This document shows positions 1-64,000 of a stretch of 64,000 nt of DNA, piece after piece. The notes under the pieces are model-generated. The model ran no database searches and was not told the DNA's origin. It saw nothing but the letters and a program-made list of their open reading frames with translations. The DNA is taken from contig NZ_BAJN01000013.1 in NCBI RefSeq assembly GCF_000613725.1, positions 1 through 64,000 of the forward strand, given 5' to 3'. This DNA is from Hoylesella pleuritidis JCM 14110. GTDB lineage: Bacteria > Bacteroidota > Bacteroidia > Bacteroidales > Bacteroidaceae. Each line of letters opens with the position of its first letter. The stretch's first letter is position 1. The position numbers and the translations under genes were made by a program.

Positions 1-106
1 CCCCTCTTTCCGCAATGAGAGCGAAGTGGACACACAATGTCTGTTTCGCTCTTTGTGAAAAGAGACGTATCCCGATTAAAACAATTATAAAAACAACATA
101 AGAATA

Positions 107-1039
107 ATGAACCATCTGATTGTGAGATTTGCCATATCACTCCTCCTTTTACTCTGTTTCTCAATGACGATTACAGCCCAAAAACAGGGTGGTGAAGAAC
201 AGACGGCGCAGCAAGAGATACAGAACGGAAAACCAGATGCCGTTAATCGCAAGACAACTAACGGTAAATCGCAAGCCGAAAAACCATTAAATGCAGGGCA
301 AAAAACCGTTAATGATTCGGCTGTTGATAACAACCTGGCCGACAGTATGTTAGAAAGCACCATCACGTCGACACCGGATACGGATATCGAACCGATTGAA
401 AGTGCAGGATTTCACCAGGCTTTAAAGACCAAATTCATTGAAGGCAACGCCGGATTTATGTCGCTCGTGGCCCTGGCTTTGGTTATTGGATTGGCGTTTT
501 GCATCGAGCGAATCATCTACCTCAGTCTGTCCGAGATCAATGCCAAGCAGTTTATGCGCGATCTTGAAGCCAAAATCAATACCGGCGACATCGAAGCGGC
601 AAAGGATCTGTGCCGAGACACACGCGGGCCCGTGGCTTCCATCTGTTACCAAGGTCTCGTACGCATCGACGAGTCGATAGACAATATCGAGCGTTCGGTA
701 GCTGCTTACGGTTCGGTGCAGGCTGCCAACTTAGAAAAAGGCTGCTCGTGGATTACGCTTTTCATCGCGATGGCACCGTCATTAGGATTCCTCGGCACCG
801 TGATCGGTATGGTAATGGCTTTCGATCAGATTCAGTCAGCCGGCGACATCAGCCCTACCATTGTGGCTTCGGGAATGAAAGTGGCCCTCATCACAACGAT
901 TTTTGGTATCATCGTAGCCCTGATTTTACAGATATTCTATAACTATATCCTCTCCAAAATCGAGCATCTCACGTCGCAGATGGAAGAATCTGCCATCACG
1001 TTACTCGATTCGGTGATGAAGTATCAGTTGAAGAAATGA
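107..1039 (+). CDS. exbB: ExbB/TolQ-family proton channel protein
   Basis: MotA/TolQ/ExbB-family inner-membrane protein that, with ExbD, converts the proton gradient into energy for TonB-dependent outer-membrane receptors, of which this window holds several. A signal-like hydrophobic start (about residues 1-25, ending TITAQ) is followed by a polar Q/N/K/T-rich linker of about 80 residues. Then come a membrane segment (GFMSLVALALVIGLAF), a cytoplasmic region, and the two conserved C-terminal membrane segments (APSLGFLGTVIGMVMAF and VALITTIFGIIVALIL). The GFLGTVIGM stretch is typical of the family. The stop overlaps the next gene as ATGA, which implies translational coupling in a four-gene operon. 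The linker DNA (about 239-312) carries copies of the CCGTTAATCG motif found elsewhere in the window, so this linker may derive from a repeat. Confidence in family is high; the exact TonB partner is not visible. Confidence 0.93.
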   Translation: MNHLIVRFAISLLLLLCFSMTITAQKQGGEEQTAQQEIQNGKPDAVNRKTTNGKSQAEKPLNAGQKTVNDSAVDNNLADSMLESTITSTPDTDIEPIESAGFHQALKTKFIEGNAGFMSLVALALVIGLAFCIERIIYLSLSEINAKQFMRDLEAKINTGDIEAAKDLCRDTRGPVASICYQGLVRIDESIDNIERSVAAYGSVQAANLEKGCSWITLFIAMAPSLGFLGTVIGMVMAFDQIQSAGDISPTIVASGMKVALITTIFGIIVALILQIFYNYILSKIEHLTSQMEESAITLLDSVMKYQLKK

Positions 1040-1545
1040 AGCTCAGCAACATCCACCGATGGCCCGCCGAACGCCTGTCGCAACGTATACTCTACGTATT
1101 GATCGGGATGGCAACAGTGATTTTCTCACTGTTTTACGTCATCGGCTATGACCATCCGTATGCCATCAATCCCAACTTCAATGCACCGCTGTTCACAGAT
1201 GCGGTAATCTGGCTGATGTTTGTCCTCGTCTTAGGAGCCGTTGGACTTACTTTCTGGGCCGTTTGGACCGGTCTTCGCAAACGCGGAAAGAGCGGCCGGC
1301 TCGACAATAATATCCCTGTCAAACAGATTTCTTACGCTATTTCTATCGGCACCGTTGTGCTGGCGGCGGTCACTTTCGGACTCGGCTCTTCATCGGAGAT
1401 GCTGATCAACAGTCGGAAATATGCTGACACACTGTGGCTGAAAACCGCCGATATGTTCATTTATACGGGCGGACTGCTACTCATTGCAGCTGTTGCGGCC
1501 GTTGTTTACGGTGCAACACGCTATTACAGAAAGGAGAAACGATAG
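1036..1545 (+). CDS. Four-helix membrane protein between exbB and exbD, function unknown
   Basis: I do not recognise a named family. The 169-residue protein has four hydrophobic segments (around ILYVLIGMATVIFSLFYVIG, WLMFVLVLGAVGLTFWAVW, ISYAISIGTVVLAAVTFGLG and GGLLLIAAVAAVVYG). No catalytic motif is visible. The start overlaps the exbB stop as ATGA and exbD follows 3 bp after its stop, so it is almost certainly co-translated with the Exb complex. Small membrane proteins at this position in other Bacteroidota exb operons are known to me only as hypothetical proteins. An accessory or assembly role in the ExbB/ExbD complex is inference from position only. Confidence 0.8.
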   Translation: MKLSNIHRWPAERLSQRILYVLIGMATVIFSLFYVIGYDHPYAINPNFNAPLFTDAVIWLMFVLVLGAVGLTFWAVWTGLRKRGKSGRLDNNIPVKQISYAISIGTVVLAAVTFGLGSSSEMLINSRKYADTLWLKTADMFIYTGGLLLIAAVAAVVYGATRYYRKEKR

Positions 1546-1548
1546 CCA

Positions 1549-2076
1549 ATGTTTCGTCATCGCCCACGCCGAGTGCCCAGACTCAACACCACATCAACGG
1601 CCGACATCTCGTTTATGTTGTTGATTTTCTTCCTCGTTACCACGTCGATGGATGTGGATAAAGGGCTTTCGCGGCAGCTTCCGCCGCCCGATCTGCGCCC
1701 CCAAACGGAGGAAACGAATGTAGAAAAGCACAATCTGATGACGTTAGAAATCACAGCCGACAATCGATTATACATTGACCGGCATCCCGCTCGAATAGCT
1801 GACTTACGACAAACGGCGCTGCATTTCATCCAGAGTCGCGGCAAGCAGCATCTCTTTTCTATCTCCATAGATCCCAATTCGGGATACGATACTTACTTTC
1901 AGATGCAAAACGAACTGGTGGCTGCTTACAACATTGCCCGCAACGAATGGGCTTTGCGCAAGTTCGGACGCCGTTACAGCCTTTGCTCTCAGCAGCAACG
2001 CGAAGCCGTGAAGGCGCTTTGCCCGCAGCGAATAGCAGAGAATTACGATGCAAAAAGGGAAGGAGGAGACCGATGA
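1549..2076 (+). CDS. exbD: ExbD/TolR-family biopolymer transport protein (first copy)
   Basis: ExbD family: one N-terminal membrane segment and a periplasmic domain that works with ExbB to energise TonB. The N-terminus has the usual short basic cytoplasmic tail and the motif RLNTTSTADISFMLLIFFLV, in which the Asp (residue 22) at the start of the helix is the expected proton-carrying residue. The 175-residue length is somewhat longer than a minimal ExbD because of a C-terminal extension rich in R, Q and A. It sits 3 bp after the unknown membrane protein and overlaps the second exbD by 4 bp (ATGA), so the operon is translationally coupled throughout. Confidence 0.93.
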   Translation: MFRHRPRRVPRLNTTSTADISFMLLIFFLVTTSMDVDKGLSRQLPPPDLRPQTEETNVEKHNLMTLEITADNRLYIDRHPARIADLRQTALHFIQSRGKQHLFSISIDPNSGYDTYFQMQNELVAAYNIARNEWALRKFGRRYSLCSQQQREAVKALCPQRIAENYDAKREGGDR

Positions 2077-2534
2077 GCAGATTTCGTCGTCGTACGCACA
2101 GCGTGCCCGGACTCAATACTTCGTCGCTTCCGGATCTCATTTTCACCGTTCTTTTCTTCTTTATGATCGTTACTCATATGCGTAAAACGGTCTTAAAGGT
2201 GCATTTTCAAGTACCGCAGGGCACCGAACTGACGCGATTAACCAAGAAGTCGGCTGTCTCTTACATCTACATCGGAAAACCTTCGAGGGATATGCAAGCT
2301 ATTGCCGGTACCGAACCCCGCATCCAATTGAACGACAAATTCGCGTCGGCCGAAGACATAACTGATTATATGGAGACCGAACAAAACCGTATGTCGCCCG
2401 AAGACCGGCAGCAAATGACGGTTTCGATCAAGGCCGACAAGCATACGAAAATGCACGTAATGACCGACGTCAAACAAGCATTGAGACAGGCTAAAGCCCT
2501 GCGCATAAGCTATTCGGCCGTTTCTCGGAAGTGA
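2073..2534 (+). CDS. exbD: ExbD/TolR-family biopolymer transport protein (second copy)
   Basis: Second ExbD paralogue. I chose the ATG at 2073 because it overlaps the preceding stop as ATGA, is preceded by a purine-rich AGGAGGAG site at 2061-2068, and gives the canonical start MSRFRRRTHSVPGLNTSSLP. An in-frame upstream start at 1947 would only translate the previous gene out of frame. The helix motif LPDLIFTVLFFFMIVTHM keeps the functional Asp. The 153-residue length is normal for ExbD. Paired, non-identical ExbD proteins are common in Bacteroidota exb operons and may form a mixed ExbD dimer inside the ExbB pentamer (inference). A TonB gene does not follow. Confidence 0.92.
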   Translation: MSRFRRRTHSVPGLNTSSLPDLIFTVLFFFMIVTHMRKTVLKVHFQVPQGTELTRLTKKSAVSYIYIGKPSRDMQAIAGTEPRIQLNDKFASAEDITDYMETEQNRMSPEDRQQMTVSIKADKHTKMHVMTDVKQALRQAKALRISYSAVSRK

Positions 2535-2582
2535 AAATAAAGCGAATCTTTACTCATTATGTTACAAAATACGATTGATTTA

Positions 2583-2613
2583 TTGCGAATATCGTTACTT
2601 TGTTTTATCTTTG
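2583..2613 (+). promoter_or_regulatory. Bacteroidota-type promoter of the Lrp-family gene
   Basis: TTG at 2583-2585 and TATCTTTG at 2606-2613 are separated by 20 bp and match the Bacteroidota -33 TTTG/-7 TAnnTTTG consensus. The predicted transcription start near 2618-2620 leaves only about 12 bases before codon ATA 2632, which bears on the start choice for the gene. Confidence 0.6.
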
Positions 2614-2631
2614 CAAACAAATTAACATCAA

Positions 2632-3123
2632 ATAGGACATCACGGTTTAGACTTATTGGATAAGAAGATCCTTACTCTTATCGGAGAAGATGCACGCATT
2701 CCATTCCTCGAAGTGGCTCGTGCGTGTAACGTAAGTGGCGCTGCCATTCATCAGCGCATTCAAAAACTCATTAACCTCGGTATCTTAAAGGGATCTCAGT
2801 TTATCATCGATCCAGAGAAAGTAGGTTATGAAACGTGTGCATTTGTCGGTCTCCACCTCAAAGATCCAAACACATTCGACCGCGTAGCAAATGAATTGCG
2901 CAAAATACCCGAGGTCGTAGAGTGCTACTGTCCGACAGGAGACTTCGATCTGTTCGTCAAGATTTACGCTTTCAACAACCATCACTTGGCTGATATTATT
3001 CACGATAAGATACAGCCTTTGGGCCTTTCGGGTAGCGATACTATCATCTCTTTTAATACGATGATTCACCGACAACTACCCATCGCGAAGATTCCCGTAG
3101 AGTCGGAAGAGGAAGAAGGCTAA
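2632..3123 (+). CDS. Lrp/AsnC-family transcriptional regulator
   Basis: DNA-binding regulator with an N-terminal winged helix-turn-helix (DARIPFLEVARACNVSG then AAIHQRIQKL) and a C-terminal AsnC/RAM ligand-binding domain (from about VGYETCAFVGLHLK, through EVVECYCPTGDFDLFVKIYA). Proteins of this group usually sense amino acids or related effectors and act as oligomers; the targets here are unknown. There is no ATG in the right place. The reading frame is open upstream to a stop at 2623, and the protein aligns by eye with Bacteroides relatives beginning MGHH-LD if ATA at 2632 is the start (ATA GGA CAT CAC GGT TTA GAC). A shorter product could begin at TTG 2656. It is a single gene with its own promoter and terminator. 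Confidence 0.88.
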   Translation: MGHHGLDLLDKKILTLIGEDARIPFLEVARACNVSGAAIHQRIQKLINLGILKGSQFIIDPEKVGYETCAFVGLHLKDPNTFDRVANELRKIPEVVECYCPTGDFDLFVKIYAFNNHHLADIIHDKIQPLGLSGSDTIISFNTMIHRQLPIAKIPVESEEEEG

Positions 3124-3156
3124 GTCGCCACATCTTTTATAAATATCGAAACAAGG

Positions 3157-3195
3157 CATTGCCAAGCTGACTTTGTTTGGCAATGTTTATATTTT
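3157..3195 (+). terminator. Intrinsic terminator after the Lrp-family gene
   Basis: Inverted repeat CATTGCCAA (3157-3165) and TTGGCAATG (3177-3185) followed by a T-rich run (TTTATATTTTT), 34 bp after the stop codon. Confidence 0.7.
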
Positions 3196-3373
3196 TGCTG
3201 TCATCGGCAAGATTTTTCACGACAGACAAATCAACACCTGAGTACGGATACCGATTACAGGAGAAGTATTTTCTTTCATCCCAATTCATAGCTTAGAGAT
3301 CCGCTTGTATCTACCTGTTAATCAAATAGATACAAATGGTGTTATAATTAACGGTCAATCGCGGCACAAATAA

Positions 3374-3433
3374 CCGTTAAACGGCGTGCGTTTAACGGCT
3401 TTTTGCAAGGCGTTTAACGGTCTTTTGCAAAAC
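3374..3433. repeat. GTTTAACGG element: hairpin plus 22-bp direct repeat
   Basis: A perfect inverted repeat, CCGTTAAACG (3374-3383) and CGTTTAACGG (3389-3398), encloses the loop GCGTG and is followed by CTTTTT. The unit GCGTTTAACGG-(C/T)-TTTTGCAA then recurs with a 22-bp period (cores at 3389 and 3411). Related copies lie at 11518-11596, 22021-22110 (inside tamB) and 47098-47163. The hairpin plus T-tract could act as a terminator on the + strand. Confidence 0.75.
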
Positions 3434-3656
3434 GGTCGACGATACAACGAAAAAAGATAAGAACCTAATTCCTTTCTGTTTTTTCTGCAATAATTCCACG
3501 ATGATATTATAAACAAAATCTTTAAAATACTTATATTTTGCAAAGCAGAGATTGAAAACAGCAACATTTATTATTCATTTCCTTTTGTTTTAACTGTCTT
3601 TAATACAAAAAAAACAAATCGAAAGGTTTTTATGCGAGTATTATTGGATTTTTAAT

Positions 3657-3664
3657 TATTTTTG
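3657..3664 (+). promoter_or_regulatory. Candidate -7 element for susC1
   Basis: TATTTTTG matches TAnnTTTG 67 bp before the susC1 start, but no clear TTG lies about 20 bp upstream, so this is tentative. Confidence 0.35.
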
Positions 3665-3731
3665 TCTCGTAAATCAGGTTATACCGAGATTTATCGAAAC
3701 AAACAAATTTATAACTACAACCCAAAGTATT

Positions 3732-6700
3732 ATGCAACTATCAAAAGCCTTAGCAACCTCTTTGCATTGTGCTGTATACGGGGCGGTCTTATCACTGTTC
3801 GCACCCGCATTACAGCAAACGGCAACTGCCGGCGGCATTCCCACAAGCGCGAATGTCAATCGTATTGCAAGCGGATCAAACGCTTCAAAGACTCCGGGGA
3901 GCCCCGCACCCGTTCAGAAAACATTCAAAATCGTGGGCGTTGTAACAGACTCTAAGACCGGCGATCCATTAGTCGGAGCAACCATTAAACTTTTAGGAAC
4001 TTCTGTAGGAGCCGTTACCGATGTCGACGGTCGGTTTGAAATCCAAGCCGCCAAAGGATCAACTTTAGAAGTGTCGTATCTCGGTTACACCACCAAAAAA
4101 ATCAAAGTAAGTGACGTCAAGGTACTTTCCATCACCCTTTCCGATGATGTTCAGACATTGGAAGGAGCCGTTATCACAGCTTTCGGAACAACTCAGAAGA
4201 AAGAAACGGTAACCGGATCTATTCAGACTGTTCGTCCGGCAGACTTGAAAGTACCAGCAACCAACTTGTCAACAGCGTTTGCCGGCCGCCTTTCGGGTGT
4301 TATTGCCTATCAGCGCAGCGGCGAACCGGGCAACAACGGAGCCAATTTCTTCGTACGCGGCATATCCACAATGAGCGGTGCTACATCTCCGTTAATCGTG
4401 ATGGACGGCGTAGAGATCTCACACGCAGACCTTAATGCCATCGACCCTGAGATTATCGAAAGCTTCTCTGTACTGAAAGATGCAACGGCAACAGCAATGT
4501 ATGGTACGCGCGGAGCTAATGGCGTGCTCATCATCAAGACCAAATCGGGGGCCGATCTCGATCATCCTATAATCGGACTGCGCGTGGAAAACTGGATTAA
4601 TACACCCACCAAGCGTCCCAGAACAGTAGACGGCGTCACCTTTATGCGTATGTATAACGAGGCCGTTACTAACCAACAGTCGGGCGACGTGCTCTATTCG
4701 GAAGACAAAATCAATGGAACAATCAAAAAACTGAATCCTTATGTTTATCCCAATGTCGATTGGTATAAGGAGATTTTCAAAGAAGTGACTTGGAACCAAC
4801 GTGCTAATTTCAACGTGCGCGGCGGTACGGCAAAGATCACTTACTTTATGAACATCAACGCAAGTCACGAGACCAGTATGCTGAGAGACGTCTCAGGAAA
4901 GTATTTTTCCTATCACAACGGTACGAGTTATATGAAATATGCCTTCCAGAACAACGTAGACTTCCACCTCTCCAAGACTGCAACGCTGGCGTTGCACCTC
5001 AATGTTCAGATGAACAATATGCACGGAATGCTGGTTAATGATAAAGGTGATGGACTTAAAAAAGTGTTCGATGGCATTATGGGAGCTAATCCGGTAGACT
5101 TCCCGATTATGTATCCCAAGGGCAATGATGAATGGTATCATTGGGGCTCTTTGCAGGCAGGAAACTACAATCCGGATAATCCTATGGCCCTTGCAACTAC
5201 CGGTTACAGAGATGTTTTTGAAAGTACGGTGGTGGCTAACCTCAACTATGACCAGAAATTAGACTTTATTACCAAGGGATTATCATTCAAAGCCTTGTTC
5301 TCTTTTAAAAACTGGACTAAAAATCATAAATACAGGGTTCAGAATTACAACAGATACCAGCTAACGGATTACGCCGCTAACGGAGCCGCCGAGGGCGGAT
5401 ATGATATGACCATTAAGCCGATCGGCGTACCACAAAAGTATTTATTGAATAATTATTTCGGCACATCGGGCGACCGCCGGTATTATTTTCAGGCGTTTCT
5501 TGATTATAACCGGAGGTTCGGAGATCACAATGTGGGCGGAATGATACTGTTCAATATAGATGAATATAACTCTAATGTCAATTTCGATTTCCTCTCATCG
5601 CTCCCCAAACGCAGGATGGGCTTTGCCGCACGAGCCTCTTACGACTATAAATCCCGCTATTTATTGGAACTCAATGCGGGCTACAACGGGTCTGAAAGTT
5701 TCGCAAAAGGCCACCGCTGGGGATTCTTCCCGTCGGTTTCTTTGGGATGGAATGTCGGCGAAGAAGCGTTTTTCGAACCGATCAAGAAATTCGTCCAGCA
5801 ATTGAAGTTACGCGGTTCCTACGGCTTGGTTGGTAATGATCAAGTGGAAAAAGCCCGTTTTGCGTACCAAGCTATTGTAAATCTGACCGGCAGTCCATCG
5901 TATACTACGGGTTACGGAGGGCAAGGACGCACACTCAGCGGACCAGCTTTTAATAGATTCGAGAATCCTAATCTCACGTGGGAAGTAGGTCATAAGCTGA
6001 ACGTCGGAATAGATCTTCGCCTCTTTGATGCATTAAATATCACCGTGGATGCATTTCAAGAAATTCGCGATCACATCTTCCAGGCCAAAGGTTCGATACC
6101 GAATTATTTTGGAACAGCAGCTACAACAATCTACGGAAACCTTGCAAAAGTCAAGAACTGGGGTATTGATTTAGCTACGAATTACGGCAAGAAAATCAAT
6201 GACGACTGGTCTGTTGAATTCCGAGGAACATTCACCTTTGCACGCAACAAGGTGTTAGAATATGATGAAGCAGCAGACACTCGCCCCGCATTGAGACAGG
6301 TAGGAAGAAGCCTGAACACCTATCTCGGCTATGTGGCAAATGGTTTATACATCGACGAAGCAGATATTGCTCACAGTCCGAAGTCAACACTCGGCAACAT
6401 TGCAATAGCTCCCGGCGACGTGAAATATAAGGATCAGCCCGACCAAAACGGAGAATATGACGGTAAAATCGATGCCAACGATCGTGTACCAATCGGCCGT
6501 CCATATATTCCGGAAATCGTTTACGGCTTCGGACCATCCATCTCTTATAAGAAATGGGACCTTTCTTTCTTCTTCCAAGGACAAGCAAACGTGAGCCTGA
6601 TGATGAGTGATTTCGAGCCATTCGGTACACAAAGCAAGCGGAATGTCTTGCAATGGATTGCAGATGATTATTGGAGCAAAGATAATCAGAACCCGAACGC

Positions 6701-6961
6701 TCGCTATCCGCGTCTGACCAAGTATAACAATCATAACAATATGCAAGCATCTACCTATTGGTTGCGCAATGCTGCATTCCTTCGTTTGAAGAATTTAGAG
6801 GTAGGTTACAAGTTCAAATTCGGTCGAATCTATGCCAGTGCGACCAACATCGTGACTTTCTCTGGCTTTAAACTCTGGGATCCGAAATGGGAGGAGGAGC
6901 CGGAATGTCATATCCTCTGCAACGAACGTTCAACATCGGTCTTCAACTAACATTCAAATAA
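3732..6961 (+). CDS. SusC/RagA-family TonB-linked outer-membrane protein (susC1), 3' frame break
   Basis: Outer-membrane TonB-dependent importer that works with the SusD lipoprotein encoded next. In order: signal-like N-terminus with a Gly/Ser/Ala-rich stretch to about residue 60, a carboxypeptidase-regulatory-like beta-sandwich (FKIVGVVTDSKTGDPLVGAT and following), the plug domain (ending in AMYGTRGANGVLIIKTKSG) and the 22-strand barrel. The uninterrupted frame stops at 6950 with an atypical tail. Restoring one base near 6883-6887 (GATCCGAAATG read as GAT CCn GAA ATG) gives an ending with MSYPLQRTFNIGLQLTFK and stop at 6959-6961, which is the normal last beta strand. I therefore give the full extent, about 1,076 residues. 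The substrate is unknown; no glycosidase is nearby. The susD1 start is 19 bp downstream. Confidence 0.9.
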
Positions 6962-6980
6962 ACGCTTAACAGAAAACAAA

Positions 6981-8915
6981 ATGAAAGCTATATATCAATT
7001 TATCATTGTCGCGGTAACAGCTCTCTGTTTCTCCTCGTGCGATTTCTTAGACATCGTTCCCGATGAGAATGCCACGACCAAAGACACTTATTCCGATAAG
7101 GATAAGGCCGAGAAGTATCTCTATTCCTGCTATGGCTACCTGCCGCAATGCAACGTTGCATCGGCTTCTCTCGACTTATTGACCGGCGACGAAATCGTAA
7201 CCTCATTCGAACACGAGACATTCGCCTCCTTTCCTAAGGGTAATTACACAGCCTATAGTCCTGTAATCTCTTACTGGGATTCATTCTTTCAGGGTATCAG
7301 ACAGTGTTATATGTTCCTCAATGTCATTGACAAGACACCTGGATTAGATGACGCTTTGAAGACGGATTACAAAGCCCAGACCCACTTTCTCATTGCATAC
7401 TATCACTATATGTTGGCTCGTTGCTATGGCCCTATCATCTTAGTACGAGAAGAACCCAATATAGAGACACCCATCAAAGACTATGCTCACCGCTCGCCTT
7501 ATGATGAATGCGTGCAATGGATATGTGATAAATTAGACGAAGCAGCCAAAGATTTGCCCGCCATTCGGCCGCAGATACAGTATGGCTTGGCCACAAACGT
7601 AGCGGCAAAAGCTGTAAAAGCCAAGATGCTTCTTTATGCTGCATCTCCGCTTTTCAATGAACAGGCTCCTGTTTTGTATAAGAATATGAAAGATCCGGAC
7701 GACGGAACATTGCTGATGCCATCTTCTTACGATCCCAATAAATGGGTAAAGGCGCGCGATGCAATGAAAGAAGCTATCGAGCTTGCAGAACAAAACGGCT
7801 ATCACTTGTATACAAAACAAGACCGATACATCGGCGATAACAACAAGAATCAGTATCCCGCAGCTGGCTATAACCGTTGTATGCGCCTGCTGAATCTCGA
7901 CTATCAGGACGTGAATCCAGAAGTTTTGCTAGCCGAAACACGCAGCGGCGGATGGTACGGAATACAAAACAAGTCTATGCCTTACAACGATTCGGGATCG
8001 GCTTGGAATGGAATCTGCCCCACTTGGGCTATGCTCAACCGCTTCTATACGAAGAACGGTCTTCCTTGGGACGAAGATCCGGAGTTTAAAAACACTGACA
8101 AGATGAAGGTGGTTACGATCGATGATGCCCACGCAGACGAAGGACAAGTAGGCCAAAAGACATTAGCCTTCAACTTAGACCGTGAACCTCGCTATTACGC
8201 TTGGGTGGCTTTTCAAGGCGGGTACTATGAATTGCAGAACGATCCGGTTAATCCTGCCTATACGATGAGCAACGGACAGAAGAATACTTCCGACTCTCGT
8301 GTGGTCTGTAACTTCCTTCTCGGTGGTAATTGCAGCCGCGGAACTGTCACTCAAAAGCGGCCGGGCAACTACTCACCGGGCGGTTATCTCAACAAGAAAT
8401 TCGTCAGTCCGAACACCGTTGTGGCTTCCAGTGGAGGCGGATCACGCGAAGAGAGTCCATTCCCGGTTATCCGTTTGGCAGACCTTTACCTCGGATATGC
8501 CGAAGCCTGCATTGAAACGGGAGACTTAGAGACTGCCAAAACTTATATAAATAAGGTGAGAGTGCGTGCAGGAATACCCACCGTTGAAACTTCGTGGAGT
8601 GCTGTCGGCGTAACGTTAGACCAAGCTAAGCTGCGGCAAATAGTACGACAGGAGCGGATGGCAGAACTCTATCTCGAATGTCAGAACTTCTGGGATATGC
8701 GTCGCTGGATGCTCGGTGAGAAATATTTTAACGTGAAAGTCAAAGGGTTGAACATCGATGCAACGACGGTAGAAGAGCTTGCAAATATTAAAGAAATCAA
8801 TTTCGAGCGTAAGTTCGAGGCTCCCACACAGTATCTATTGCCTATACCCCTCGGCGATATTAATAAAAATCCGCACCTGGTCAACAATCCCGGCTACACG
8901 GGCGACCACAGATAA
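6981..8915 (+). CDS. RagB/SusD-family nutrient-binding lipoprotein (susD1)
   Basis: Surface lipoprotein that caps the SusC channel and captures substrate. The signal peptide ends in a lipobox (ALCFSSC, acylated Cys near residue 20). The N-terminal SusD-like region (FLDIVPDENATTKDTYSD), TPR-like helices (ARCYGPIILVREEP) and the C-terminal RagB/SusD region (RLADLYLGYAEACIETGD; ERMAELYLECQNFWDMRRW) are all present. At 644 residues it is longer than a typical 500-600 residue SusD. It lies 19 bp after susC1 and 23 bp before a third lipoprotein, so the three form one operon. Substrate cannot be read from sequence. Confidence 0.94.
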   Translation: MKAIYQFIIVAVTALCFSSCDFLDIVPDENATTKDTYSDKDKAEKYLYSCYGYLPQCNVASASLDLLTGDEIVTSFEHETFASFPKGNYTAYSPVISYWDSFFQGIRQCYMFLNVIDKTPGLDDALKTDYKAQTHFLIAYYHYMLARCYGPIILVREEPNIETPIKDYAHRSPYDECVQWICDKLDEAAKDLPAIRPQIQYGLATNVAAKAVKAKMLLYAASPLFNEQAPVLYKNMKDPDDGTLLMPSSYDPNKWVKARDAMKEAIELAEQNGYHLYTKQDRYIGDNNKNQYPAAGYNRCMRLLNLDYQDVNPEVLLAETRSGGWYGIQNKSMPYNDSGSAWNGICPTWAMLNRFYTKNGLPWDEDPEFKNTDKMKVVTIDDAHADEGQVGQKTLAFNLDREPRYYAWVAFQGGYYELQNDPVNPAYTMSNGQKNTSDSRVVCNFLLGGNCSRGTVTQKRPGNYSPGGYLNKKFVSPNTVVASSGGGSREESPFPVIRLADLYLGYAEACIETGDLETAKTYINKVRVRAGIPTVETSWSAVGVTLDQAKLRQIVRQERMAELYLECQNFWDMRRWMLGEKYFNVKVKGLNIDATTVEELANIKEINFERKFEAPTQYLLPIPLGDINKNPHLVNNPGYTGDHR

Positions 8916-8938
8916 CATACACTTAAACGTTGAATAAG

Positions 8939-9850
8939 ATGAAAAAAACTATATTTTCAATGATATGCCTGTGCATAATCACAGGACTCATTTCGTGCAA
9001 CGATGACGACAAAGGACCTGTACCGACATCTATCGATGCGAAAACACTCACTTATAAGAAAGCTCCCGGAGCCGTCGTTATCAAATGGACGATTCCCGAG
9101 AATCCGACTTACAAGTATATAAAAGTGACCTATCAGGTGCCGGGTGAAGCTTCGGTAAGAACTCGTTTGGCCAGTATGTATAGCGACTCCATCAAAATCG
9201 ACAACCTGTTAGCACGCTATGGAGAGATAGAATACAGTCTGCAACCTCACAATGCACAAGGAACCGGAGGCGAAATCGTAAAAATCACGGCACAGGCAGG
9301 CGCTGCAACGAAAACCATTTATGAGACTTACAAAGACTTACTCACGTTCGATATCAACCACGTGTGGTCAGATAACCCCGAAACATCAGAAGGACCGCTC
9401 TCCGCTTTAATCGACGGGAACGAGAATAACTTCTTCCATATGAGTTGGAGTAACCCTAAACCCTTTCCTCATTACATCGTTTTCGATCTCGGACAAGAGC
9501 GAACGGCCCTGCGATTTCGCTATGTATGTCGCGATAACAACAACAAGGACAATCCCAAAGAGCTTGATGTCTTGGTCAGCAATACTTTTGAAAACACTGC
9601 CGATTATTATACCAATGAGACCGGAACCACGCTCTTGAAATCTTTCTCAGGACTTCCTCGTGACAAGAAAGCCGTCTATGAAACTGCCCAAACCATCAAA
9701 AGCGAAAAGCCTTTCAGGTATGTTTGGTTTAAAATCAAGTCTTCGACAAGCGGCAAAAACTGGGTGGCATTAGCCGAATGGCAGATATTCAAAATCAGGG
9801 AAAAACTCTACGACCCGGAAATCAATGAGACAACGGTTGTCGAGTATTGA
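8939..9850 (+). CDS. Discoidin (F5/8 type C)-like surface lipoprotein
   Basis: Third gene of the susC1 operon. ATG 8939 gives a clean lipoprotein signal (MKKTIFSMICLC then LISC). An N-terminal fibronectin-like module (about residues 35-115, with VVIKWTIPENPTYKYIKVTY) resembles the DUF4998/DUF4959-type domains seen in Sus operons. A C-terminal F5/8 type C (discoidin) fold follows, with FPHYIVFDLGQERTALRFRY and WVALAEWQIF as its recognisable strands. Such proteins are surface glycan-binding accessories to SusCD, which is the likely role here (inference). A TTG nine bases upstream is in frame, but the ATG is preferred. A strong terminator follows. Confidence 0.8.
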   Translation: MKKTIFSMICLCIITGLISCNDDDKGPVPTSIDAKTLTYKKAPGAVVIKWTIPENPTYKYIKVTYQVPGEASVRTRLASMYSDSIKIDNLLARYGEIEYSLQPHNAQGTGGEIVKITAQAGAATKTIYETYKDLLTFDINHVWSDNPETSEGPLSALIDGNENNFFHMSWSNPKPFPHYIVFDLGQERTALRFRYVCRDNNNKDNPKELDVLVSNTFENTADYYTNETGTTLLKSFSGLPRDKKAVYETAQTIKSEKPFRYVWFKIKSSTSGKNWVALAEWQIFKIREKLYDPEINETTVVEY

Positions 9851-9885
9851 CAAAACTCGATCCATCCGGCAGTAAATTGCAATCG

Positions 9886-9923
9886 AAAAAGGCGTGCAGA
9901 AATGTTATCTGCACGCCTTTTTT
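9886..9923. terminator. Bidirectional intrinsic terminator between susC1 operon and ilvE
   Basis: GGCGTGCAGA (9891-9900) pairs with TCTGCACGCC (9909-9918), flanked by AAAAA on the left and TTTTTT on the right. It lies between convergent genes and can serve both strands. Confidence 0.9.
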
Positions 9924-9942
9924 GGGTCGAATTAGCAGTTAA

Positions 9943-10968
9943 TCATCCCACAACAATTTTCGTCCAGCCGTGCCGATCTTCCTCAATACCATATTGAATG
10001 GCGCAGAGATGATTATAAAGTTTGGTTGAGATAGGACCCGGCTTGCCGTCTTTGCTGAACGTATAACGCACTCCTGTGTCGAGATCATCGATATAAGAGA
10101 TAGGAGAAATAACGGCAGCCGTTCCGCAGGCACCGGCTTCTTCAAAGGTACTCAACTCCTCTTCGGGAATGGGTCTACACTCAACATTCATCCCGATGTC
10201 CGTTGCTATTTGCATCAAACTCTTATTGGTGATACTCGGAAGGATGCTCGTAGACTTCGGCGTGATATAAGTATTGTCCTTGATACCGAAGAAATTAGCC
10301 GCACCGCACTCGTCTATATACTTCTTTTCCTTAGCATCCAGGTAGAATTCGCTGACATATCCCTTCTCGTGTGCAATGGAATTGGCCCGCAAACTGGCAG
10401 CATAATTACCGCCGACTTTATACATTCCCGTGCCGAGCGGTGCCGAACGGTCATAGTCGCGAATGATAACGTAAGGATTGGCAGCGAATCCTCCCTTAAA
10501 GTATGGCCCCACAGGAGTAACGAAAACGATGAAAACGAAATCCTCGGAAGATCGTATTCCCACGTGTGCAGTAGTGCCAATGAGCAACGGACGGATGTAA
10601 AGCGTAGCGCCACTCTCGTAGGTCGGCACATAGTCTTGATTCAAACGGACCGCCTTTGTCACCATTTCCTCAAACAGTTCAGTAGGTACTTCCGGCATCA
10701 GTATTCCCCGACCGGTAGCCTGTAAACGTGCAGCATTCTCATCCATACGGAACACTCGGATTCTGCCGTCAGGACAACGATAGGCCTTCAAACCCTCAAA
10801 TGCAGCCTGTCCGTAATGAAGACAGATGGCAGCCATATGCAATTTGAGGTACGCATCAGAGCAAATCTCTATCTCACCCCACTTTCCGTTGCGGTAGTAA
10901 CAGCGTACGTTATAATCAGTCGGCAGGTAACCGAATGACAAATTAGACCAATCTAAATCCTTCATCAT
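9943..10968 (-). CDS. ilvE: Branched-chain-amino-acid aminotransferase
   Basis: PLP-dependent class IV aminotransferase that performs the last transamination in leucine, isoleucine and valine synthesis and the first step of their breakdown, in the cytoplasm. Diagnostic segments are HYGQAAFEGLKAYRCPDG, the PLP-lysine motif GTGMYKVGGNYAASL (Lys184) and the C-terminal EEAGACGTAAVISPI. The 341-residue length is normal for the eukaryote-like ilvE type. Two ATG codons are adjacent; either could start translation. It is monocistronic, with a -7 element 39 bp upstream and a shared terminator at its 3' end. Confidence 0.95.
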   Translation of the reverse strand: MMKDLDWSNLSFGYLPTDYNVRCYYRNGKWGEIEICSDAYLKLHMAAICLHYGQAAFEGLKAYRCPDGRIRVFRMDENAARLQATGRGILMPEVPTELFEEMVTKAVRLNQDYVPTYESGATLYIRPLLIGTTAHVGIRSSEDFVFIVFVTPVGPYFKGGFAANPYVIIRDYDRSAPLGTGMYKVGGNYAASLRANSIAHEKGYVSEFYLDAKEKKYIDECGAANFFGIKDNTYITPKSTSILPSITNKSLMQIATDIGMNVECRPIPEEELSTFEEAGACGTAAVISPISYIDDLDTGVRYTFSKDGKPGPISTKLYNHLCAIQYGIEEDRHGWTKIVVG

Positions 10969-11006
10969 TATCTCTTTCTTAAAACTTCAAATCTTATAAT
11001 CTTCTG

Positions 11007-11014
11007 CAAAAGTA
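11007..11014 (-). promoter_or_regulatory. Candidate -7 element for ilvE
   Basis: On the reverse strand TACTTTTG, followed by CAGAAG, matches TAnnTTTG and would start transcription about 30 bp before the ilvE ATG. A matching -33 element is not obvious. Confidence 0.5.
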
Positions 11015-11517
11015 CAAAAAAAAGTGCGAGTATGAAAGGGTTAATCCGTAAAATGAACATACGAATACCGTCATTGACCGATTCGTAGCTCCCGGTTGAC
11101 AATGATTTTATATCAGCGATGTATATAATTGAAAATCAGCAATATATCTATCGCATTACAAATTATCGCCAAATGAATTACAAAAAATCATTAAACAGCA
11201 TATGTTTAAGCATTAGTTATTGCATCGATACTCTGTGGTGTAGAGCTCTTCTGTGCTCATCCACGTAGTGGATACGATGTTGACTGTATTTACAGCGGTG
11301 CGAATCGTTCTGAACGCTGTCCTCATCCGCTATGCCGATAATAACCGGTTACATTTTGATTTGCGGGGCAATCACCGAGAATTGATGTGAAATGGAATTA
11401 GAACCATCAGCGAAATTTTGATTGATTAATTATTTGCGGAATCTTAATTTGTAAGTAGTTGATTCTCTGTAAAATACGAACAGCCTGCCAAGTTGTTGTT
11501 AATTACACAATGACTAA

Positions 11518-11596
11518 CCATTAATCAGCGTGCGATTAACATTTACTTGCACTGCAATAAACAATTAACCGCGCAGCGTTTAACGGCTAATTGCAA
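11518..11596. repeat. GTTTAACGG element, second locus
   Basis: Contains the same hairpin as 3374-3398 in diverged form (CCATTAATC, loop AGCGTG, CGATTAAC at 11518-11540) and a near-identical 21-base unit at 11576-11596 (GCGTTTAACGGCTAATTGCA plus A). TTGCA words recur between them. Confidence 0.7.
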
Positions 11597-11733
11597 TACG
11601 ACTTGCAGATGATTGATTTTCAACGAAATACGAAACGGGAAATGAGTAAAACCCAATAACTTACTCTTGGGTAGTAAACGGATATGATTCCACTCCCTCT
11701 TTTGAGAAGGCTGGGAATGAATGCCGATTTATC

Positions 11734-13350
11734 TTACTTGTATCCCGGATTCTGCTTCATATTCCCATTGAGAGCGATAACGGTGGCAGGAATTGGGAAA
11801 ACGGTGGTGTAACCCGTCAACTCATTGTCTAACGGTGTGCGTTGGTCGTAAGCTGAGGCAAAGAGTCCGTATCGAATGAGGTCTTGACGACGCCAACCTT
11901 CCCACATTAATTCCATCAAGCGTTCTGCAAGTAGCGTACTGAGCGTGGCTCGGCGAGGCTTCATCCCTACCCTGCTACGTACCCGATTGAGTTCGGCAGA
12001 GCCGTCTTCGCCGTTGCGCAGCTTGGCTTCGCTCTTCATCAACAGCACATCAGCATAGCGAAACAGCACGATATCGTTGTTCTGAAGCTGTCCGTCGCTG
12101 TATGCGCTACGGTCGATGGCATACTTACTCATTCTTGCCCCCGCCGTGCGTTCATACTGAGAGCCCGTGAGATTGAGCTGAATGGCAAGCGGATGATAAA
12201 CCAACGCATCGCCGTTGTCAAGCCGAACGATACGCCCGTCGACTCGAACGGTGTCGCTGTAACAGTTCATTGCATAGCGGGTGTCGGTAGAATCGGTATC
12301 GTAAGCGTATGTACGAACAGCCGCGAGCGTAGCACTCGCACCGTTTTCGGCCCCGAAACCGAGGGCCGAGCCGTGATTGTAATGGCGCGAACGAAACAGA
12401 TTCTTGAACAGATTGGCATAGAGTGTCTTGTCCATCGGTATGGTAAAGATGTTCTCTTGAGAGTTTTCGTTTACCACAGCAAAGTTTTTTCGGTAATCAG
12501 TTTCAAGCCGATAACCTGCCGCAGTAATCTTATCGCAATAGGCAATGACGGTTTGCCAGGCGTTGAACTTGTGTCCGTCGACGGTGAACAGAATATTTCG
12601 GCCGTCGGGCAGACTGTTATCGGTCCAGTCATCATCGGTATAAATGGCAGCATTGAGTGCCAGTTTGGCCAGCAGAAAATGGACAACGGGACGAGTAATA
12701 CGCCCGTAATAAGGTCCTTCGACATTGCTACGGGCACCGGCTAACAGTGGAGCGACGGTTTGCAATTCGCTTACAATGAAACGAAAGGCCGCACTCCTGC
12801 TGCTCTGTTGCAATTCTTTGATAGGCGTGTTGCAGTCGGTTACGATAGGAATACGCCCAAACATATCCATCAGATAATAGTAATACATCGCCCTGACGGC
12901 CCTTACCTCGGCCCGATAAGCCTCGTGCTGCGTGTGAGTAAGCAGATTGGCGTGCTTATCCAACTGTTGCAGAGACTGGTTGCAGAGCATAACGACCTTG
13001 TAAAGATACAGCCACGTGTTGTAAAGAGGCACATCTCGAGGTGTCCATTGATGTTTGTAAAGATTCTCCCAGAAGCCTCCGTCGTACCAATCGCCGCCTC
13101 GGATGGGGATCATTGCTTCGTCTGTGCAGAACGTATTGTAGTCGTACACACCCCGATAAGTACCTTGTAGACTCTGGCTGTCGGCTTTCCCGCCGATATG
13201 ATTATAGAGTGTGGCCACAGCATTCACATAAAGACTCCGAGCAGAAGAGTAGGCCTCATCTTCCGTAAGCAGATTCTTGGGATGCTCGTCGAGACAGGAA
13301 GTAAGGGTCAGTACAACCCAAACGAAAGCGAAGAACTTGTTCATTGCCAT
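11734..13350 (-). CDS. RagB/SusD-family nutrient-binding lipoprotein (susD2)
   Basis: Partner of susC2. Lipoprotein signal with lipobox LTLTSC (Cys near residue 19), then LDEHPKNLLTEDEAY, the usual SusD start. Helical TPR-like core (VRAVRAMYYYYLMDMFGRIPI) and a C-terminal region typical of the family (FRYADVLLMKSEAKLRNGED; MELMWEGWRRQDLIRYGLF). The protein is 538 residues and complete, ending NMKQNPGYK. It starts 7 bp after the susC2 stop. ATG 13344 (third codon) is an equally plausible start. No enzyme gene is attached to this pair, so the substrate is unknown. Confidence 0.93.
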   Translation of the reverse strand: MAMNKFFAFVWVVLTLTSCLDEHPKNLLTEDEAYSSARSLYVNAVATLYNHIGGKADSQSLQGTYRGVYDYNTFCTDEAMIPIRGGDWYDGGFWENLYKHQWTPRDVPLYNTWLYLYKVVMLCNQSLQQLDKHANLLTHTQHEAYRAEVRAVRAMYYYYLMDMFGRIPIVTDCNTPIKELQQSSRSAAFRFIVSELQTVAPLLAGARSNVEGPYYGRITRPVVHFLLAKLALNAAIYTDDDWTDNSLPDGRNILFTVDGHKFNAWQTVIAYCDKITAAGYRLETDYRKNFAVVNENSQENIFTIPMDKTLYANLFKNLFRSRHYNHGSALGFGAENGASATLAAVRTYAYDTDSTDTRYAMNCYSDTVRVDGRIVRLDNGDALVYHPLAIQLNLTGSQYERTAGARMSKYAIDRSAYSDGQLQNNDIVLFRYADVLLMKSEAKLRNGEDGSAELNRVRSRVGMKPRRATLSTLLAERLMELMWEGWRRQDLIRYGLFASAYDQRTPLDNELTGYTTVFPIPATVIALNGNMKQNPGYK

Positions 13351-13357
13351 GCGATTT

Positions 13358-16060
13358 TTAGAATTGAATGTTCAGTCCCACCGTATATGAACGGTAAACG
13401 GGATACGAACGCTTGTCGTCGATACCCAAAGTAGGACCGAAAATATAACTGTTTATCATCGGCGTTAAGCCGCTGTAAGCGCTTATTGTAGCAAGATTGT
13501 TGACGCTGCAAGACACGCGCAGCGAACTGATATACTTGGATTTGAGCGGCACATTCCAGCCGATAGTGAGGTAATCGAAATTGAGATAGTCGCCGCTTTC
13601 AAGCCAATAGTCGGTAGCTGTTTGGTCTTTGATATTTTGCCCGGGGGCCTCGCGCATCACGTTATAGGACGGAAAGCTGGTCATATTCATATACGAGAGA
13701 GCCGTTCCGTTATAAATTTTATGCCCGAAAGCACCGTTTATTTGCAACGAAACGTCGAAAGCCCGATAGCGAAAAGCAATGTTCGAGCCCAACGTAAACT
13801 TCGGAGTGGCTTGCCCGGCGATGTAACGGTCGCCCCCATCCTCGATATTGATGCGCCCATTTCCGTCGAGATCGGCAATGGCATAACGGTAACTGCCGTC
13901 AGCATTGCGCACGAGTCCCGTGCAATGCGGCAGGTAAAAGACACCCAAAGGTTGGCCTACGATCTGGTAAACAATGTTGTTATTGCCGCCGTGAAAGCCT
14001 GCCCCGGTAAGCGTTCCGATGCCGGTGATAGCCGAAGCAGTCAACTTCGTCCCGTTATGAGAGCCGCTCAGCGAGATGAGTCGGTTCTTTTGCCACGACA
14101 GATTGACGTTGATCGTCAGCTCCATATCTTTCTTCGACAGCGGTGTCAGCCCTATTCCTAACTCGAACCCACTGTTACGCATCGATCCGATATTGGCCAG
14201 CAGCTTGTCGTAAGTATACGGTGGCACCGGCACATCATACTGATAGATCATATCCCAGGTCTTAGATGTGTAGTATTCGGCCTTCATCACGATGCGGTTG
14301 TTCATCAATCCAAGGTCGAGACCTATGTTGAAAGTTCCTCGGGTTTCCCATTTCAGGTCGGGATTGGCGTTACGCGTTATACCCATCGTTACTGTCGGCG
14401 CACCGTTCAAAGGTACAACGCCGTTAGGTAGTAATGCCCGCATCGAGTAATAGGCATCTATACCGCCGATGTTTCCTGATAAACCATAACCCGAACGCAA
14501 CTTCAACAGGCTGAGCCAACTGGCCTTTCGCAACCAAGGTTCGGCTTTTGCGTCCCACTCGAAAGATACAGATGGGAAAAGTCCCCACGTATGATGTTTA
14601 CCCACCAACGAACTCCCGTCAGCTCGACCGGTAACCGTAAGTTTGTATCTACCGCATAAGGTGTAATCCAATGAGCCCATCACAGAGCCAAGCGATGGGT
14701 CTTCATAATCGCTCCCAGTGCCTCCGTAAGGCCGAAGAGCCCCTGCCGCCAGATTGTTATACCCCAATTCGTTGGTGGTAAAACCTTTGACTAACGTCCA
14801 AAAGCCCGTTCGGCGCGCCTTCTGATACTCTCCGAGAAGCGTTGCTTCAAGTCTATGACTGCCCCAAATGCGGTTATAGGTAAGCGTGAGATTCGTAAGC
14901 CAATCCTCACTTTTATGTTCTCCACGGTAGGCTTCGCCCTGCGCAGCCACCCAAGTGGGGTGAAACAGCGCCCGTTCGGTCGAGTTGAACGAATAAGAAG
15001 CAAAGAGCAACGCTTTCAGATCAGGTAAAACGTCGAATGTAAGACGCAGATGTGTATTGAAATTAAGGTTCCGTGTGTCGTCCTTATCACGCAAAAGCGC
15101 CATCGGCGGAGCCGTTTGCGAGGCTTCGGTATTTCTATCCCATCCTCCTGATGCATTCATCGCAGTACTGAAAGTGGGGTTTTGCGTGGCGGCAGAATAA
15201 AAGAGTTTCTGTATATCAAAGATGTCTTTATCTTGTCGGGAAGAGCCGAACACCCCGAGTTCTATCAGCAGTCGGTTGTCGAATGCCCGTTGTGTGAGGT
15301 CTAATTTGGCTACAAAATTGTTGTAACGGAATGTCTTGATAACCGTGCGATGCCCCAAAAAGCCGAGCGAAGCACGATAACCCGAATTGTCAGAACCACC
15401 TCCGAACGCCACGTGATGAGTCTGAACCAGGCCCGTTTGCGTGACAGCGCGCAGGAAATCAGTATCGAAACCGCCGTCGTTATAGGCTAATCCTAAGGCT
15501 TTCGACGTAGAAACATATTCCGATGCACGCAACATCTGGATACGTTTATACACTGACTCGACCCCGATATTGCCGTCGTAAGTGATATGGAATTGCCCGA
15601 CGCCTCCCTTTTTCGTTGTCACTACAATAACGCCCGACGCCCCGCGAGACCCGAATTGGGCTGTTTCGGCAGCATTTTTCAAAATAGTGAAACTCTCGAT
15701 ATCGGCCGGATAGATGGTGCTCAACGTGGAGAGGTCGGCCGAAACGCCATCAATGAGTACCAATGGATCATTACCGCCAGTAACGGAAGTGGTTCCCCTC
15801 ACACGCACACTACTGAGAGCGGCCATTCGGTCGGCGCCATTGGCACTTATATTCACACCTGCCGCCTGTCCGTTCAGTGCATTCAGCGGATTGATAATGA
15901 GGCCTTTATTCATCCTGATTTCGGTCACCTTGTCTACCGATCCCAAGCCAACGGTCCACGGGATAGAGTCCTTATGCAATTTAATCGGCTTTTTCTGGCC
16001 CCTCGCCTGAACACAAAAGGCAACAAAGAATAAGGCTGAAACCAATAACCATCTTTTCAT
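13358..16060 (-). CDS. SusC/RagA-family TonB-linked outer-membrane protein (susC2), no N-terminal beta-sandwich
   Basis: TonB-dependent SusC-type importer of 900 residues. I start at ATG 16060, which gives a signal peptide (MKRWLLVSALFFVAFCVQARG) and fits the promoter at 16103-16133; a longer frame to 16165 would read through that promoter. Unlike the other SusC proteins here, the signal peptide is followed within about 40 residues by the plug (NPLNALNGQAAGVNISANG to GSRGASGVIVVTTKKG), with no carboxypeptidase-regulatory-like domain. The barrel is complete and ends in an aromatic residue (YTVGLNIQF). It pairs with susD2, 7 bp downstream. Confidence 0.92.
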   Translation of the reverse strand: MKRWLLVSALFFVAFCVQARGQKKPIKLHKDSIPWTVGLGSVDKVTEIRMNKGLIINPLNALNGQAAGVNISANGADRMAALSSVRVRGTTSVTGGNDPLVLIDGVSADLSTLSTIYPADIESFTILKNAAETAQFGSRGASGVIVVTTKKGGVGQFHITYDGNIGVESVYKRIQMLRASEYVSTSKALGLAYNDGGFDTDFLRAVTQTGLVQTHHVAFGGGSDNSGYRASLGFLGHRTVIKTFRYNNFVAKLDLTQRAFDNRLLIELGVFGSSRQDKDIFDIQKLFYSAATQNPTFSTAMNASGGWDRNTEASQTAPPMALLRDKDDTRNLNFNTHLRLTFDVLPDLKALLFASYSFNSTERALFHPTWVAAQGEAYRGEHKSEDWLTNLTLTYNRIWGSHRLEATLLGEYQKARRTGFWTLVKGFTTNELGYNNLAAGALRPYGGTGSDYEDPSLGSVMGSLDYTLCGRYKLTVTGRADGSSLVGKHHTWGLFPSVSFEWDAKAEPWLRKASWLSLLKLRSGYGLSGNIGGIDAYYSMRALLPNGVVPLNGAPTVTMGITRNANPDLKWETRGTFNIGLDLGLMNNRIVMKAEYYTSKTWDMIYQYDVPVPPYTYDKLLANIGSMRNSGFELGIGLTPLSKKDMELTINVNLSWQKNRLISLSGSHNGTKLTASAITGIGTLTGAGFHGGNNNIVYQIVGQPLGVFYLPHCTGLVRNADGSYRYAIADLDGNGRINIEDGGDRYIAGQATPKFTLGSNIAFRYRAFDVSLQINGAFGHKIYNGTALSYMNMTSFPSYNVMREAPGQNIKDQTATDYWLESGDYLNFDYLTIGWNVPLKSKYISSLRVSCSVNNLATISAYSGLTPMINSYIFGPTLGIDDKRSYPVYRSYTVGLNIQF

Positions 16061-16102
16061 TTCGTCGCAGTATTTGAGAATAACGAATATTATATTTGCT
16101 GA

Positions 16103-16133
16103 CAAAGATAAACAAAAAATAATAAATTGCAAA
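16103..16133 (-). promoter_or_regulatory. Promoter of susC2-susD2
   Basis: On the reverse strand TTTG (16133-16130), 19 bp, TATCTTTG (16110-16103): a textbook Bacteroidota promoter. The start codon lies 42 bp downstream of the -7 element. Confidence 0.8.
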
Positions 16134-16300
16134 CGTTTATTATTATTAATCACTACACCATACATCCTTATTTCCCAAAAAATTCATCATAAAGGAAATC
16201 CTGAAACACAACTCCCTATACCAAGTCTCTATACTATTGAATATCAATTATATAGAAAATTCGTCGCAAATAACAGTTACACACAGTATAATTTAATATA

Positions 16301-16337
16301 AGGAGCAATGCTCTTAACAATAAAAAGCATTACTCCT
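16301..16337 (-). terminator. Hairpin after tamL
   Basis: AGGAGCAATGCT (16301-16312) and AGCATTACTCCT (16326-16337) pair at 11 of 12 positions. Read on the reverse strand it is followed by TTATATTAAATTAT. It probably ends the tamB-tamL transcript about 170 bp after the stop. Confidence 0.55.
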
Positions 16338-16509
16338 CACAAGGAAAACCACTTTCATTTGATTCCGGAAGGTCCTATTTTTTAGAAAAGAATAATTGAA
16401 TAGGTAGTATAACCGTCATCGGAATACAGTCATCACATACTGAAATATCCCCATATTTTAGCATCAACATTTACTGAATCTTATCCAACAGTTTGCTCTA
16501 CACGCAGCA

Positions 16510-18813
16510 TCAGAATGGATATCCGATAGCAAAATGGAGACTTTGACCGTCTTTAAAATTAGAAATGTTATAGAAACCGACCTTATTAGGCACGTGAAGA
16601 CCTATACCCCAGTCTACGCGAATAACGAAATATTCAAGGTCATAACGTAGACCTATTCCGGTACCGAGCGCCATCTCACGCGGTAAATTCTTTAATTGGA
16701 AATTGCCGGCAGGCCGTTCGGCATAGTCGCGCAACGTCCAAACATTGCCCGCATCAAGGAATACGGCACCGTAAAGATTGCCAAACAATCGGGAACGATA
16801 TTCCAGATTGAATTGCAATTTGATGTCGCCCGTCTGATCCAAATAAGAATTTGACGAGGCCGTAGGGCTGAAAGCGCCAGGGCCGATACTGCGCACATTG
16901 AAAGCTCGAATGCTGTTGGCCCCACCCACATAGAACTGCTCACTGTACGGCGCACCGTTAGAATTGCCGTAAGACCAAATAATTCCCGCAGCAATGTGGC
17001 CCACCAGCTGGGTATGTTCACTCATCCGCCATGTCTTTCGGAACTCTGTTTCGACCTTGAAGAACTGTGCATACGGGTTCTTGAACATCTGTTTATCGCG
17101 CTCATTCCATTTCCGGCCCGCTGCAAGGTAGCCTAATGATAAAACATTGGCCGCTTCGCTCACCGTCATCTGCCACCAGATAGGACTCCGATAATGAGCA
17201 GGACTGGTATAAATATAGCTATACCGCATCTTCGGAATCATCACATCACGCATCGCTACCTTCAAATACGGATTCTCATCCATTATTTTTTGGAACTCGT
17301 CCGTATGACTTGTCATATAGTTATACTGTAAAGAGAGCGGACTGAACTGATGTAATGACGTGGCCGAAGTCTGAAAATTATAGGTAAGTTCGCCCGAAAC
17401 GATATGACGTTTGAAGTATCCTGCACGATTGATCACGTCAGTCGAGGCTTTGAGTAATGTCGAGGGGGCACTGAAAAATCTGTACCGATGCCAAAACGGC
17501 AGTAAAAGACGAGGGAATTCTAATGAAGCTGACCCACCGTATTCATACGAATGTAGCCGAGAAGAGGTTCCTTCGTCGGTGTGTCCGGTCTGCCATTCAT
17601 ACGATCCGTTAAGACTAACATCCAGCTTTTCGCCTCCTCGCAATGCGTTTCGCTTGGCAAAACCCACTATAATACCTGGTCCCATCCTGCCATTGGTCTT
17701 TCCTGTATAATTTGTTTCAACATAGAAATCATAGCGTTTATCAAAAACACAACTGAGATTGAGATCGAGCGTATCACACGTTGCCGAACTGTCACGAGGC
17801 GTAAAGCTGAAATCTACCATACTGTAAAGGCCTGTTCCCGTAACATTGTTATAAGATTGAAAATAGTCATCATACCGATAGAGCTGTCCGGGGCGCAGTT
17901 TGACGCGCCCAAGAATCACGCTTGGACGGATAGGCGACCGCTTTCCGTTGAAATGAACGGTAAGAGCACGACGTGTAACAGAGTCTTCAAGCGACTCCAT
18001 AAACTGCCGACGTAAATTGAGATCTACTTTCCCGATATACCATTTGCGACGAGCCCGATCAGGAACATTATCTGCCATCAGCATTCGCAACTGCACACGA
18101 CCGCGCCGAGCCAATGTATCGGCCAGATAAGAGGCATAGTCAGGCTTATAATAGAAGTAACCGTTATTACGAAAAAGCGTGCTGATACGAGTACGTTCGG
18201 CATCTAATAGACTTGCATCAAACGGATCGCCGGAATGAATCTTAGCGTCTTTGGATGTGGCTTCAAGCAGACTATCAGTGGCCACGGGAAAGTTTTCGCG
18301 TGTAATCGAATCAAGCGTAAAAAGATGATTCATCGTTACAGTATAGGCGATTTTAGCTTTCTTGGGATTACGCATCGTTACAGTTTCATAGCCAACAGTA
18401 CCGCGGAAATAACCGTGCGACCGCATTACCGACTGTGCCACCGATGCTCTCAGCACCGGGTTAACCCAACTCATCAGCACGGGAGCCTTTCCGAATGTCT
18501 TTGCTATCCAATGACCGACTCCTGATTCGGCACCCGAGAAAGCATTCCAAACCCACAGTCGGACAGGAAACGGCGTTCGCACATAGCTGCTTCCGAATAA
18601 AGCGCCGTTGGGAGCACAAGCAAGTGCTGCCTCCAATTCGTTTTTCGTATCGTCGAAATGCTTGCTCTTTTCATAATTCTGATACTGAATTTTAGAGAGT
18701 CCCGTGTAGAGCTGATCGCCGTCGGGCACCACTTTCGTAGTCGAACAAGACTGAACGACAATGGCCATTGCCGCCAACCAGCATAGCGTTATGTATTTAT
18801 TTCTGTGTCGCAT
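16510..18813 (-). CDS. tamL: TamL: BamA/TamA-family outer-membrane lipoprotein
   Basis: Omp85-superfamily protein of 767 residues. The N-terminus is a lipoprotein signal (lipobox VVQSC, Cys near residue 23), followed by POTRA-like modules (about residues 115-340, including LDAERTRISTLFRNNGYFYY) and a C-terminal barrel. The family signature VGGANSIRAFNVRSIGPG corresponds to the (V/I)RG(F/Y) region of BamA/TamA, and the protein ends with GQSLHFAIGYPF. In Bacteroidota the TamA homologue is a lipoprotein called TamL that works with TamB in envelope assembly; gene order here fits that. The start overlaps the tamB stop by 17 bp, so the two are translationally coupled. The precise symbol is inferred from architecture and neighbourhood. 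Confidence 0.87.
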   Translation of the reverse strand: MRHRNKYITLCWLAAMAIVVQSCSTTKVVPDGDQLYTGLSKIQYQNYEKSKHFDDTKNELEAALACAPNGALFGSSYVRTPFPVRLWVWNAFSGAESGVGHWIAKTFGKAPVLMSWVNPVLRASVAQSVMRSHGYFRGTVGYETVTMRNPKKAKIAYTVTMNHLFTLDSITRENFPVATDSLLEATSKDAKIHSGDPFDASLLDAERTRISTLFRNNGYFYYKPDYASYLADTLARRGRVQLRMLMADNVPDRARRKWYIGKVDLNLRRQFMESLEDSVTRRALTVHFNGKRSPIRPSVILGRVKLRPGQLYRYDDYFQSYNNVTGTGLYSMVDFSFTPRDSSATCDTLDLNLSCVFDKRYDFYVETNYTGKTNGRMGPGIIVGFAKRNALRGGEKLDVSLNGSYEWQTGHTDEGTSSRLHSYEYGGSASLEFPRLLLPFWHRYRFFSAPSTLLKASTDVINRAGYFKRHIVSGELTYNFQTSATSLHQFSPLSLQYNYMTSHTDEFQKIMDENPYLKVAMRDVMIPKMRYSYIYTSPAHYRSPIWWQMTVSEAANVLSLGYLAAGRKWNERDKQMFKNPYAQFFKVETEFRKTWRMSEHTQLVGHIAAGIIWSYGNSNGAPYSEQFYVGGANSIRAFNVRSIGPGAFSPTASSNSYLDQTGDIKLQFNLEYRSRLFGNLYGAVFLDAGNVWTLRDYAERPAGNFQLKNLPREMALGTGIGLRYDLEYFVIRVDWGIGLHVPNKVGFYNISNFKDGQSLHFAIGYPF

Positions 18814-21800
18814 TGGTCTTAACTTTTAACGTGTCATCAGGAAGAGGAAGCACAATATCGGCTCGATCCTTGAAGCGGAACAAGTCTTTGAAATGGCTGA
18901 GCTTACGACGCCAGATGAAACCGACGCCATATTTGCCGATATCTCCTTCCAACCAGTCGTAGCTGTCGCGGTTATAGAAAACTTGAAGATACCTCGTCGA
19001 ACCTTGGTTCAGGCGGTATTCAAACGACACATTATTCAAGAACGTGTTATCCCGAGCCGTTACGTCATTGCCCGTCGACACCTTGCCGCCGATGATTATG
19101 CGCAGACGGTTGTTCCAAAAACGCTTAGAGAATTTGAAAGAATAGTCTGTATGCATATTGCCACTTGCATCGGTAACGTTGTCGAGACCGAAACTCAGGT
19201 CAAGTGTACGCAATGCACTGCCTGTGATATTATTGATTTGACTCTGCAAGAAAGCACTAAGAGCATTATTCATAGAGAATCCTTGCGTATTGCCATCGGC
19301 CAAATACATTCCCGTTGTGAGCATCGTCACGGCCAATTTACCGCGGTCTTCCTTGCTCATCGTATTGAGTTGGTTGGCCATTGCCATATCCTGTGGTGCA
19401 TTGATGATGAATTCCAGCCCCATATCTTTGAGTGTCTTGGTAATTACCACACCGCATTCAAAGTCTACTACACGACTGTCTTTCTCGCCCGACGCAACCG
19501 AAGCCTTAGTCGTTTCAGTAGCTGTGATATTGAGCTTCGGGTTCATTGCATCGCCGAGAAACTCTACATAACTGCCATCGCGGATAGTAAACGTCTTCAA
19601 AGGAATTACCGGAAGCGAGTATTTCATCTCTCCGTTGTTGAGCGTATAACGGCCGGTCAGTCTGAGTTGATCCACCGTATTATATTGCATCCGTAAGTTT
19701 CCGCCGCCGATCAGGTCTACATAATTAGACTTATCTGCATTCAGTGCACAAAGGATATGGGCGTTCTCATCTATCTCGATGCTCATATCCATATCCAAAC
19801 CTGTCAATGGCGGACGATCGATTACTTCCTGCGCGCTGTCTTTGAAATCGGTAAACTTCACCAAACCTTCCATCTGATTATCGGTGGTCAACGGCGAATC
19901 ACGCAACACATAAGTCAAATCCGTGGCACCGAGTACATCCAACTTACCCCGCATTTTCAAGTTATCAATGGGCCCGCCCATTCTTCCGAAAAAGTTAACA
20001 AAAGCTTTTCCATAAGCCTCTGACCTGTAATTCTCCTTGGCATCAATCAAAAGGAAGTTTTCCGTACGCATTCTCACATCGAGAATCATATTGTCCAAGT
20101 CCGCGAAATCGAAATACCCCGACACTGTCAGAGGGCTGGAGTTATGGGCATACATTTCGAAATTCTCGAAGAGCAGATGACTCCCCACGATCCGAACGGG
20201 GTCGTTATCGAAGCGCATTTCCACACCATAGGGTTCGCTCACAAGATAAGCAGAGTCTAAATAGACCTCACCGTTCACCTGCGGTTTGCTCAGCGCACCT
20301 TTCACAGTAAGTTTTCCTTCACCTGCTCCTTTGAATCCGATGAGCTGACGGGGAATGAATCCGTTGATATAAGAGAGCGGAAGACGATTGAGATGGAGGT
20401 CGGCATCGAGATAACCCTCGCCTTTCGACTGGTAGCTTCCTTCCAAAGTAGCCACCTTGTTGCCACTGCTCATTAGCGTTCCGTTGACATAGTGACTACC
20501 GTCAGACTTCGGCATATAAACGAATTCGGTGCTGATATCCCCCATTCGAGTACCTTCATAGACTAACTTTTCAACCGAAATGTCTGACGAAACAGACAGT
20601 TTATCTTTCGTCTGAATGACGTGAAAGTCGCCGTCCATCGTCCCCGAGATGCTCGGTGTATAAGGAAGCACCGACAGAACTTTATCCAACACGAACCTGT
20701 TTAGGCTGACAGTGACATCTTGTAAGGCTTCACGATTGCCGTCGTCCGTATAAACCTGAATACCCGTTCCATCTGAAGCAGAGAGCCGCAAGTTGGCAGA
20801 CACACGCCTATCGTCGCCTAAAAATACATAATTACTATCGTTGACACTGAACCGTTTGTAGCCCAAAATCGGGTTATCACCCATCAGATGCAACGCGATT
20901 CCGTTCGATTCCATCGAGCCCGACACGCCGATGCTCAGCCCGAGTTTGTTTTTGGCATCGTAAATCTTCGTTGTCAACTTCGTGCCTCGTTCATAGATGC
21001 CACCCGCAATCAGCGCATTGAACGTGTAATGGGGATTATCAGCATTATTGCGCACCTGTGCCTGATAGGTCATTGCATTGTCATTGGACAACAAACGGAG
21101 TCTGACCGTGTCCAATTGAATGCTGTCTACAATCATCGAATCGATTTCCATCCGCCCGTTTAAGCCTGCAACGGGCGACGAATGCATATCCATCGAAATA
21201 CTATTCAGTTCATAACCATACTTCTTCAGTACCCGACAGAAGAAATTACGCTTGCCGCTGGCCAGATAAATGCGGGCATTCGGCAGGCGCTCGCGCAGTC
21301 GCACCTGATCGATATATTTATCTTTCAACTGTCGTTGCAGTTCAGCCAGCAGTCTGTTTCCCTGTTTCATCAGCTGCTCATAACCGCCGCGTGCATCCAT
21401 ATTGAGGTGGAAATCACCGCAGTCTACAATGGCGTGGGTTGTATCGCGACGTGTAAAGACATCCATATCCACGGCTTCAGGACGATAAATTCGGGTATTA
21501 TCGTGAATCGTGATGTCGCTCACCGAGCCCTTAATCATATAATAATCGCGCCGATTTGTAGCCATATCCACGTGTCCGCACAAACCGACGGTCAGCGGTT
21601 GATGCAGAATGCGCAGACGATAGAGGTCAACCTTATCTATATCCATTCCCACCGTGGCTCGCAGACGCTTACTGTCCGTAAGGGCATCGAGGCTGATGAG
21701 ACCTTTCAGCAGTGTATTATCACTGTGAATATCAGCGTGAACGACACCATTTCTCATATTCGCACTACCCGTGATATGGTCTAAATCATAAGTTCCATAA

Positions 21801-23421
21801 CGGAATTTCAACACACGGGCCTGCACTTGCAAGCGGGTATGATGTGAAAAGATATCGGTTCCCGAACCCGTTACCGAGACATCGCCCGTAAACGGATGCA
21901 AGCCCATTCGGGGCAGAAAATGCTGCAAAGGCAAAGCATTGGCCGAGAGCTTGGCACGGTATGCCATCCGCCTTGTATCTATCTGAGCATCAGCCTTTAA
22001 GCTACCTCCTCCCTCAGATGCCGTTAATCGGGCTGCGATTAACTGTTGATCGACGTGCAATCTGCCGTTAATCGCTATGCGATTAGGCACATTTAGCGAT
22101 GCGTTTAACTGTTGATTGAAAAGGGCTGTAATAAAGCCGAGATTGAATGTATTGATTTTGAGGTCTGCATCGGCCTTCATCCGTTGCAGATTCAACGGAT
22201 CAGCAACATAACCAGTAGCTTTCAGTCGGAAGGCTGTGGGTAAAACGACAGACAGACCGGTAAAATTCACACGCCGCAGATTGCCTTTTACAACGCCATC
22301 GACGGCCAAAGGATAATTGGGCCACCACCGTCGAAACTGCAACGGCATATCGCCGAGAAAGCGCATTAAATCTTGTTTACCGAACGATCCGTGCAAAACA
22401 GCATTCATTTTACCCGGATTGCGGTCGGCAAAAGCATCGAGATCCATATCGAAAGCTGCCGTAAGACTCGATTCGGGGGTACTGAATCGGATGTCGGGAA
22501 GGTACAGATGGCAGAATCCAAAGCGATCGGGCCCGTCAACCGACTCACTTCTATCCCGCTTTTTTCCCTGAACGAGCAGGCGCGGAGACGCAAACTGAGC
22601 TGCGGTTTGCAATAATACAACGAGTCAGCACCCAATGTAACACCCGTGAGCGAGACGTGATTGAAGTCCAACCCTTTGCTGCGGGACTTAAAATTATTAT
22701 CATACCGCAGTCTACCTTCGGTCCAATCAAGATGCTGCACACGATAAATGCCCTTGTCAAGATCGAAGAATCCGCCGCCAGCAACCGTCTTTCCCAAATA
22801 GGCTTGCACTTGAAGCGTATCTCCCGGCAAGTGAACGGTAACATCGGTACGACTCACGGCAAGGTCGTCGACATAAATTTTCCAGTATATTCTACTTTCT
22901 GCGGTATCGGGTGGAACCGTATCGCTCAACTCCACATTCACTTTGGCACCAGCCAATTCGGCACTGTTCACCCGCAGAACCTCCTTTCCCAAGTCGATAC
23001 CATGGCTCTTCACGCATAGCCGATTGACCGTTCCGCAGACGCGAACTTCGTGTATCAGATGGGCTGTATTGAGTTTCAGATGATGAAATTCGAGTGCATC
23101 TACCTCCACTTTTTTATGCAACAGCGGCCACAGCTGCACATTAACGACCAATCGGCCGATATCGGCCACAGTATCTTTCACCTGCGGCAACGAGTCGTTG
23201 GGCTGTATAACGCGCAACCCTTCGATACCAAGATCGAGCGGAAAGACCAGTCTCACACGCTCGACAGCTATCTCAGAGCCTGTCTTTTCAGCCGCATAAG
23301 CCGCCACTTGGTTCACAGTCCAGCGCTGAAAAGGCGGGAAATAGAGTAGCAGTGCAAGTATAATAAAAAACAGAAGGGGGACAGCAATTGCTATTCCGAC
23401 CCCTTTCAGGATTTTCCTCAT
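18797..23421 (-). CDS. tamB: TamB-like translocation/assembly module protein, internal frame break
   Basis: Very large AsmA/TamB-type protein, about 1,541 residues if one base is restored. The N-terminus (ATG 23421) has a single membrane anchor (IAVPLLFFIILALLLYFPPF) followed by the AsmA-like start (QRWTVNQVAAYAAEKTGSEI). A long repetitive beta-rich region follows, and the C-terminal TamB (DUF490) domain holds GELKV-like repeats and RYLQVFYNRDSYDWLEGDIG. The frame carrying the N-terminus runs out at 22405, while the downstream frame is open from above 22612. Both encode sensible TamB sequence if switched near 22495-22525 (DSAIC to LPDIRFSTPESSL). TamB forms a periplasm-spanning groove thought to move phospholipids or assist barrel assembly. 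It precedes tamL with a 17-bp overlap and is divergent from a beta-barrel gene. Confidence 0.87.
22021..22110. repeat. GTTTAACGG-family element inside the tamB coding sequence
   Basis: Forward-strand CCGTTAATCG, GGC, TGCGATTAAC at 22021-22043 matches the 25-bp hairpin of the intergenic elements. Reverse-strand GCGATTAACGGCAGATTGCA (22075-22056) matches the 20-base unit at 11576. GCGTTTAACTGTTGATTG follows at 22100-22117. The copy is in frame and encodes part of the TamB repeat region around INGRLHVDQQLIAARLTA. Confidence 0.6.
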
Positions 23422-23448
23422 TGATATATCATTCGTTGATATGCCGTG

Positions 23449-23455
23449 CAAAGTA
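23449..23455 (-). promoter_or_regulatory. Candidate -7 element for tamB
   Basis: Reverse-strand TACTTTG (close to TAnnTTTG with one base fewer) lies 28 bp before the tamB ATG. It is weak but correctly placed in the divergent spacer. Confidence 0.35.
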
Positions 23456-23520
23456 AGCGATTTTTTACGAGAAAACGACACTTTCGGCCCGATTTTATCT
23501 ATCATACCGCACATTTTTAT

Positions 23521-23528
23521 TACTTTTG
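23521..23528 (+). promoter_or_regulatory. Candidate -7 element for the beta-barrel gene at 23551
   Basis: TACTTTTG followed by CAGGC, 22 bp before ATG 23551. It supports this ATG over longer in-frame starts upstream, which would overlap the promoter. Confidence 0.5.
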
Positions 23529-23550
23529 CAGGCAGTTATCAACACGCCGA

Positions 23551-26052
23551 ATGCTACGAACCGTTCTATTATCGATTCTTTTGCTGACTGCCGTTGCAAG
23601 TCGTTCGCAAGGGCAAAAGGAGCTTCCTACATCATCGTTCCGCACGGATTCTACGGTGATGATCGGCGAAGTGGTCATCACAGCACGCCAACCTGACGTT
23701 TTGTTAAGAGGAGACACCACCGTCATCAACGCCCAGAACTTCAAGACACCACCAGGTTCTTACCTCGAAACATTGATGAGTCGCATTCCTGGTCTCATCT
23801 ATGACCGACAGAAAAAGACGCTCGTCTATCACGGAAAAAACATCGAGGGAGTATGTGTCAACGGTCAGACGTTTTTCAACAACGATATAGAGATTGCACT
23901 GAAAAACCTTTCCGTTGATCTGATCAGTAAAATCAAGATTTACGATAAACGCGACGAACGGGAGCGAATCACCCGCGTTCGATCGGGCGGCAAACATTAT
24001 GTGCTCGATATTCAGACCAAGAACGAGTTCGACGGAATGCTCTTTTCGTCGGCCAAAGTGGGTTGGGGTTCGGTCAACAAACAGCAACAGGCACTCACAT
24101 CCAACTATTTTCGGCAGAACGGAGACAATATCTCGCTTTACGCCCAGCGCTCGAATGCCGAACAAACAGTACGTTACAAAGGAAACATAGCAACATTTGC
24201 CGCTTTCAATTTCAATAAAAACATATCCCAAAAACTGTCTGTCAACGGAAGTATCAATTATAATGCGTCTCGCAATGGAAGGCTTTCATCGTCGTATAAT
24301 GAACAATACCTCACAACAGGCAACCGATATCTGTCACAAACGGGAGAGCATTTCTCAACCTTGCGGATGTTTTCGGGCAATGGGGGTATGCGCTGGAATA
24401 TCAGCGAGAAATCGTTGCTGGGACTGCAATTCTCACTCAGCCGCACCGTTTCCCACAATCATTCCACTAATGCCCGGGCCACTTTCGATGCCCGTCCGAT
24501 GCTCGATGCGCGCCATCCTTTCACCGAATCGAAATCTTATGCACCTGAAAGCATTATCAATGAGGTGCACGGCAGTAGCAAGGGAGACGACAAATCGAAT
24601 GATTACAACATTACAGCCAACTTTACACAGCGGCTCAACGAATCGGGTACCAGTCTATCCCTAAAAGGCGAATACAGCCAGGCTACCGCCCGTTCAAATC
24701 ATTTCGACCGCTCGACAACCACTTATCACCGGCTGCATTCAGTCTTAGGTGGCGACTCTCTGTACCTGCTCGACCGCTATTCGCAGTCGCCCACTACCCG
24801 GAAACAAACCTATGGAGAGCTATCTTTCAGTCAACTGATCGGCGCTAATGTCTCCGTGCAGCTTGCTTACAAATTTTCCGCAAGTCGTGAGAGCACTCAT
24901 CATAACACATACGACCTTTCTCCGTTTGCCAACAGACATTCTCCCATCGGCACTTTGCCCCCACTCTACCGACAAGGATTTGTAGACAGCCTCAGCAATC
25001 ACAGCCGGAGTACAACGACAACAAATGAATTGCGATGCACATTCAATTACAATTGTGAGCCGTTCGAGATAGAAGCCGATCTCGTTTTGTCGCCGCAACA
25101 CCGCAGCATCAGCCAAAACGAGGGTGCCGTCAAGATCGATACTACACTCCGAATGACCATATTCTCTCCCTCATTCAACATAAGTTGGCAGCGAGAGCAA
25201 GTTACATTGGCTGCATCTTACAGCGGTTCGACCTCGCTTCCACCCCTGCGCAGCCTGCTGACACTTACGGACGACCGCGACCCACTCAATAAAACGCAAG
25301 GCAATCCCAATCTGCGCAGCACCTATTCGCAAAACATCCGGTTTAACGCAGACCTCACACGATTAGGACTTTCGGCATCGGCCGAATGGCAAAACGAACT
25401 GAACAGCGTTACAGAAGACATCGTTTACAACGCACAAACGGGCTCGCGCACCACCCGACCGGTCAATATCAACGGCAATTGGAGTGCCGGCGGAGAAGTC
25501 TATTATCGGCAATCTTTCGGGGCGTTCAATATCAATACAAATATCAGAGGCGATTATTCGCAAAACGTCGCACTGATGAACGCCGAGCGAAGCTATACCC
25601 GCAGCAACTCGATGCAATGCGGTTTGCAGGCCAACTACGCGCCTAAATGGGGCAGAATAGCGCTGCGAACCTTATGGAACATCCATCGTTCGACTTACAC
25701 GCAGAACCATTCGCACGATCTGTTGCGCCATTACAGCACCTCATTAGATGCCTATGCTACAATGTTCGACTGTCTTACGCTCAATACCACAGCAACTTAC
25801 AGCCTGCGAAGCGGTACGAACGTGCAACGCAAAGACCGCTCGCAGATAGTTTGGAATACCTCTGCCGAATGGCGTTTCTTACATAAAAAGCAACTCACAT
25901 TGGGCCTTTCGTGGAATGATATACTCAGTCAACGTCGCAGTTATCAAAGAGATGCCGACCTCACCGGCCTCAATGAGACTTACACACCGCAGATAGGCAG
26001 CTATGCACTTGTCACCTTACGCTACGACTTTAACCTGGTTTTGAATAAATAG
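23551..26052 (+). CDS. TonB-receptor-like outer-membrane beta-barrel protein
   Basis: Outer-membrane barrel of 833 residues of the Bacteroidota 'outer membrane beta-barrel' family related to TonB receptors. After a signal peptide (MLRTVLLSILLLTAVASRSQG) there is a plug-like region (VMIGEVVITARQPDVLLRGD; YLETLMSRIPGLIYDRQKK; NNDIEIALKNLSVDLISKIK), then a long barrel ending in YALVTLRYDFNLVLNK. It lacks an N-terminal carboxypeptidase-regulatory domain and a SusD partner. The plug's KIKIYDK after ALKNLS is typical of this family. It is divergent from tamB-tamL with 129 bp between start codons, so the barrel could be a client or a co-regulated envelope gene (inference). Its ligand is unknown. Confidence 0.85.
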   Translation: MLRTVLLSILLLTAVASRSQGQKELPTSSFRTDSTVMIGEVVITARQPDVLLRGDTTVINAQNFKTPPGSYLETLMSRIPGLIYDRQKKTLVYHGKNIEGVCVNGQTFFNNDIEIALKNLSVDLISKIKIYDKRDERERITRVRSGGKHYVLDIQTKNEFDGMLFSSAKVGWGSVNKQQQALTSNYFRQNGDNISLYAQRSNAEQTVRYKGNIATFAAFNFNKNISQKLSVNGSINYNASRNGRLSSSYNEQYLTTGNRYLSQTGEHFSTLRMFSGNGGMRWNISEKSLLGLQFSLSRTVSHNHSTNARATFDARPMLDARHPFTESKSYAPESIINEVHGSSKGDDKSNDYNITANFTQRLNESGTSLSLKGEYSQATARSNHFDRSTTTYHRLHSVLGGDSLYLLDRYSQSPTTRKQTYGELSFSQLIGANVSVQLAYKFSASRESTHHNTYDLSPFANRHSPIGTLPPLYRQGFVDSLSNHSRSTTTTNELRCTFNYNCEPFEIEADLVLSPQHRSISQNEGAVKIDTTLRMTIFSPSFNISWQREQVTLAASYSGSTSLPPLRSLLTLTDDRDPLNKTQGNPNLRSTYSQNIRFNADLTRLGLSASAEWQNELNSVTEDIVYNAQTGSRTTRPVNINGNWSAGGEVYYRQSFGAFNINTNIRGDYSQNVALMNAERSYTRSNSMQCGLQANYAPKWGRIALRTLWNIHRSTYTQNHSHDLLRHYSTSLDAYATMFDCLTLNTTATYSLRSGTNVQRKDRSQIVWNTSAEWRFLHKKQLTLGLSWNDILSQRRSYQRDADLTGLNETYTPQIGSYALVTLRYDFNLVLNK

Positions 26053-26072
26053 AAATTGAAAATTGGAAATTA

Positions 26073-26117
26073 AGAATTGATAGTTCTATATAAAAGAATC
26101 CCTCAATTATCAATTCT
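26073..26117. terminator. Hairpin between convergent genes
   Basis: AGAATTGATA (26073-26082) and TATCAATTCT (26108-26117) pair perfectly between the convergent barrel gene and pseudouridine synthase gene. AATTG words recur on both sides. The right arm touches the synthase stop codon. Confidence 0.55.
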
Positions 26118-26794
26118 CAATCACCAGGCAAACACAGCACTTGCCACAACTTATCGTCAGGCAAAGGCGCCGTAACAGAAACAGGAAGCTGAGATACGGG
26201 ATGAATGAACTCTACTCGGCGCGACAAGAGACAGATACTTCCGTCGGGATTACTGCGTTTGGCTCCGTATTTCAAATCACCTTTGATGGGACACCCAATG
26301 TTAGCCAACTGACAACGAATCTGATGATGGCGACCCGTTAACAGCTGAATTTCCCATAAATAATAATTGTCGCTATGCCCAATGATGCGATATCGTAGCA
26401 CAGCTCTTTTAGAATAAGGCACCTCGTGTTCGTAAGCATAGCTCTTGTTTTGCTTTTCATTGCGCACTAACCAGTTCGTCAGCTCGCCCTCTTGAGCTTG
26501 GGGCGCATTGCGTGTGATGGCCCAATAGGTCTTGTGTACATCTCCGTCGCGGAACATATTGTTGAGACGCGACAAGGCCTTAGAGGTCTTTGCGAAGACG
26601 ACCAATCCCCAAACGGGTCGGTCTAACCGATGAACAACTCCCAAGAAAACATTGCCAGGTTTGGCATAAGCCTCTTTCAGATAGACTTTCACAGTCTCTG
26701 CAAGCGGCGTATCGCCCGTTTTGTCTCCCTGCACAATCTCCCCACTGCGCTTGGAAACAATGATTATGTGATTGTCTTCGTAGGCTATCAGCAT
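26117..26794 (-). CDS. RluA-family pseudouridine synthase
   Basis: RNA pseudouridine synthase of 225 residues, which converts selected uridines of rRNA or tRNA to pseudouridine. The catalytic motif is HRLDRPVWGLVVFAKT with nucleophile Asp58. The family's LLTGRHHQIRCQLANIGCPI segment and the closing LPDDKLWQVL are present. There is no N-terminal S4 domain, so it is a short RluA/RluC-type enzyme of uncertain target. It lies downstream of fabG with a 172-bp spacer full of GATGAAA-type repeats and may be separately transcribed. Confidence 0.92.
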   Translation of the reverse strand: MLIAYEDNHIIIVSKRSGEIVQGDKTGDTPLAETVKVYLKEAYAKPGNVFLGVVHRLDRPVWGLVVFAKTSKALSRLNNMFRDGDVHKTYWAITRNAPQAQEGELTNWLVRNEKQNKSYAYEHEVPYSKRAVLRYRIIGHSDNYYLWEIQLLTGRHHQIRCQLANIGCPIKGDLKYGAKRSNPDGSICLLSRRVEFIHPVSQLPVSVTAPLPDDKLWQVLCLPGD

Positions 26795-26802
26795 CGGGAT
26801 GA

Positions 26803-26957
26803 ATGATTAATGATGAAAGATGAAGGAGTGATACCGGATGAAAGGTTATCAGATGAGGGATGAGAGATAAGGGATGAAAGATCATTCGTTGGAAAGTTAA
26901 TCGTAGACTGACTCTTCCGGACAATGAATCTTTCATCTCTCATCTTTCATCCTTCAT
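26803..26957. repeat. GATGAAA/GATGAG word repeats forming a long hairpin
   Basis: Imperfect reiterations of GGATGAAAGATGA on the left (26810-26883) and their complement CTTTCATCTCTCATC on the right (26931-26957) can fold into one long stem. It lies between fabG and the pseudouridine synthase gene. Similar word-reiterated hairpins made of other words occur at 26053-26117 and 51906-52050. Confidence 0.6.
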
Positions 26958-26966
26958 CCAACCAAA

Positions 26967-27713
26967 CTACATATTCATTCCGCCGTCTACCTGAATCACC
27001 TGTCCGCTGATGTAGCTCGACATATCCGAAGCCAAGAAAACGGCACAATTGGCAATGTCATCAACGGTTCCGCCGCGGCGAAGAGGAATCTTGCTCACCC
27101 ACTCTTCACGCACTTTGTCAGACAACTGCTGGGTCATCGCCGTATCGATAAAGCCCGGGGCAATAGCGTTGGCACGTATCCCCTTGGGCCCCATTTCCTG
27201 ACCTACACTCTTGGCAAGGGCAATCAGGCCGGCTTTCGAGGCCGCATAGTTGGCCTGACCGGCATTACCATGCACACCGACGACCGATGCCATATTGATA
27301 ATTGAGCCTCCGCGCTGACGCATCATCACCGGAATGCAAGCGTGGATGAAATTAAACGCACTCTTCAAATTGACTGCAATCACAGCATCCCACTGTGCTT
27401 CGCTCATCCGAAGCATCAATCCGTCTTTCGTAATGCCGGCATTATTGACAAGAATATCTACCGATCCAAATTCCTCTTTTACTAATTTCACGACGTCTTC
27501 TGTCTGTGCAAAGTCGGCCGCATTGCTGGCATAGCCTTTCGCTTTCACGCCGAGTGCTGTAATTTCAGCCTCTGTTGCCTTGCCGTTTTCATCGATAACG
27601 AGATCGGTAAACGCGATATTTGCACCCTCTGCGGCAAACTTCAAGGCAATGGCTTTGCCTATACCGCGTGCGGCACCCGTGATAAGCGCCGTCTTTCCAG
27701 CTAATAATTTCAT
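26967..27713 (-). CDS. fabG: 3-oxoacyl-ACP reductase (SDR)
   Basis: Short-chain dehydrogenase/reductase that reduces 3-oxoacyl-ACP with NADPH in fatty-acid elongation. The Rossmann glycine motif is GAARGIG (residues 13-19), followed by NNAGITKDGL and the catalytic Ser143, Tyr156 and Lys160 (YAASK). The C-terminus SSYISGQVIQVDGGMNM is typical FabG. The length of 248 residues is standard. It starts 39 bp after the TetR-type regulator gene and is probably co-transcribed with it. Confidence 0.94.
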   Translation of the reverse strand: MKLLAGKTALITGAARGIGKAIALKFAAEGANIAFTDLVIDENGKATEAEITALGVKAKGYASNAADFAQTEDVVKLVKEEFGSVDILVNNAGITKDGLMLRMSEAQWDAVIAVNLKSAFNFIHACIPVMMRQRGGSIINMASVVGVHGNAGQANYAASKAGLIALAKSVGQEMGPKGIRANAIAPGFIDTAMTQQLSDKVREEWVSKIPLRRGGTVDDIANCAVFLASDMSSYISGQVIQVDGGMNM

Positions 27714-27752
27714 TTCGTTCTTATGTTTAAAAGTTTATAATTAATGATCAAT

Positions 27753-28346
27753 TCATCTCATTCTCGTCTTTCCCAACGCACCGTATACCACCTTGGCCAC
27801 GAGCGGCTTACTACTTTCCTCGGTGAGTCCGTGTCCCAATCGTCCATAGATGAACGGCACTTCTAATCCTTTGATGCAATAATGCGTGATATCGGCCACC
27901 AAATCTACGTTGTCGATATCAAACTCTCCACTGGCCTTTCCTTCTGCATAAACCTTGCGAAAAAGCTCAATCTCGTCTTCATCAAAATTCTTTCGCACCT
28001 TCTCCACCATCCAAATATTGCGGAAAAACTCTGCACGCAGATTGCCATTGCGCACCACCGTCTCTTTGATCATACTGAGATGGGTATAGATCAGTTCAAT
28101 GATCTTGTCTTGCGGAGCGATTTTTTTGGCTGCCACTTCATCGAGTTTGTCGCTGAGTCGCTCCAATTCAGACTCGATGACGGCATAATACACATCTTCC
28201 TTCCTGTTGAAGTAGGTGTAAAGCGTGCGTCGTCCCTTGCCCGAAGCTATGGCAATGTCATTCATCGTGGTATTGGCAACCCCGTTTTTTGCAAATAACA
28301 ATCTTGCAACATCTACTAATTTTTGCCTTGTTTTGGATATGGACAT
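27753..28346 (-). CDS. TetR/AcrR-family transcriptional regulator
   Basis: One-component repressor of 197 residues. The N-terminal helix-turn-helix is clear (ARLLFAKNGVANTTMNDIA, then GKGRRTLYTYFNRKEDV). The C-terminal ligand domain is helical and not assignable. I start at ATG 28346 (MSISKTRQK); a TTG two codons upstream is less likely. It has a good promoter and is followed by fabG at 39 bp, so it may regulate fatty-acid synthesis and itself; both are inferences from position. Confidence 0.92.
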   Translation of the reverse strand: MSISKTRQKLVDVARLLFAKNGVANTTMNDIAIASGKGRRTLYTYFNRKEDVYYAVIESELERLSDKLDEVAAKKIAPQDKIIELIYTHLSMIKETVVRNGNLRAEFFRNIWMVEKVRKNFDEDEIELFRKVYAEGKASGEFDIDNVDLVADITHYCIKGLEVPFIYGRLGHGLTEESSKPLVAKVVYGALGKTRMR

Positions 28347-28966
28347 ACACAAATCCTCCGTCTATTGATTAAAGTGCACAGAATTATAGTTGTGTGCAAA
28401 AGTATCGAATTTATTTCGTTCGTGCAAATTCTGAGAGCTATTTTACACGAATTAAGACCTAAAAAATTGATTTATGGGAAAAAGAATTTCACTTACTTAA
28501 TGAAACAATAAATTATATAAACATATACAATTCATTTTATATGAGTATGCAGGGGAGAATGAAAAGTAGTTCTAAAGTTTGTTGTTTAAGATAAGGAATT
28601 AAAACTGAAAGCCGTTAGGCTAATACAGAATAGAGATAAGTAAGACAGACAGAACTCTGTGACGACTTTTGACACCATACTACTCTAATGACATTATTAG
28701 GCACTAAGTTGAATCAAATTATTGGAGCAAAAGTGATAAAAGATATGAAACTAAAAGGATGAATCAAGCCACATTACCCCTCAATGCAGAAGAGTGATAT
28801 GGCTTTTATCAGGTACTTGGAAAGGTGAGGGACTTAGCTCACGAGCGTGAGTTATAAGCAAGGCTTAACACGAACTGATACGAGAACATTGCGGTAGGAC
28901 AAATGTTTCAGAAGATATCTCCAAAGCTGACTAAGAAAAGTATAAAAACCATAGTCAGCAAGTGCT
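28347..28966. other. Intergenic region between the PorV-like gene and the tetR promoter
   Basis: A 620-bp gap. It contains the tetR promoter near its right-hand (tetR) end as drawn here at 28397-28428, a small hairpin (CTCAC-GAGC-GTGAG, 28838-28851) and a decayed copy of the PorV-like gene's last codons (28904-28962). The rest is A-rich and without recognisable genes. Confidence 0.55.
28397..28428 (-). promoter_or_regulatory. Promoter of tetR-fabG
   Basis: Reverse-strand TTTG (28428-28425), 20 bp, TACTTTTG (28404-28397). The start codon is about 50 bp downstream. GTGCAAA occurs twice across it, a possible operator half-site. Confidence 0.75.
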
Positions 28967-29022
28967 TCAGAAAGTGTACCCTAAACCAATCAAGAAAGTG
29001 TCAAGACCGTAGTCAGCAAATG
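28904..29022. repeat. 59-bp tandem duplication of the PorV-like gene 3' end
   Basis: Bases 28904-28962 align with 28963-29022 at about three quarters identity (shared runs include TTCAGAA and TAGTCAGCAA). The right copy encodes the gene's last residues (FADYGLDTFLIGLGYTF). The left copy, beyond the stop, still reads LADYGFYTFL in the same sense. Confidence 0.65.
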
Positions 29023-29911
29023 TGCGGTTGTAGGCGACATTGAGTTTGAGGCCTGCAAATTCGCCTCCTGCACCGAAAGTAATGGCATTTGCTGCCTTGT
29101 CAGAAAACTGGTAGCCCATTCTAAGGGAGACCATCTTGTTGTAGGTATACTCTAAGCCTGTACCTACGAGTGTTTCGTGGGCAGCCTTTGGTGTAAAGTG
29201 GCGACACGACAGCGCATAGGTCAGCGCGTGTTGCCGGGCTATGTTCACATTCCAATCGCCGCCTACAGCGACCGATGTCGGCAAACTATAAGGCAACCCC
29301 GTATCGTTGAACTTCACCGGTTTGCCGAGGTCGAGCAGTCGGGCACCTATCGTGAGGTGTGTCGGTAGGGTTGCTGATAGACGAAAGGCTTTCTGGTAAG
29401 CTGCGCCCACCGAGAAAGCGTATGCGTTGGTAGAAGTCGCGGCGCGACTCTTGGCGTAAGTGGCCGTAGCATAAACGGCCAACTCGGGCACAACAGCGAA
29501 CGAATAGCCTAGGTCGATGGTTAAATCGTAGGGCGAGATCGTGTTGCGCTGGTTTGTTTGCCCATTGCCTTGTACGGTTAATCCGCCTTGGTAGCGAACG
29601 CCTGCGAGCAAAGCCGATCTGTTGGCAAACTTGTATCCTGCCGAGGCTACGTATTGCATCAGTCGGCCGTCTTCCGATTTGGGATAGGCTATTGTACTCG
29701 CGTCTATCGATAGCCGGCGCGGGCCGAAAGTAAGCGCAGCGGGATTGCTGTAGATATACATTTGATTAGTGCTGCCGAGCATCGTGTTACCCATGGCCGC
29801 GGTACGGATGTCGGGGTTTGCTTCGAGAATGGGCAATATGCGGCTCTGCGCCGATGCACCTAAGACGATGCTCGAGGTCAGGATAAAGATTGCTAATATT
29901 TTTCTGTTCAT
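28967..29911 (-). CDS. PorV/PorQ-family outer-membrane protein
   Basis: Outer-membrane barrel of 314 residues with a signal peptide (MNRKILAIFILTSSIVLGASAQ). The start of the mature protein, LPILEANPDIRTAAMGNTML, followed by YSNPAAL, is the hallmark of the PorV/PorQ (UPF0164-like) group. The end (LNVAYNRTFADYGLDTFLIG then LGYTF) is also typical. PorV carries T9SS cargo to the attachment complex and PorQ acts in the sortase complex. This gene follows the S8 protease gene by 9 bp, and that protease ends in a T9SS-like sorting domain, so a dedicated shuttle is possible (inference). It may also be a stand-alone paralogue of unknown function. A decayed duplication of the last beta strand follows the stop. 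Confidence 0.82.
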   Translation of the reverse strand: MNRKILAIFILTSSIVLGASAQSRILPILEANPDIRTAAMGNTMLGSTNQMYIYSNPAALTFGPRRLSIDASTIAYPKSEDGRLMQYVASAGYKFANRSALLAGVRYQGGLTVQGNGQTNQRNTISPYDLTIDLGYSFAVVPELAVYATATYAKSRAATSTNAYAFSVGAAYQKAFRLSATLPTHLTIGARLLDLGKPVKFNDTGLPYSLPTSVAVGGDWNVNIARQHALTYALSCRHFTPKAAHETLVGTGLEYTYNKMVSLRMGYQFSDKAANAITFGAGGEFAGLKLNVAYNRTFADYGLDTFLIGLGYTF

Positions 29912-29920
29912 AGTGTTGTT

Positions 29921-32773
29921 TTATTTCTTGATAAAGGTGTGTTTGCTCGTAACGCGGTCGGTTTTCAGTAGCAGGTAATATGTGCCGGGGGCGAGGCGAT
30001 CGATGCCCAGAGTTATTTCGTGCGTCTTGGCGTCGGGCTCTATCGTTTCGTCGATCAGTTTCTGCCCGCGCAACGAAGTTACGATCGCTTTCACTTGCCG
30101 AACGCCGCTACGCATCAGGGCTTTGATGTAGCTGTGAGCCGGAACGGGATAAACAGCGTTGGTGTCGGGTGCATTAGCTCCAGTAACGATTACTTGAATG
30201 GTGGTCGAAGTAGATTTCACCCCATCGGTAACCGTGATGGTAACGGTGGCCGTACCTCGCTTGCCAGGCGTGAGGCGTAACTTGGTACCAGTGATTTCGG
30301 CTTTCGCTATGGTCGCATTGTTGGTGCTTGCGCTGAAGCTTAGGGTGTGATGGGGCATTGCGTCGAAAATCTGGGCAAGGTCGATCTCTACAGCTTTATC
30401 GTTCTCGAAAAGCGAAACGTCAGCTAGTTTTTTAGTCTTCGTAGGAGCCTTGTGCGATATTACCTCGTAGGCTATCTTGCGCGTGGTTTTCCCGCCGAGC
30501 TGGTCGGTTAGTGTAATGTCGAATTCGTACTTACGGCGTGCCTACTTTGATGAGAAGATCGAATCCGTTGACAACGCGCCTAAACTCTACGCCGCTGGGC
30601 AGCTGCGTCGTGGTGTAAGTCCAGGTGTGGTTGTCGGCGTCGACCACTGGCAACAGTTTGTGGTAATAGGGCTGCGTGTCGAGCAATTTCAGATTGTCTT
30701 CGACCATCGCCGTGAACTCGGGCGCGTGATTGAGTCGGGTGCGGAATGTTTTCTCTGCAGTGCGAGATTGGTTCCCGAATCGATCTCGTGCCGTAACCTT
30801 TACGATGTATTCTTGGTCGGTTTCGAGATCGGTAAATTCATATTCCATACCCTCACCCAGGCTTTTGTTGTACGAAAAAGCAGTGGTCGTTTGTACAGGT
30901 TTGGATGGATCGACCTTTTTGTAGAGCGCAATGTCGTAGGCAAAAGCCGTTTTCTCGGCGTTGAGCGCATCGGCATCGACCGTTACTTGCCAGCTGATTT
31001 TGGCATCGTAATACCCCTTGGTGGGGTGGGTACTATAGTCTTCTACCTCGATTGTGGGCGCGTCAGGGCTCTGCGTCTCAGCATCAGACAGGGCGAAGTT
31101 GGCATCGATATATCCTACCCCCATCTTGCCAACCAGGTTAGCCTCGGGCCTCGCAAGATAAGGCTGCTGGCTTTTACGGCCGAGAGGATTCGGCTGCGGA
31201 GATTTTCGTTGGTGAAATTAGGATTGTCTTTACCGAATTTCGAAACGATGAGCGCGGCGATACCCGTAACGTGCGGCGTGGCCATCGATGTGCCTTGAGC
31301 GTAAGCGTAGTTGTTATCGGAAGGCAAAGTGAAGTCGGTATTGGGATAGGGGCCGGTCTTCATCGTGTAGTATGCTTTAGGCACGGTACTTAGGATTCCT
31401 TTCGGCACCTCTTGACTCTCGGTGGTTCCGCCTGGTGCCAATATATCTACCCATGGGCCTTTGTTCATATAGTCGGTAGGGATGCCGGTGCTACTAAAAG
31501 CGCCTACAGCCACTACGCGTTCGTATGATGCGGGAATCATCTCAATATCGTTCTGACTGTCGTTACCCGAGGCAAAAAATACCAGTCCGCCTTTCATATA
31601 CGAACCGAGCTTTTTCTTTCCAGTGGGGTCACAGCCCGCATAGTCGGTAAAATAATCGATTCCTTCTTTCAACAACGCAAATTGCGATTTGAAGAGTTTG
31701 TGGAAGTACTCGTTGTTGAGATGCTTCTTCCGATCGAAAGCATATCCCCACGAGCAGTTGCATACGAGGGCACCGTTTTCGGCAGCAAACTCGAAAGCCT
31801 TGGCAATAGCTGCCGAAGTAGCCACTTCGTTAGCAGCATCGTCTCGGCCGTAGATTTCGCAGCTCATCAGTCGTACGCCCGAATTGGCTTGACCGTTTCC
31901 GCCAGCCACACCACTGATGCCAACACCATTGTTATTTCTCGCAGCAATAGTACCGGCCACATGTGTACCGTGGGCTCCGGGAATGATCACATTAGGATCG
32001 CCTTGGCCACTCTCGGCATACCAGAAGTTTCGGCCGTGTATTTCTGCGCCTGTGGCTTTGTCGGTACCTTTCCAAGCAGAGGCAGCCAGGTCTTCGTGGT
32101 TGAAATCAATACCCGAATCCATTACGGCTACCACTACGTTAGGGTCGCCAGTCTCTTTCTGCCAAGCAGGGAAAAGATCGATGTCTGCCCCCTCTTTAAA
32201 CCAGCCATAACTCTCGATGGTGGTCATATAGTGCCACTGGTACTTTAGGTAGGGATCATTGAAACCGAGATATCCCTGGCCGTCGTTGGCCGAAAGGAGT
32301 TTGCTTGGATCGATCGGTGCCCGACTGGCTGGTCGGTAACTCACCTTTGCAGGAACTATCTCTACGTTTCCGTGTGCTTTTTCTATGGCCGGATCTTTTC
32401 GAAGTTCGTCTAGAACCTGATTCACATCCTTACTCTTATCAAACCTCACGACAAACCAGCGATCGAGTCCGCGACTTCTTTTCAAGTCGGCGTATTCGGT
32501 TGTCATATCGAAGACTTGTTCTACCTTGATTTCTGTATCATCAAAAACTTTGGCACGGGTAAGATGCTCTGTTGCTGCGCGAGTTGTAATTTCAGGGCTC
32601 GCTTTAAGTTTGATAAAAGCCATTCCCGGTTGTAGGGGAAGTTCGTCTATCGCCTGATTACCGGTATGATTTGGCTCGGTTCCTACCGACAGCAAATTGT
32701 CGTCGTGGCAAGCCGAAAACAAGCAGACAGATATGAATGAGCAGACAAGTGCTCTGTATAATGATTTTTTCAT
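29921..32773 (-). CDS. S8 subtilisin-like serine protease with FN3-like region and T9SS type A sorting domain; two frame breaks
   Basis: Predicted extracellular protease, about 950 residues across two breaks. In order: lipoprotein-like signal (CLFSAC, Cys22), an I9-like propeptide (about 50-140), catalytic domain with Asp219 (VVVAVMDSGIDFNHEDL), His268 (HGTHVAGTIAARN), oxyanion Asn404 (FFASGND) and Ser496 (GTSMATPHVTG). A fibronectin-III-like region (ISWQVTVDADAL; ITVKVT-type strands), an Ig-like repeat and a C-terminal sorting domain (AVYPVPAHSYIKAL; APGTYYLLLKTDRVTSKHTF) follow. The frame slips near 31157-31164 (one base missing; restored reading LYLARPEANLVGKMGVG) and back near 30533-30545 (restored reading KYEFDITLTDQLGGK). 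Each segment is intact on both sides. It follows the BACON lipoprotein gene by 13 bp. The combination of lipobox and T9SS domain is unusual. Confidence 0.85.
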
Positions 32774-32786
32774 ACGTGTCGAGATT

Positions 32787-34508
32787 CTATAAATTAAAAC
32801 GTTTCTTGATAATGTCTACGTAATGTTTGCTCTTATAGTAAGAGACAACCGTGCGAGTGCTCTGCGGTCGCATATCGATGAGGTCTTCTTCACCACGGTA
32901 GAAAGTAACATATCCGCTGTCGTCTTCGCGTACAAATCCGTATCCTTTCTGCTCAAGAGCAATTCTTACATTTCTTCGTAGCTTGGTAACATAGTATTCC
33001 CACACACCGGGTTCGCCTTCCAGTTTCCGCTCATAAAATAAGTCGCCACCGGTATAAAACACTTGGCATAGACCCACAGTTCCGCTATATTCGGCGTCGC
33101 CCCTTAAACCGGCATCAATATCATCTTTGGTTACTCCTTGCCAGTTGAAATAGTAAATAACATAGGCCAGTGAGCCTGCGTCGTTGCTAGGATTCTCGGG
33201 TACAAACAACAGCTTAGAATACTTGCAAAGTGGGTCTTGAATTTCGGTAGTTACTTGCTCCGAATTGAACTCGTTGTGATAATCGGGTTTCATTCCGCGT
33301 TTCTTTTCAAACTCGATGATTTGTTCTAGTTTGAATTTCTTGTCGTTCAGATGTTGTGAACCACCGATGGGAAAACTACTTATGGAACCATCGGTGAGTC
33401 GCAATTCGTTTGGCGACTCGATATATTTCATACAAGCACTCTTGAAGAGGCCTCCGCCCATCCAAGAATAATTTTCAACTGCGTTGTATATATGCAATAG
33501 TCGAGTCTTTTCGTTTTCCTCGCAATAGAATTCCGTTTCATCTTCATTGCGTTGCTTATTTCCCTGTTTGAAATTATTCTGGGTTAGCCAAGATTCGAGA
33601 GATTCTTTCTTAAACGTTTCTCCTTTGGGAGCCTTTAGCCAAGCCGTGTTGATAATCCCTGTGTAATAATTGCGACTATAAAGGATATGCGGGGCTTGTT
33701 CTCCGGGAGAGTGGAAAACATAATACATCTTTTCTTGTTCTACATTGTAGGGCAACAAGAAATCTCGCTCAAAAGCTAAATCACGAATGTTGTTTCTTTC
33801 ACCTTCCAAGGCAACGACACGATCTAGTTTGAAATTGTCGAAATCCCAAACTGGCAGTTGGAACTGTACATATCCATTTTGCACCACGTTGAGCAAATAA
33901 TACTTATTACCGTTGGTGAGAAACAGTTTTTCGTTTCTGCTGGTTTGTGCCCACTCGCTGTTACGGTTGATGGCTGTGAGATTGAGTAAGAGTTTGTGTT
34001 CTTTGAGGTTCACCTCGTAACTGAGCCAGCTATTTTTTTCTTTATTCACCTGCTCCACCCGCCAATTATCGGTATTGGTAATTACGTTGAGTGCGATAGC
34101 CGTATGTGCCTCGTGATTGTATACTGCTGTTCCATTGCTTCCTTCGATAGAGATGTACGGAGCTGTACCAAATTGTGTTACTGTTATAGAATATTTTCCA
34201 GTCACAGTATTAAGAGTAATTTGGGTTTGGCGCTCGTCCGACAAATTGTTTGCCTGTGCAGCAACTACCAGTTTGCCATCTTTTTTCTCTACGGTTAGCC
34301 ATCGGCCGTAAGATCCTTGATCTACGCTCCATTTTCCTGAGAGCGTAGTAAACGCTACGACTTTGGTTTCTCCTTCTTGTTTGAGAGTGATAGTTTCTGC
34401 CGCATCAACAACGACATCCGATGTGCCGTCTAATATCAAATCCTTTTGGCAAGCGCTCATCAACATTGCGACGATGAGAAATGCCAGTATTCTAAGTTTT
34501 TTATACAT
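32787..34508 (-). CDS. BACON-domain surface lipoprotein
   Basis: Lipoprotein of 573 residues, starting at ATG 34508 (lipobox MLMSAC); longer in-frame starts would overlap susD3. The N-terminal half has two or three BACON-type beta-sandwich domains (WSVDQGSYGRWLTVEKKDGK; NWRVEQVNKEKNSWLSYEV; YYLLNVVQNGYVQF). The C-terminal half, about residues 210-573, has no family I recognise. BACON domains in Sus-type loci bind glycans, mucin or proteins, or act as spacers. Lying 29 bp after susD3 and 13 bp before the S8 gene, it is probably a surface accessory that holds substrate for the protease/SusCD pair (inference). Confidence 0.82.
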   Translation of the reverse strand: MYKKLRILAFLIVAMLMSACQKDLILDGTSDVVVDAAETITLKQEGETKVVAFTTLSGKWSVDQGSYGRWLTVEKKDGKLVVAAQANNLSDERQTQITLNTVTGKYSITVTQFGTAPYISIEGSNGTAVYNHEAHTAIALNVITNTDNWRVEQVNKEKNSWLSYEVNLKEHKLLLNLTAINRNSEWAQTSRNEKLFLTNGNKYYLLNVVQNGYVQFQLPVWDFDNFKLDRVVALEGERNNIRDLAFERDFLLPYNVEQEKMYYVFHSPGEQAPHILYSRNYYTGIINTAWLKAPKGETFKKESLESWLTQNNFKQGNKQRNEDETEFYCEENEKTRLLHIYNAVENYSWMGGGLFKSACMKYIESPNELRLTDGSISSFPIGGSQHLNDKKFKLEQIIEFEKKRGMKPDYHNEFNSEQVTTEIQDPLCKYSKLLFVPENPSNDAGSLAYVIYYFNWQGVTKDDIDAGLRGDAEYSGTVGLCQVFYTGGDLFYERKLEGEPGVWEYYVTKLRRNVRIALEQKGYGFVREDDSGYVTFYRGEEDLIDMRPQSTRTVVSYYKSKHYVDIIKKRFNL

Positions 34509-34537
34509 AGAGCAATATTTTAGTTTCATAAAACAGA

Positions 34538-36150
34538 CTATTTGTCCCAACCTGCATTCTGCTTGATTTTCTTGTTTATGGTAATTTCATTCTTGGGGAA
34601 CGGCCATACAAACCTATAATTGTCTGCTCGAATATTCATCGTTTCTCTAAACCCGGCAGCATAGAAAGAGCTCGGCACTTGGTAGTAACCTTTTGCACCT
34701 TGGTGTGAGCGTCGACCTATGCCTTGTTTCCAGCGACGCAGATCCCAAAGGCGGAAGCTTCAAAGGCCAGTTCACGGGCACGCTCGTTCTTTATCTCTTC
34801 GTAAAGCGCTTCTCCATCCAACGTAGTAACGGGCATTCCGCGTGAAATGCGAAGCGTATTGAGGTATTCCTTTGCGGCATCCAAGCGGTTCAGCTTATGG
34901 GCTGCCTCGGCTGCGATGAGATATTGCTCGGCAATACGGAAAGGTTTGGGTGCTTGGTTCCCGTTCGGAACATAACCTCCCCAATGTGTGCTGTTAAGTG
35001 TAGCGTAATTGGGATTACCTTTGAATTTAGATATTACATAAAGCTCTGTAGAATTATTCACATCACTGACCGTTGTCTTCACAAATTCAAAGAGCGACAA
35101 GGCACGGTGATCGGTTTCTGTTGCGAAGAGCGTATTCATCACCTCTTTCGTAGCTACATAAGGCGGTTTGTTGTAGTCGCCGACTCTGCTTGGTACACCT
35201 GCACCATCCCAATGAGTGGTGGTAGACAAGTCGGCACCATAAAGATTGGTAACTGTGGGGATTTCATTTTCTTTTGCTACATAAGGTTGCCAAATCTGTT
35301 CTACACCGCTATCATAAAACCACATTTGGGCAAAAGTGTCTTCGCGAGGATCTATCTTCTGCTGACTATTTAGTTTTGCTTTATATGCCGTTATCAGAGG
35401 ATAAATGCCTTTGTCGATGAGTTGCTTAGCTTCGGCAAACGCCTTTTCCATATCACCTATATAAAGGTATACGCGTGCACGCAATGCCCTTACGGCATCG
35501 GCACTTATTTCCGTATTTCCAGCTTTCGTAGAAACGTCGGTTAACAGTGTTTCGGCCTCTTGCAAATCCTTTAGTATTTGTTTGTAAGTTTCGCGGTTCG
35601 TAGCACGTCCCGGTTTTTCCAATGGTTTAGGGATAAGTGCCAGTGGTATGCCCAGAGTTTTATCTGCCGTACTCTCCTCGTAGGGTTCTCCCCACCGTAG
35701 GGCAAGATTAAAGTGATAGAATGCGCGTGCAAAATAGGCGTCTCCCAAGTAATGGTTACGATTGGGTTTCTCCTCTTCTCCCACTTGCAAACGTGGTAGT
35801 AACTCTATTACCACGTTAGCGTCTACTAAGGCTGCATAATAAGAATGGTAAATCTCTTGTATCACATTGCTTTCGGGCAATAAAGTCCAGCCGTGAAAAT
35901 CAGCGTAGAGACTGTTGAAAGCAGCATGGGCATTGAGCATATCGGCTTGGGCTTCTTGGGGCAGTACATAGCCTCCACCAAATTTACCACGCAAGGTAGA
36001 ATAAATACCGTTATCCCATTTCTTAGCATCTTGCATATTTCTGAAAGAGTCTTCATAATTGATATAGTCGGCTGGTTCGCGATCTAAGTCACACCCCTGT
36101 ACCACTGTTACCAATAGCAATGCGAAAAATAATATCTTACTCGTTTTCAT
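34538..36150 (-). CDS. RagB/SusD-family nutrient-binding lipoprotein (susD3), 3' frame break
   Basis: Partner of susC3, 27 bp downstream of it. Lipobox VVQGC (Cys20), then DLDREPADYINYEDSF, helical core (RAFYHFNLALRWGEPYEES) and the RagB/SusD C-terminal region (FRIAEQYLIAAEAAHKLNRL; ERARELAFE). The uninterrupted frame stops early at 34717. Inserting one G near 34755-34760 (GAAGCTTCC read as GAA GGC TTC C) continues as GFRLWDLRRWKQGIG and ends NKKIKQNAGWDK at a TAG in 34538-34540, the normal SusD ending. The full protein is then about 537 residues. The BACON gene starts 29 bp beyond. Confidence 0.88.
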
Positions 36151-36177
36151 ATATCTATCAAAATGTGTTATAACTGG

Positions 36178-39177
36178 TTATAAACCTATTTCTACGCCGA
36201 AGCTTACCTGTTTGGTGTTGGGATTAACGCCATAGGATATACTGCGGTTAATCTCGGGATCAATACCCCTAAACTTCGTAAAGGTAAGCAGGTTTCTGCC
36301 TGTAAAGAAGAGTTTGACCGACCGCACAACCTTTTGTCTTCCCAAAGCCTTGCGAGGCAAATCGTAACCAAGCGTGAAGTTTTTAAGCCGCATGAAAGAG
36401 GCATTCTCTAACATTTTAGAGTCAAGGTAGGTACTTTGATGATTGTCTTTCCGAACCCATTCAAGAGATGGAAATTCGGCATTGTCGCCCTCTTTCTTCC
36501 AATAGTCGAAGAGCCTACGCGAACCGTTGAAGTTGCTTTCGCGATCGCGAATATAGTAGTCGTTCTCATAGCGTTGCTTATCCATCGAAAGCATGTGTTT
36601 GCCAAGGGCGAAGAAGAAATCGGCATTCACGTAGAACCCTTTCCAATATGCCGATATGCCCCAACCGCCGGTAACGGGTGTATAGGCGTTGACGCCTGAG
36701 TTTTGCTCTAAAGAGCTGGTATATTCTGTTGCCACATCGCTATCGTCGCGCCTTGTTTGTCCGATATCCGTACCGGGCTTATACCATTCGGGAACACCGT
36801 TCTTGGGGTTCACTCCCTTATAAAGCGGAACCATAAATGTAACGGGCTTACCTACGATATAACCAAGTTGAGACCCCGGCTCGTACCAATGATCGCGACC
36901 CTCGAAGAGTTCTAACACCTTATCACGGTTGTAGTTGAAGTTGGCATTGGTAGATACACCCCAGTCTTTACCTCTCAAGATATCTACATTCAGCTGACAG
37001 TCAATACCGTGATTGAGATATCTGCCCACATTTTCATACCGAGTAACATAACCGAGGCTCCCTGTGGGTAAACCGGAGCTGTAAGACAAGGGAACTTCGA
37101 AGAGCATATCGCTCGTAATACGATTGTAGTATTCCAGGTTTACATCTATTCTGTTAAACATACGCGCTTTTACTCCGATAGTAAGTTTGCTTTGCCGTTC
37201 CCATCCTAAGTTAGGGTTACCGTCGCTGATAAATCCCATACTCATTTTGCCCATCTTTTGGCCTACTTTCCCCACGTAAGCTGCTGTGCTGTAAGGCGGG
37301 ATAGACGAGTTACCCTGTGTTCCGTAGCTGCCTTTTACATCGAAAGCATTGAGCCATGTTGCATTTTTAAGGAAGCGTTCTTCCTTGGCTTTCCACAAGA
37401 GCCCAACCGACCAAAACAGTCCGTTACGCTTGTTCTTCCCAAAACGCGAAGAGGCATCGTTGCGTAAAACAAGGTCTACAAAATATTTCTCTGCATAATC
37501 ATAAGATATCTGTGTAAAGAACGACAAGAAAGCGTAGCCCGTTTCTTCTTCGCTCACGGCATAGTTTCGTGTTACGTTGTTGAGCAGATAAAGCCGATCA
37601 TCGAGCAATCCGGAGCCACTTGCCGAAAAGCCATCGTCTTTATAATCGATATACTCGTGCCCGAGCAATGTAGTGAGATGATGATCGCCGAAAGCCATTT
37701 TGTAGGTTGCCGTATTGGTAACAGTAATATTAGAGGCCTTGGAAAAACCGCGCGACGAGCTACCGTTGCCATAAGCACGATAATAGCTGGGCAACGTACG
37801 CGAACGGTTGGTACCGTAGTCGAGCTCCAAACCTACCATCGAACGAATCGTAAAGTCTTTCAGTGGTGTAAGAGTAAGGCTACCGTTGGTAGACAGAATG
37901 AAAGCATTCGACCGAGCGGGATTGGTAGAGATAACGTGCCGCGGGGTTGCGATATCAAGCAGCGGTACGCGCTCTAATTCCTGCCCCGTATTAGGATCGT
38001 AGGGAGAAGCGAAAGGAGCGTTCATTGCTGCCAAACCTCCACCCACTGCATTATTATTGCCGAAAGGCGACAGACGTGTATCGTCGTAAGACACCTGTGT
38101 GTTGATGTTGGCGCGCACCCAGTCGTTAAGCTTTGCTCCGAGGTTCATTCGCCCGAAAGCTTTCTTATAGCCCGACCCCATACGCAAACCGTCTTGACTA
38201 AGCGCACCGCCCGAGAAATAGTAGTTGACCGTGTTTGTGCCACCCGACACAGATATATCGGCCGTATACATCGGAGCCGGCTGATATACGTATTTATACC
38301 ATTGGAAATCTGTTTCTTTGAAATACTTTTCTTTCAGCTGTGCTATTTCGGTTGCGCTATATATTCCTGTTTCCTGATAATAGCGAAGCAGTTCGGGGCC
38401 GCTCATCAATTGGTCGAAATAATCGGTATTGGCCAGCGACGAAACCGCATATTGTGCACGAATATTGATGCTGGCCCGCATCTCCGATTTCCCTCTTTTG
38501 GTGGTGACATACATCACTCCGTTGGCTGCCCGAGCTCCATAGATAGAGGTAGCGGCGGCATCTTTCAAGAATTGTACGCTCTCGATGTCGTTGGGGTTCA
38601 TTGCTTGTAAAACGCCCATGCTCACCTGCATACCGTCTAAGATAACCAAAAGCCCCGTGCCAGCACCGAGCGAACCTTGCCCGTGCAAGGCCATCGACAA
38701 CTTTGAAGAGGGCTCGCCCGACGACGAAAACACCTGCAATCCACTCACCTTGCCTTGTACGGCGTCGAGCGGATTGGCTACGGGTTTCATTGCAAGATCT
38801 TTGGCACCCACTTTCACTACTGAAGCAGAGGTATTGGCTACCTTACGTTCCATATAGCCCACAACTACCACGTCATTGAGCATAAGATCAGCCGGTTCCA
38901 GTTTCACATTCATCTCAGGCTTGGCCGTTAACTCCCGACTGGTATAGCCCATAAAGCTGAATGTAAGTTTCTCGCCTACTTTAACCTTAATTGAGAACTT
39001 ACCGTCTACGTTAGATACTGTACCCGTTTTGGGTGCTGACTTGGGAATTATGCTCACTCCAGGCAACACGTCTCCATTTTCATCGGTGACGATTCCCTTA
39101 ACGGTGATAGTTTGGCCTAAGGTGGAAATAACTCCTAAAAATAAACAAAGGGCAAACATCCAAATTCTTCTTTTCAT
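36178..39177 (-). CDS. SusC/RagA-family TonB-linked outer-membrane protein (susC3)
   Basis: First gene of the protease operon: 999 residues with signal peptide (ALCLFLGVISTLGQ), carboxypeptidase-regulatory-like domain (ITVKGIVTDENGDVLPGVSI to LTFSFMGYTSRELT), plug (DVVVVGYMERKVANTSASVV; IYGARAANGVMYVTTKRG) and barrel ending TKQVSFGVEIGL. Complete and in frame. It imports a substrate captured by susD3; the downstream protease and BACON lipoprotein suggest peptides or glycopeptides rather than simple glycans (inference). A good promoter lies 136-170 bp upstream and a 41-bp-period repeat array further upstream. Confidence 0.94.
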   Translation of the reverse strand: MKRRIWMFALCLFLGVISTLGQTITVKGIVTDENGDVLPGVSIIPKSAPKTGTVSNVDGKFSIKVKVGEKLTFSFMGYTSRELTAKPEMNVKLEPADLMLNDVVVVGYMERKVANTSASVVKVGAKDLAMKPVANPLDAVQGKVSGLQVFSSSGEPSSKLSMALHGQGSLGAGTGLLVILDGMQVSMGVLQAMNPNDIESVQFLKDAAATSIYGARAANGVMYVTTKRGKSEMRASINIRAQYAVSSLANTDYFDQLMSGPELLRYYQETGIYSATEIAQLKEKYFKETDFQWYKYVYQPAPMYTADISVSGGTNTVNYYFSGGALSQDGLRMGSGYKKAFGRMNLGAKLNDWVRANINTQVSYDDTRLSPFGNNNAVGGGLAAMNAPFASPYDPNTGQELERVPLLDIATPRHVISTNPARSNAFILSTNGSLTLTPLKDFTIRSMVGLELDYGTNRSRTLPSYYRAYGNGSSSRGFSKASNITVTNTATYKMAFGDHHLTTLLGHEYIDYKDDGFSASGSGLLDDRLYLLNNVTRNYAVSEEETGYAFLSFFTQISYDYAEKYFVDLVLRNDASSRFGKNKRNGLFWSVGLLWKAKEERFLKNATWLNAFDVKGSYGTQGNSSIPPYSTAAYVGKVGQKMGKMSMGFISDGNPNLGWERQSKLTIGVKARMFNRIDVNLEYYNRITSDMLFEVPLSYSSGLPTGSLGYVTRYENVGRYLNHGIDCQLNVDILRGKDWGVSTNANFNYNRDKVLELFEGRDHWYEPGSQLGYIVGKPVTFMVPLYKGVNPKNGVPEWYKPGTDIGQTRRDDSDVATEYTSSLEQNSGVNAYTPVTGGWGISAYWKGFYVNADFFFALGKHMLSMDKQRYENDYYIRDRESNFNGSRRLFDYWKKEGDNAEFPSLEWVRKDNHQSTYLDSKMLENASFMRLKNFTLGYDLPRKALGRQKVVRSVKLFFTGRNLLTFTKFRGIDPEINRSISYGVNPNTKQVSFGVEIGL

Positions 39178-39312
39178 AAATTGATAATATAGGTTATTTT
39201 AATTTCTTCGTACAGTTTAAATACTATCAACCAATGGTAAAAGGCGTATTTCTATTTCGTTAAGCGTTTTTAGTTTGTTATGGTTATTCAGTAGTTAGGA
39301 GAAAAACTTCTG

Positions 39313-39344
39313 CAAATATATACAATATTTTATAAACTATACAA
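39313..39344 (-). promoter_or_regulatory. Promoter of the susC3-susD3-BACON-S8-PorV operon
   Basis: Reverse-strand TTG (39344-39342), 21 bp, TATATTTG (39320-39313). Transcription would start near 39306, leaving a leader of about 130 bases before susC3. Confidence 0.65.
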
Positions 39345-39670
39345 TAAAATAGAACAGAATTTTAATCCGTACGCTACTTTTTTTTATTTATTAACTCACG
39401 TCTTACCGTTCATAACCATCTCAGACTGACGAAACATTCACTTCCCAAAGTTTCCCAAGTTTTATATAAGTTTTCTTGAATACTAAAATTAAATATAAAG
39501 AGGAACAGTAGCGATATATTAAGTCTTGTTATATAGGCAGATCTGACGCATTAGAAATTTTCTCCTTATTTTATTTATCCCTTTCATAGGAAAATCTTAT
39601 TTTATACCCCAGTTTGGGATAAAAAAGTTGTTTTCCTGCCGGCGGAACAAACTTTTCCGTTTTTCGTTTC

Positions 39671-39880
39671 TCAATCTGCGGAAACCGATCGAAAAAATAC
39701 TTTTTTCCTTTGTTTCCATCTGGAATCGTCCATAAATCTTTATTTTTCTTCTGATTCCATCGGAAACAGCAAACAAATTTAAATATATTTACACTTTCCT
39801 AATGGAAAGAAGAAATCTATTTTTGTTTATTTGCACTTCCCGATAGAAAGAGAGAAAATATATCTTATTTATTAACGCTT
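39671..39880. repeat. Five-copy degenerate array, period about 41 bp, with TTCC-N4-GGAA palindromes
   Basis: GGAA (or AGAA) cores recur at 39680, 39722, 39762, 39804 and 39845, i.e. every 40-42 bp. Most sit in a short palindrome: GTTTCC-ATCT-GGAATC, GATTCC-ATC-GGAAAC, CTTTCC-TAAT-GGAAAG, CTTCCC-GAT-AGAAAG. A/T-rich spacers of similar composition separate them. The period is close to four DNA turns. A sixth, less regular palindrome lies at 39628-39652. Confidence 0.65.
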
Positions 39881-40315
39881 CCTTGTCGTCTTGAGAATGT
39901 TAGTATATCCAACTTATTTTTATTTATTTCACTCATACCATTATGAGTATTGAGTGTCCTTTTTTAATTGCAAGTTATATCTTCCCAGCATATTTGTCGT
40001 ATAATTAGGTATGCTTAGTTCAGAATATTCTTTATAGATAGGTAAAGGGCCAGTTAAGATGAGTCTTTATTGAGCGTCTTGCCGTTCTTAATCTCCTATG
40101 CGTATAAACTATTTTACCAGAAATCAAAATCGTTCTTTCCTCTATAAGAGTTCTTCCAATCATCACACCATTTACAGAAAGTAGAAATGTAATTCTTTAA
40201 TATTTCGGAGAACAAGTATGGATTCCGAGAGAACAGGGGGCTTGTCGAATACAAAATAAAAAGGACGATGACAGGTTGGACAGATAAAATCGTTTTCGTG
40301 CGTTTTTCTATCAAA

Positions 40316-40379
40316 TACAAAATAAAAGACCGCAGACAACAGAGATTTCCAAAAGCGGAAAGCCAGTGTTGTCTGCGGT
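40316..40379 (-). terminator. Intrinsic terminator of thrS
   Basis: ACCGCAGACAACA (40329-40341) pairs perfectly with TGTTGTCTGCGGT (40367-40379), with an inner TTTCC/GGAAA stem. Read on the reverse strand it starts 10 bp after the thrS stop and runs into CTTTTATTTTG. Confidence 0.9.
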
Positions 40380-40389
40380 TCATGGACTA

Positions 40390-42353
40390 TCAATCCTGGG
40401 GATGGATGTTCGTGACTTCAAGCATCCCGGCTACTTCGTCGTTGACGCGTTTGGCAAACTCGTCCATCCGCATTGTGGCTTGTTCGCCACCTCCTTGACA
40501 GCGCATAGAGACGAGTCCGTCAGCGGCCTCTTTCTCGCCGACGATGACCATATAGGGTACGCGCTTGATTTCGTTGTCGCGAATCTTGCGACCGATCTTC
40601 TCGTTGCGGTCATCGATCGTGGCACGTACACCTTGCTCGTCAAGATATTTGGATACACGCTTGGCGTAGTCGTTATATTTCTCGGAGATGGGTAGAATGG
40701 CTACTTGGTCGGGCGTGAGCCAAAGCGGGAAATGGCCGGCCGTGTGCTCAATGAGTACAGCGCAGAAACGCTCGAGCGAGCCGAACGGGGCGCGGTGTAT
40801 CATCACCGGCGTCTGCTTGGTGTTGTCTTCGGCGGTATATTCCAGCTTGAAACGTTGCGGCAGATTGTAGTCTACCTGAATGGTCCCGAGCTGCCAGCGA
40901 CGGCCGATGGCGTCTTTCACCATAAAATCGAGTTTGGGACCGTAGAAGGCTGCTTCGCCGTAAGCAATCTTGGCATCGAGGCCTTTCTCCTTGCAGGCTT
41001 CTTTGATGGCAGTTTCGCTTTCTTCCCAGACCTCATCGGAGCCGATGTATTTCTCGGTATCTTTCGGGTCGCGCAGGCTGATTTGCGCTTCGAAGTCTTC
41101 GAATTGGAAGATCTTGAACACAGTCTGAATGATGTCCATCACACGTAGAAACTCGCCTTTAACTTGATCGGGGCGACAGAAGATGTGGCATCGTCTTGCG
41201 TGAAGGAGCGCACACGCGTAAGGCCGTGAAGCTCGCCGCTTTTCTCATATCGATAGACCGTACCAAACTCTGCAATGCGCAGAGGCAGGTCTTTGTAAGA
41301 CCGGGGCTTCCAGGAGAATACCTCACAGTGGTGCGGACAGTTCATCGGTTTAAGCATATACTCCTCGTCTTCTTCCGGAGTGCGGATCGGTTGAAATGAA
41401 TCCTTACCGTAATGCGCATAATGTCCGCTGGTGATATAAAGGTTCTTTGAACCGATATGCGGCGTAATGACCTCCTGATAACCGAATCGTTTCTGAATCT
41501 TGCGCAGCATATCTTGCAGACGCAGACGCAATTCCGTTCCTTTCGGAAGCCAGATAGGAAGTCCTTTTCCTACTCTCTCGGAGAACATAAACAACTCCAT
41601 TTCTTTTCCGATCTTGCGATGGTCGCGCTTCTTGGCTTCTTCAAGCATCTGTAAGTAGTCATCGAGCATTTTCTTCTTGGGGAAAGTAATGCCGTAAATG
41701 CGTGTCATTTGCTCACGTTTGGCATCGCCGCGCCAGAATGCACCGGCCACGCTCGTGATTTTGATGGCTTTGATGGCACCAGTGGACACGAGATGTGGAC
41801 CGCGACAGAGATCGGTAAAAGCGCCTTGTGTGTAGGTAGAAATGGTGCCGTCTTCCAGATCTTGGTCGATATGTTCGCACTTATATTCCTGCCCATCGGC
41901 CCCGAACTCTTTAAGGGCATCTGCCTTCGACACATTCTTTCGCACAACGGGCTCGTTTTTCTTAGCCAGCTCGCGCATTTTTTCTTCAATCTTCGGGAAA
42001 TCGCTCTCGCTGATGACATCCCCCTGCTTAGGCATTACGTCATAGAAGAAACCATTTTCGATGGCAGGCCCGAAACCGAACTGAATGCCGGGATAAAGTT
42101 CTTGCAGCGCTTCGGCCAGCAAATGCGCCGACGTATGCCAGAAGGTGTGCTTACCTTCTTCATCTTCAAATTTGTAGAGTGCGATGTGCGCATCTTGGTC
42201 GATCGGCCTGTTCAGTTCTACCGTCTCACCATTAACTCCGCAAGATACAACGTCGCGGGCGAGAGCCGGTGAGATGCTCTCGGCGATTTGTAACCCGGTT
42301 ACGCCCTTTTCGTATTCACGAACAGAGCCATCCGGAAATGTGATTTTAACCAT
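40390..42353 (-). CDS. thrS: Threonyl-tRNA synthetase, internal frame break
   Basis: Essential class II aminoacyl-tRNA synthetase that charges tRNA-Thr, about 654 residues if one base is restored. Domains in order: TGS ([20 protein letters not shown]), editing domain with HTSAH, catalytic core with zinc-binding MNCPHHC and motif 2 ([19 protein letters not shown]), motif 3 region ([11 protein letters not shown]) and anticodon-binding domain ([17 protein letters not shown]). The N-terminal frame reaches a stop at 41139, while the C-terminal part is open from 41142 in the next frame. Adding one base near 41186-41190 (GATGCCACATC read as GAT GCn CAC ATC) restores [17 protein letters not shown]. 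As the gene is essential, a sequence error is the likely cause. It is last in the SPOR-ruvX-def-TPR-thrS cluster. Confidence 0.93.
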
Positions 42354-42436
42354 AACAAATTAGTTTTTAATCTTAATCAGTTGCAAAAGTAACCTTTTCT
42401 CCGGAGATAACGGCATAAATGAATAACGAATTGCAA

Positions 42437-44404
42437 TTACTTCTTCTCGCTTTTCTTGATGATGCTGTAAGCACTATAAAGCCCTAATTCGCCAGCTTTG
42501 CTGAGATCGGTTACGCCGCCCGGCCTATCGCCAGACTGCATACGGATAAGGCCTCGATTGTAATAAGCCTCGGCTAAATTGGCATTCAAGGCAATAGCAG
42601 TGGTGTAATCGTCTATCGCTTTACTGTAATTCTTTTGTCGGACATAAAGATTCGCACGGTCGAAATAAATATAAGCGTTCTTCGGACTAAGCTTAACGGC
42701 AGTGTCGAAATCGCTCATCGCACGCGCCATCTGCAACTGCGCATTAATACCTTGCGAAACATTGAACTCGCTGATCATCGTCAGACATACGCCGCGTTGA
42801 TAATAAGCAATAGCCGACGTGCTATCTATCTGAATATAAGCAGTGAGATCGGTAATAGCTGCATCGTAATTCTGCACCACCGAATAAGCTACAGCGCGTT
42901 GCAATAAAAGAGGTTTCGCCCGGTCGACATTGCGCTGTGCATCGACAAGAGACGACAAGCTATCGATGGAATGGAAGAAAGCGTGGGTCTGTACTTCATT
43001 GAGCTGCGGCGGATTGCAGGTGACATAAAGATGGCGGGCAGGCTTCTGGGTATTGTTAAAAGCTTCAACCTCGCGGTCGAAAGCCTGATAAGACTTGATA
43101 CCGTTGGTATATTTAAAATAAGAAAGCATATACATAGGCATCGGCAAAGTCTCAACCGAACGATTCTGTACACGCCCGCGGTATTCGCTTTTATACTCGT
43201 GCTCAACCGTATTTTCATCTGCCACTACGAGCTGATTATATTTCTCAGGATCAATCTCACTACGTTTGCGTAAAACCTTAGCCTTGGCCTTACTCCACCG
43301 CGCCTGCAAACCAACGTGCTTATCCATCTGAGCCTTAAAGATGCGAAACTCATCCCGCTCTGCCTGCGCAGTCATTCCAAGGCGCCGATAACAACGCGCA
43401 CGATATTGAAGTCCGGTCCAGAAATTAGGGAATTGGTCTATGACAGCTGTATAATCGCGAATGGCAGCCCGAAGATTACCCGTCTTATCGTGCAAGATTC
43501 CACGATTGAAGATGGCTAAGACATTGCCGGGCTCCATCTTGATGACATAATCGAAATCGATAATGGCACGATTATCATCGCCCAATTGCATTCGGAGCAG
43601 ACCACGATTGTAATGCGCCAAAAAGTTATTGGGGTCTAAATCAAGCGCTGTATCATAGTCGGCCATCGCACCGCGGAGATTGTTGTAATTGAATCGGGCC
43701 AATGCTCTGTTGACATAATTACTGACCATCTTAGGTTTGATATGCAGCGCTTTACTCAGAAATTTATCAGCATCGCGCCACTGTTTACGCGCCAAACTGA
43801 TGTAGGCCCGCGTGGTCCAGGCATCACCGTCATACGGATCTACGGCCAAACTCTTGTCAAGCCATTTGGCAGCTTGCACCGTATCTTTCTCCTGTAAGTA
43901 AAGTTCGGCATTGAGCGAATAGGCATTAGCAAACTTCGCCCAGCGTCTGATGATCGTATCTACTTCATTATGTGCCGCCTGATAGTCTTTTACATTCATC
44001 CTGCATATAGCCCGATTGAACCAGTAGTTACGATTGGCAGGATTGATACGAATAGCTTCCGAATAATCGGTAATGGCCTGTTCGTATTTCTTTTGTCTGA
44101 TTCGTGCAATCGCCCGAAGGTCATAAATACCATCAATATATGGATTCAGCTTGACAGCTTGCGTGGCATCGGCTTCCGCCCCGGTAAAATCGTCTAAATA
44201 AAACTTGGCTGCACCGCGATACAACCACGGCTGATAAAGATAAGGTTTGAGCGCAATAACTTGATTGAAGTATTGAATCGAAAGCACATAATCCTCATAG
44301 TGGAGAGCTATCTCCCCACTCGTTATCAGCCTGTCTGTATTGAATTGGGCACGTGTCCCTATCGAAATGACAGACAATAACAAGAGAATAACATACTTCC
44401 GCAT
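42437..44404 (-). CDS. Tetratricopeptide-repeat protein with signal peptide
   Basis: Exported protein of 655 residues with signal peptide (MRKYVILLLLSVISIGTRAQ). About nine TPR units lie in the N-terminal half (for example LYQPWLYRGAAKFYLDDFTG and NFLAHYNRGLLRMQLGDDNR). A Lys/Arg-rich linker at about 365-400 (SKAKAKVLRKRSEIDPEKYN) is followed by a middle region without repeats and then further TPRs near the end (AYIYFDRANLYVRQKNYSKA). TPRs mediate protein-protein contacts; no partner can be named. It sits 5 bp after def and 83 bp before thrS, an order I know from other Bacteroidales. Likely periplasmic. Confidence 0.88.
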   Translation of the reverse strand: MRKYVILLLLSVISIGTRAQFNTDRLITSGEIALHYEDYVLSIQYFNQVIALKPYLYQPWLYRGAAKFYLDDFTGAEADATQAVKLNPYIDGIYDLRAIARIRQKKYEQAITDYSEAIRINPANRNYWFNRAICRMNVKDYQAAHNEVDTIIRRWAKFANAYSLNAELYLQEKDTVQAAKWLDKSLAVDPYDGDAWTTRAYISLARKQWRDADKFLSKALHIKPKMVSNYVNRALARFNYNNLRGAMADYDTALDLDPNNFLAHYNRGLLRMQLGDDNRAIIDFDYVIKMEPGNVLAIFNRGILHDKTGNLRAAIRDYTAVIDQFPNFWTGLQYRARCYRRLGMTAQAERDEFRIFKAQMDKHVGLQARWSKAKAKVLRKRSEIDPEKYNQLVVADENTVEHEYKSEYRGRVQNRSVETLPMPMYMLSYFKYTNGIKSYQAFDREVEAFNNTQKPARHLYVTCNPPQLNEVQTHAFFHSIDSLSSLVDAQRNVDRAKPLLLQRAVAYSVVQNYDAAITDLTAYIQIDSTSAIAYYQRGVCLTMISEFNVSQGINAQLQMARAMSDFDTAVKLSPKNAYIYFDRANLYVRQKNYSKAIDDYTTAIALNANLAEAYYNRGLIRMQSGDRPGGVTDLSKAGELGLYSAYSIIKKSEKK

Positions 44405-44409
44405 ATCTT

Positions 44410-44972
44410 TTATTTACGCAAAGGCTTGGTTTTATAACCGCAGCGATAACGTCCTTGCAACATCGCTTTAAGTTTACCGTGAATCAATTGTTTACGAAGC
44501 GGCGAGATACGATCAATAAACAGTTTGCCGTCTAAGTGGTCAAACTCGTGCTGCATCACACGAGCCAAATACCCTTCTACCCATTCATCGTGTTCATTGA
44601 GTTCTTCATCGAGATACCTTACATGGATTCTCGTAGATCGTTCTACATTTTCGTGAATGCCCGGCAACGATAGGCACCCTTCCTCTATTGTCTTTTTCTC
44701 AGATGCTTCATCCGTTTCAAGGATGTGCGGATTAATGTAAGCCTTGCGGAAATCCTTATATTCGGGCAGATCATCAGACAGTACATTGAGGTCGATCACA
44801 ACCACTCGAATCGACTTCCCGATTTGAGGCGCTGCCAACCCGACACCGTCCGACGCATCCATTGTCTCGAACATATCGGCTATCAACTGTTTCAAGCAGG
44901 GTAATCTGTGGAAATATCCTCAGCTACTTTCCGCAAAACGGGTTGTCCATATATATATATAGGTAATATCAT
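44410..44972 (-). CDS. def: Peptide deformylase, N-terminal frame break
   Basis: Metalloenzyme that removes the formyl group from nascent proteins. All three motifs are present: GVGLAAPQIG, EGCLSLP and HEFDHLDG (metal-binding Cys and two His plus catalytic Glu). The open frame covering them begins at 44895, too late, because the first part of the enzyme lies in another frame from ATG 44972 (MILPIYIYGQPVLRKVAEDI, then STDYP). One base missing near 44897-44903 (TACCCTGCTTG) joins them as DYP-x-LKQLIADM, giving 187 residues, normal for the family. The first codons include an (AT) tract at 44950-44961. It starts 12 bp after ruvX. The gene is normally essential, which argues for a sequence error. 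Confidence 0.92.
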
Positions 44973-44984
44973 AATCGTCAATCA

Positions 44985-45407
44985 TTAAACGGATGGGTGC
45001 CGCGCACGCATATAATCTTGCAAAAGAATGGTAGCACTAATCTCGTCCACCAATGCTTTATTTTGTCGAGCTTTCTTCCGTAAGCCTCCATCCAGCATCG
45101 CCCTGTGGGCTAAAACCGATGTAAAACGTTCATCGTAAAACTCAATAGGAATATCGGGCAATGCCCGTTTCCACCGATTCACAAATTGTTTCACTCGTTC
45201 TAAGTTCTCGCTCGGCGAACCGTCGGCCTGTCGCGGTTTGCCGATTACAATACGTTCTACTGTTTCCCGCCGAACATAGTCTTGCAGAAACGCAAAAAGT
45301 TCAGACGTAGAAACAGTCGCCAATCCGCCTGCAATAATCTGCAACGGATCGGTGACTGCCAGTCCGGTACGCTTTTTCCCGTAATCAATGGAAAGTAAAC
45401 GTGCCAC
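44985..45407 (-). CDS. ruvX: RuvX/YqgF-family Holliday junction resolvase-like nuclease
   Basis: Small RNase H-fold nuclease of 140 residues, involved in 16S rRNA 5' maturation and/or recombination intermediates. Conserved acidic residues are in place: SIDYGKKRTGLA (Asp8), YDERFTS and LVDEISATILLQDYM. The IVIGKPRQADG strand is typical. It lies between the SPOR lipoprotein gene (14 bp) and def (12 bp), so it is part of one operon. Start and length are standard. Confidence 0.93.
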   Translation of the reverse strand: MARLLSIDYGKKRTGLAVTDPLQIIAGGLATVSTSELFAFLQDYVRRETVERIVIGKPRQADGSPSENLERVKQFVNRWKRALPDIPIEFYDERFTSVLAHRAMLDGGLRKKARQNKALVDEISATILLQDYMRARHPSV

Positions 45408-45421
45408 CTATAATATTCAAC

Positions 45422-45913
45422 TTACTTCTTGAAAAGCAACCACGCATCCGGATAAGTTGCACGGAATGCATCGCGAGAGCGTGCCGCATCACCTTTCGTG
45501 TCATAGGTAGAAGCTACCACCCGATACATATTCCGATTAGAATTGTACGCTAATTGTGCATCATAGCCAGCCGACTTCAGCGTGCTTTGCAGTCCTTCTG
45601 CATTAGCTTTTACTGAGAACGAGCCTACAACCACGCTATAAGCTTTCAGCCCCGAGCCATTGATCAACGTCACATCTTCGGTCCGAGCCACTACATTATC
45701 GTAGTTGTCGGTAACTGTCGACTGTGTGGCAGTTTTCTCCTCTAACGGAGCTACCACGGGAGCATCGTCTTGTTGAGCTCCGCCTTGTGCCTGTTCCTGT
45801 GCCTTGGCCTTCTCATAAGCTTTCTTATAAGCGCTCTCTTTATTCGAACCGCAACTTGCCAACATCAGGGCTGCTATTAAACTGGCGCTCAAAATAAATC
45901 CTTTTTTCATCAT
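45422..45913 (-). CDS. SPOR-domain lipoprotein
   Basis: Lipoprotein of 163 residues: lipobox LMLASC (Cys21), an Ala/Lys/Gln/Glu-rich linker likely to be helical (AYEKAKAQEQAQGGAQQDD), and a C-terminal SPOR domain (AYSVVVGSFSVKANAEGLQS; YRVVASTYDTKGDAARSR; YPDAWLLFKK). SPOR domains bind denuded peptidoglycan at division sites. ATG 45910 is an alternative start one codon later. It is the first gene of the ruvX-def-TPR-thrS cluster; a weak -7-like TATCTTCG lies at 45968-45961 on the reverse strand. Confidence 0.9.
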   Translation of the reverse strand: MMKKGFILSASLIAALMLASCGSNKESAYKKAYEKAKAQEQAQGGAQQDDAPVVAPLEEKTATQSTVTDNYDNVVARTEDVTLINGSGLKAYSVVVGSFSVKANAEGLQSTLKSAGYDAQLAYNSNRNMYRVVASTYDTKGDAARSRDAFRATYPDAWLLFKK

Positions 45914-46058
45914 CTTACTTAGTTATTAGAAGTTCAACTTATGTTCAATTTTAAACAGTGCGAAGATACGAATTATCTGATAAATAAGAAGAGAAAACCC
46001 GCATAAAGTTTGTTAAATCAAGGAAATACAACCTTTTTAACAAAAAATATAGGCCAAA

Positions 46059-46091
46059 TTGTACATATCTCATAATATTTCATTACATTTG
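46059..46091 (+). promoter_or_regulatory. Candidate promoter of the YtxH/holin trio
   Basis: TTG (46059-46061), 22 bp, TACATTTG (46084-46091). The spacing is slightly long. The leader of about 85 bases contains a perfect 8-bp hairpin. Confidence 0.5.
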
Positions 46092-46107
46092 CTTTCAAAT
46101 AACGCCC

Positions 46108-46143
46108 TCGGTTCGAATACATCTCATTGTAATGCCGAACCGA
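46108..46143 (+). promoter_or_regulatory. 5' leader hairpin before the ytxH-like gene
   Basis: TCGGTTCG (46108-46115) and CGAACCGA (46136-46143) pair perfectly around a 20-base loop and lie 40 bp before the start codon. No T-tract follows, so it is more likely a stability or translation element than a terminator. Confidence 0.45.
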
Positions 46144-46183
46144 AAGGAAGAATGAACATTTGTCTAACTAAAATTGATAGAAG

Positions 46184-46402
46184 ATGAAAACGTTAGGTTA
46201 CATTGGAGCTTTCCTCGGCGGAGCCATTGCCGGAGCAGCTCTCGGTTTGTTAGTTGCACCCGAAAAGGGAGCAGAAACACGTACGCGTATTGCAGATGCT
46301 GTCGACAACTTCTGCAACAAACATAATATCAAACTGAGTCGAAAAGAAGTAGCCGACTTGGTTGATGATATTAAAGATGCAGCCAATGAGATGGCTGGAT
46401 GA
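46184..46402 (+). CDS. YtxH-domain small membrane protein
   Basis: A 72-residue protein of the YtxH/gas-vesicle-like stress family: an N-terminal Gly/Ala-rich membrane segment (GYIGAFLGGAIAGAALGLL), then the signature VAPEKGAETRTRI and a short helical tail. It overlaps the next gene as ATGA. Family members are induced by general stress in several bacteria; function is not known at the molecular level. Confidence 0.85.
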   Translation: MKTLGYIGAFLGGAIAGAALGLLVAPEKGAETRTRIADAVDNFCNKHNIKLSRKEVADLVDDIKDAANEMAG

Positions 46403-46758
46403 GTATGATGTTTTCCAACGACAAGAACATTGAGACGATCGGGCAGCTCGTAGAGGTGCTCAAACATTACATCGGGCTTCAAACGGAATACGTGAAGCTC
46501 GATGTAATTGAGAAGATCGTGAGACTGCTTACAGTAGCTGCAATGACGGTCGTATTGGCCTTATTACTATTACTTGCGGTAATATATCTGTCGTTTTCTG
46601 CAGCCTACGCTTTGATACCCAACCTTGGAGCAGCCGGCGCTTTCGGTGTCGTTGCAGGCGGATATCTATTCATTCTGTTGCTGTGCATCATCTTTCGCAG
46701 GCAGTGGATCGAGCGTCCGTTAGTCGGTTTTCTGGCAAACCTTTTAATGGAGAAGTAA
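46399..46758 (+). CDS. Phage-holin-like (DUF1469/ Phage_holin_3_6) membrane protein
   Basis: A 119-residue membrane protein with an amphipathic N-terminus (NIETIGQLVEVLKHYIGLQT) and two membrane helices (VAAMTVVLALLLLLAVIYLS; GAFGVVAGGYLFILLLCIIF). This pattern is that of the 'phage holin family' proteins that travel with YtxH genes in Bacteroidales and are chromosomal envelope proteins, not phage remnants. No phage genes are nearby. It overlaps the previous gene by 4 bp and precedes a third small gene by 4 bp. Confidence 0.8.
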   Translation: MSMMFSNDKNIETIGQLVEVLKHYIGLQTEYVKLDVIEKIVRLLTVAAMTVVLALLLLLAVIYLSFSAAYALIPNLGAAGAFGVVAGGYLFILLLCIIFRRQWIERPLVGFLANLLMEK

Positions 46759-46762
46759 AACT

Positions 46763-47038
46763 ATGGGCAACATTGACCAAACTTCCTCTACATCCTACAA
46801 ATCTTTGAACGAGATTCGGACCCGCAAGGAGACACTACACGAGGACATCCGTAAAGCTGACGAACAGATTCGGACATTATGGAACGACTTGTTTCATCAG
46901 CCCGAAATATCTGATACACGTCCTTCTAAACGCATTATGGGCCTGCTAAATGCTGGAACAGGCATCATCGACGGTCTGATTCTCGGGTGGAAATTATACC
47001 GAAAATTCAACGGCAGCAGTCTGTTTCGCGGTCGATAA
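46763..47038 (+). CDS. Small hypothetical protein of the YtxH/holin operon
   Basis: A 91-residue protein without a named family. A charged, probably coiled N-terminal half (RTRKETLHEDIRKADEQIRT) is followed by a weakly hydrophobic segment (MGLLNAGTGIIDGLILGWKL) and a basic tail. It lies 4 bp after the holin-like gene. The trio is conserved-looking and may act together at the membrane under stress (inference). Confidence 0.75.
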   Translation: MGNIDQTSSTSYKSLNEIRTRKETLHEDIRKADEQIRTLWNDLFHQPEISDTRPSKRIMGLLNAGTGIIDGLILGWKLYRKFNGSSLFRGR

Positions 47039-47047
47039 CCCACTCTA

Positions 47048-47069
47048 TTTGTAATCGACTGATTACAAA
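47048..47069. terminator. Hairpin between convergent genes
   Basis: TTTGTAATC (47048-47056) and GATTACAAA (47061-47069) pair perfectly around GACT, 10 bp after the trio's last stop. No clear T-tract follows, so it is a weak or factor-assisted terminator at most. Confidence 0.5.
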
Positions 47070-47097
47070 CAAGTTACAAATCCCTTGAAAATACCGT

Positions 47098-47163
47098 GCA
47101 TTTAACGGTTAATGACCTGGCATTTAACGGTTAGTTGTATACCAATTAGCCGTTAAATGTAAC
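47098..47163. repeat. GTTTAACGG element, third intergenic locus
   Basis: GCATTTAACGGTTA occurs at 47098-47111 and 47120-47133 with the same 22-bp period as at 3389/3411. An inverted copy (reverse strand CATTTAACGGCTAATTGG) lies at about 47142-47159. Confidence 0.7.
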
Positions 47164-47402
47164 ATAACTAACAGTTAATTGGAATGTAAGTTATATTTCA
47201 TTGATTATCAAACACATATAAATAATATGACAACTATTCAAAGTTGCCGTCTATTTATATTTACTTATGCTTGTAGTATATTACTAATAAGTGCCATAAT
47301 ATTCTGTCCTATGGCATCAAACAATATGCTCTAATGTAACGGATAAGGTTGTTCCAACTCACAAAAGATGGTTACTTCGCATACGCAACGATTGGATTTG
47401 CA

Positions 47403-48137
47403 CTATCCCTTTTGGTTTGTCAAACGCATTTTCCGCCACATCCGGTTGGGGATGAGTCGCCAGAAAAAGACCAGAATGCGATAACGCCAGTCGATGATAC
47501 AAACGTGTCGCCGCGCGGCCAACGCACGAACGATGTACCGGGCTACACGCGTTTTGTCCATTAAAAGCGGATAACGATCGCCCGTCAACAACGGCGTGTC
47601 TACAAATCCGGGGCGAATATCAGTGAAAGAAAGATTCAGTTTTCTACTGATAGACAGTTGTTCCAAAGCTTGAATATAAGTGTTTTGGAATGCTTTCGTT
47701 GCACTGTAAGCCGCCACCGGGCCCAGACCTTTCGTCCCTGCGATAGAAGAAATAACGGCGATATGCCCTCCTCCGTGGGCAACCATATAACCGAAAGCTG
47801 CGTCTACCATACGAGTGAAGCCCAAGGCATTGGTCTCCACGATGCGCATTTCAATATCTGCATCTACCGTTCTGTTTTGTTGACCAATTCCCGATGCGTG
47901 AAAATACAGATCCATTCCGCCCAACCGATCGACCAAAGATTGCAATTCAGTTGTTGCTCCATTGTCGGTAATGTCTATCCGTGCAGTTTCTACTTGCTCA
48001 GGAAAAGCATTCTTAATCTCCCTCAGCACCTCTATGCGACGCGCTGCAATGCTGACGCGCCAGCCATCAGCCAGCAAGAGCATCGCCACTTCGCGTCCGA
48101 TACCCGATGACGCGCCTATGATTATTGCCCGTTTCAT
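47403..48137 (-). CDS. SDR-family NAD(P)-dependent oxidoreductase
   Basis: Classical short-chain dehydrogenase of 244 residues from ATG 48137. Motifs: GASSGIG (residues 8-14), Ser130/131, Tyr144 and Lys148 (YSATK). The C-terminus is basic and membrane-affine (YRILVFFWRLIPNRMWRKMR), as in some membrane-associated SDRs. A longer frame to 48215 exists, but would place the start upstream of the likely promoter. Substrate is unknown. It is divergent from sppA and convergent with the stress trio. Confidence 0.9.
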   Translation of the reverse strand: MKRAIIIGASSGIGREVAMLLLADGWRVSIAARRIEVLREIKNAFPEQVETARIDITDNGATTELQSLVDRLGGMDLYFHASGIGQQNRTVDADIEMRIVETNALGFTRMVDAAFGYMVAHGGGHIAVISSIAGTKGLGPVAAYSATKAFQNTYIQALEQLSISRKLNLSFTDIRPGFVDTPLLTGDRYPLLMDKTRVARYIVRALAARRHVCIIDWRYRILVFFWRLIPNRMWRKMRLTNQKG

Positions 48138-48142
48138 AGCTG

Positions 48143-48150
48143 CAAATATA
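48143..48150 (-). promoter_or_regulatory. Candidate -7 element for the SDR gene
   Basis: Reverse-strand TATATTTG ends 5 bp before ATG 48137, which would make the transcript leaderless or nearly so. If the true start is an in-frame ATG further upstream, this match is coincidental. Confidence 0.4.
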
Positions 48151-48224
48151 CTTAATTTCATCCACATATTCACCGAAAAGATAAAAAAGATAAAGTATAA
48201 ACTGTTAGTTATCATTTATTTTAC

Positions 48225-48232
48225 TATCTTTG
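48225..48232 (+). promoter_or_regulatory. Candidate -7 element for sppA
   Basis: TATCTTTG followed by CAGC, 29 bp before ATG 48261. It supports 48261 over ATG 48246, which would have almost no leader. Confidence 0.55.
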
Positions 48233-48260
48233 CAGCAACAACTTAATGCGTCTCTATCGT

Positions 48261-50030
48261 ATGAAAGATTTTTTTAAGCACACGCTTGCAACAATCGCAG
48301 GTTTATTTATTTTCTCAATCATCGTCATAATCATCGGCGTGATGAGTTTGGTAGGTATGGTTTCAGCCGGTGAAGCCACTAAAACCGTTGCGGATAAGTC
48401 GGTTCTTGTACTTAACTTATCAGGTGAATTGCAAGAGCAGTCAGAAGATAACGTTTTCCAACAGTTTGCCGGCACTCCCTTCGGTAACTTGGGATTGGAA
48501 AAGATCTTATCTGCCATTAAAAAGGCAAAAAACAATGATAAGATAAAAGGTATTTATATTGAAGCCGGCGCCTTAGGTGCAGACTTCGCCTCGTTACAGG
48601 AAATTCGCAATGCGTTGCTCGATTTCAAGAAGAGTCATAAATGGATCATTGCTTATGCAGATACATATACTCAGGGTACATATTACGTGGCTTCGGCCGC
48701 CAATGAAATTTATCTGAACCCGCAAGGGATGATTACCTGGCACGGATTGTCTGCCCAACCCATTTTTATTAAGGATCTTTTGGCCAAGGTGGGCATACGA
48801 ATGCAGGTGCTGAAAGTGGGAAAATACAAGAGTGCGACAGAGATGTTCACCGGCGATAAGATGAGCGATGCTAACCGAGAACAGACTACCGCTTATCTCA
48901 CAAGTCTTTGGAGCAATGTCTGTAAGGCTGTTTCGGAGAGTCGGAAGATCAGCATCGATTCGCTCAATACTTATGCCGACCGCCTAGTTATGTTTGAAGA
49001 TGCTCGCCAGTTAGTGAAATATAAGATGGTAGACGGTCTGCTTTACACCGACCAAATCAAGAAAAAGATAAAGCAACTTCTTCATATCGACGACGATAAA
49101 GATATCAACCAGATCAGCATCGCAGATATGTCGGGTGTCAAGGAGAAGTTGAAAGGTAAAGAAATTGCCGTCTATTACGCTTATGGAGATATTGTCGACA
49201 GTCCGATTACTGGCGGATTGCTGGGTAGTAAACACCAAATCGTAGCACAAGATGTGTGCAAAGACCTTGCCGATTTGATGGAAGACGACGACGTGAAGGC
49301 TGTAGTCATTCGCATCAATACGGGTGGCGGCAGTGCGTACGCATCTGAACAGCTGTGGCATCAGATCGAGATGCTCAAACGAAAAAAACCTGTCGTAGTG
49401 TCGATGGGTGGCGTAACAGCTTCGGGTGGCTATTATATGAGCTGCAACGCCAACTGGATCGTGGCGCAACCCACTACCATTACGGGTAGCATAGGTATCT
49501 TTGGAATAGTGCCCGACCGTAGTCAGCTGCTCACCCAAAAGTTAGGTATCAAATTTGACGAGGTAAAAACCAACCGAAACGCAACCTTCGGAACTAGTGC
49601 TCGACCAATGAACGCAGCCGAATTAGGTTATATGCAAGCCTATATAGACCGTGGTTACAAACTGTTTCGGCGTCGGGTAGCCGACGGACGACATCTGTCT
49701 ACGGCCCAAGTAGAACAAGTTGCACAGGGACATGTCTTTACCGGCGAGGCGGCCAAGCAGTTGAAGCTTATCGACCAACTCGGAGGCATCGATGCAGCAG
49801 TAGCTAAAGCCGCACAGCTTGCAAAGCTTTCAGAATATCATACCCATACTTATCCAGCACCGACAGATTGGTTTGAACAGCTGTTCAACACTTTCGGAGG
49901 CGGCAATTATCTTGATGGTAAGATGCGCGCAGCACTTGGCGACTACTACGAACCTGTGATATTGCTCAAGCAAATGAATCAATTAGACGCACTGCAAGCT
50001 CGTCTCCCGTTCTTTTTAAACATCAAATAA
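48261..50030 (+). CDS. sppA: Signal peptide peptidase SppA, 67K type
   Basis: Membrane-bound serine protease of 589 residues that degrades leftover signal peptides. An N-terminal membrane helix (GLFIFSIIVIIIGVMSLVG) is followed by two tandem protease-fold halves, as in E. coli SppA. The catalytic Lys lies in the first half (VGKYKSATEMF, Lys190) and the nucleophile Ser in the second (TASGGYYMSC, Ser388), the arrangement known for the 67K type. I start at ATG 48261 (MKDFFKHTLA). It leads an operon: lpxK follows after 2 bp. Confidence 0.94.
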   Translation: MKDFFKHTLATIAGLFIFSIIVIIIGVMSLVGMVSAGEATKTVADKSVLVLNLSGELQEQSEDNVFQQFAGTPFGNLGLEKILSAIKKAKNNDKIKGIYIEAGALGADFASLQEIRNALLDFKKSHKWIIAYADTYTQGTYYVASAANEIYLNPQGMITWHGLSAQPIFIKDLLAKVGIRMQVLKVGKYKSATEMFTGDKMSDANREQTTAYLTSLWSNVCKAVSESRKISIDSLNTYADRLVMFEDARQLVKYKMVDGLLYTDQIKKKIKQLLHIDDDKDINQISIADMSGVKEKLKGKEIAVYYAYGDIVDSPITGGLLGSKHQIVAQDVCKDLADLMEDDDVKAVVIRINTGGGSAYASEQLWHQIEMLKRKKPVVVSMGGVTASGGYYMSCNANWIVAQPTTITGSIGIFGIVPDRSQLLTQKLGIKFDEVKTNRNATFGTSARPMNAAELGYMQAYIDRGYKLFRRRVADGRHLSTAQVEQVAQGHVFTGEAAKQLKLIDQLGGIDAAVAKAAQLAKLSEYHTHTYPAPTDWFEQLFNTFGGGNYLDGKMRAALGDYYEPVILLKQMNQLDALQARLPFFLNIK

Positions 50031-50032
50031 GG

Positions 50033-51211
50033 ATGCGAACAGAGGGAGATCTCATTCGAATCAACGAATGGTTATTGCCGTTGAGTTGGCTTTACGGACT
50101 CGGAGTACGAGTTCGCAACCGACTCTTCGACTGGGGCCTGCTTAAGTCGCAAGCGTTTAATCTCCCCGTGATATCTGTCGGCAACATTACGGTCGGTGGT
50201 TCGGGGAAAACTCCTCACGTAGAATATCTCGTGCGATTGCTGAAAGATCTCACCAAGATTGCAGTCTTATCGCGGGGCTACAAGCGGCAGACGCGGGGCT
50301 ATCTGTTGGCCGATACTGACACGACAATGCGTCAAATCGGTGACGAGCCCTACCAGATGAAGAAAAAATTTCCCGATATTTATATTGCCGTTGACAAGAA
50401 GCGTACCCACGGAATACAACGACTTACAACCGATTCTGCCACCAATGACGTGGATGTTATTCTGCTTGACGACGCCTTTCAACATCGATATGTCAAACCG
50501 GGAATCAATATTCTGCTCGTGGATTACCATCGGCTGATCATCTACGATAAACTTTTACCAGCCGGAAGACTACGAGAGCCGAAAGACGGAAAGTCAAGAG
50601 CAGACTTAGTCATTATCACCAAGTGTCCCAAAGACCTCAAACCGATGGAATATCGGGTACTTGTCAAAGCGATGGATTTGTTTCCTTATCAAGAATTATT
50701 CTTTACAACGCTTGATTACGAGCCGTTGACACCGGTCTTCGGAGGCATCAAACGCACGCTCGACAGCATTATACCACAAGAGAATGTGCTGTTACTCACC
50801 GGCATTGCATCGCCCAAACAAATGATGCTCGACCTCAAACCGCATTGCAGCAACATCATCCCGATGACTTTCAAAGACCACCATCTTTTCACCGATAAAG
50901 ATGTTCAGCGTATCAACAGCACATTTGCTGCAATGCCGCTACCCAAACTTATCATTACGACTGAAAAAGATGCAGCCCGCTTAGAAACGTTGGAAGGACT
51001 GAGCGAAGAGGTTCGCAAGAGTCTCTTTGCACTTCCTATACGCATCAAATTTATGTTAGAGCAAGAGGAAAACTTCAACAACAAGATTATAAGTTATGTA
51101 CGAAAGAATTCAAGAAACAGCATCCTGGTTAAAAGAAAGGATGACGACAAGCCCCGAAACAGCCATCATTCTGGGAACAGGTTTAGGACAATTAGCTTCA
51201 GAGATAACTGA
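50033..51211 (+). CDS. lpxK: Tetraacyldisaccharide 4'-kinase
   Basis: Kinase that phosphorylates the 4' position of the lipid A precursor at the inner membrane. An N-terminal hydrophobic stretch (WLLPLSWLYGLGVRVRNRLF) and the P-loop region GNITVGGSGKTP (residues 50-61) are present, with LLDDAFQHRYVKPGINILLV and LPAGRLREP further on. The length is 392 residues. The C-terminus runs 116 bp into punA in another frame, so its last 39 or so residues share DNA with the punA start. The ending SYVRKNSRNSI looks like the normal LpxK end, so the tail beyond it may be dispensable. The start is 2 bp after sppA. Confidence 0.93.
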   Translation: MRTEGDLIRINEWLLPLSWLYGLGVRVRNRLFDWGLLKSQAFNLPVISVGNITVGGSGKTPHVEYLVRLLKDLTKIAVLSRGYKRQTRGYLLADTDTTMRQIGDEPYQMKKKFPDIYIAVDKKRTHGIQRLTTDSATNDVDVILLDDAFQHRYVKPGINILLVDYHRLIIYDKLLPAGRLREPKDGKSRADLVIITKCPKDLKPMEYRVLVKAMDLFPYQELFFTTLDYEPLTPVFGGIKRTLDSIIPQENVLLLTGIASPKQMMLDLKPHCSNIIPMTFKDHHLFTDKDVQRINSTFAAMPLPKLIITTEKDAARLETLEGLSEEVRKSLFALPIRIKFMLEQEENFNNKIISYVRKNSRNSILVKRKDDDKPRNSHHSGNRFRTISFRDN

Positions 51212-51905
51212 CTCATACGCATTCCCATATCAAGATATACCCAATTTCCCTGTTTCCACTGTCGAGGGGCACGCCGGAAAGTTGATCTTCGGCAAATTAG
51301 GCGATAAGGATATAATGGCAATGGAAGGGCGATTCCACTATTACGAGGGATACGATATGAAGCAAGTCACATTTCCCGAGCGTGTAATGTATGAGCTTGG
51401 AATCAAAACGCTTTTTGTGTCTAACGCTTCAGGCGGTATGAATCCGAACTTTAAGATCGGCGATCTGATGATCATCGACGACCACATCAACTTCTTCCCT
51501 GAACACCCTTTACGCGGAAAGAACTTCCCGACAGGACCTCGCTTCCCTGATATGCACGAAACCTACGACAAAGCTCTCATCGCGCTGGCCGATCGAATTG
51601 CCGAAGAAAAAGGAATCAGAGTTATGCACGGCATCTATATGGGTGTACAAGGGCCGACATTTGAAACGCCTGCCGAGTACAAGATGTATCACCGAATGGG
51701 GGCCGACGCTGTTGGAATGAGCACCGTTCCCGAGGTCATTGTAGCTCATCATTGCGGTATCAAGACATTCGGGATCAGTATTATCACCGATTTAGGATTA
51801 GAAGATACGCCCGTAGAAGTAAGCCACGAAGAGGTGCAAGAAGCTGCAAGCCGAGCCCAACCACTGATGACTGAGATTATGAGAGAAATGATTCGGCGCA
51901 GTTAG
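51096..51905 (+). CDS. punA: Purine-nucleoside phosphorylase, class II
   Basis: Trimeric purine-nucleoside phosphorylase of 269 residues that splits inosine and guanosine with phosphate in purine salvage. Conserved segments: AIILGTGLGQLASEI (phosphate loop), MEGRFHYYEGY, VSNASGGMNP, GVQGPTFETPAEYKM and VGMSTVPEVIVAHHCGI. The start ATG 51096 (MYERIQETASWLKE) overlaps lpxK by 116 bp but is the correct family start. It is the third gene of sppA-lpxK-punA-thiL, a gene order I know from other Bacteroidales. Confidence 0.95.
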   Translation: MYERIQETASWLKERMTTSPETAIILGTGLGQLASEITDSYAFPYQDIPNFPVSTVEGHAGKLIFGKLGDKDIMAMEGRFHYYEGYDMKQVTFPERVMYELGIKTLFVSNASGGMNPNFKIGDLMIIDDHINFFPEHPLRGKNFPTGPRFPDMHETYDKALIALADRIAEEKGIRVMHGIYMGVQGPTFETPAEYKMYHRMGADAVGMSTVPEVIVAHHCGIKTFGISIITDLGLEDTPVEVSHEEVQEAASRAQPLMTEIMREMIRRS

Positions 51906-52050
51906 AAAGTGAGTTTGTGAGTTAATAAGTTTTTAAGTTTCTTTAAGTTGTTCTCTCAATCACAAAGACTTGCAATCTTATAAACTTAAAAAGAACTCAT
52001 AAACTTACGAACTAAAAGACTTACCAACGCATAAACTTATCAACTTATAA
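51906..52050. repeat. ATAAACTTA word repeats forming a long hairpin
   Basis: ATAAACTTA occurs at 51980, 51999 and 52031, and its complement-like words (TAAGTTTTTAAGTTT) fill 51910-51950, so the spacer between punA and thiL can fold on itself. No gene. Confidence 0.55.
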
Positions 52051-52058
52051 ATTCATTA

Positions 52059-53126
52059 ATGACAGATATATCCAAACTCGGCGAATTTGGCCTCATCCAT
52101 CACCTCACCGACGACATCAAAATCAAAAATAACGCAACACGATATGGTATCGGCGACGACTGTGCCGTGCTTCATTATCCCGATAAAGAGGTGCTCGTCA
52201 CAAGCGATATGCTGATGGAAGGCGTGCATTTCGATCTCACTTACATTGATCTCCGGCATTTAGGCTATAAGTCGGCAATGGTCAACATCAGCGACATCTT
52301 TGCGATGAACGGCACGCCGAGACAACTTATTGTGAATCTAGCACTGAGCAAACGTTTTACGGTTGAGGACATGGAGGCTTTTTATTCAGGACTTCGTGCA
52401 GCGTGCAACAAATGGAATGTCGACATCGTGGGCGGCGATACAACCTCTTCCTACACCGGACTCGCTATCAGCATCACCTGCATCGGCGAAGCAGAAGCAG
52501 ATAAAATCGTTTATCGAAATGGCGCAAAAGATACCGATCTGATTTGTGTCAGCGGCGATTTAGGTGCTGCTTATATGGGGCTTCAACTATTGGAGCGAGA
52601 AAAATCGGTGTATTATCAACAGGTAAATGAGGCCCGGAAGAAGAATGATCAGCGAGCGCTCACCGCGTTGAAAGACTTCCAGCCCGACTTCGCCGGTAAA
52701 GAATACCTCCTTCAAAGACTGTTGCAGCCCGAGGCCCGAGGCGATATCATCGAGCGATTACAAACTGCCCATATTCAGCCCACGGCTATGATGGATATTT
52801 CCGATGGCCTAAGCAGCGAGCTGCTACACATCTGCAAGCAGAGTCATTGCGGTTGTCGGATATACGAAAAGAATCTCCCTATCGACTATCAGACTGCTGT
52901 AATGGCTGAAGAATTGAATTTAAACGTTACAACCTGTGCCCTAAACGGCGGCGAAGATTATGAATTACTCTTCACGGTTCCTATTGGCGACCACGAGAGA
53001 ATTGCGTCGATGAAAGACGTGAAACTCATCGGTCACATCACCCAAGAAGCTTTCGGTGCACAGCTCATCACACGAGATAATAATGAGTTTGCCCTCACAG
53101 CCCAAGGGTGGAATCCCTTGCAATAA
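52059..53126 (+). CDS. thiL: Thiamine-monophosphate kinase
   Basis: AIR-synthase-fold enzyme of 355 residues that phosphorylates thiamine monophosphate to the diphosphate cofactor. N-terminal GIGDDCAVL and LVTSDMLMEGVHFDL bind Mg-ATP; VNISDIFAMNGTPRQL, VGGDTT and MMDISDGLSSELLHI are family markers, as is NGGEDYELLFTVP. Start ATG 52059. It follows punA after 153 bp of repeats, and a strong terminator comes 30 bp after its stop. Confidence 0.94.
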   Translation: MTDISKLGEFGLIHHLTDDIKIKNNATRYGIGDDCAVLHYPDKEVLVTSDMLMEGVHFDLTYIDLRHLGYKSAMVNISDIFAMNGTPRQLIVNLALSKRFTVEDMEAFYSGLRAACNKWNVDIVGGDTTSSYTGLAISITCIGEAEADKIVYRNGAKDTDLICVSGDLGAAYMGLQLLEREKSVYYQQVNEARKKNDQRALTALKDFQPDFAGKEYLLQRLLQPEARGDIIERLQTAHIQPTAMMDISDGLSSELLHICKQSHCGCRIYEKNLPIDYQTAVMAEELNLNVTTCALNGGEDYELLFTVPIGDHERIASMKDVKLIGHITQEAFGAQLITRDNNEFALTAQGWNPLQ

Positions 53127-53155
53127 CACAGTCCCTTATCCCCTATCCTTATCAC

Positions 53156-53201
53156 ATCGCCCGAATGTCGACTGTCGCGTCTCATTCGGGCGATATTTTT
53201 A
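53156..53201 (+). terminator. Intrinsic terminator of the sppA-lpxK-punA-thiL operon
   Basis: ATCGCCCGAATG (53156-53167) pairs perfectly with CATTCGGGCGAT (53183-53194), followed by ATTTTTATT. Confidence 0.92.
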
Positions 53202-53583
53202 TTACTCAAAGATAAATATCAATCTCACAAGACCGATGGCTTGCATAAAAAAGTGTATAAAATCTGGTAGAAAAAAGTGGCATAAAAATATCAAGAGCAA
53301 TAAGATTCCTCTTCATTCCTACTATTCCGTAACATTTTACACCTTATATGTAGCAAATAAGAGGTATAGGACCACTGCCCAAGAAGTATATTAGTAGTGG
53401 GACAGAATTATAGGATTTGTCAGCATTAAATATGAGAGTACTACAAAGAAAATCGCACATCACTGTACATAATCTCCCAATTATGAATAAAATCAAGAAA
53501 GGCCATATACTGTAGACTGTTATAACATTCGCTCACATTAGTTATAAACTCCTGCCCAAAATATTCAACGTAAATAGTAAGGT

Positions 53584-53957
53584 TTATGTAAACAGGAAAC
53601 TATCTGAACACCATTTGCAATATTCCATCAGATAAACCTTCTTAGGTGTTTGTCTTATAGAATGACCACTCTTATTCGTCATCGAAAGAATTTTCACACC
53701 TATGCCTTGTGAATTCTCTGCATACAAAATAAGACCAGACAACCTGCATAGTTTCAAGGGCTATCACTAATCGGTATATTTAACGTGTACCACACATTCC
53801 ATATTTGACCACGAAAGGTGCAGGCCACCTTTTGGCAACAATCATTAACAATAGCCGTTTCCCATTTTCCAATCGAAAGACAGGATAAGCCCTTCATAGG
53901 TGAATTTCGTGTAAAATCAAATAGATAGTAATGATATACACAACCGTCTATAACCAA
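53584..53957 (-). pseudogene. Decayed GLPGLI-family protein
   Basis: Two reverse-strand frames together give a recognisable but broken GLPGLI-family protein. The first (from 53957) includes VACTFRGQIWNVWYTLNIPI and ISD, the family's FRGR-WxAWYxxxIPIS block. The second, after a one-base slip near 53755-53765, reads LKLCRLSGLILYAENSQG, the equivalent of the GLPGLI motif itself. It ends at a stop in 53584-53586. The usual stretch of about 50 residues between the N-terminal block and the FRGR block is missing, and there is no signal peptide. Further downstream (to about 53440) another frame may hold C-terminal remnants. This is a real decayed gene rather than a simple sequence error because of the deletion and multiple breaks. 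Confidence 0.7.
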
Positions 53958-53985
53958 TTACAAACTGCTAAAATATAAACGAGGA

Positions 53986-54017
53986 TTTGGTTAGTCGCAT
54001 CTTTTTAACTATATTTG
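53986..54017 (+). promoter_or_regulatory. Promoter of the S9 peptidase gene
   Basis: TTTG (53986-53989), 20 bp, TATATTTG (54010-54017), with ATG 54047 30 bp beyond. It rules out the longer in-frame start at 53987. Confidence 0.8.
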
Positions 54018-54046
54018 CAAGCATTAAAATAAAGGAAGATATTGCA

Positions 54047-56797
54047 ATGAGAAACTTTCTATTATCCGTTAGTTGCCTGTTGGCCGCGTGCCAAGTACAG
54101 GCCCAAAAGAAACCTTTGGACCATTCGGTTTACGACAGTTGGCAGAGCATCACATCACCGCAGATTTCCGACCGCGGCAATGTGCTGACTTATCTCATCA
54201 GTCCGCAGCAAGGCGACACAACACTCGTTATTCGTCAAAATCGGAATGGGCGTGAGATACGCATTCCACGCGGTTGCAAGGCCCGTATCTCGGCCGATGA
54301 GCACTTTGTAATCTGTACTATCAAGCCCCTGTTTAGCGTCATCAGACAAGCTCGAATCAAGAAAACGAAAACTGAAAAAATGCCCAAAGATTCATTGGCT
54401 ATCATCAATCTGACGAACGGGAAAATCAAGAAATTCAGAGACATTGAATCGTTCGGATTTGCCAAGAGAGGCGGATCAGCCGTAGCTTTCTTGTCGACCG
54501 ACACGACACTGATACAAAAAAAGTTCCGTAACAATAAAGATGTAGGTAAACCTTTGCTCATTTATCATTTACAAACGGGTGTCATCGATACTGTTCGATA
54601 TGTAAAGTCATACACATTCAATCGGTCAGGCGATTGGTTGACCTATACTCTTCAACCTAAGAAAAAGAAAACATTAGTGGGTGTTTATGATGTGCCTGCA
54701 CATCTACAAACAGTTGTCTCAGACACTTGCGTTTATCACTCACTCCCCAAATACAACTTCTCAGGCAACGAAATGCTGTTCCTTGCCTCACAAGATACGG
54801 CCTCCAGCGGATCGAAAAAATGTTACTTGTGGCGGCTTAAGCGTGGAGAGCAGAAAGCCAAGTTGTTAATGGCTCCCACAGACGTGCGCAATATGCCTTC
54901 GGGTTGGGGACTCAGCGAGAACAGTTCGCCCTATTTCAGCCGAGATGGGAAGCGTATTTTCGCAGGAATCTCACAGTATATTGCTCCCAATGACACTAAC
55001 ATCGTATCTTTTGAAAGTCCTTCTATTGATATCTGGAATTATGATGCCGACGAACTTCCGCCGATGCAAAAAGCCAACAGGAGTTCTATTGCCAGACGCA
55101 CTTGTCTCGGCATTTACGACGATACAGCACATCAGTTGGTTCCGCTGACCCATTCGCTGCTCGACAAAGTATATCTTGTACAAGAGGGAAATGCGCCGAT
55201 CGCCTATTCCAAAGACATCACACGCACGATTGTTTCGACTCAATGGGACATCCAGGCGCCCGAAGATATCAGTCTCATCGATCTCCGTAACGGAATGCGA
55301 AAGTTAGTTGCATCGCCGGCGTGCAGCCAACTTACAGCCTCACCAGGTGGCAAGTTTCTTGCATGGTTCGACCTCAAAGCCCGCAATTGGATGCTTTACA
55401 GCGTCGCGACAGGACAGACACGTAATATAACCGAAAAATTAAGAGTGAACTTTTGGGATGAACAGGCAGATACACCGAGCTTTCCCGAACCATACGGGAT
55501 GGCCGGATGGACGCAAAATGACAAAGAGCTGTTGATCTATGACCGCTATGATATTTGGCGAATATCTACTAACGACGGATCTGCAATCAATCTCACAGGC
55601 GCTGAAGGTCGAAAGACTTTGCGAACATTCCGCTATCTCAACACAAAAGATTCAGATGATGACCAGAGCATAGCACCGAACGAACGCTTATTATTGAGCG
55701 TTTTCGATACCAAAACCAAAATGCACGGTTTCGCTTCAACCTCTGTTACAAGTCGTACAGCCCCTACTGTTGCTGTACTCGATGGTTATTCCTATTCCTA
55801 TCCCATCAAAGCAAGAACAGCCGAGACTTATGTTTACACTCGCGGTAACTTCCAAAAACCGATGGATGTGTATCTTACCGATAACCGATGGCATACGCAA
55901 AAACAACTGAGCCATATCAATCCCCAACAGAAGAACTACAATTGGGGTACCGTAGAGCAGATTCATTGGACAGCGTATGACGGTACGCCGCAAGAAGGAA
56001 TGTTGTATAAGCCCGAAGATTTCGATGCAAAGAAAAAATACCCCGTATTGATTTACTTCTACGAACGCAATTCGGATAATCTTTATAATTATATAACGCC
56101 GCAACCGAGTTGGTCGATCATTAACATCACTTTCTATGTGAGCCGTGGCTATCTCGTATTCGTTCCCGATATCACCTACAAGACCGGAATCCCCGGCGAG
56201 TGTGCCTTCAACAGTATTTGCAGCGGAGCTGAGGCTTTGGCAGCCAATAGCTGGGTAGACAAGGATAATATGGCGATACAAGGACAGAGTTGGGGTGGCT
56301 ATCAGGTAGCCTATCTGGTCACCCGCACTCGTATGTTCAAAGCAGCCGGGGCAGGTGCGCCCGTGGCTAATATGACCAGTGCTTACGGTGGTATCAGATG
56401 GCAAACAGGAATGAGCCGGCAATTCCAATACGAGCAGACACAGAGTCGCATCGGTCGAAATTTATGGGATTCTCCCGAGACTTATATTGCTAACTCGCCC
56501 CTTTTCAAACTTCCGAATGTTACAACACCCGTTCTTATTATGCACAACGATGCCGACGGAGCTGTGCCTTGGTATCAAGGCATCGAAATGTTTATGGGTC
56601 TCCGACGTTTGGGCAAGCCCGCGTGGCTGTTAGAATATAATGACGAGGCTCACAATCTGCGGCAACGCCGCAACCGAAAAGATTTAAGTATCCGTCTGCA
56701 ACAGTTCTTCGATTACTATCTGAAAGGTGCTCCCGAGCCGTCGTGGATGAAGAATCAGCTTTCGATTCTGCGTAAAGGACAAGAATTCGGATATTAA
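54047..56797 (+). CDS. S9-family (prolyl oligopeptidase-like) serine peptidase
   Basis: Exported peptidase of 916 residues from ATG 54047, with signal peptide (MRNFLLSVSCLLAACQVQAQ). A long N-terminal beta-propeller-like region (WD/PD40-type strands such as NSSPYFSRDGKRIFAGI) is followed by the alpha/beta-hydrolase domain. The catalytic triad is Ser748 (GQSWGGYQ), Asp837 (HNDADGAVPW) and His869 (DEAHNL). Such periplasmic enzymes clip short peptides, often from the N-terminus (DPP-like), but the exact specificity cannot be read. A possible lipobox (LLAAC) sits inside the signal peptide before VQAQ cleavage, so lipidation is possible. It is a single gene with its own promoter. Confidence 0.9.
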   Translation: MRNFLLSVSCLLAACQVQAQKKPLDHSVYDSWQSITSPQISDRGNVLTYLISPQQGDTTLVIRQNRNGREIRIPRGCKARISADEHFVICTIKPLFSVIRQARIKKTKTEKMPKDSLAIINLTNGKIKKFRDIESFGFAKRGGSAVAFLSTDTTLIQKKFRNNKDVGKPLLIYHLQTGVIDTVRYVKSYTFNRSGDWLTYTLQPKKKKTLVGVYDVPAHLQTVVSDTCVYHSLPKYNFSGNEMLFLASQDTASSGSKKCYLWRLKRGEQKAKLLMAPTDVRNMPSGWGLSENSSPYFSRDGKRIFAGISQYIAPNDTNIVSFESPSIDIWNYDADELPPMQKANRSSIARRTCLGIYDDTAHQLVPLTHSLLDKVYLVQEGNAPIAYSKDITRTIVSTQWDIQAPEDISLIDLRNGMRKLVASPACSQLTASPGGKFLAWFDLKARNWMLYSVATGQTRNITEKLRVNFWDEQADTPSFPEPYGMAGWTQNDKELLIYDRYDIWRISTNDGSAINLTGAEGRKTLRTFRYLNTKDSDDDQSIAPNERLLLSVFDTKTKMHGFASTSVTSRTAPTVAVLDGYSYSYPIKARTAETYVYTRGNFQKPMDVYLTDNRWHTQKQLSHINPQQKNYNWGTVEQIHWTAYDGTPQEGMLYKPEDFDAKKKYPVLIYFYERNSDNLYNYITPQPSWSIINITFYVSRGYLVFVPDITYKTGIPGECAFNSICSGAEALAANSWVDKDNMAIQGQSWGGYQVAYLVTRTRMFKAAGAGAPVANMTSAYGGIRWQTGMSRQFQYEQTQSRIGRNLWDSPETYIANSPLFKLPNVTTPVLIMHNDADGAVPWYQGIEMFMGLRRLGKPAWLLEYNDEAHNLRQRRNRKDLSIRLQQFFDYYLKGAPEPSWMKNQLSILRKGQEFGY

Positions 56798-56917
56798 TTC
56801 TTTACGCGAATTTAGGATAAACTTGTATTCTGCAAGTGAGGAAGGAGGTATAAAAGACAGACTCAGACGGTACCAGAGAAAAAGTGTTATATATGCAATG
56901 TCGTAGGACAGAATTAA

Positions 56918-56955
56918 AAATATGACGTCATATTTGCTCGGATATGACATCATAT
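56918..56955. promoter_or_regulatory. Twin palindromes, operator-like
   Basis: AAATATGACGTCATATTT (56918-56935) is a perfect 18-bp palindrome. ATATGACATCATAT (56942-56955) repeats its core with one change, 22 bp on, i.e. two DNA turns. This layout fits cooperative binding by a dimeric regulator. The run of T after the second copy also allows a terminator role. Confidence 0.5.
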
Positions 56956-57381
56956 TTTTTTTTCGAACACATAAAGATTGAACCAGAAACCTTATAATGA
57001 GTTCTCCCTACAAACGGTACTTTTTACCTTAACTTATGGGGTAAGATGAACAATATGTTGCATAAGAAAATGCTTATCCCGAACTCGCATAATTCTTTGC
57101 TTATAGAATTCTAAACATCCAACTACTTAAAGGATTAGAAAACGGCGAAAACAACGTGTCTAAATAGTTGGAAACACAAAAATCAGTAAAACAACATTTC
57201 CGGAGTCTCGAATTGTTCGAAAATGATAAAAACAACATAAAATCTGGATAAAATTATATGGAGCGAATTATATACACTAATTTGCCGGTAAAATTTTAAT
57301 TATACCGAAGAACACATCAGTAATTTTACCAAATTCGACGCAAAATAAACGGTTTACTATAAATACCAAGAAATAGGTATT

Positions 57382-57412
57382 GTAGGATTAAATAACTTCC
57401 ACTAACTTTGCA
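57382..57412 (+). promoter_or_regulatory. Promoter of the TonB receptor-susC4-susD4 genes
   Basis: TTG (57382-57384), 20 bp, TAACTTTG (57405-57412). The leader is about 120 bases long and contains the GTTGAG/CTCAAC hairpin. Confidence 0.7.
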
Positions 57413-57536
57413 AAAAATTTCACAACCAATTAAGAATCGACTTATCTGCTTGGCGGCGAACAATATTAAAATGCCATAGTTGAGTCTCAGGATTCTCAAC
57501 AATAAAAAGAAGCACCATAAGTCTGACAATTTTGTT

Positions 57537-59792
57537 ATGCATTATACAAGAAGAATGCTGCCTCTGCTTCTGTCACTAACACCATTAGGCATATATGCCC
57601 AGACGCAACAAGGCACACAAACAGAGACTAAAAATGCTATGACCGATTCGGTGCACAGGATAACGGAGGTGGTAGTGCGTTCCAATCAGATGCTGGGTAG
57701 CAAGTTTGAGGCTCGTAACCGTACGGGATCGGCTTATTATATCTCTCCTGAGGAAATTGGGAAGTTCGGTTATACCGACATCAACCGTATGCTCAAGAGC
57801 GTGCCAGGAGTGAATGTGTACGAAGAAGACGGCTTCGGATTGCGCCCGAATATCAGTCTGCGCGGTACGAAAGCCGAGCGAAGCGAACGTATCTCACTGA
57901 TGGAAGACGGCGTGTTGGCCGCTCCGGCGCCTTATGCTGCTCCGGCAGCCTATTATTTCCCCAATGCCGGGCGTATGTATGCCATCGAGGTGTTGAAGGG
58001 AAGCAGTCAGGTGCAATATGGCCCGTTTACTACCGGTGGTGCTATTAATATGGTATCAACACCCATTCCCTCGAAATTCAGTGCCAAGCTGAACACCTCT
58101 TACGGCAGCTACAACACGCTCAAATCGTATGCAAGCATAGGCAATCGCTTTAAATATACAGGCTTCTTGGTGGAATATCTGCGTTATCAATCAAACGGTT
58201 TCCGCAAAGATGAGCCGAACGAGCGCACGGGATTCAAACGCAACGACCTAATAGCCAAGTTTGCGGCACAGACCAACAAGGATGAAGGACTCAATCATTT
58301 GTTTGAACTGAAGTTCGGGTTTGCCAACGAAACATCTGACGAAACCTATCTGGGACTGTCGGAAAGCGATTTCGCCACACGGCCTTACTTTCGCTATGCC
58401 GGTGCGCAGAAAGACAATCTCAAGACTCGTCATACACAATGGGTGGCGACCTATCTGATAAAATCAGGTAACAAATTAAAGATAACCACAAACTTATATT
58501 ACAACTATTTCTTCCGCAATTGGTATAAACTGAACGAAGTGAAGGCCGGTATCACCAAGGCCGAGCGTCGCTCTATCGACGCAGTGCTTGCCGATCCGGA
58601 AACCAATCGAGACTATTTCGACATCGTCACGGGCAAGAAAGACTACATCGGCGAGGCACTGATGCTGCGCGCCAACCATCGTGTGTACCGCTCGCGAGGT
58701 ATACAGTCGAAGGGCGAATACCGTACGATGTTGGGCGGCGGCTATTTCACTGCGGAGCTGGGCGTGCGCTATCACGCCGACAGTGAAGACCGCTTTCAGC
58801 AAGACGATGCCTATTCGATACAGGGCGGGCGTATGAGTCTTTTCCTGGCAGGATTGCCAGGCAGCAATGCTAACCGCATTACCACAGCTCATGCTTGGTC
58901 AGGCTATTGGCTGGGAAAATGGTCGAAAGGCATTTTCACAGTCACAGCCGGTATGCGCTATGAAGATGTAGAATTGCTGAAGCGCGACTATACTAAGGTC
59001 GATCCTCGTCGAACAGGCAAGGTGCGCATCGAAACGCCCAACCACGCACGTGCTCTGCTGCCGGGATTGGGATTCAACGTAAAGGTGCTACCTATTCTTT
59101 CGGTTTTCGGTGGTATTCACAAGGGTTTCGCACCGCCCAGCGCCACACTCAACCAAAAGGCTGAAAGCAGTGTGAATGTGGAAGCCGGACTGCGCCTGAC
59201 AACACAAAAGATGAAATTCGAAGCTATCGCCTTTAACAATGACTATTCTAATATGCTGGGGAGTGACCTGGCCGCACAGGGCGGACAAGGCACGCTCGAT
59301 CAGTTCAACGTAGGCAAAGCCACGGTAAACGGCTTGGAACTGATGTTTCATTATCTACCATTACCCAAGCACTTTACTCTCCAACTACCCATTCAACTTT
59401 CCTACACATACACCAATACCGAGATGAAGAACGATTTCGAAAGTTCAGCTTGGGGCCATGTGGTCTATGGAGACGAAATACCTTATATATATAAACACGC
59501 TTTCAATGCCCAGATCGGCATTGAGCACAAATGGGTGGAAGCAAACTTCGGAGCACGCTATAACGGTAATATGCGCACCGCGCCAGGACATGGAAAGATT
59601 GCCGAACGTGAAAAGATTCCTGCCCATCTGATTTTGGATGCTTCGCTAAAAGGACACATCAACAAAAATATCACTATCACCCTGAATGCCATCAATTTAA
59701 CCAATAAAAAATATTTGGTATCACGCCATCCTTCCGGACTGAGAGCCGGCCATCCTTTTGGCATCTACGGTGGCATACAATTGCATCTGTAA
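57537..59792 (+). CDS. TonB-dependent receptor, FecA-like
   Basis: TonB-dependent outer-membrane receptor of about 751 residues. ATG 57537 gives a signal peptide (MLPLLLSLTPLGIYAQ within it); ATG 57555 is an alternative. Upstream non-ATG starts lie in the leader. The plug has a TonB-box-like ITEVVVRS, then INRMLKSVPGVNVYEEDGFG, RPNISLRGTKAERSERISLM and EVLKGSSQVQYGPFTTGGAI, which resembles the ferric-citrate receptor FecA group. The barrel ends HPFGIYGGIQLHL. No FecR/FecI genes are adjacent, and no N-terminal signalling or carboxypeptidase-regulatory domain is present. Iron-chelate uptake is likely but other ligands are possible. susC4 follows after 55 bp with no clear promoter, suggesting co-transcription. 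Confidence 0.88.
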   Translation: MHYTRRMLPLLLSLTPLGIYAQTQQGTQTETKNAMTDSVHRITEVVVRSNQMLGSKFEARNRTGSAYYISPEEIGKFGYTDINRMLKSVPGVNVYEEDGFGLRPNISLRGTKAERSERISLMEDGVLAAPAPYAAPAAYYFPNAGRMYAIEVLKGSSQVQYGPFTTGGAINMVSTPIPSKFSAKLNTSYGSYNTLKSYASIGNRFKYTGFLVEYLRYQSNGFRKDEPNERTGFKRNDLIAKFAAQTNKDEGLNHLFELKFGFANETSDETYLGLSESDFATRPYFRYAGAQKDNLKTRHTQWVATYLIKSGNKLKITTNLYYNYFFRNWYKLNEVKAGITKAERRSIDAVLADPETNRDYFDIVTGKKDYIGEALMLRANHRVYRSRGIQSKGEYRTMLGGGYFTAELGVRYHADSEDRFQQDDAYSIQGGRMSLFLAGLPGSNANRITTAHAWSGYWLGKWSKGIFTVTAGMRYEDVELLKRDYTKVDPRRTGKVRIETPNHARALLPGLGFNVKVLPILSVFGGIHKGFAPPSATLNQKAESSVNVEAGLRLTTQKMKFEAIAFNNDYSNMLGSDLAAQGGQGTLDQFNVGKATVNGLELMFHYLPLPKHFTLQLPIQLSYTYTNTEMKNDFESSAWGHVVYGDEIPYIYKHAFNAQIGIEHKWVEANFGARYNGNMRTAPGHGKIAEREKIPAHLILDASLKGHINKNITITLNAINLTNKKYLVSRHPSGLRAGHPFGIYGGIQLHL

Positions 59793-59847
59793 CGCAAAGG
59801 CAGACTATATTCGATAAAGCAAGTAGAATCATCTATTATAAAAAAGA

Positions 59848-62800
59848 ATGTATAGACTTACAAACATAAAGAAGATACTGACAACCATTTTGTTGCTGTT
59901 CGCAGTTCTCGCAGTGGCGGCGCAAACAGCCGAAACCGTTACGGGAACAGTAAGAAACGAGCAGGGCGAAACGCTCATCGGAGCATACGTGCAGGTGTTG
60001 GAAACTAAGGAAAAGGCCGTGACCGACGTAAACGGACACTTCACCATCAAGCTATGCTGGGCCAGACATTACAGGCAAGTTACATCGGTATGCTCACGCA
60101 ACGGGTGAAAGTGGGTAGCCGGCCATTGAATATCGTGCTGAAAGACGATAGTCGGCAAGTAGACGAAGTCGTGGTGACAGGCTATCAGAATATCCGTAAC
60201 CGGGTATATACCGGTGCTGCCACATCGGTGAAGATGGACGACATCAAACTCGAAGGCATCGCCGACGTATCGCGAATGCTCGAAGGCCGCGTACCCGGTC
60301 TGTCGATACAGAACATATCGGGCACGTTCGGCTCGGCTCCCCGCATTAATATCCGAGGTGGCGCCTCTATCATCGGCAATGTGCAACCATTGTGGGTCAT
60401 CGATGGTGCGGTGTATGAAGACCTTGTACACCTCAGTCTCGACCAACTGGCATCAGGCGATGCCGTGACACTCATCAGCTCGGCTGTATCGGGACTTAAC
60501 CCGGCCGACATACAGGACATACAAGTATTGAAAGACGCTTCGGCCACATCGGTATACGGTGCCCGAGCCTTAAACGGCGTGATCGTGATCACCACCAAGT
60601 CGGGCAGGAGAGAATCCCCCTTGCGGGTAACTTACTCCACAGAGAATACCGTACGTCTGAAACCTCGCTATAGCGACTTCGACCTACTTAATTCACAGGA
60701 AACAATGTCGCTCTATCAAGAGATGTACGATAAGGGATATTTCGGTATCACCAACTCGTTGTACGGAAGACGCAGTGGAATATATTACCAATTATATAGA
60801 GGTGTGAGCACCATCAATCCAGCAACAGGCACCTATTATCTGCCCAATACTCCCGAAGCAAGGATGGATTTCCTGCGCAAACGCGAATATGCTAACACCG
60901 ACTGGTTTGATCTTCTCTTTACGATGAAGCCCATTACCAATCACATGATAACGCTCTCTGGAGGTGGAAAAAACACAGCTACCTATGCATCGATAGGCTT
61001 TTACAATGATGCAGGATGGACTATCGCCGATAAAGTGCGTCGATTTACGGCTAATGTGAAGAATACTTTCTATATCAACGATAAGTTCACGACTACGCTC
61101 ACGGCACAGGGTAACATCCGTTCGCAGAAAGCACCGGGCACGATGCCGCAGCGCAAAAATAATACGCTTGGAGTATTTGAGCGCGATTTCGACATCAATC
61201 CTTTCTCGTATGCCCTCGGAACAAGCCGTACCTTGCGTCCCTACAATGAAGACGGAAGCCTGGAATACTACCGCAACAACTGGGCGCCATTTAATATCTT
61301 CAACGAATATGCCAATAACAAGATGAGCATAGACGTGCTGGATTTCAAGATACAAGCTGAAGCCACTTACAGGTTGAACAATGATATCGCGATCAAAACC
61401 CTGCTGTCTACACGCCAGGCATATACTAGTACGACTCACGAAGTACACGAAGGTTCGAACATCGTGCAGGCTTTCAGGGCCAATGAAAATCCGTTCGTTG
61501 CCCAGCAGAACATTTATCTGGTGCACGACAAAGACAATCCGCAGCTTCAACCCAAGGTGGGACTGACCCACGGAGGCATACTCAACAAAACGGAAGCCTC
61601 GCTGAAAAGCGTCTTGGCCCGCATCGCTTTTGATTTCGATAAGCGTATGGGGCAGCACGATTTAAAGGCTTTTGCTTTTACCGAGATACGTTCGGCCGTG
61701 CGCACGGTTAATCCCTTCCAAGGCTATGGCATTCAATATGATAGAGGAAATCAAGTCTACACCAATCCGTTGATATTCAATAAACTGATCAACGAGGGCA
61801 GCAATTATTTCAATCTGCACAAAAGAAACGACCGAGGCGTTACCTTCTCGTTTAATGGAACCTACGGTTATGCAGGCAAATATGTCTTCAATATGGTGTT
61901 CAACTGTGAAGGATCCAATACTTCGGGAAAAGGAGCGCGTGCACTGTGGTTACCTACCTGGAATGTGGGAGCCAAATGGAACATTGACCGGGAAGCCTTT
62001 ATGAAAGACAATAAAACGATTTCACGATTGGCTTTGCGTGCCAGTTACGGTCTTACTGCCAAAATGAACGAAGAGGCCATCAATGCCAATTCCATTTATA
62101 AAAGCGGCATTGTGAATCGTCGTAACTTCAACGATCGGGAGAACAAACTTAACATTCTGCACCTGGAAAACAGAGACCTGACGTGGGAAAAAATGTATGA
62201 ACTGAATATCGGTGTAGAGTTGGGACTGTTCAACAACCGCATCAGTACGACATTAGACGTGTATCAGCGTAACACTTTTGATCTGATAGACCTGGTTCGT
62301 ACCTCTGGTGTTGGTGGTCAATACTATAAATATGCCAATTTCGGCGATATGCGTACGCGAGGCATAGAGCTGGGTGTACACACCAAAAACATTGTAACGG
62401 ATGGCTTCAGTTGGAGCACCAGTCTCACGTTGAGTGCAATGAACCAGAAGATTACGCGCCTATTGAATACCCCCAATGCCTTTGATATGGTAGCAGGAAG
62501 AGGTCGTGGAAACATCGTTGGCTATCCGAGAGGTTCGCTCTTCTCATTTAATTTCCAGGGACTGAACAACAACGGACTACCTACATTCGACTTCGGACTT
62601 TATCCATCCAACCAAGGAGAATACTCGAACATTGCCGGAGCCGATTTCCTCGATACTCAGTATGCCAAGTCATATCTGCTGTATCACGGGCCGATAGAGC
62701 CGCAAGTGATAGGCGGTTTGTCCAATACACTTAAATATAAGAATTGGGAACTGTCGTTCTTCGTAACAATGCAGGCAGGCAATAAGATTCGTCTGAACCC

Positions 62801-63221
62801 TACATTCGACCCCGAATTCGGCGACTTGAACGTATTCTCTAAGTCTTATTACAATCGTTGGCTCAATCCGGGCGATGAATTTAAGACCGATGTTCCCGTA
62901 CTCCCATCTCAGGAATTGATTGCAAAAGTAGGTAAAGAGAATATCGAGCGGGCCTATAACACGTATAATTACTCGCAGAAGATGGTAGCAGATGGAAGTT
63001 TTGTGCGGATGAAAAATATCTCTTTGGGGTATAACGTGCCTGACAAATTCTTGAAAAAGGTGAAGCTGCACACAATGAACCTGCGCCTGAACGTGACCAA
63101 TCCGTTCCTTATCTATTCAGACAAGAAGCTCAAAGGACAAGATCCTGAGTATTACAAGTCGGGTGGTGTTTCGCTTCCTACGCCTAAACAGTATACTGTA
63201 ACATTGAACATCGGTTTCTAA
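59848..63221 (+). CDS. SusC/RagA-family TonB-linked outer-membrane protein (susC4), 5' frame break
   Basis: SusC-type importer of about 1,124 residues once a break is repaired. The first part from ATG 59848 holds the signal peptide (LTTILLLFAVLAVAAQ) and carboxypeptidase-regulatory-like domain (ETVTGTVRNEQGETLIGAYV to DVNGHFTIK). The frame then ends at 60108. The rest (plug and barrel, SVYGARALNGVIVITTKSG, end KQYTVTLNIGF) is open from 60054. One missing G near 60048-60052 (AAGCTATG read as AAG GCT ATG) joins them as FTIKAMLGQTLQASYIGM, the usual SusC wording at this point. It pairs with susD4, 11 bp downstream. Confidence 0.91.
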
Positions 63222-63232
63222 TAAGAAGAAAT

Positions 63233-64000
63233 ATGAAAAGAAATATATCATTGTTGCTATTCGCAACAGCAGCCTGGCTATTTATCGGCTGTAACGATTT
63301 CCTTGATAAAAGTCCCGATTCGGAACTGGATGTCGATATCAACTCCGAGGAAAAGATTGCAGAACTGCTTACAGGAGCTTATCCCGAGGCAAGCTATATC
63401 CCCTTTCTGGAGCCCCGTACCGACAATGTAGAAGAGCGTGTCAATGGTGTGCATTCGCGGCTGAACGAATCTATGTTCTTTTGGGAAGACTACGATCAGG
63501 AAGATCTCGATACACCTTTGAACTATTGGAATGCTTGTTACAAGGGCATTGCGCAGGCCAATAAGGCTTTAGAACTGTTGAGCCGCTATCCCAAGAGTGA
63601 GCGTGTAAAGGCCTTGTATGGAGAAGCATTCCTGCTGAGAGCCTACCTGCATTTTATGTTAGTCAATATCTGGTCGGAACCTTACGGAGGTAAATCGACC
63701 AATCCGGGAATTCCCTATATTACGAAACCCGAGAAGAATGCTCTGGTGGACTATCAACGAGGTACAGTGAATGAAGTCTATGCCAAAATCGAAAAGGATC
63801 TGAAGCTGGGTATTTCCTTAGTTTCAGACACCTATTACAAGCATCCCAAGTTTCATTTCAATAAGAAAGCAGCCTATGCTTTTGCTTCTCGTTTCTACCT
63901 GATGAAGGGAGAATGGAAGGAGGTCATTGCATATGCGGACTATGTTCTCGGCGGCGATCCCAAAACACAGCTTCGCCCGTGGCGACAATATGCTGATGAA
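63233..64000 (+). CDS. RagB/SusD-family nutrient-binding lipoprotein (susD4), cut by the window end
   Basis: Starts at ATG 63233, 11 bp after susC4, and is open to the last base (256 codons seen). Lipobox WLFIGC (Cys20), then NDFLDKSPDSELDVDINSEE, the SusD N-terminus, and TPR-like helices (LYGEAFLLRAYLHFMLVNIW; KAAYAFASRFYLMKGEWKEV). The C-terminal RagB/SusD region is beyond the window. Confidence 0.93.
   Translation, partial: MKRNISLLLFATAAWLFIGCNDFLDKSPDSELDVDINSEEKIAELLTGAYPEASYIPFLEPRTDNVEERVNGVHSRLNESMFFWEDYDQEDLDTPLNYWNACYKGIAQANKALELLSRYPKSERVKALYGEAFLLRAYLHFMLVNIWSEPYGGKSTNPGIPYITKPEKNALVDYQRGTVNEVYAKIEKDLKLGISLVSDTYYKHPKFHFNKKAAYAFASRFYLMKGEWKEVIAYADYVLGGDPKTQLRPWRQYADE

Follow-up and report, generated by a model that had tools for sequence, protein, structure and literature searches.

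Within the window, a 64,000-nucleotide stretch of a contig from Hoylesella pleuritidis JCM 14110, five genes follow one another on the minus strand and encode an importer, two lipoproteins, a protease and an outer-membrane barrel (Table 1). The source bacterium is Prevotella-like. The gene order, common strand and families proposed in the initial annotation are confirmed by family profile matches. The intergenic gaps also stand at 27 bp (susC-susD), 29 bp (susD-BACON), 13 bp (BACON-S8) and 9 bp (S8-barrel), provided that three frame breaks are read through. In the sequence as given the genes are not intact, since there is one break in susD and two in the protease gene (near 31130 and 30535), and five intact genes are obtained only if all three are read through. 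Judging from the sequence, the breaks are probably assembly indels. The source genome is a draft of 49 contigs that is 93.66% complete, and the gene adjoining the unit, which from its sequence we take to be thrS, is also broken, making assembly errors likely.

Table 1. Features of the cluster and its upstream flank; each gene of the cluster runs from its ATG at the higher coordinate to its stop at the lower.
Feature	Position	Strand	Description
susC	36178..39177	-	SusC/RagA-type TonB-dependent importer, 999 aa
susD	34538..36150	-	SusD/RagB-type lipoprotein; frame break near 34757, C-terminal part in another frame to about 34538
BACON-domain lipoprotein	32787..34508	-	573 aa; lipobox MLMSAC, by eye
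S8 protease	29921..32773	-	Lipobox, Peptidase_S8_N, catalytic domain, Ig/Fn3-like region (weak matches), T9SS-type CTD
Protease CTD	29924..30154	-	T9SS-type; VYPVP...LAPGTYYLLL...HTFIKK
PorV/PorQ-family outer-membrane barrel	28967..29911	-	314 aa; signal peptide end ASA/Q, by eye
Promoter-like motif TTG-N21-TATATTTG	39313..39344	-	Upstream of susC
thrS (presumed)	40390..42353	-	Upstream neighbour outside the unit; frame-broken

Upstream of susC lies a match to TTG-N-TAnnTTTG, which we take to be the Bacteroidetes-type promoter motif. No match was found inside the operon, and the single further match on the minus strand between 26 and 45 kb is found at 28427, ahead of a TetR-like gene. In a control, the shuffled 300 bp upstream stretch matched in 55 of 2000 shuffles.

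SusC scores 695.6 bits with TIGR04056 (cut-off 368) and its neighbour matches both SusD_RagB and SusD-like_3, a combination that marks a SusC/RagA importer. The closest solved relative of SusC by sequence is RagA of the Porphyromonas gingivalis peptide importer RagAB (6sli, 569 bits), against 309 bits for the next non-Rag chain. Unlike RagAB, the importer in the window has a protease gene and a barrel gene downstream, neither of which, to our knowledge, is found in the rag operon. The third protein contains a BACON domain (PF13004, 3.1e-8) and shares 19-21% identity with four lipoproteins encoded upstream of S8 genes in P. jejuni and H. loescheii, with one cysteine invariant across all five sequences. 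A structure model of the BACON lipoprotein was discarded, having been built from five alignment rows with a mean pLDDT of 39. Glycosidases and other carbohydrate-active enzyme families are absent from the Pfam matches of the five genes, so that the operon lacks the enzyme expected of a glycan utilisation locus (PUL). The earlier suggestion of peptide harvesting fits with this absence, with the proximity of SusC to RagA and with the S8 motifs described below.

The protease matches Peptidase_S8 and Peptidase_S8_N and contains the Asp-His-Ser signatures VMDSGI, HGTH and GTSMATP; by these motifs it is an S8 subtilase. At the N-terminus it has a lipobox (CLFSA/C22HDD) rather than a signal peptidase I signal, and T9SS type A cargo is normally without a lipobox. 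The C-terminus nonetheless carries the type A sorting domain, with 25.4 bits to the Por_Secre_tail model TIGR04183 (cut-off 23) and 25.3 bits to the Pfam model, which is under its cut-off of 27. The CTD is modelled as a seven-strand beta domain, with pLDDT for the block mostly 82-90. General Pfam and NCBIfam scans list neither type B CTD nor PorP/SprF matches.

The barrel is a member of the PorV/PorQ family, with 181.9 bits to PorV_fam (NF033709, cut-off 90). The curated PorV equivalog model does not identify this supposed T9SS-type barrel as a T9SS PorV (NF033710, 74.5 bits against a cut-off of 250), and the genome's own PorV is encoded elsewhere (C48, 428 bits with NF033709). In a tree containing 10 of 32 PorV rows, with the barrels of loci L016 and L020 dropped, PorV and PorQ each form one clade (100/100) and the window barrel falls outside both; the rows labelled PorQ are presumed to be so by exclusion. 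The barrel is modelled with 14 strands, and its best fold matches are chains F of two T9SS translocon entries (8gl6_F, Z 27.0), which we take to be PorV. FadL, TodX and related channels score almost as high (Z 21-25), so that the barrel may have a transport role, and chains from BAM entries reach Z 20.7-21.8. This fold search barely covered the CTD, and a joint model of CTD and barrel, with only five alignment rows, gave a mean pLDDT of 60 and is not usable as a picture of the complex.

An order-wide survey of 295 genomes, started from the protease, returned 50 Peptidase_S8_N matches outside one family (f113), of which four, cut by contig ends, were left out. The barrel lies directly after 12 of the 13 proteases with both lipobox and CTD, the thirteenth being the first of two S8 genes that precede the barrel in one operon, and directly after none of the four with a lipobox and no CTD and none of the 29 without a lipobox. 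This last result is independent of the CTD profile. Among the 29, a CTD match is found in 15, and its absence from the others is to be read with caution, lipobox S8 proteins having been the source of the profile. All 25 paired proteases have a lipobox, two of these by eye; the calls were made by a purpose-made heuristic rather than a trained predictor, with L079 and L089 assigned by eye and the split gene of the window counted by hand. Several pairs may occur in one genome, each with its own barrel (three in G424, two in G354 and two in G326). The f113 genomes encode S8-CTD lipoproteins without an adjacent barrel, and in each of the two genomes searched, of three, there is a single unlinked barrel. 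Outside Bacteroidales six of the S8_N loci listed were read. By eye, five of them encode signal peptides that lack a lipobox, and the sixth (L126) is broken with its N-terminus missing; no barrel was found in these six stretches.

The distances between CTDs correlate with those between barrels beyond what the remainder of the protein accounts for (partial r 0.38, a value attained in 1 of 5000 permutations). This test used 20 of the 25 pairs, after removal of three near copies (L016, L024, L027) and two barrels of fewer than 290 residues (L020, L111). The order SusC-SusD-lipoprotein(s)-S8-barrel occurs in nine of the 25 pairs and spans four families, whilst no SusC-SusD was seen upstream of the other 16, some of which are cut upstream. 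Only S8 and barrel are fixed: as judged from gene order, the conserved core consists of these two rather than of all five genes, and SusC-SusD is an optional addition. No report of a lipobox-CTD S8 protease paired with a PorV-like barrel was found in the open-licence literature.

The window genome contains SprA, PorV and PorQ, which makes export of the protease by the T9SS possible. Together with the above-cut-off TIGR04183 match, this would suit an ordinary T9SS cargo, with the CTD as export signal for SprA, the barrel as a duplicated PorV shuttle and the lipobox either incidental or a second anchor. We regard this explanation as unlikely. The low score of the barrel with the PorV equivalog stands against it, as does the failure of the barrel to accompany any of the 29 non-lipobox proteases, 15 of which have a CTD match. 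Moreover, and unexpectedly, the S8-barrel pair is found in eight genomes where SprA was not found. The search for T9SS parts covered SprA and PorV_fam, and one genome (G112) was scored as SprA-less from its absence among the SprA positives. Twelve SprA-less genomes have PorV_fam without full PorV, and in eight of them the barrel is directly behind a lipobox and CTD S8 protease; in two SprA-less genomes, G002 and G091, the barrel lies behind a different gene, and S8_N is absent. Ten of the 36 SprA-less genomes encode an S8 protein with a CTD, and all ten have the barrel; G013 and G158 have S8_N without a CTD match and without the barrel. The CTD search also gave matches with E values up to 0.1 in six of the 14 control genomes, one of them above cut-off, so only matches that were above cut-off or that ended an S8 protein were used. 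In the SprA-less genomes 21 matches are above cut-off, 16 of which are on S8_N proteins. The remaining five are in G037, G149, G112 (C16), G032 and G080 (C4), and one of them weakly fits the S8-CTD profile made for this analysis. The CTDs of four paired proteases (G008, G036, G062, G080) reach 18-22 bits, under the cut-off of 23.

It is rather improbable that the barrel is a FadL-type channel which takes up a proteolysis-linked product or lipid, does not bind the protease and owes its place in the operon to metabolism. The Z scores of FadL and TodX would allow this, but the barrel tracks the lipobox and CTD rather than the protease as such, and the CTD-barrel distance correlation extends beyond the catalytic part. 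More doubtful still is the notion that the BACON lipoprotein and protease target surface proteins of the same cell, in maturation or competition, beside a SusC-SusD that is there by coincidence in this one genome, for although the importer genes are upstream of just nine pairs and the barrel is patchy in the genus (4 of 10 same-genus genomes listed), the same order recurs in four families and the window SusC is nearest a peptide importer.

Pairs of a CTD and a barrel are already known, and the window pair is a variant of these. In P. gingivalis, PorZ-PorQ and PorU-PorV are described, in the text available of PMC10202324, as pairs of the T9SS attachment complex in which a surface protein with a retained CTD rests on a barrel of the PorV/PorQ family; a sentence in the available part of PMC8545088, taken literally, pairs the four the opposite way. 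The window pair differs in that it consists of a lipobox S8 protease and a barrel outside both clades, and in that such pairs extend to genomes in which the search gave no SprA. Type B CTD cargo likewise has a cognate PorP/SprF barrel that anchors it at the surface but, unlike the window pair, is exported by the T9SS, according to the text available of PMC9143113; moreover, the window CTD matches TIGR04183 and its barrel PorV_fam. The nearest FadL-type case is BamG of the Bacteroidota BAM complex, a FadL-family barrel that binds its surface partner BamH through extracellular loops without the T9SS. The available text of PMC12578637 describes no CTD and no protease for this pair, and its authors consider a PorV-like function unlikely for BamG. 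The window barrel fits T9SS chains better than those of BAM entries.

Gene order, protein families, the lipobox by sequence, the CTD, the modelled barrel fold and the co-occurrence of protease and barrel are thus consistent with a cluster, presumably expressed as one transcript, that probably cleaves proteins at the cell surface and takes up the fragments. The reading that we favour, with some reserve, is of a surface protease, lipid-anchored and with its CTD docked on its own barrel, that feeds a RagAB-like importer. The protease would be exported as a surface-exposed lipoprotein, anchored by the acyl chain on its N-terminal cysteine, and its CTD, we infer, would dock on the PorV-like barrel. 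These two hooks would keep it beside the BACON and SusD lipoproteins and the RagA-like SusC, which would bind and import the oligopeptides that it makes.

More tentatively, CTD/PorV pairing may be able to work without the T9SS, with a PorV-family barrel that presents a lipid-anchored CTD protein of its own and perhaps contributes to its export; T9SS sorting may then represent one application of a barrel-and-plug module that is older or has been re-used. CTDs are commonly taken as a T9SS export signal, and if, in cells that lack the T9SS, a CTD together with a barrel of its own acts as an anchor, annotation from the CTD alone would be misleading. Recognition of CTDs by PorV-type barrels would, if this is true, be open to study without the SprA translocon, and the cluster would represent a protease counterpart to the glycan-harvesting Sus systems, in which the enzyme is kept next to the importer in a defined way.

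The five genes of the unit encode SusC, SusD, a BACON lipoprotein, an S8 protease and a PorV/PorQ-family barrel, and a motif scan finds a promoter-like site upstream of them with no further such site inside the unit. The initial annotation had the number and order of the genes, their spacing and the single upstream promoter-like site right; in the sequence as given, the reading frames of susD and the protease gene are broken. The genome is a draft assembly of 49 contigs and thrS, the next gene upstream, is frame-broken as well, so the breaks in all three genes seem to be small indels from the assembly; a real loss of function of susD and the protease may instead lie behind them.

Features of the window and of two fetched loci carrying a PorV-family barrel
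Feature	Sequence	Position	Detail
Five-gene unit	window	28967-39177	minus strand; gaps 27, 29, 13 and 9 bp
Promoter-like site	window	39344	upstream of the unit
susD frame break	window	near 34757	
S8 protease frame breaks	window	near 31130 and 30535	
thrS, frame-broken	window	40390-42353	
Two further SusD genes with TonB-dependent receptors	window	3732-9850 and 11734-16165	one then followed by an F5/8C-domain protein
S9 peptidase gene, then two TonB-dependent receptors	window	53987-63221	one strand
Barrel behind a presumably amidase-like gene	L065	12174-13106	
Barrel behind a presumably amidase-like gene	L025	13582-14514	

SusC scores 695.6 bits against TIGR04056, and among solved structures it matches RagA best (569 bits, the next non-Rag chain reaching 309); the solved relatives of SusD are headed by 8ypt_A, followed by 3kez and RagB. 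The lipoprotein upstream of the protease contains a BACON domain; it shares 19-21% identity with the lipoproteins that precede the protease in Prevotella jejuni and Hoylesella loescheii, where the order is lipoprotein-lipoprotein-S8-barrel. The protease carries a lipobox, the S8 motifs, a T9SS-type C-terminal domain (CTD) and a weak match to an Ig/Fn3-like region, and the barrel scores below the PorV equivalog cut-off.

At 1e-10 the barrel is matched in 12 of the 151 genomes of the family, including that of the window, and an S8 protease with a CTD lies directly upstream in 10 of the other 11; the exception (G091) has a gene that we take to be amidase-like. Four of the ten same-genus genomes listed, the window's own counted, have a match, and hence the unit is accessory. 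Two genus-mates (G092 and G056) possess nearly the version found in P. jejuni, a likeness that for G092 rests also on the barrel tree and from which the source of the window is probably a Prevotella.

A profile search with Peptidase_S8_N (PF16361) over 295 genomes of the order gave 75 matches in 36 genomes, and the surrounding regions were fetched and read. Three genomes of one family, f113, account for 25 matches, leaving 50 outside it, four of which are cut by contig ends. Outside f113, the barrel lies directly downstream of 12 of the 13 S8 proteins with both lipobox and CTD, and the thirteenth is the first gene of an S8-S8-barrel operon. Counted among these 12 are two loci (L079 and L089) in which the lipobox was read by eye, and the window, where the protease gene is split and beyond script scoring. 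The barrel directly follows none of the four lipobox proteins without a CTD and none of the 29 S8 proteins without a lipobox. With loci found from the barrel added, there are 25 S8-barrel pairs; more weight is given to the protease-side counts, since the pooled table (Fisher test, 9e-16) mixes in barrel-found loci and ignores kinship.

Family f113 has 6 to 11 matches per genome, and its S8 lipoproteins, of which almost every one carries a CTD, occur in arrays and scattered copies (L105 and L106 in G361; L115, L116, L119 and L120 in G262; L117 and L118 in G448). None of the 23 scored f113 proteins adjoins a barrel. The two f113 genomes searched for one, G361 and G262, each have a single barrel away from S8, that of G262 (L063) beside a regulator that is presumably NtrC-like.

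The complete order of SusC, SusD, lipoprotein(s), S8 and barrel is present in 9 of the 25 pairs (the window, L019, L020, L022, L061, L064, L069, L089 and L110), some loci being cut upstream, and is spread over families f1, f9, f87 and f106. The ordered unit first proposed for the window is therefore real and recurrent, with the protease and barrel as its fixed part.

With SprA, the T9SS component searched here, scored as absent where TIGR04189 has no match at 1e-15, it is missing from 40 of the 151 family genomes (20 listed, the remainder by subtraction of 111 listed positives) and 18 of the 295 order genomes. A match to the PorV family (NF033709) is found in 15 of the 49 SprA-less genomes searched. 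Three of these (G010, G035 and G131) contain a full PorV together with another family member, which groups with PorQ, and their SprA was probably lost to a gap. In eight of the other 12 (G008, G036, G062, G080, G112, G126, G255 and G275) the barrel lies directly behind a protease with lipobox and CTD, and the last four comprise two f113 genomes and two with another barrel neighbour and no S8_N. The barrels of L065 and L025, from two SprA-less genomes without S8_N, raise the question of whether the same kind of barrel can have a different, amidase-like partner.

Across 36 SprA-less genomes, the CTD-bearing S8 protease and the barrel occur together in 10, the barrel alone in two and neither in 24 (two of these having S8_N with no CTD hit), and the protease is never found without the barrel (Fisher test, 2.6e-7, kinship ignored). 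Some members of genera g8 and g13, and likewise of families f9 and f106, have the pair and others lack it, so a single inherited event is unlikely to be the basis of the association.

A tree of 45 barrels places the PorV and PorQ rows in one clade each (both 100/100), and the S8-linked barrel falls in neither, as a third set that the tree does not show to be one clade. Over 20 of the 25 pairs, distances among the CTDs correlate with those among the barrels (r 0.65), and the correlation of 0.38 left after removing the rest of the protease is reached by 1 of 5000 permutations. When CTD and barrel were modelled as a single read-through past the stop, the block pLDDT of the CTD was mostly 82-90 and the barrel had 14 strands; the mean pLDDT of the whole model is 60, and docking cannot be judged from it. 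The best fold matches are the T9SS translocon entries 8gl6_F and 6h3i_F (Z 27), chain F of which we take to be PorV.

Searches of open-licence literature, some of wider aim, listed no earlier report of the lipobox and CTD S8-barrel pair. Barrels that hold a surface protein are described for PorZ-PorQ (PMC10202324), PorP/SprF with type B cargo (PMC9143113) and BamG-BamH (PMC12578637), a PorV-like function of BamG being thought unlikely by the authors of the last. It has been hypothesised (PMC10202324) that cognate PorV-like barrels shield the CTDs of their partners from cleavage. The S8-barrel pair fits this CTD-protection hypothesis, to which it would add a lipid anchor and independence from SprA.
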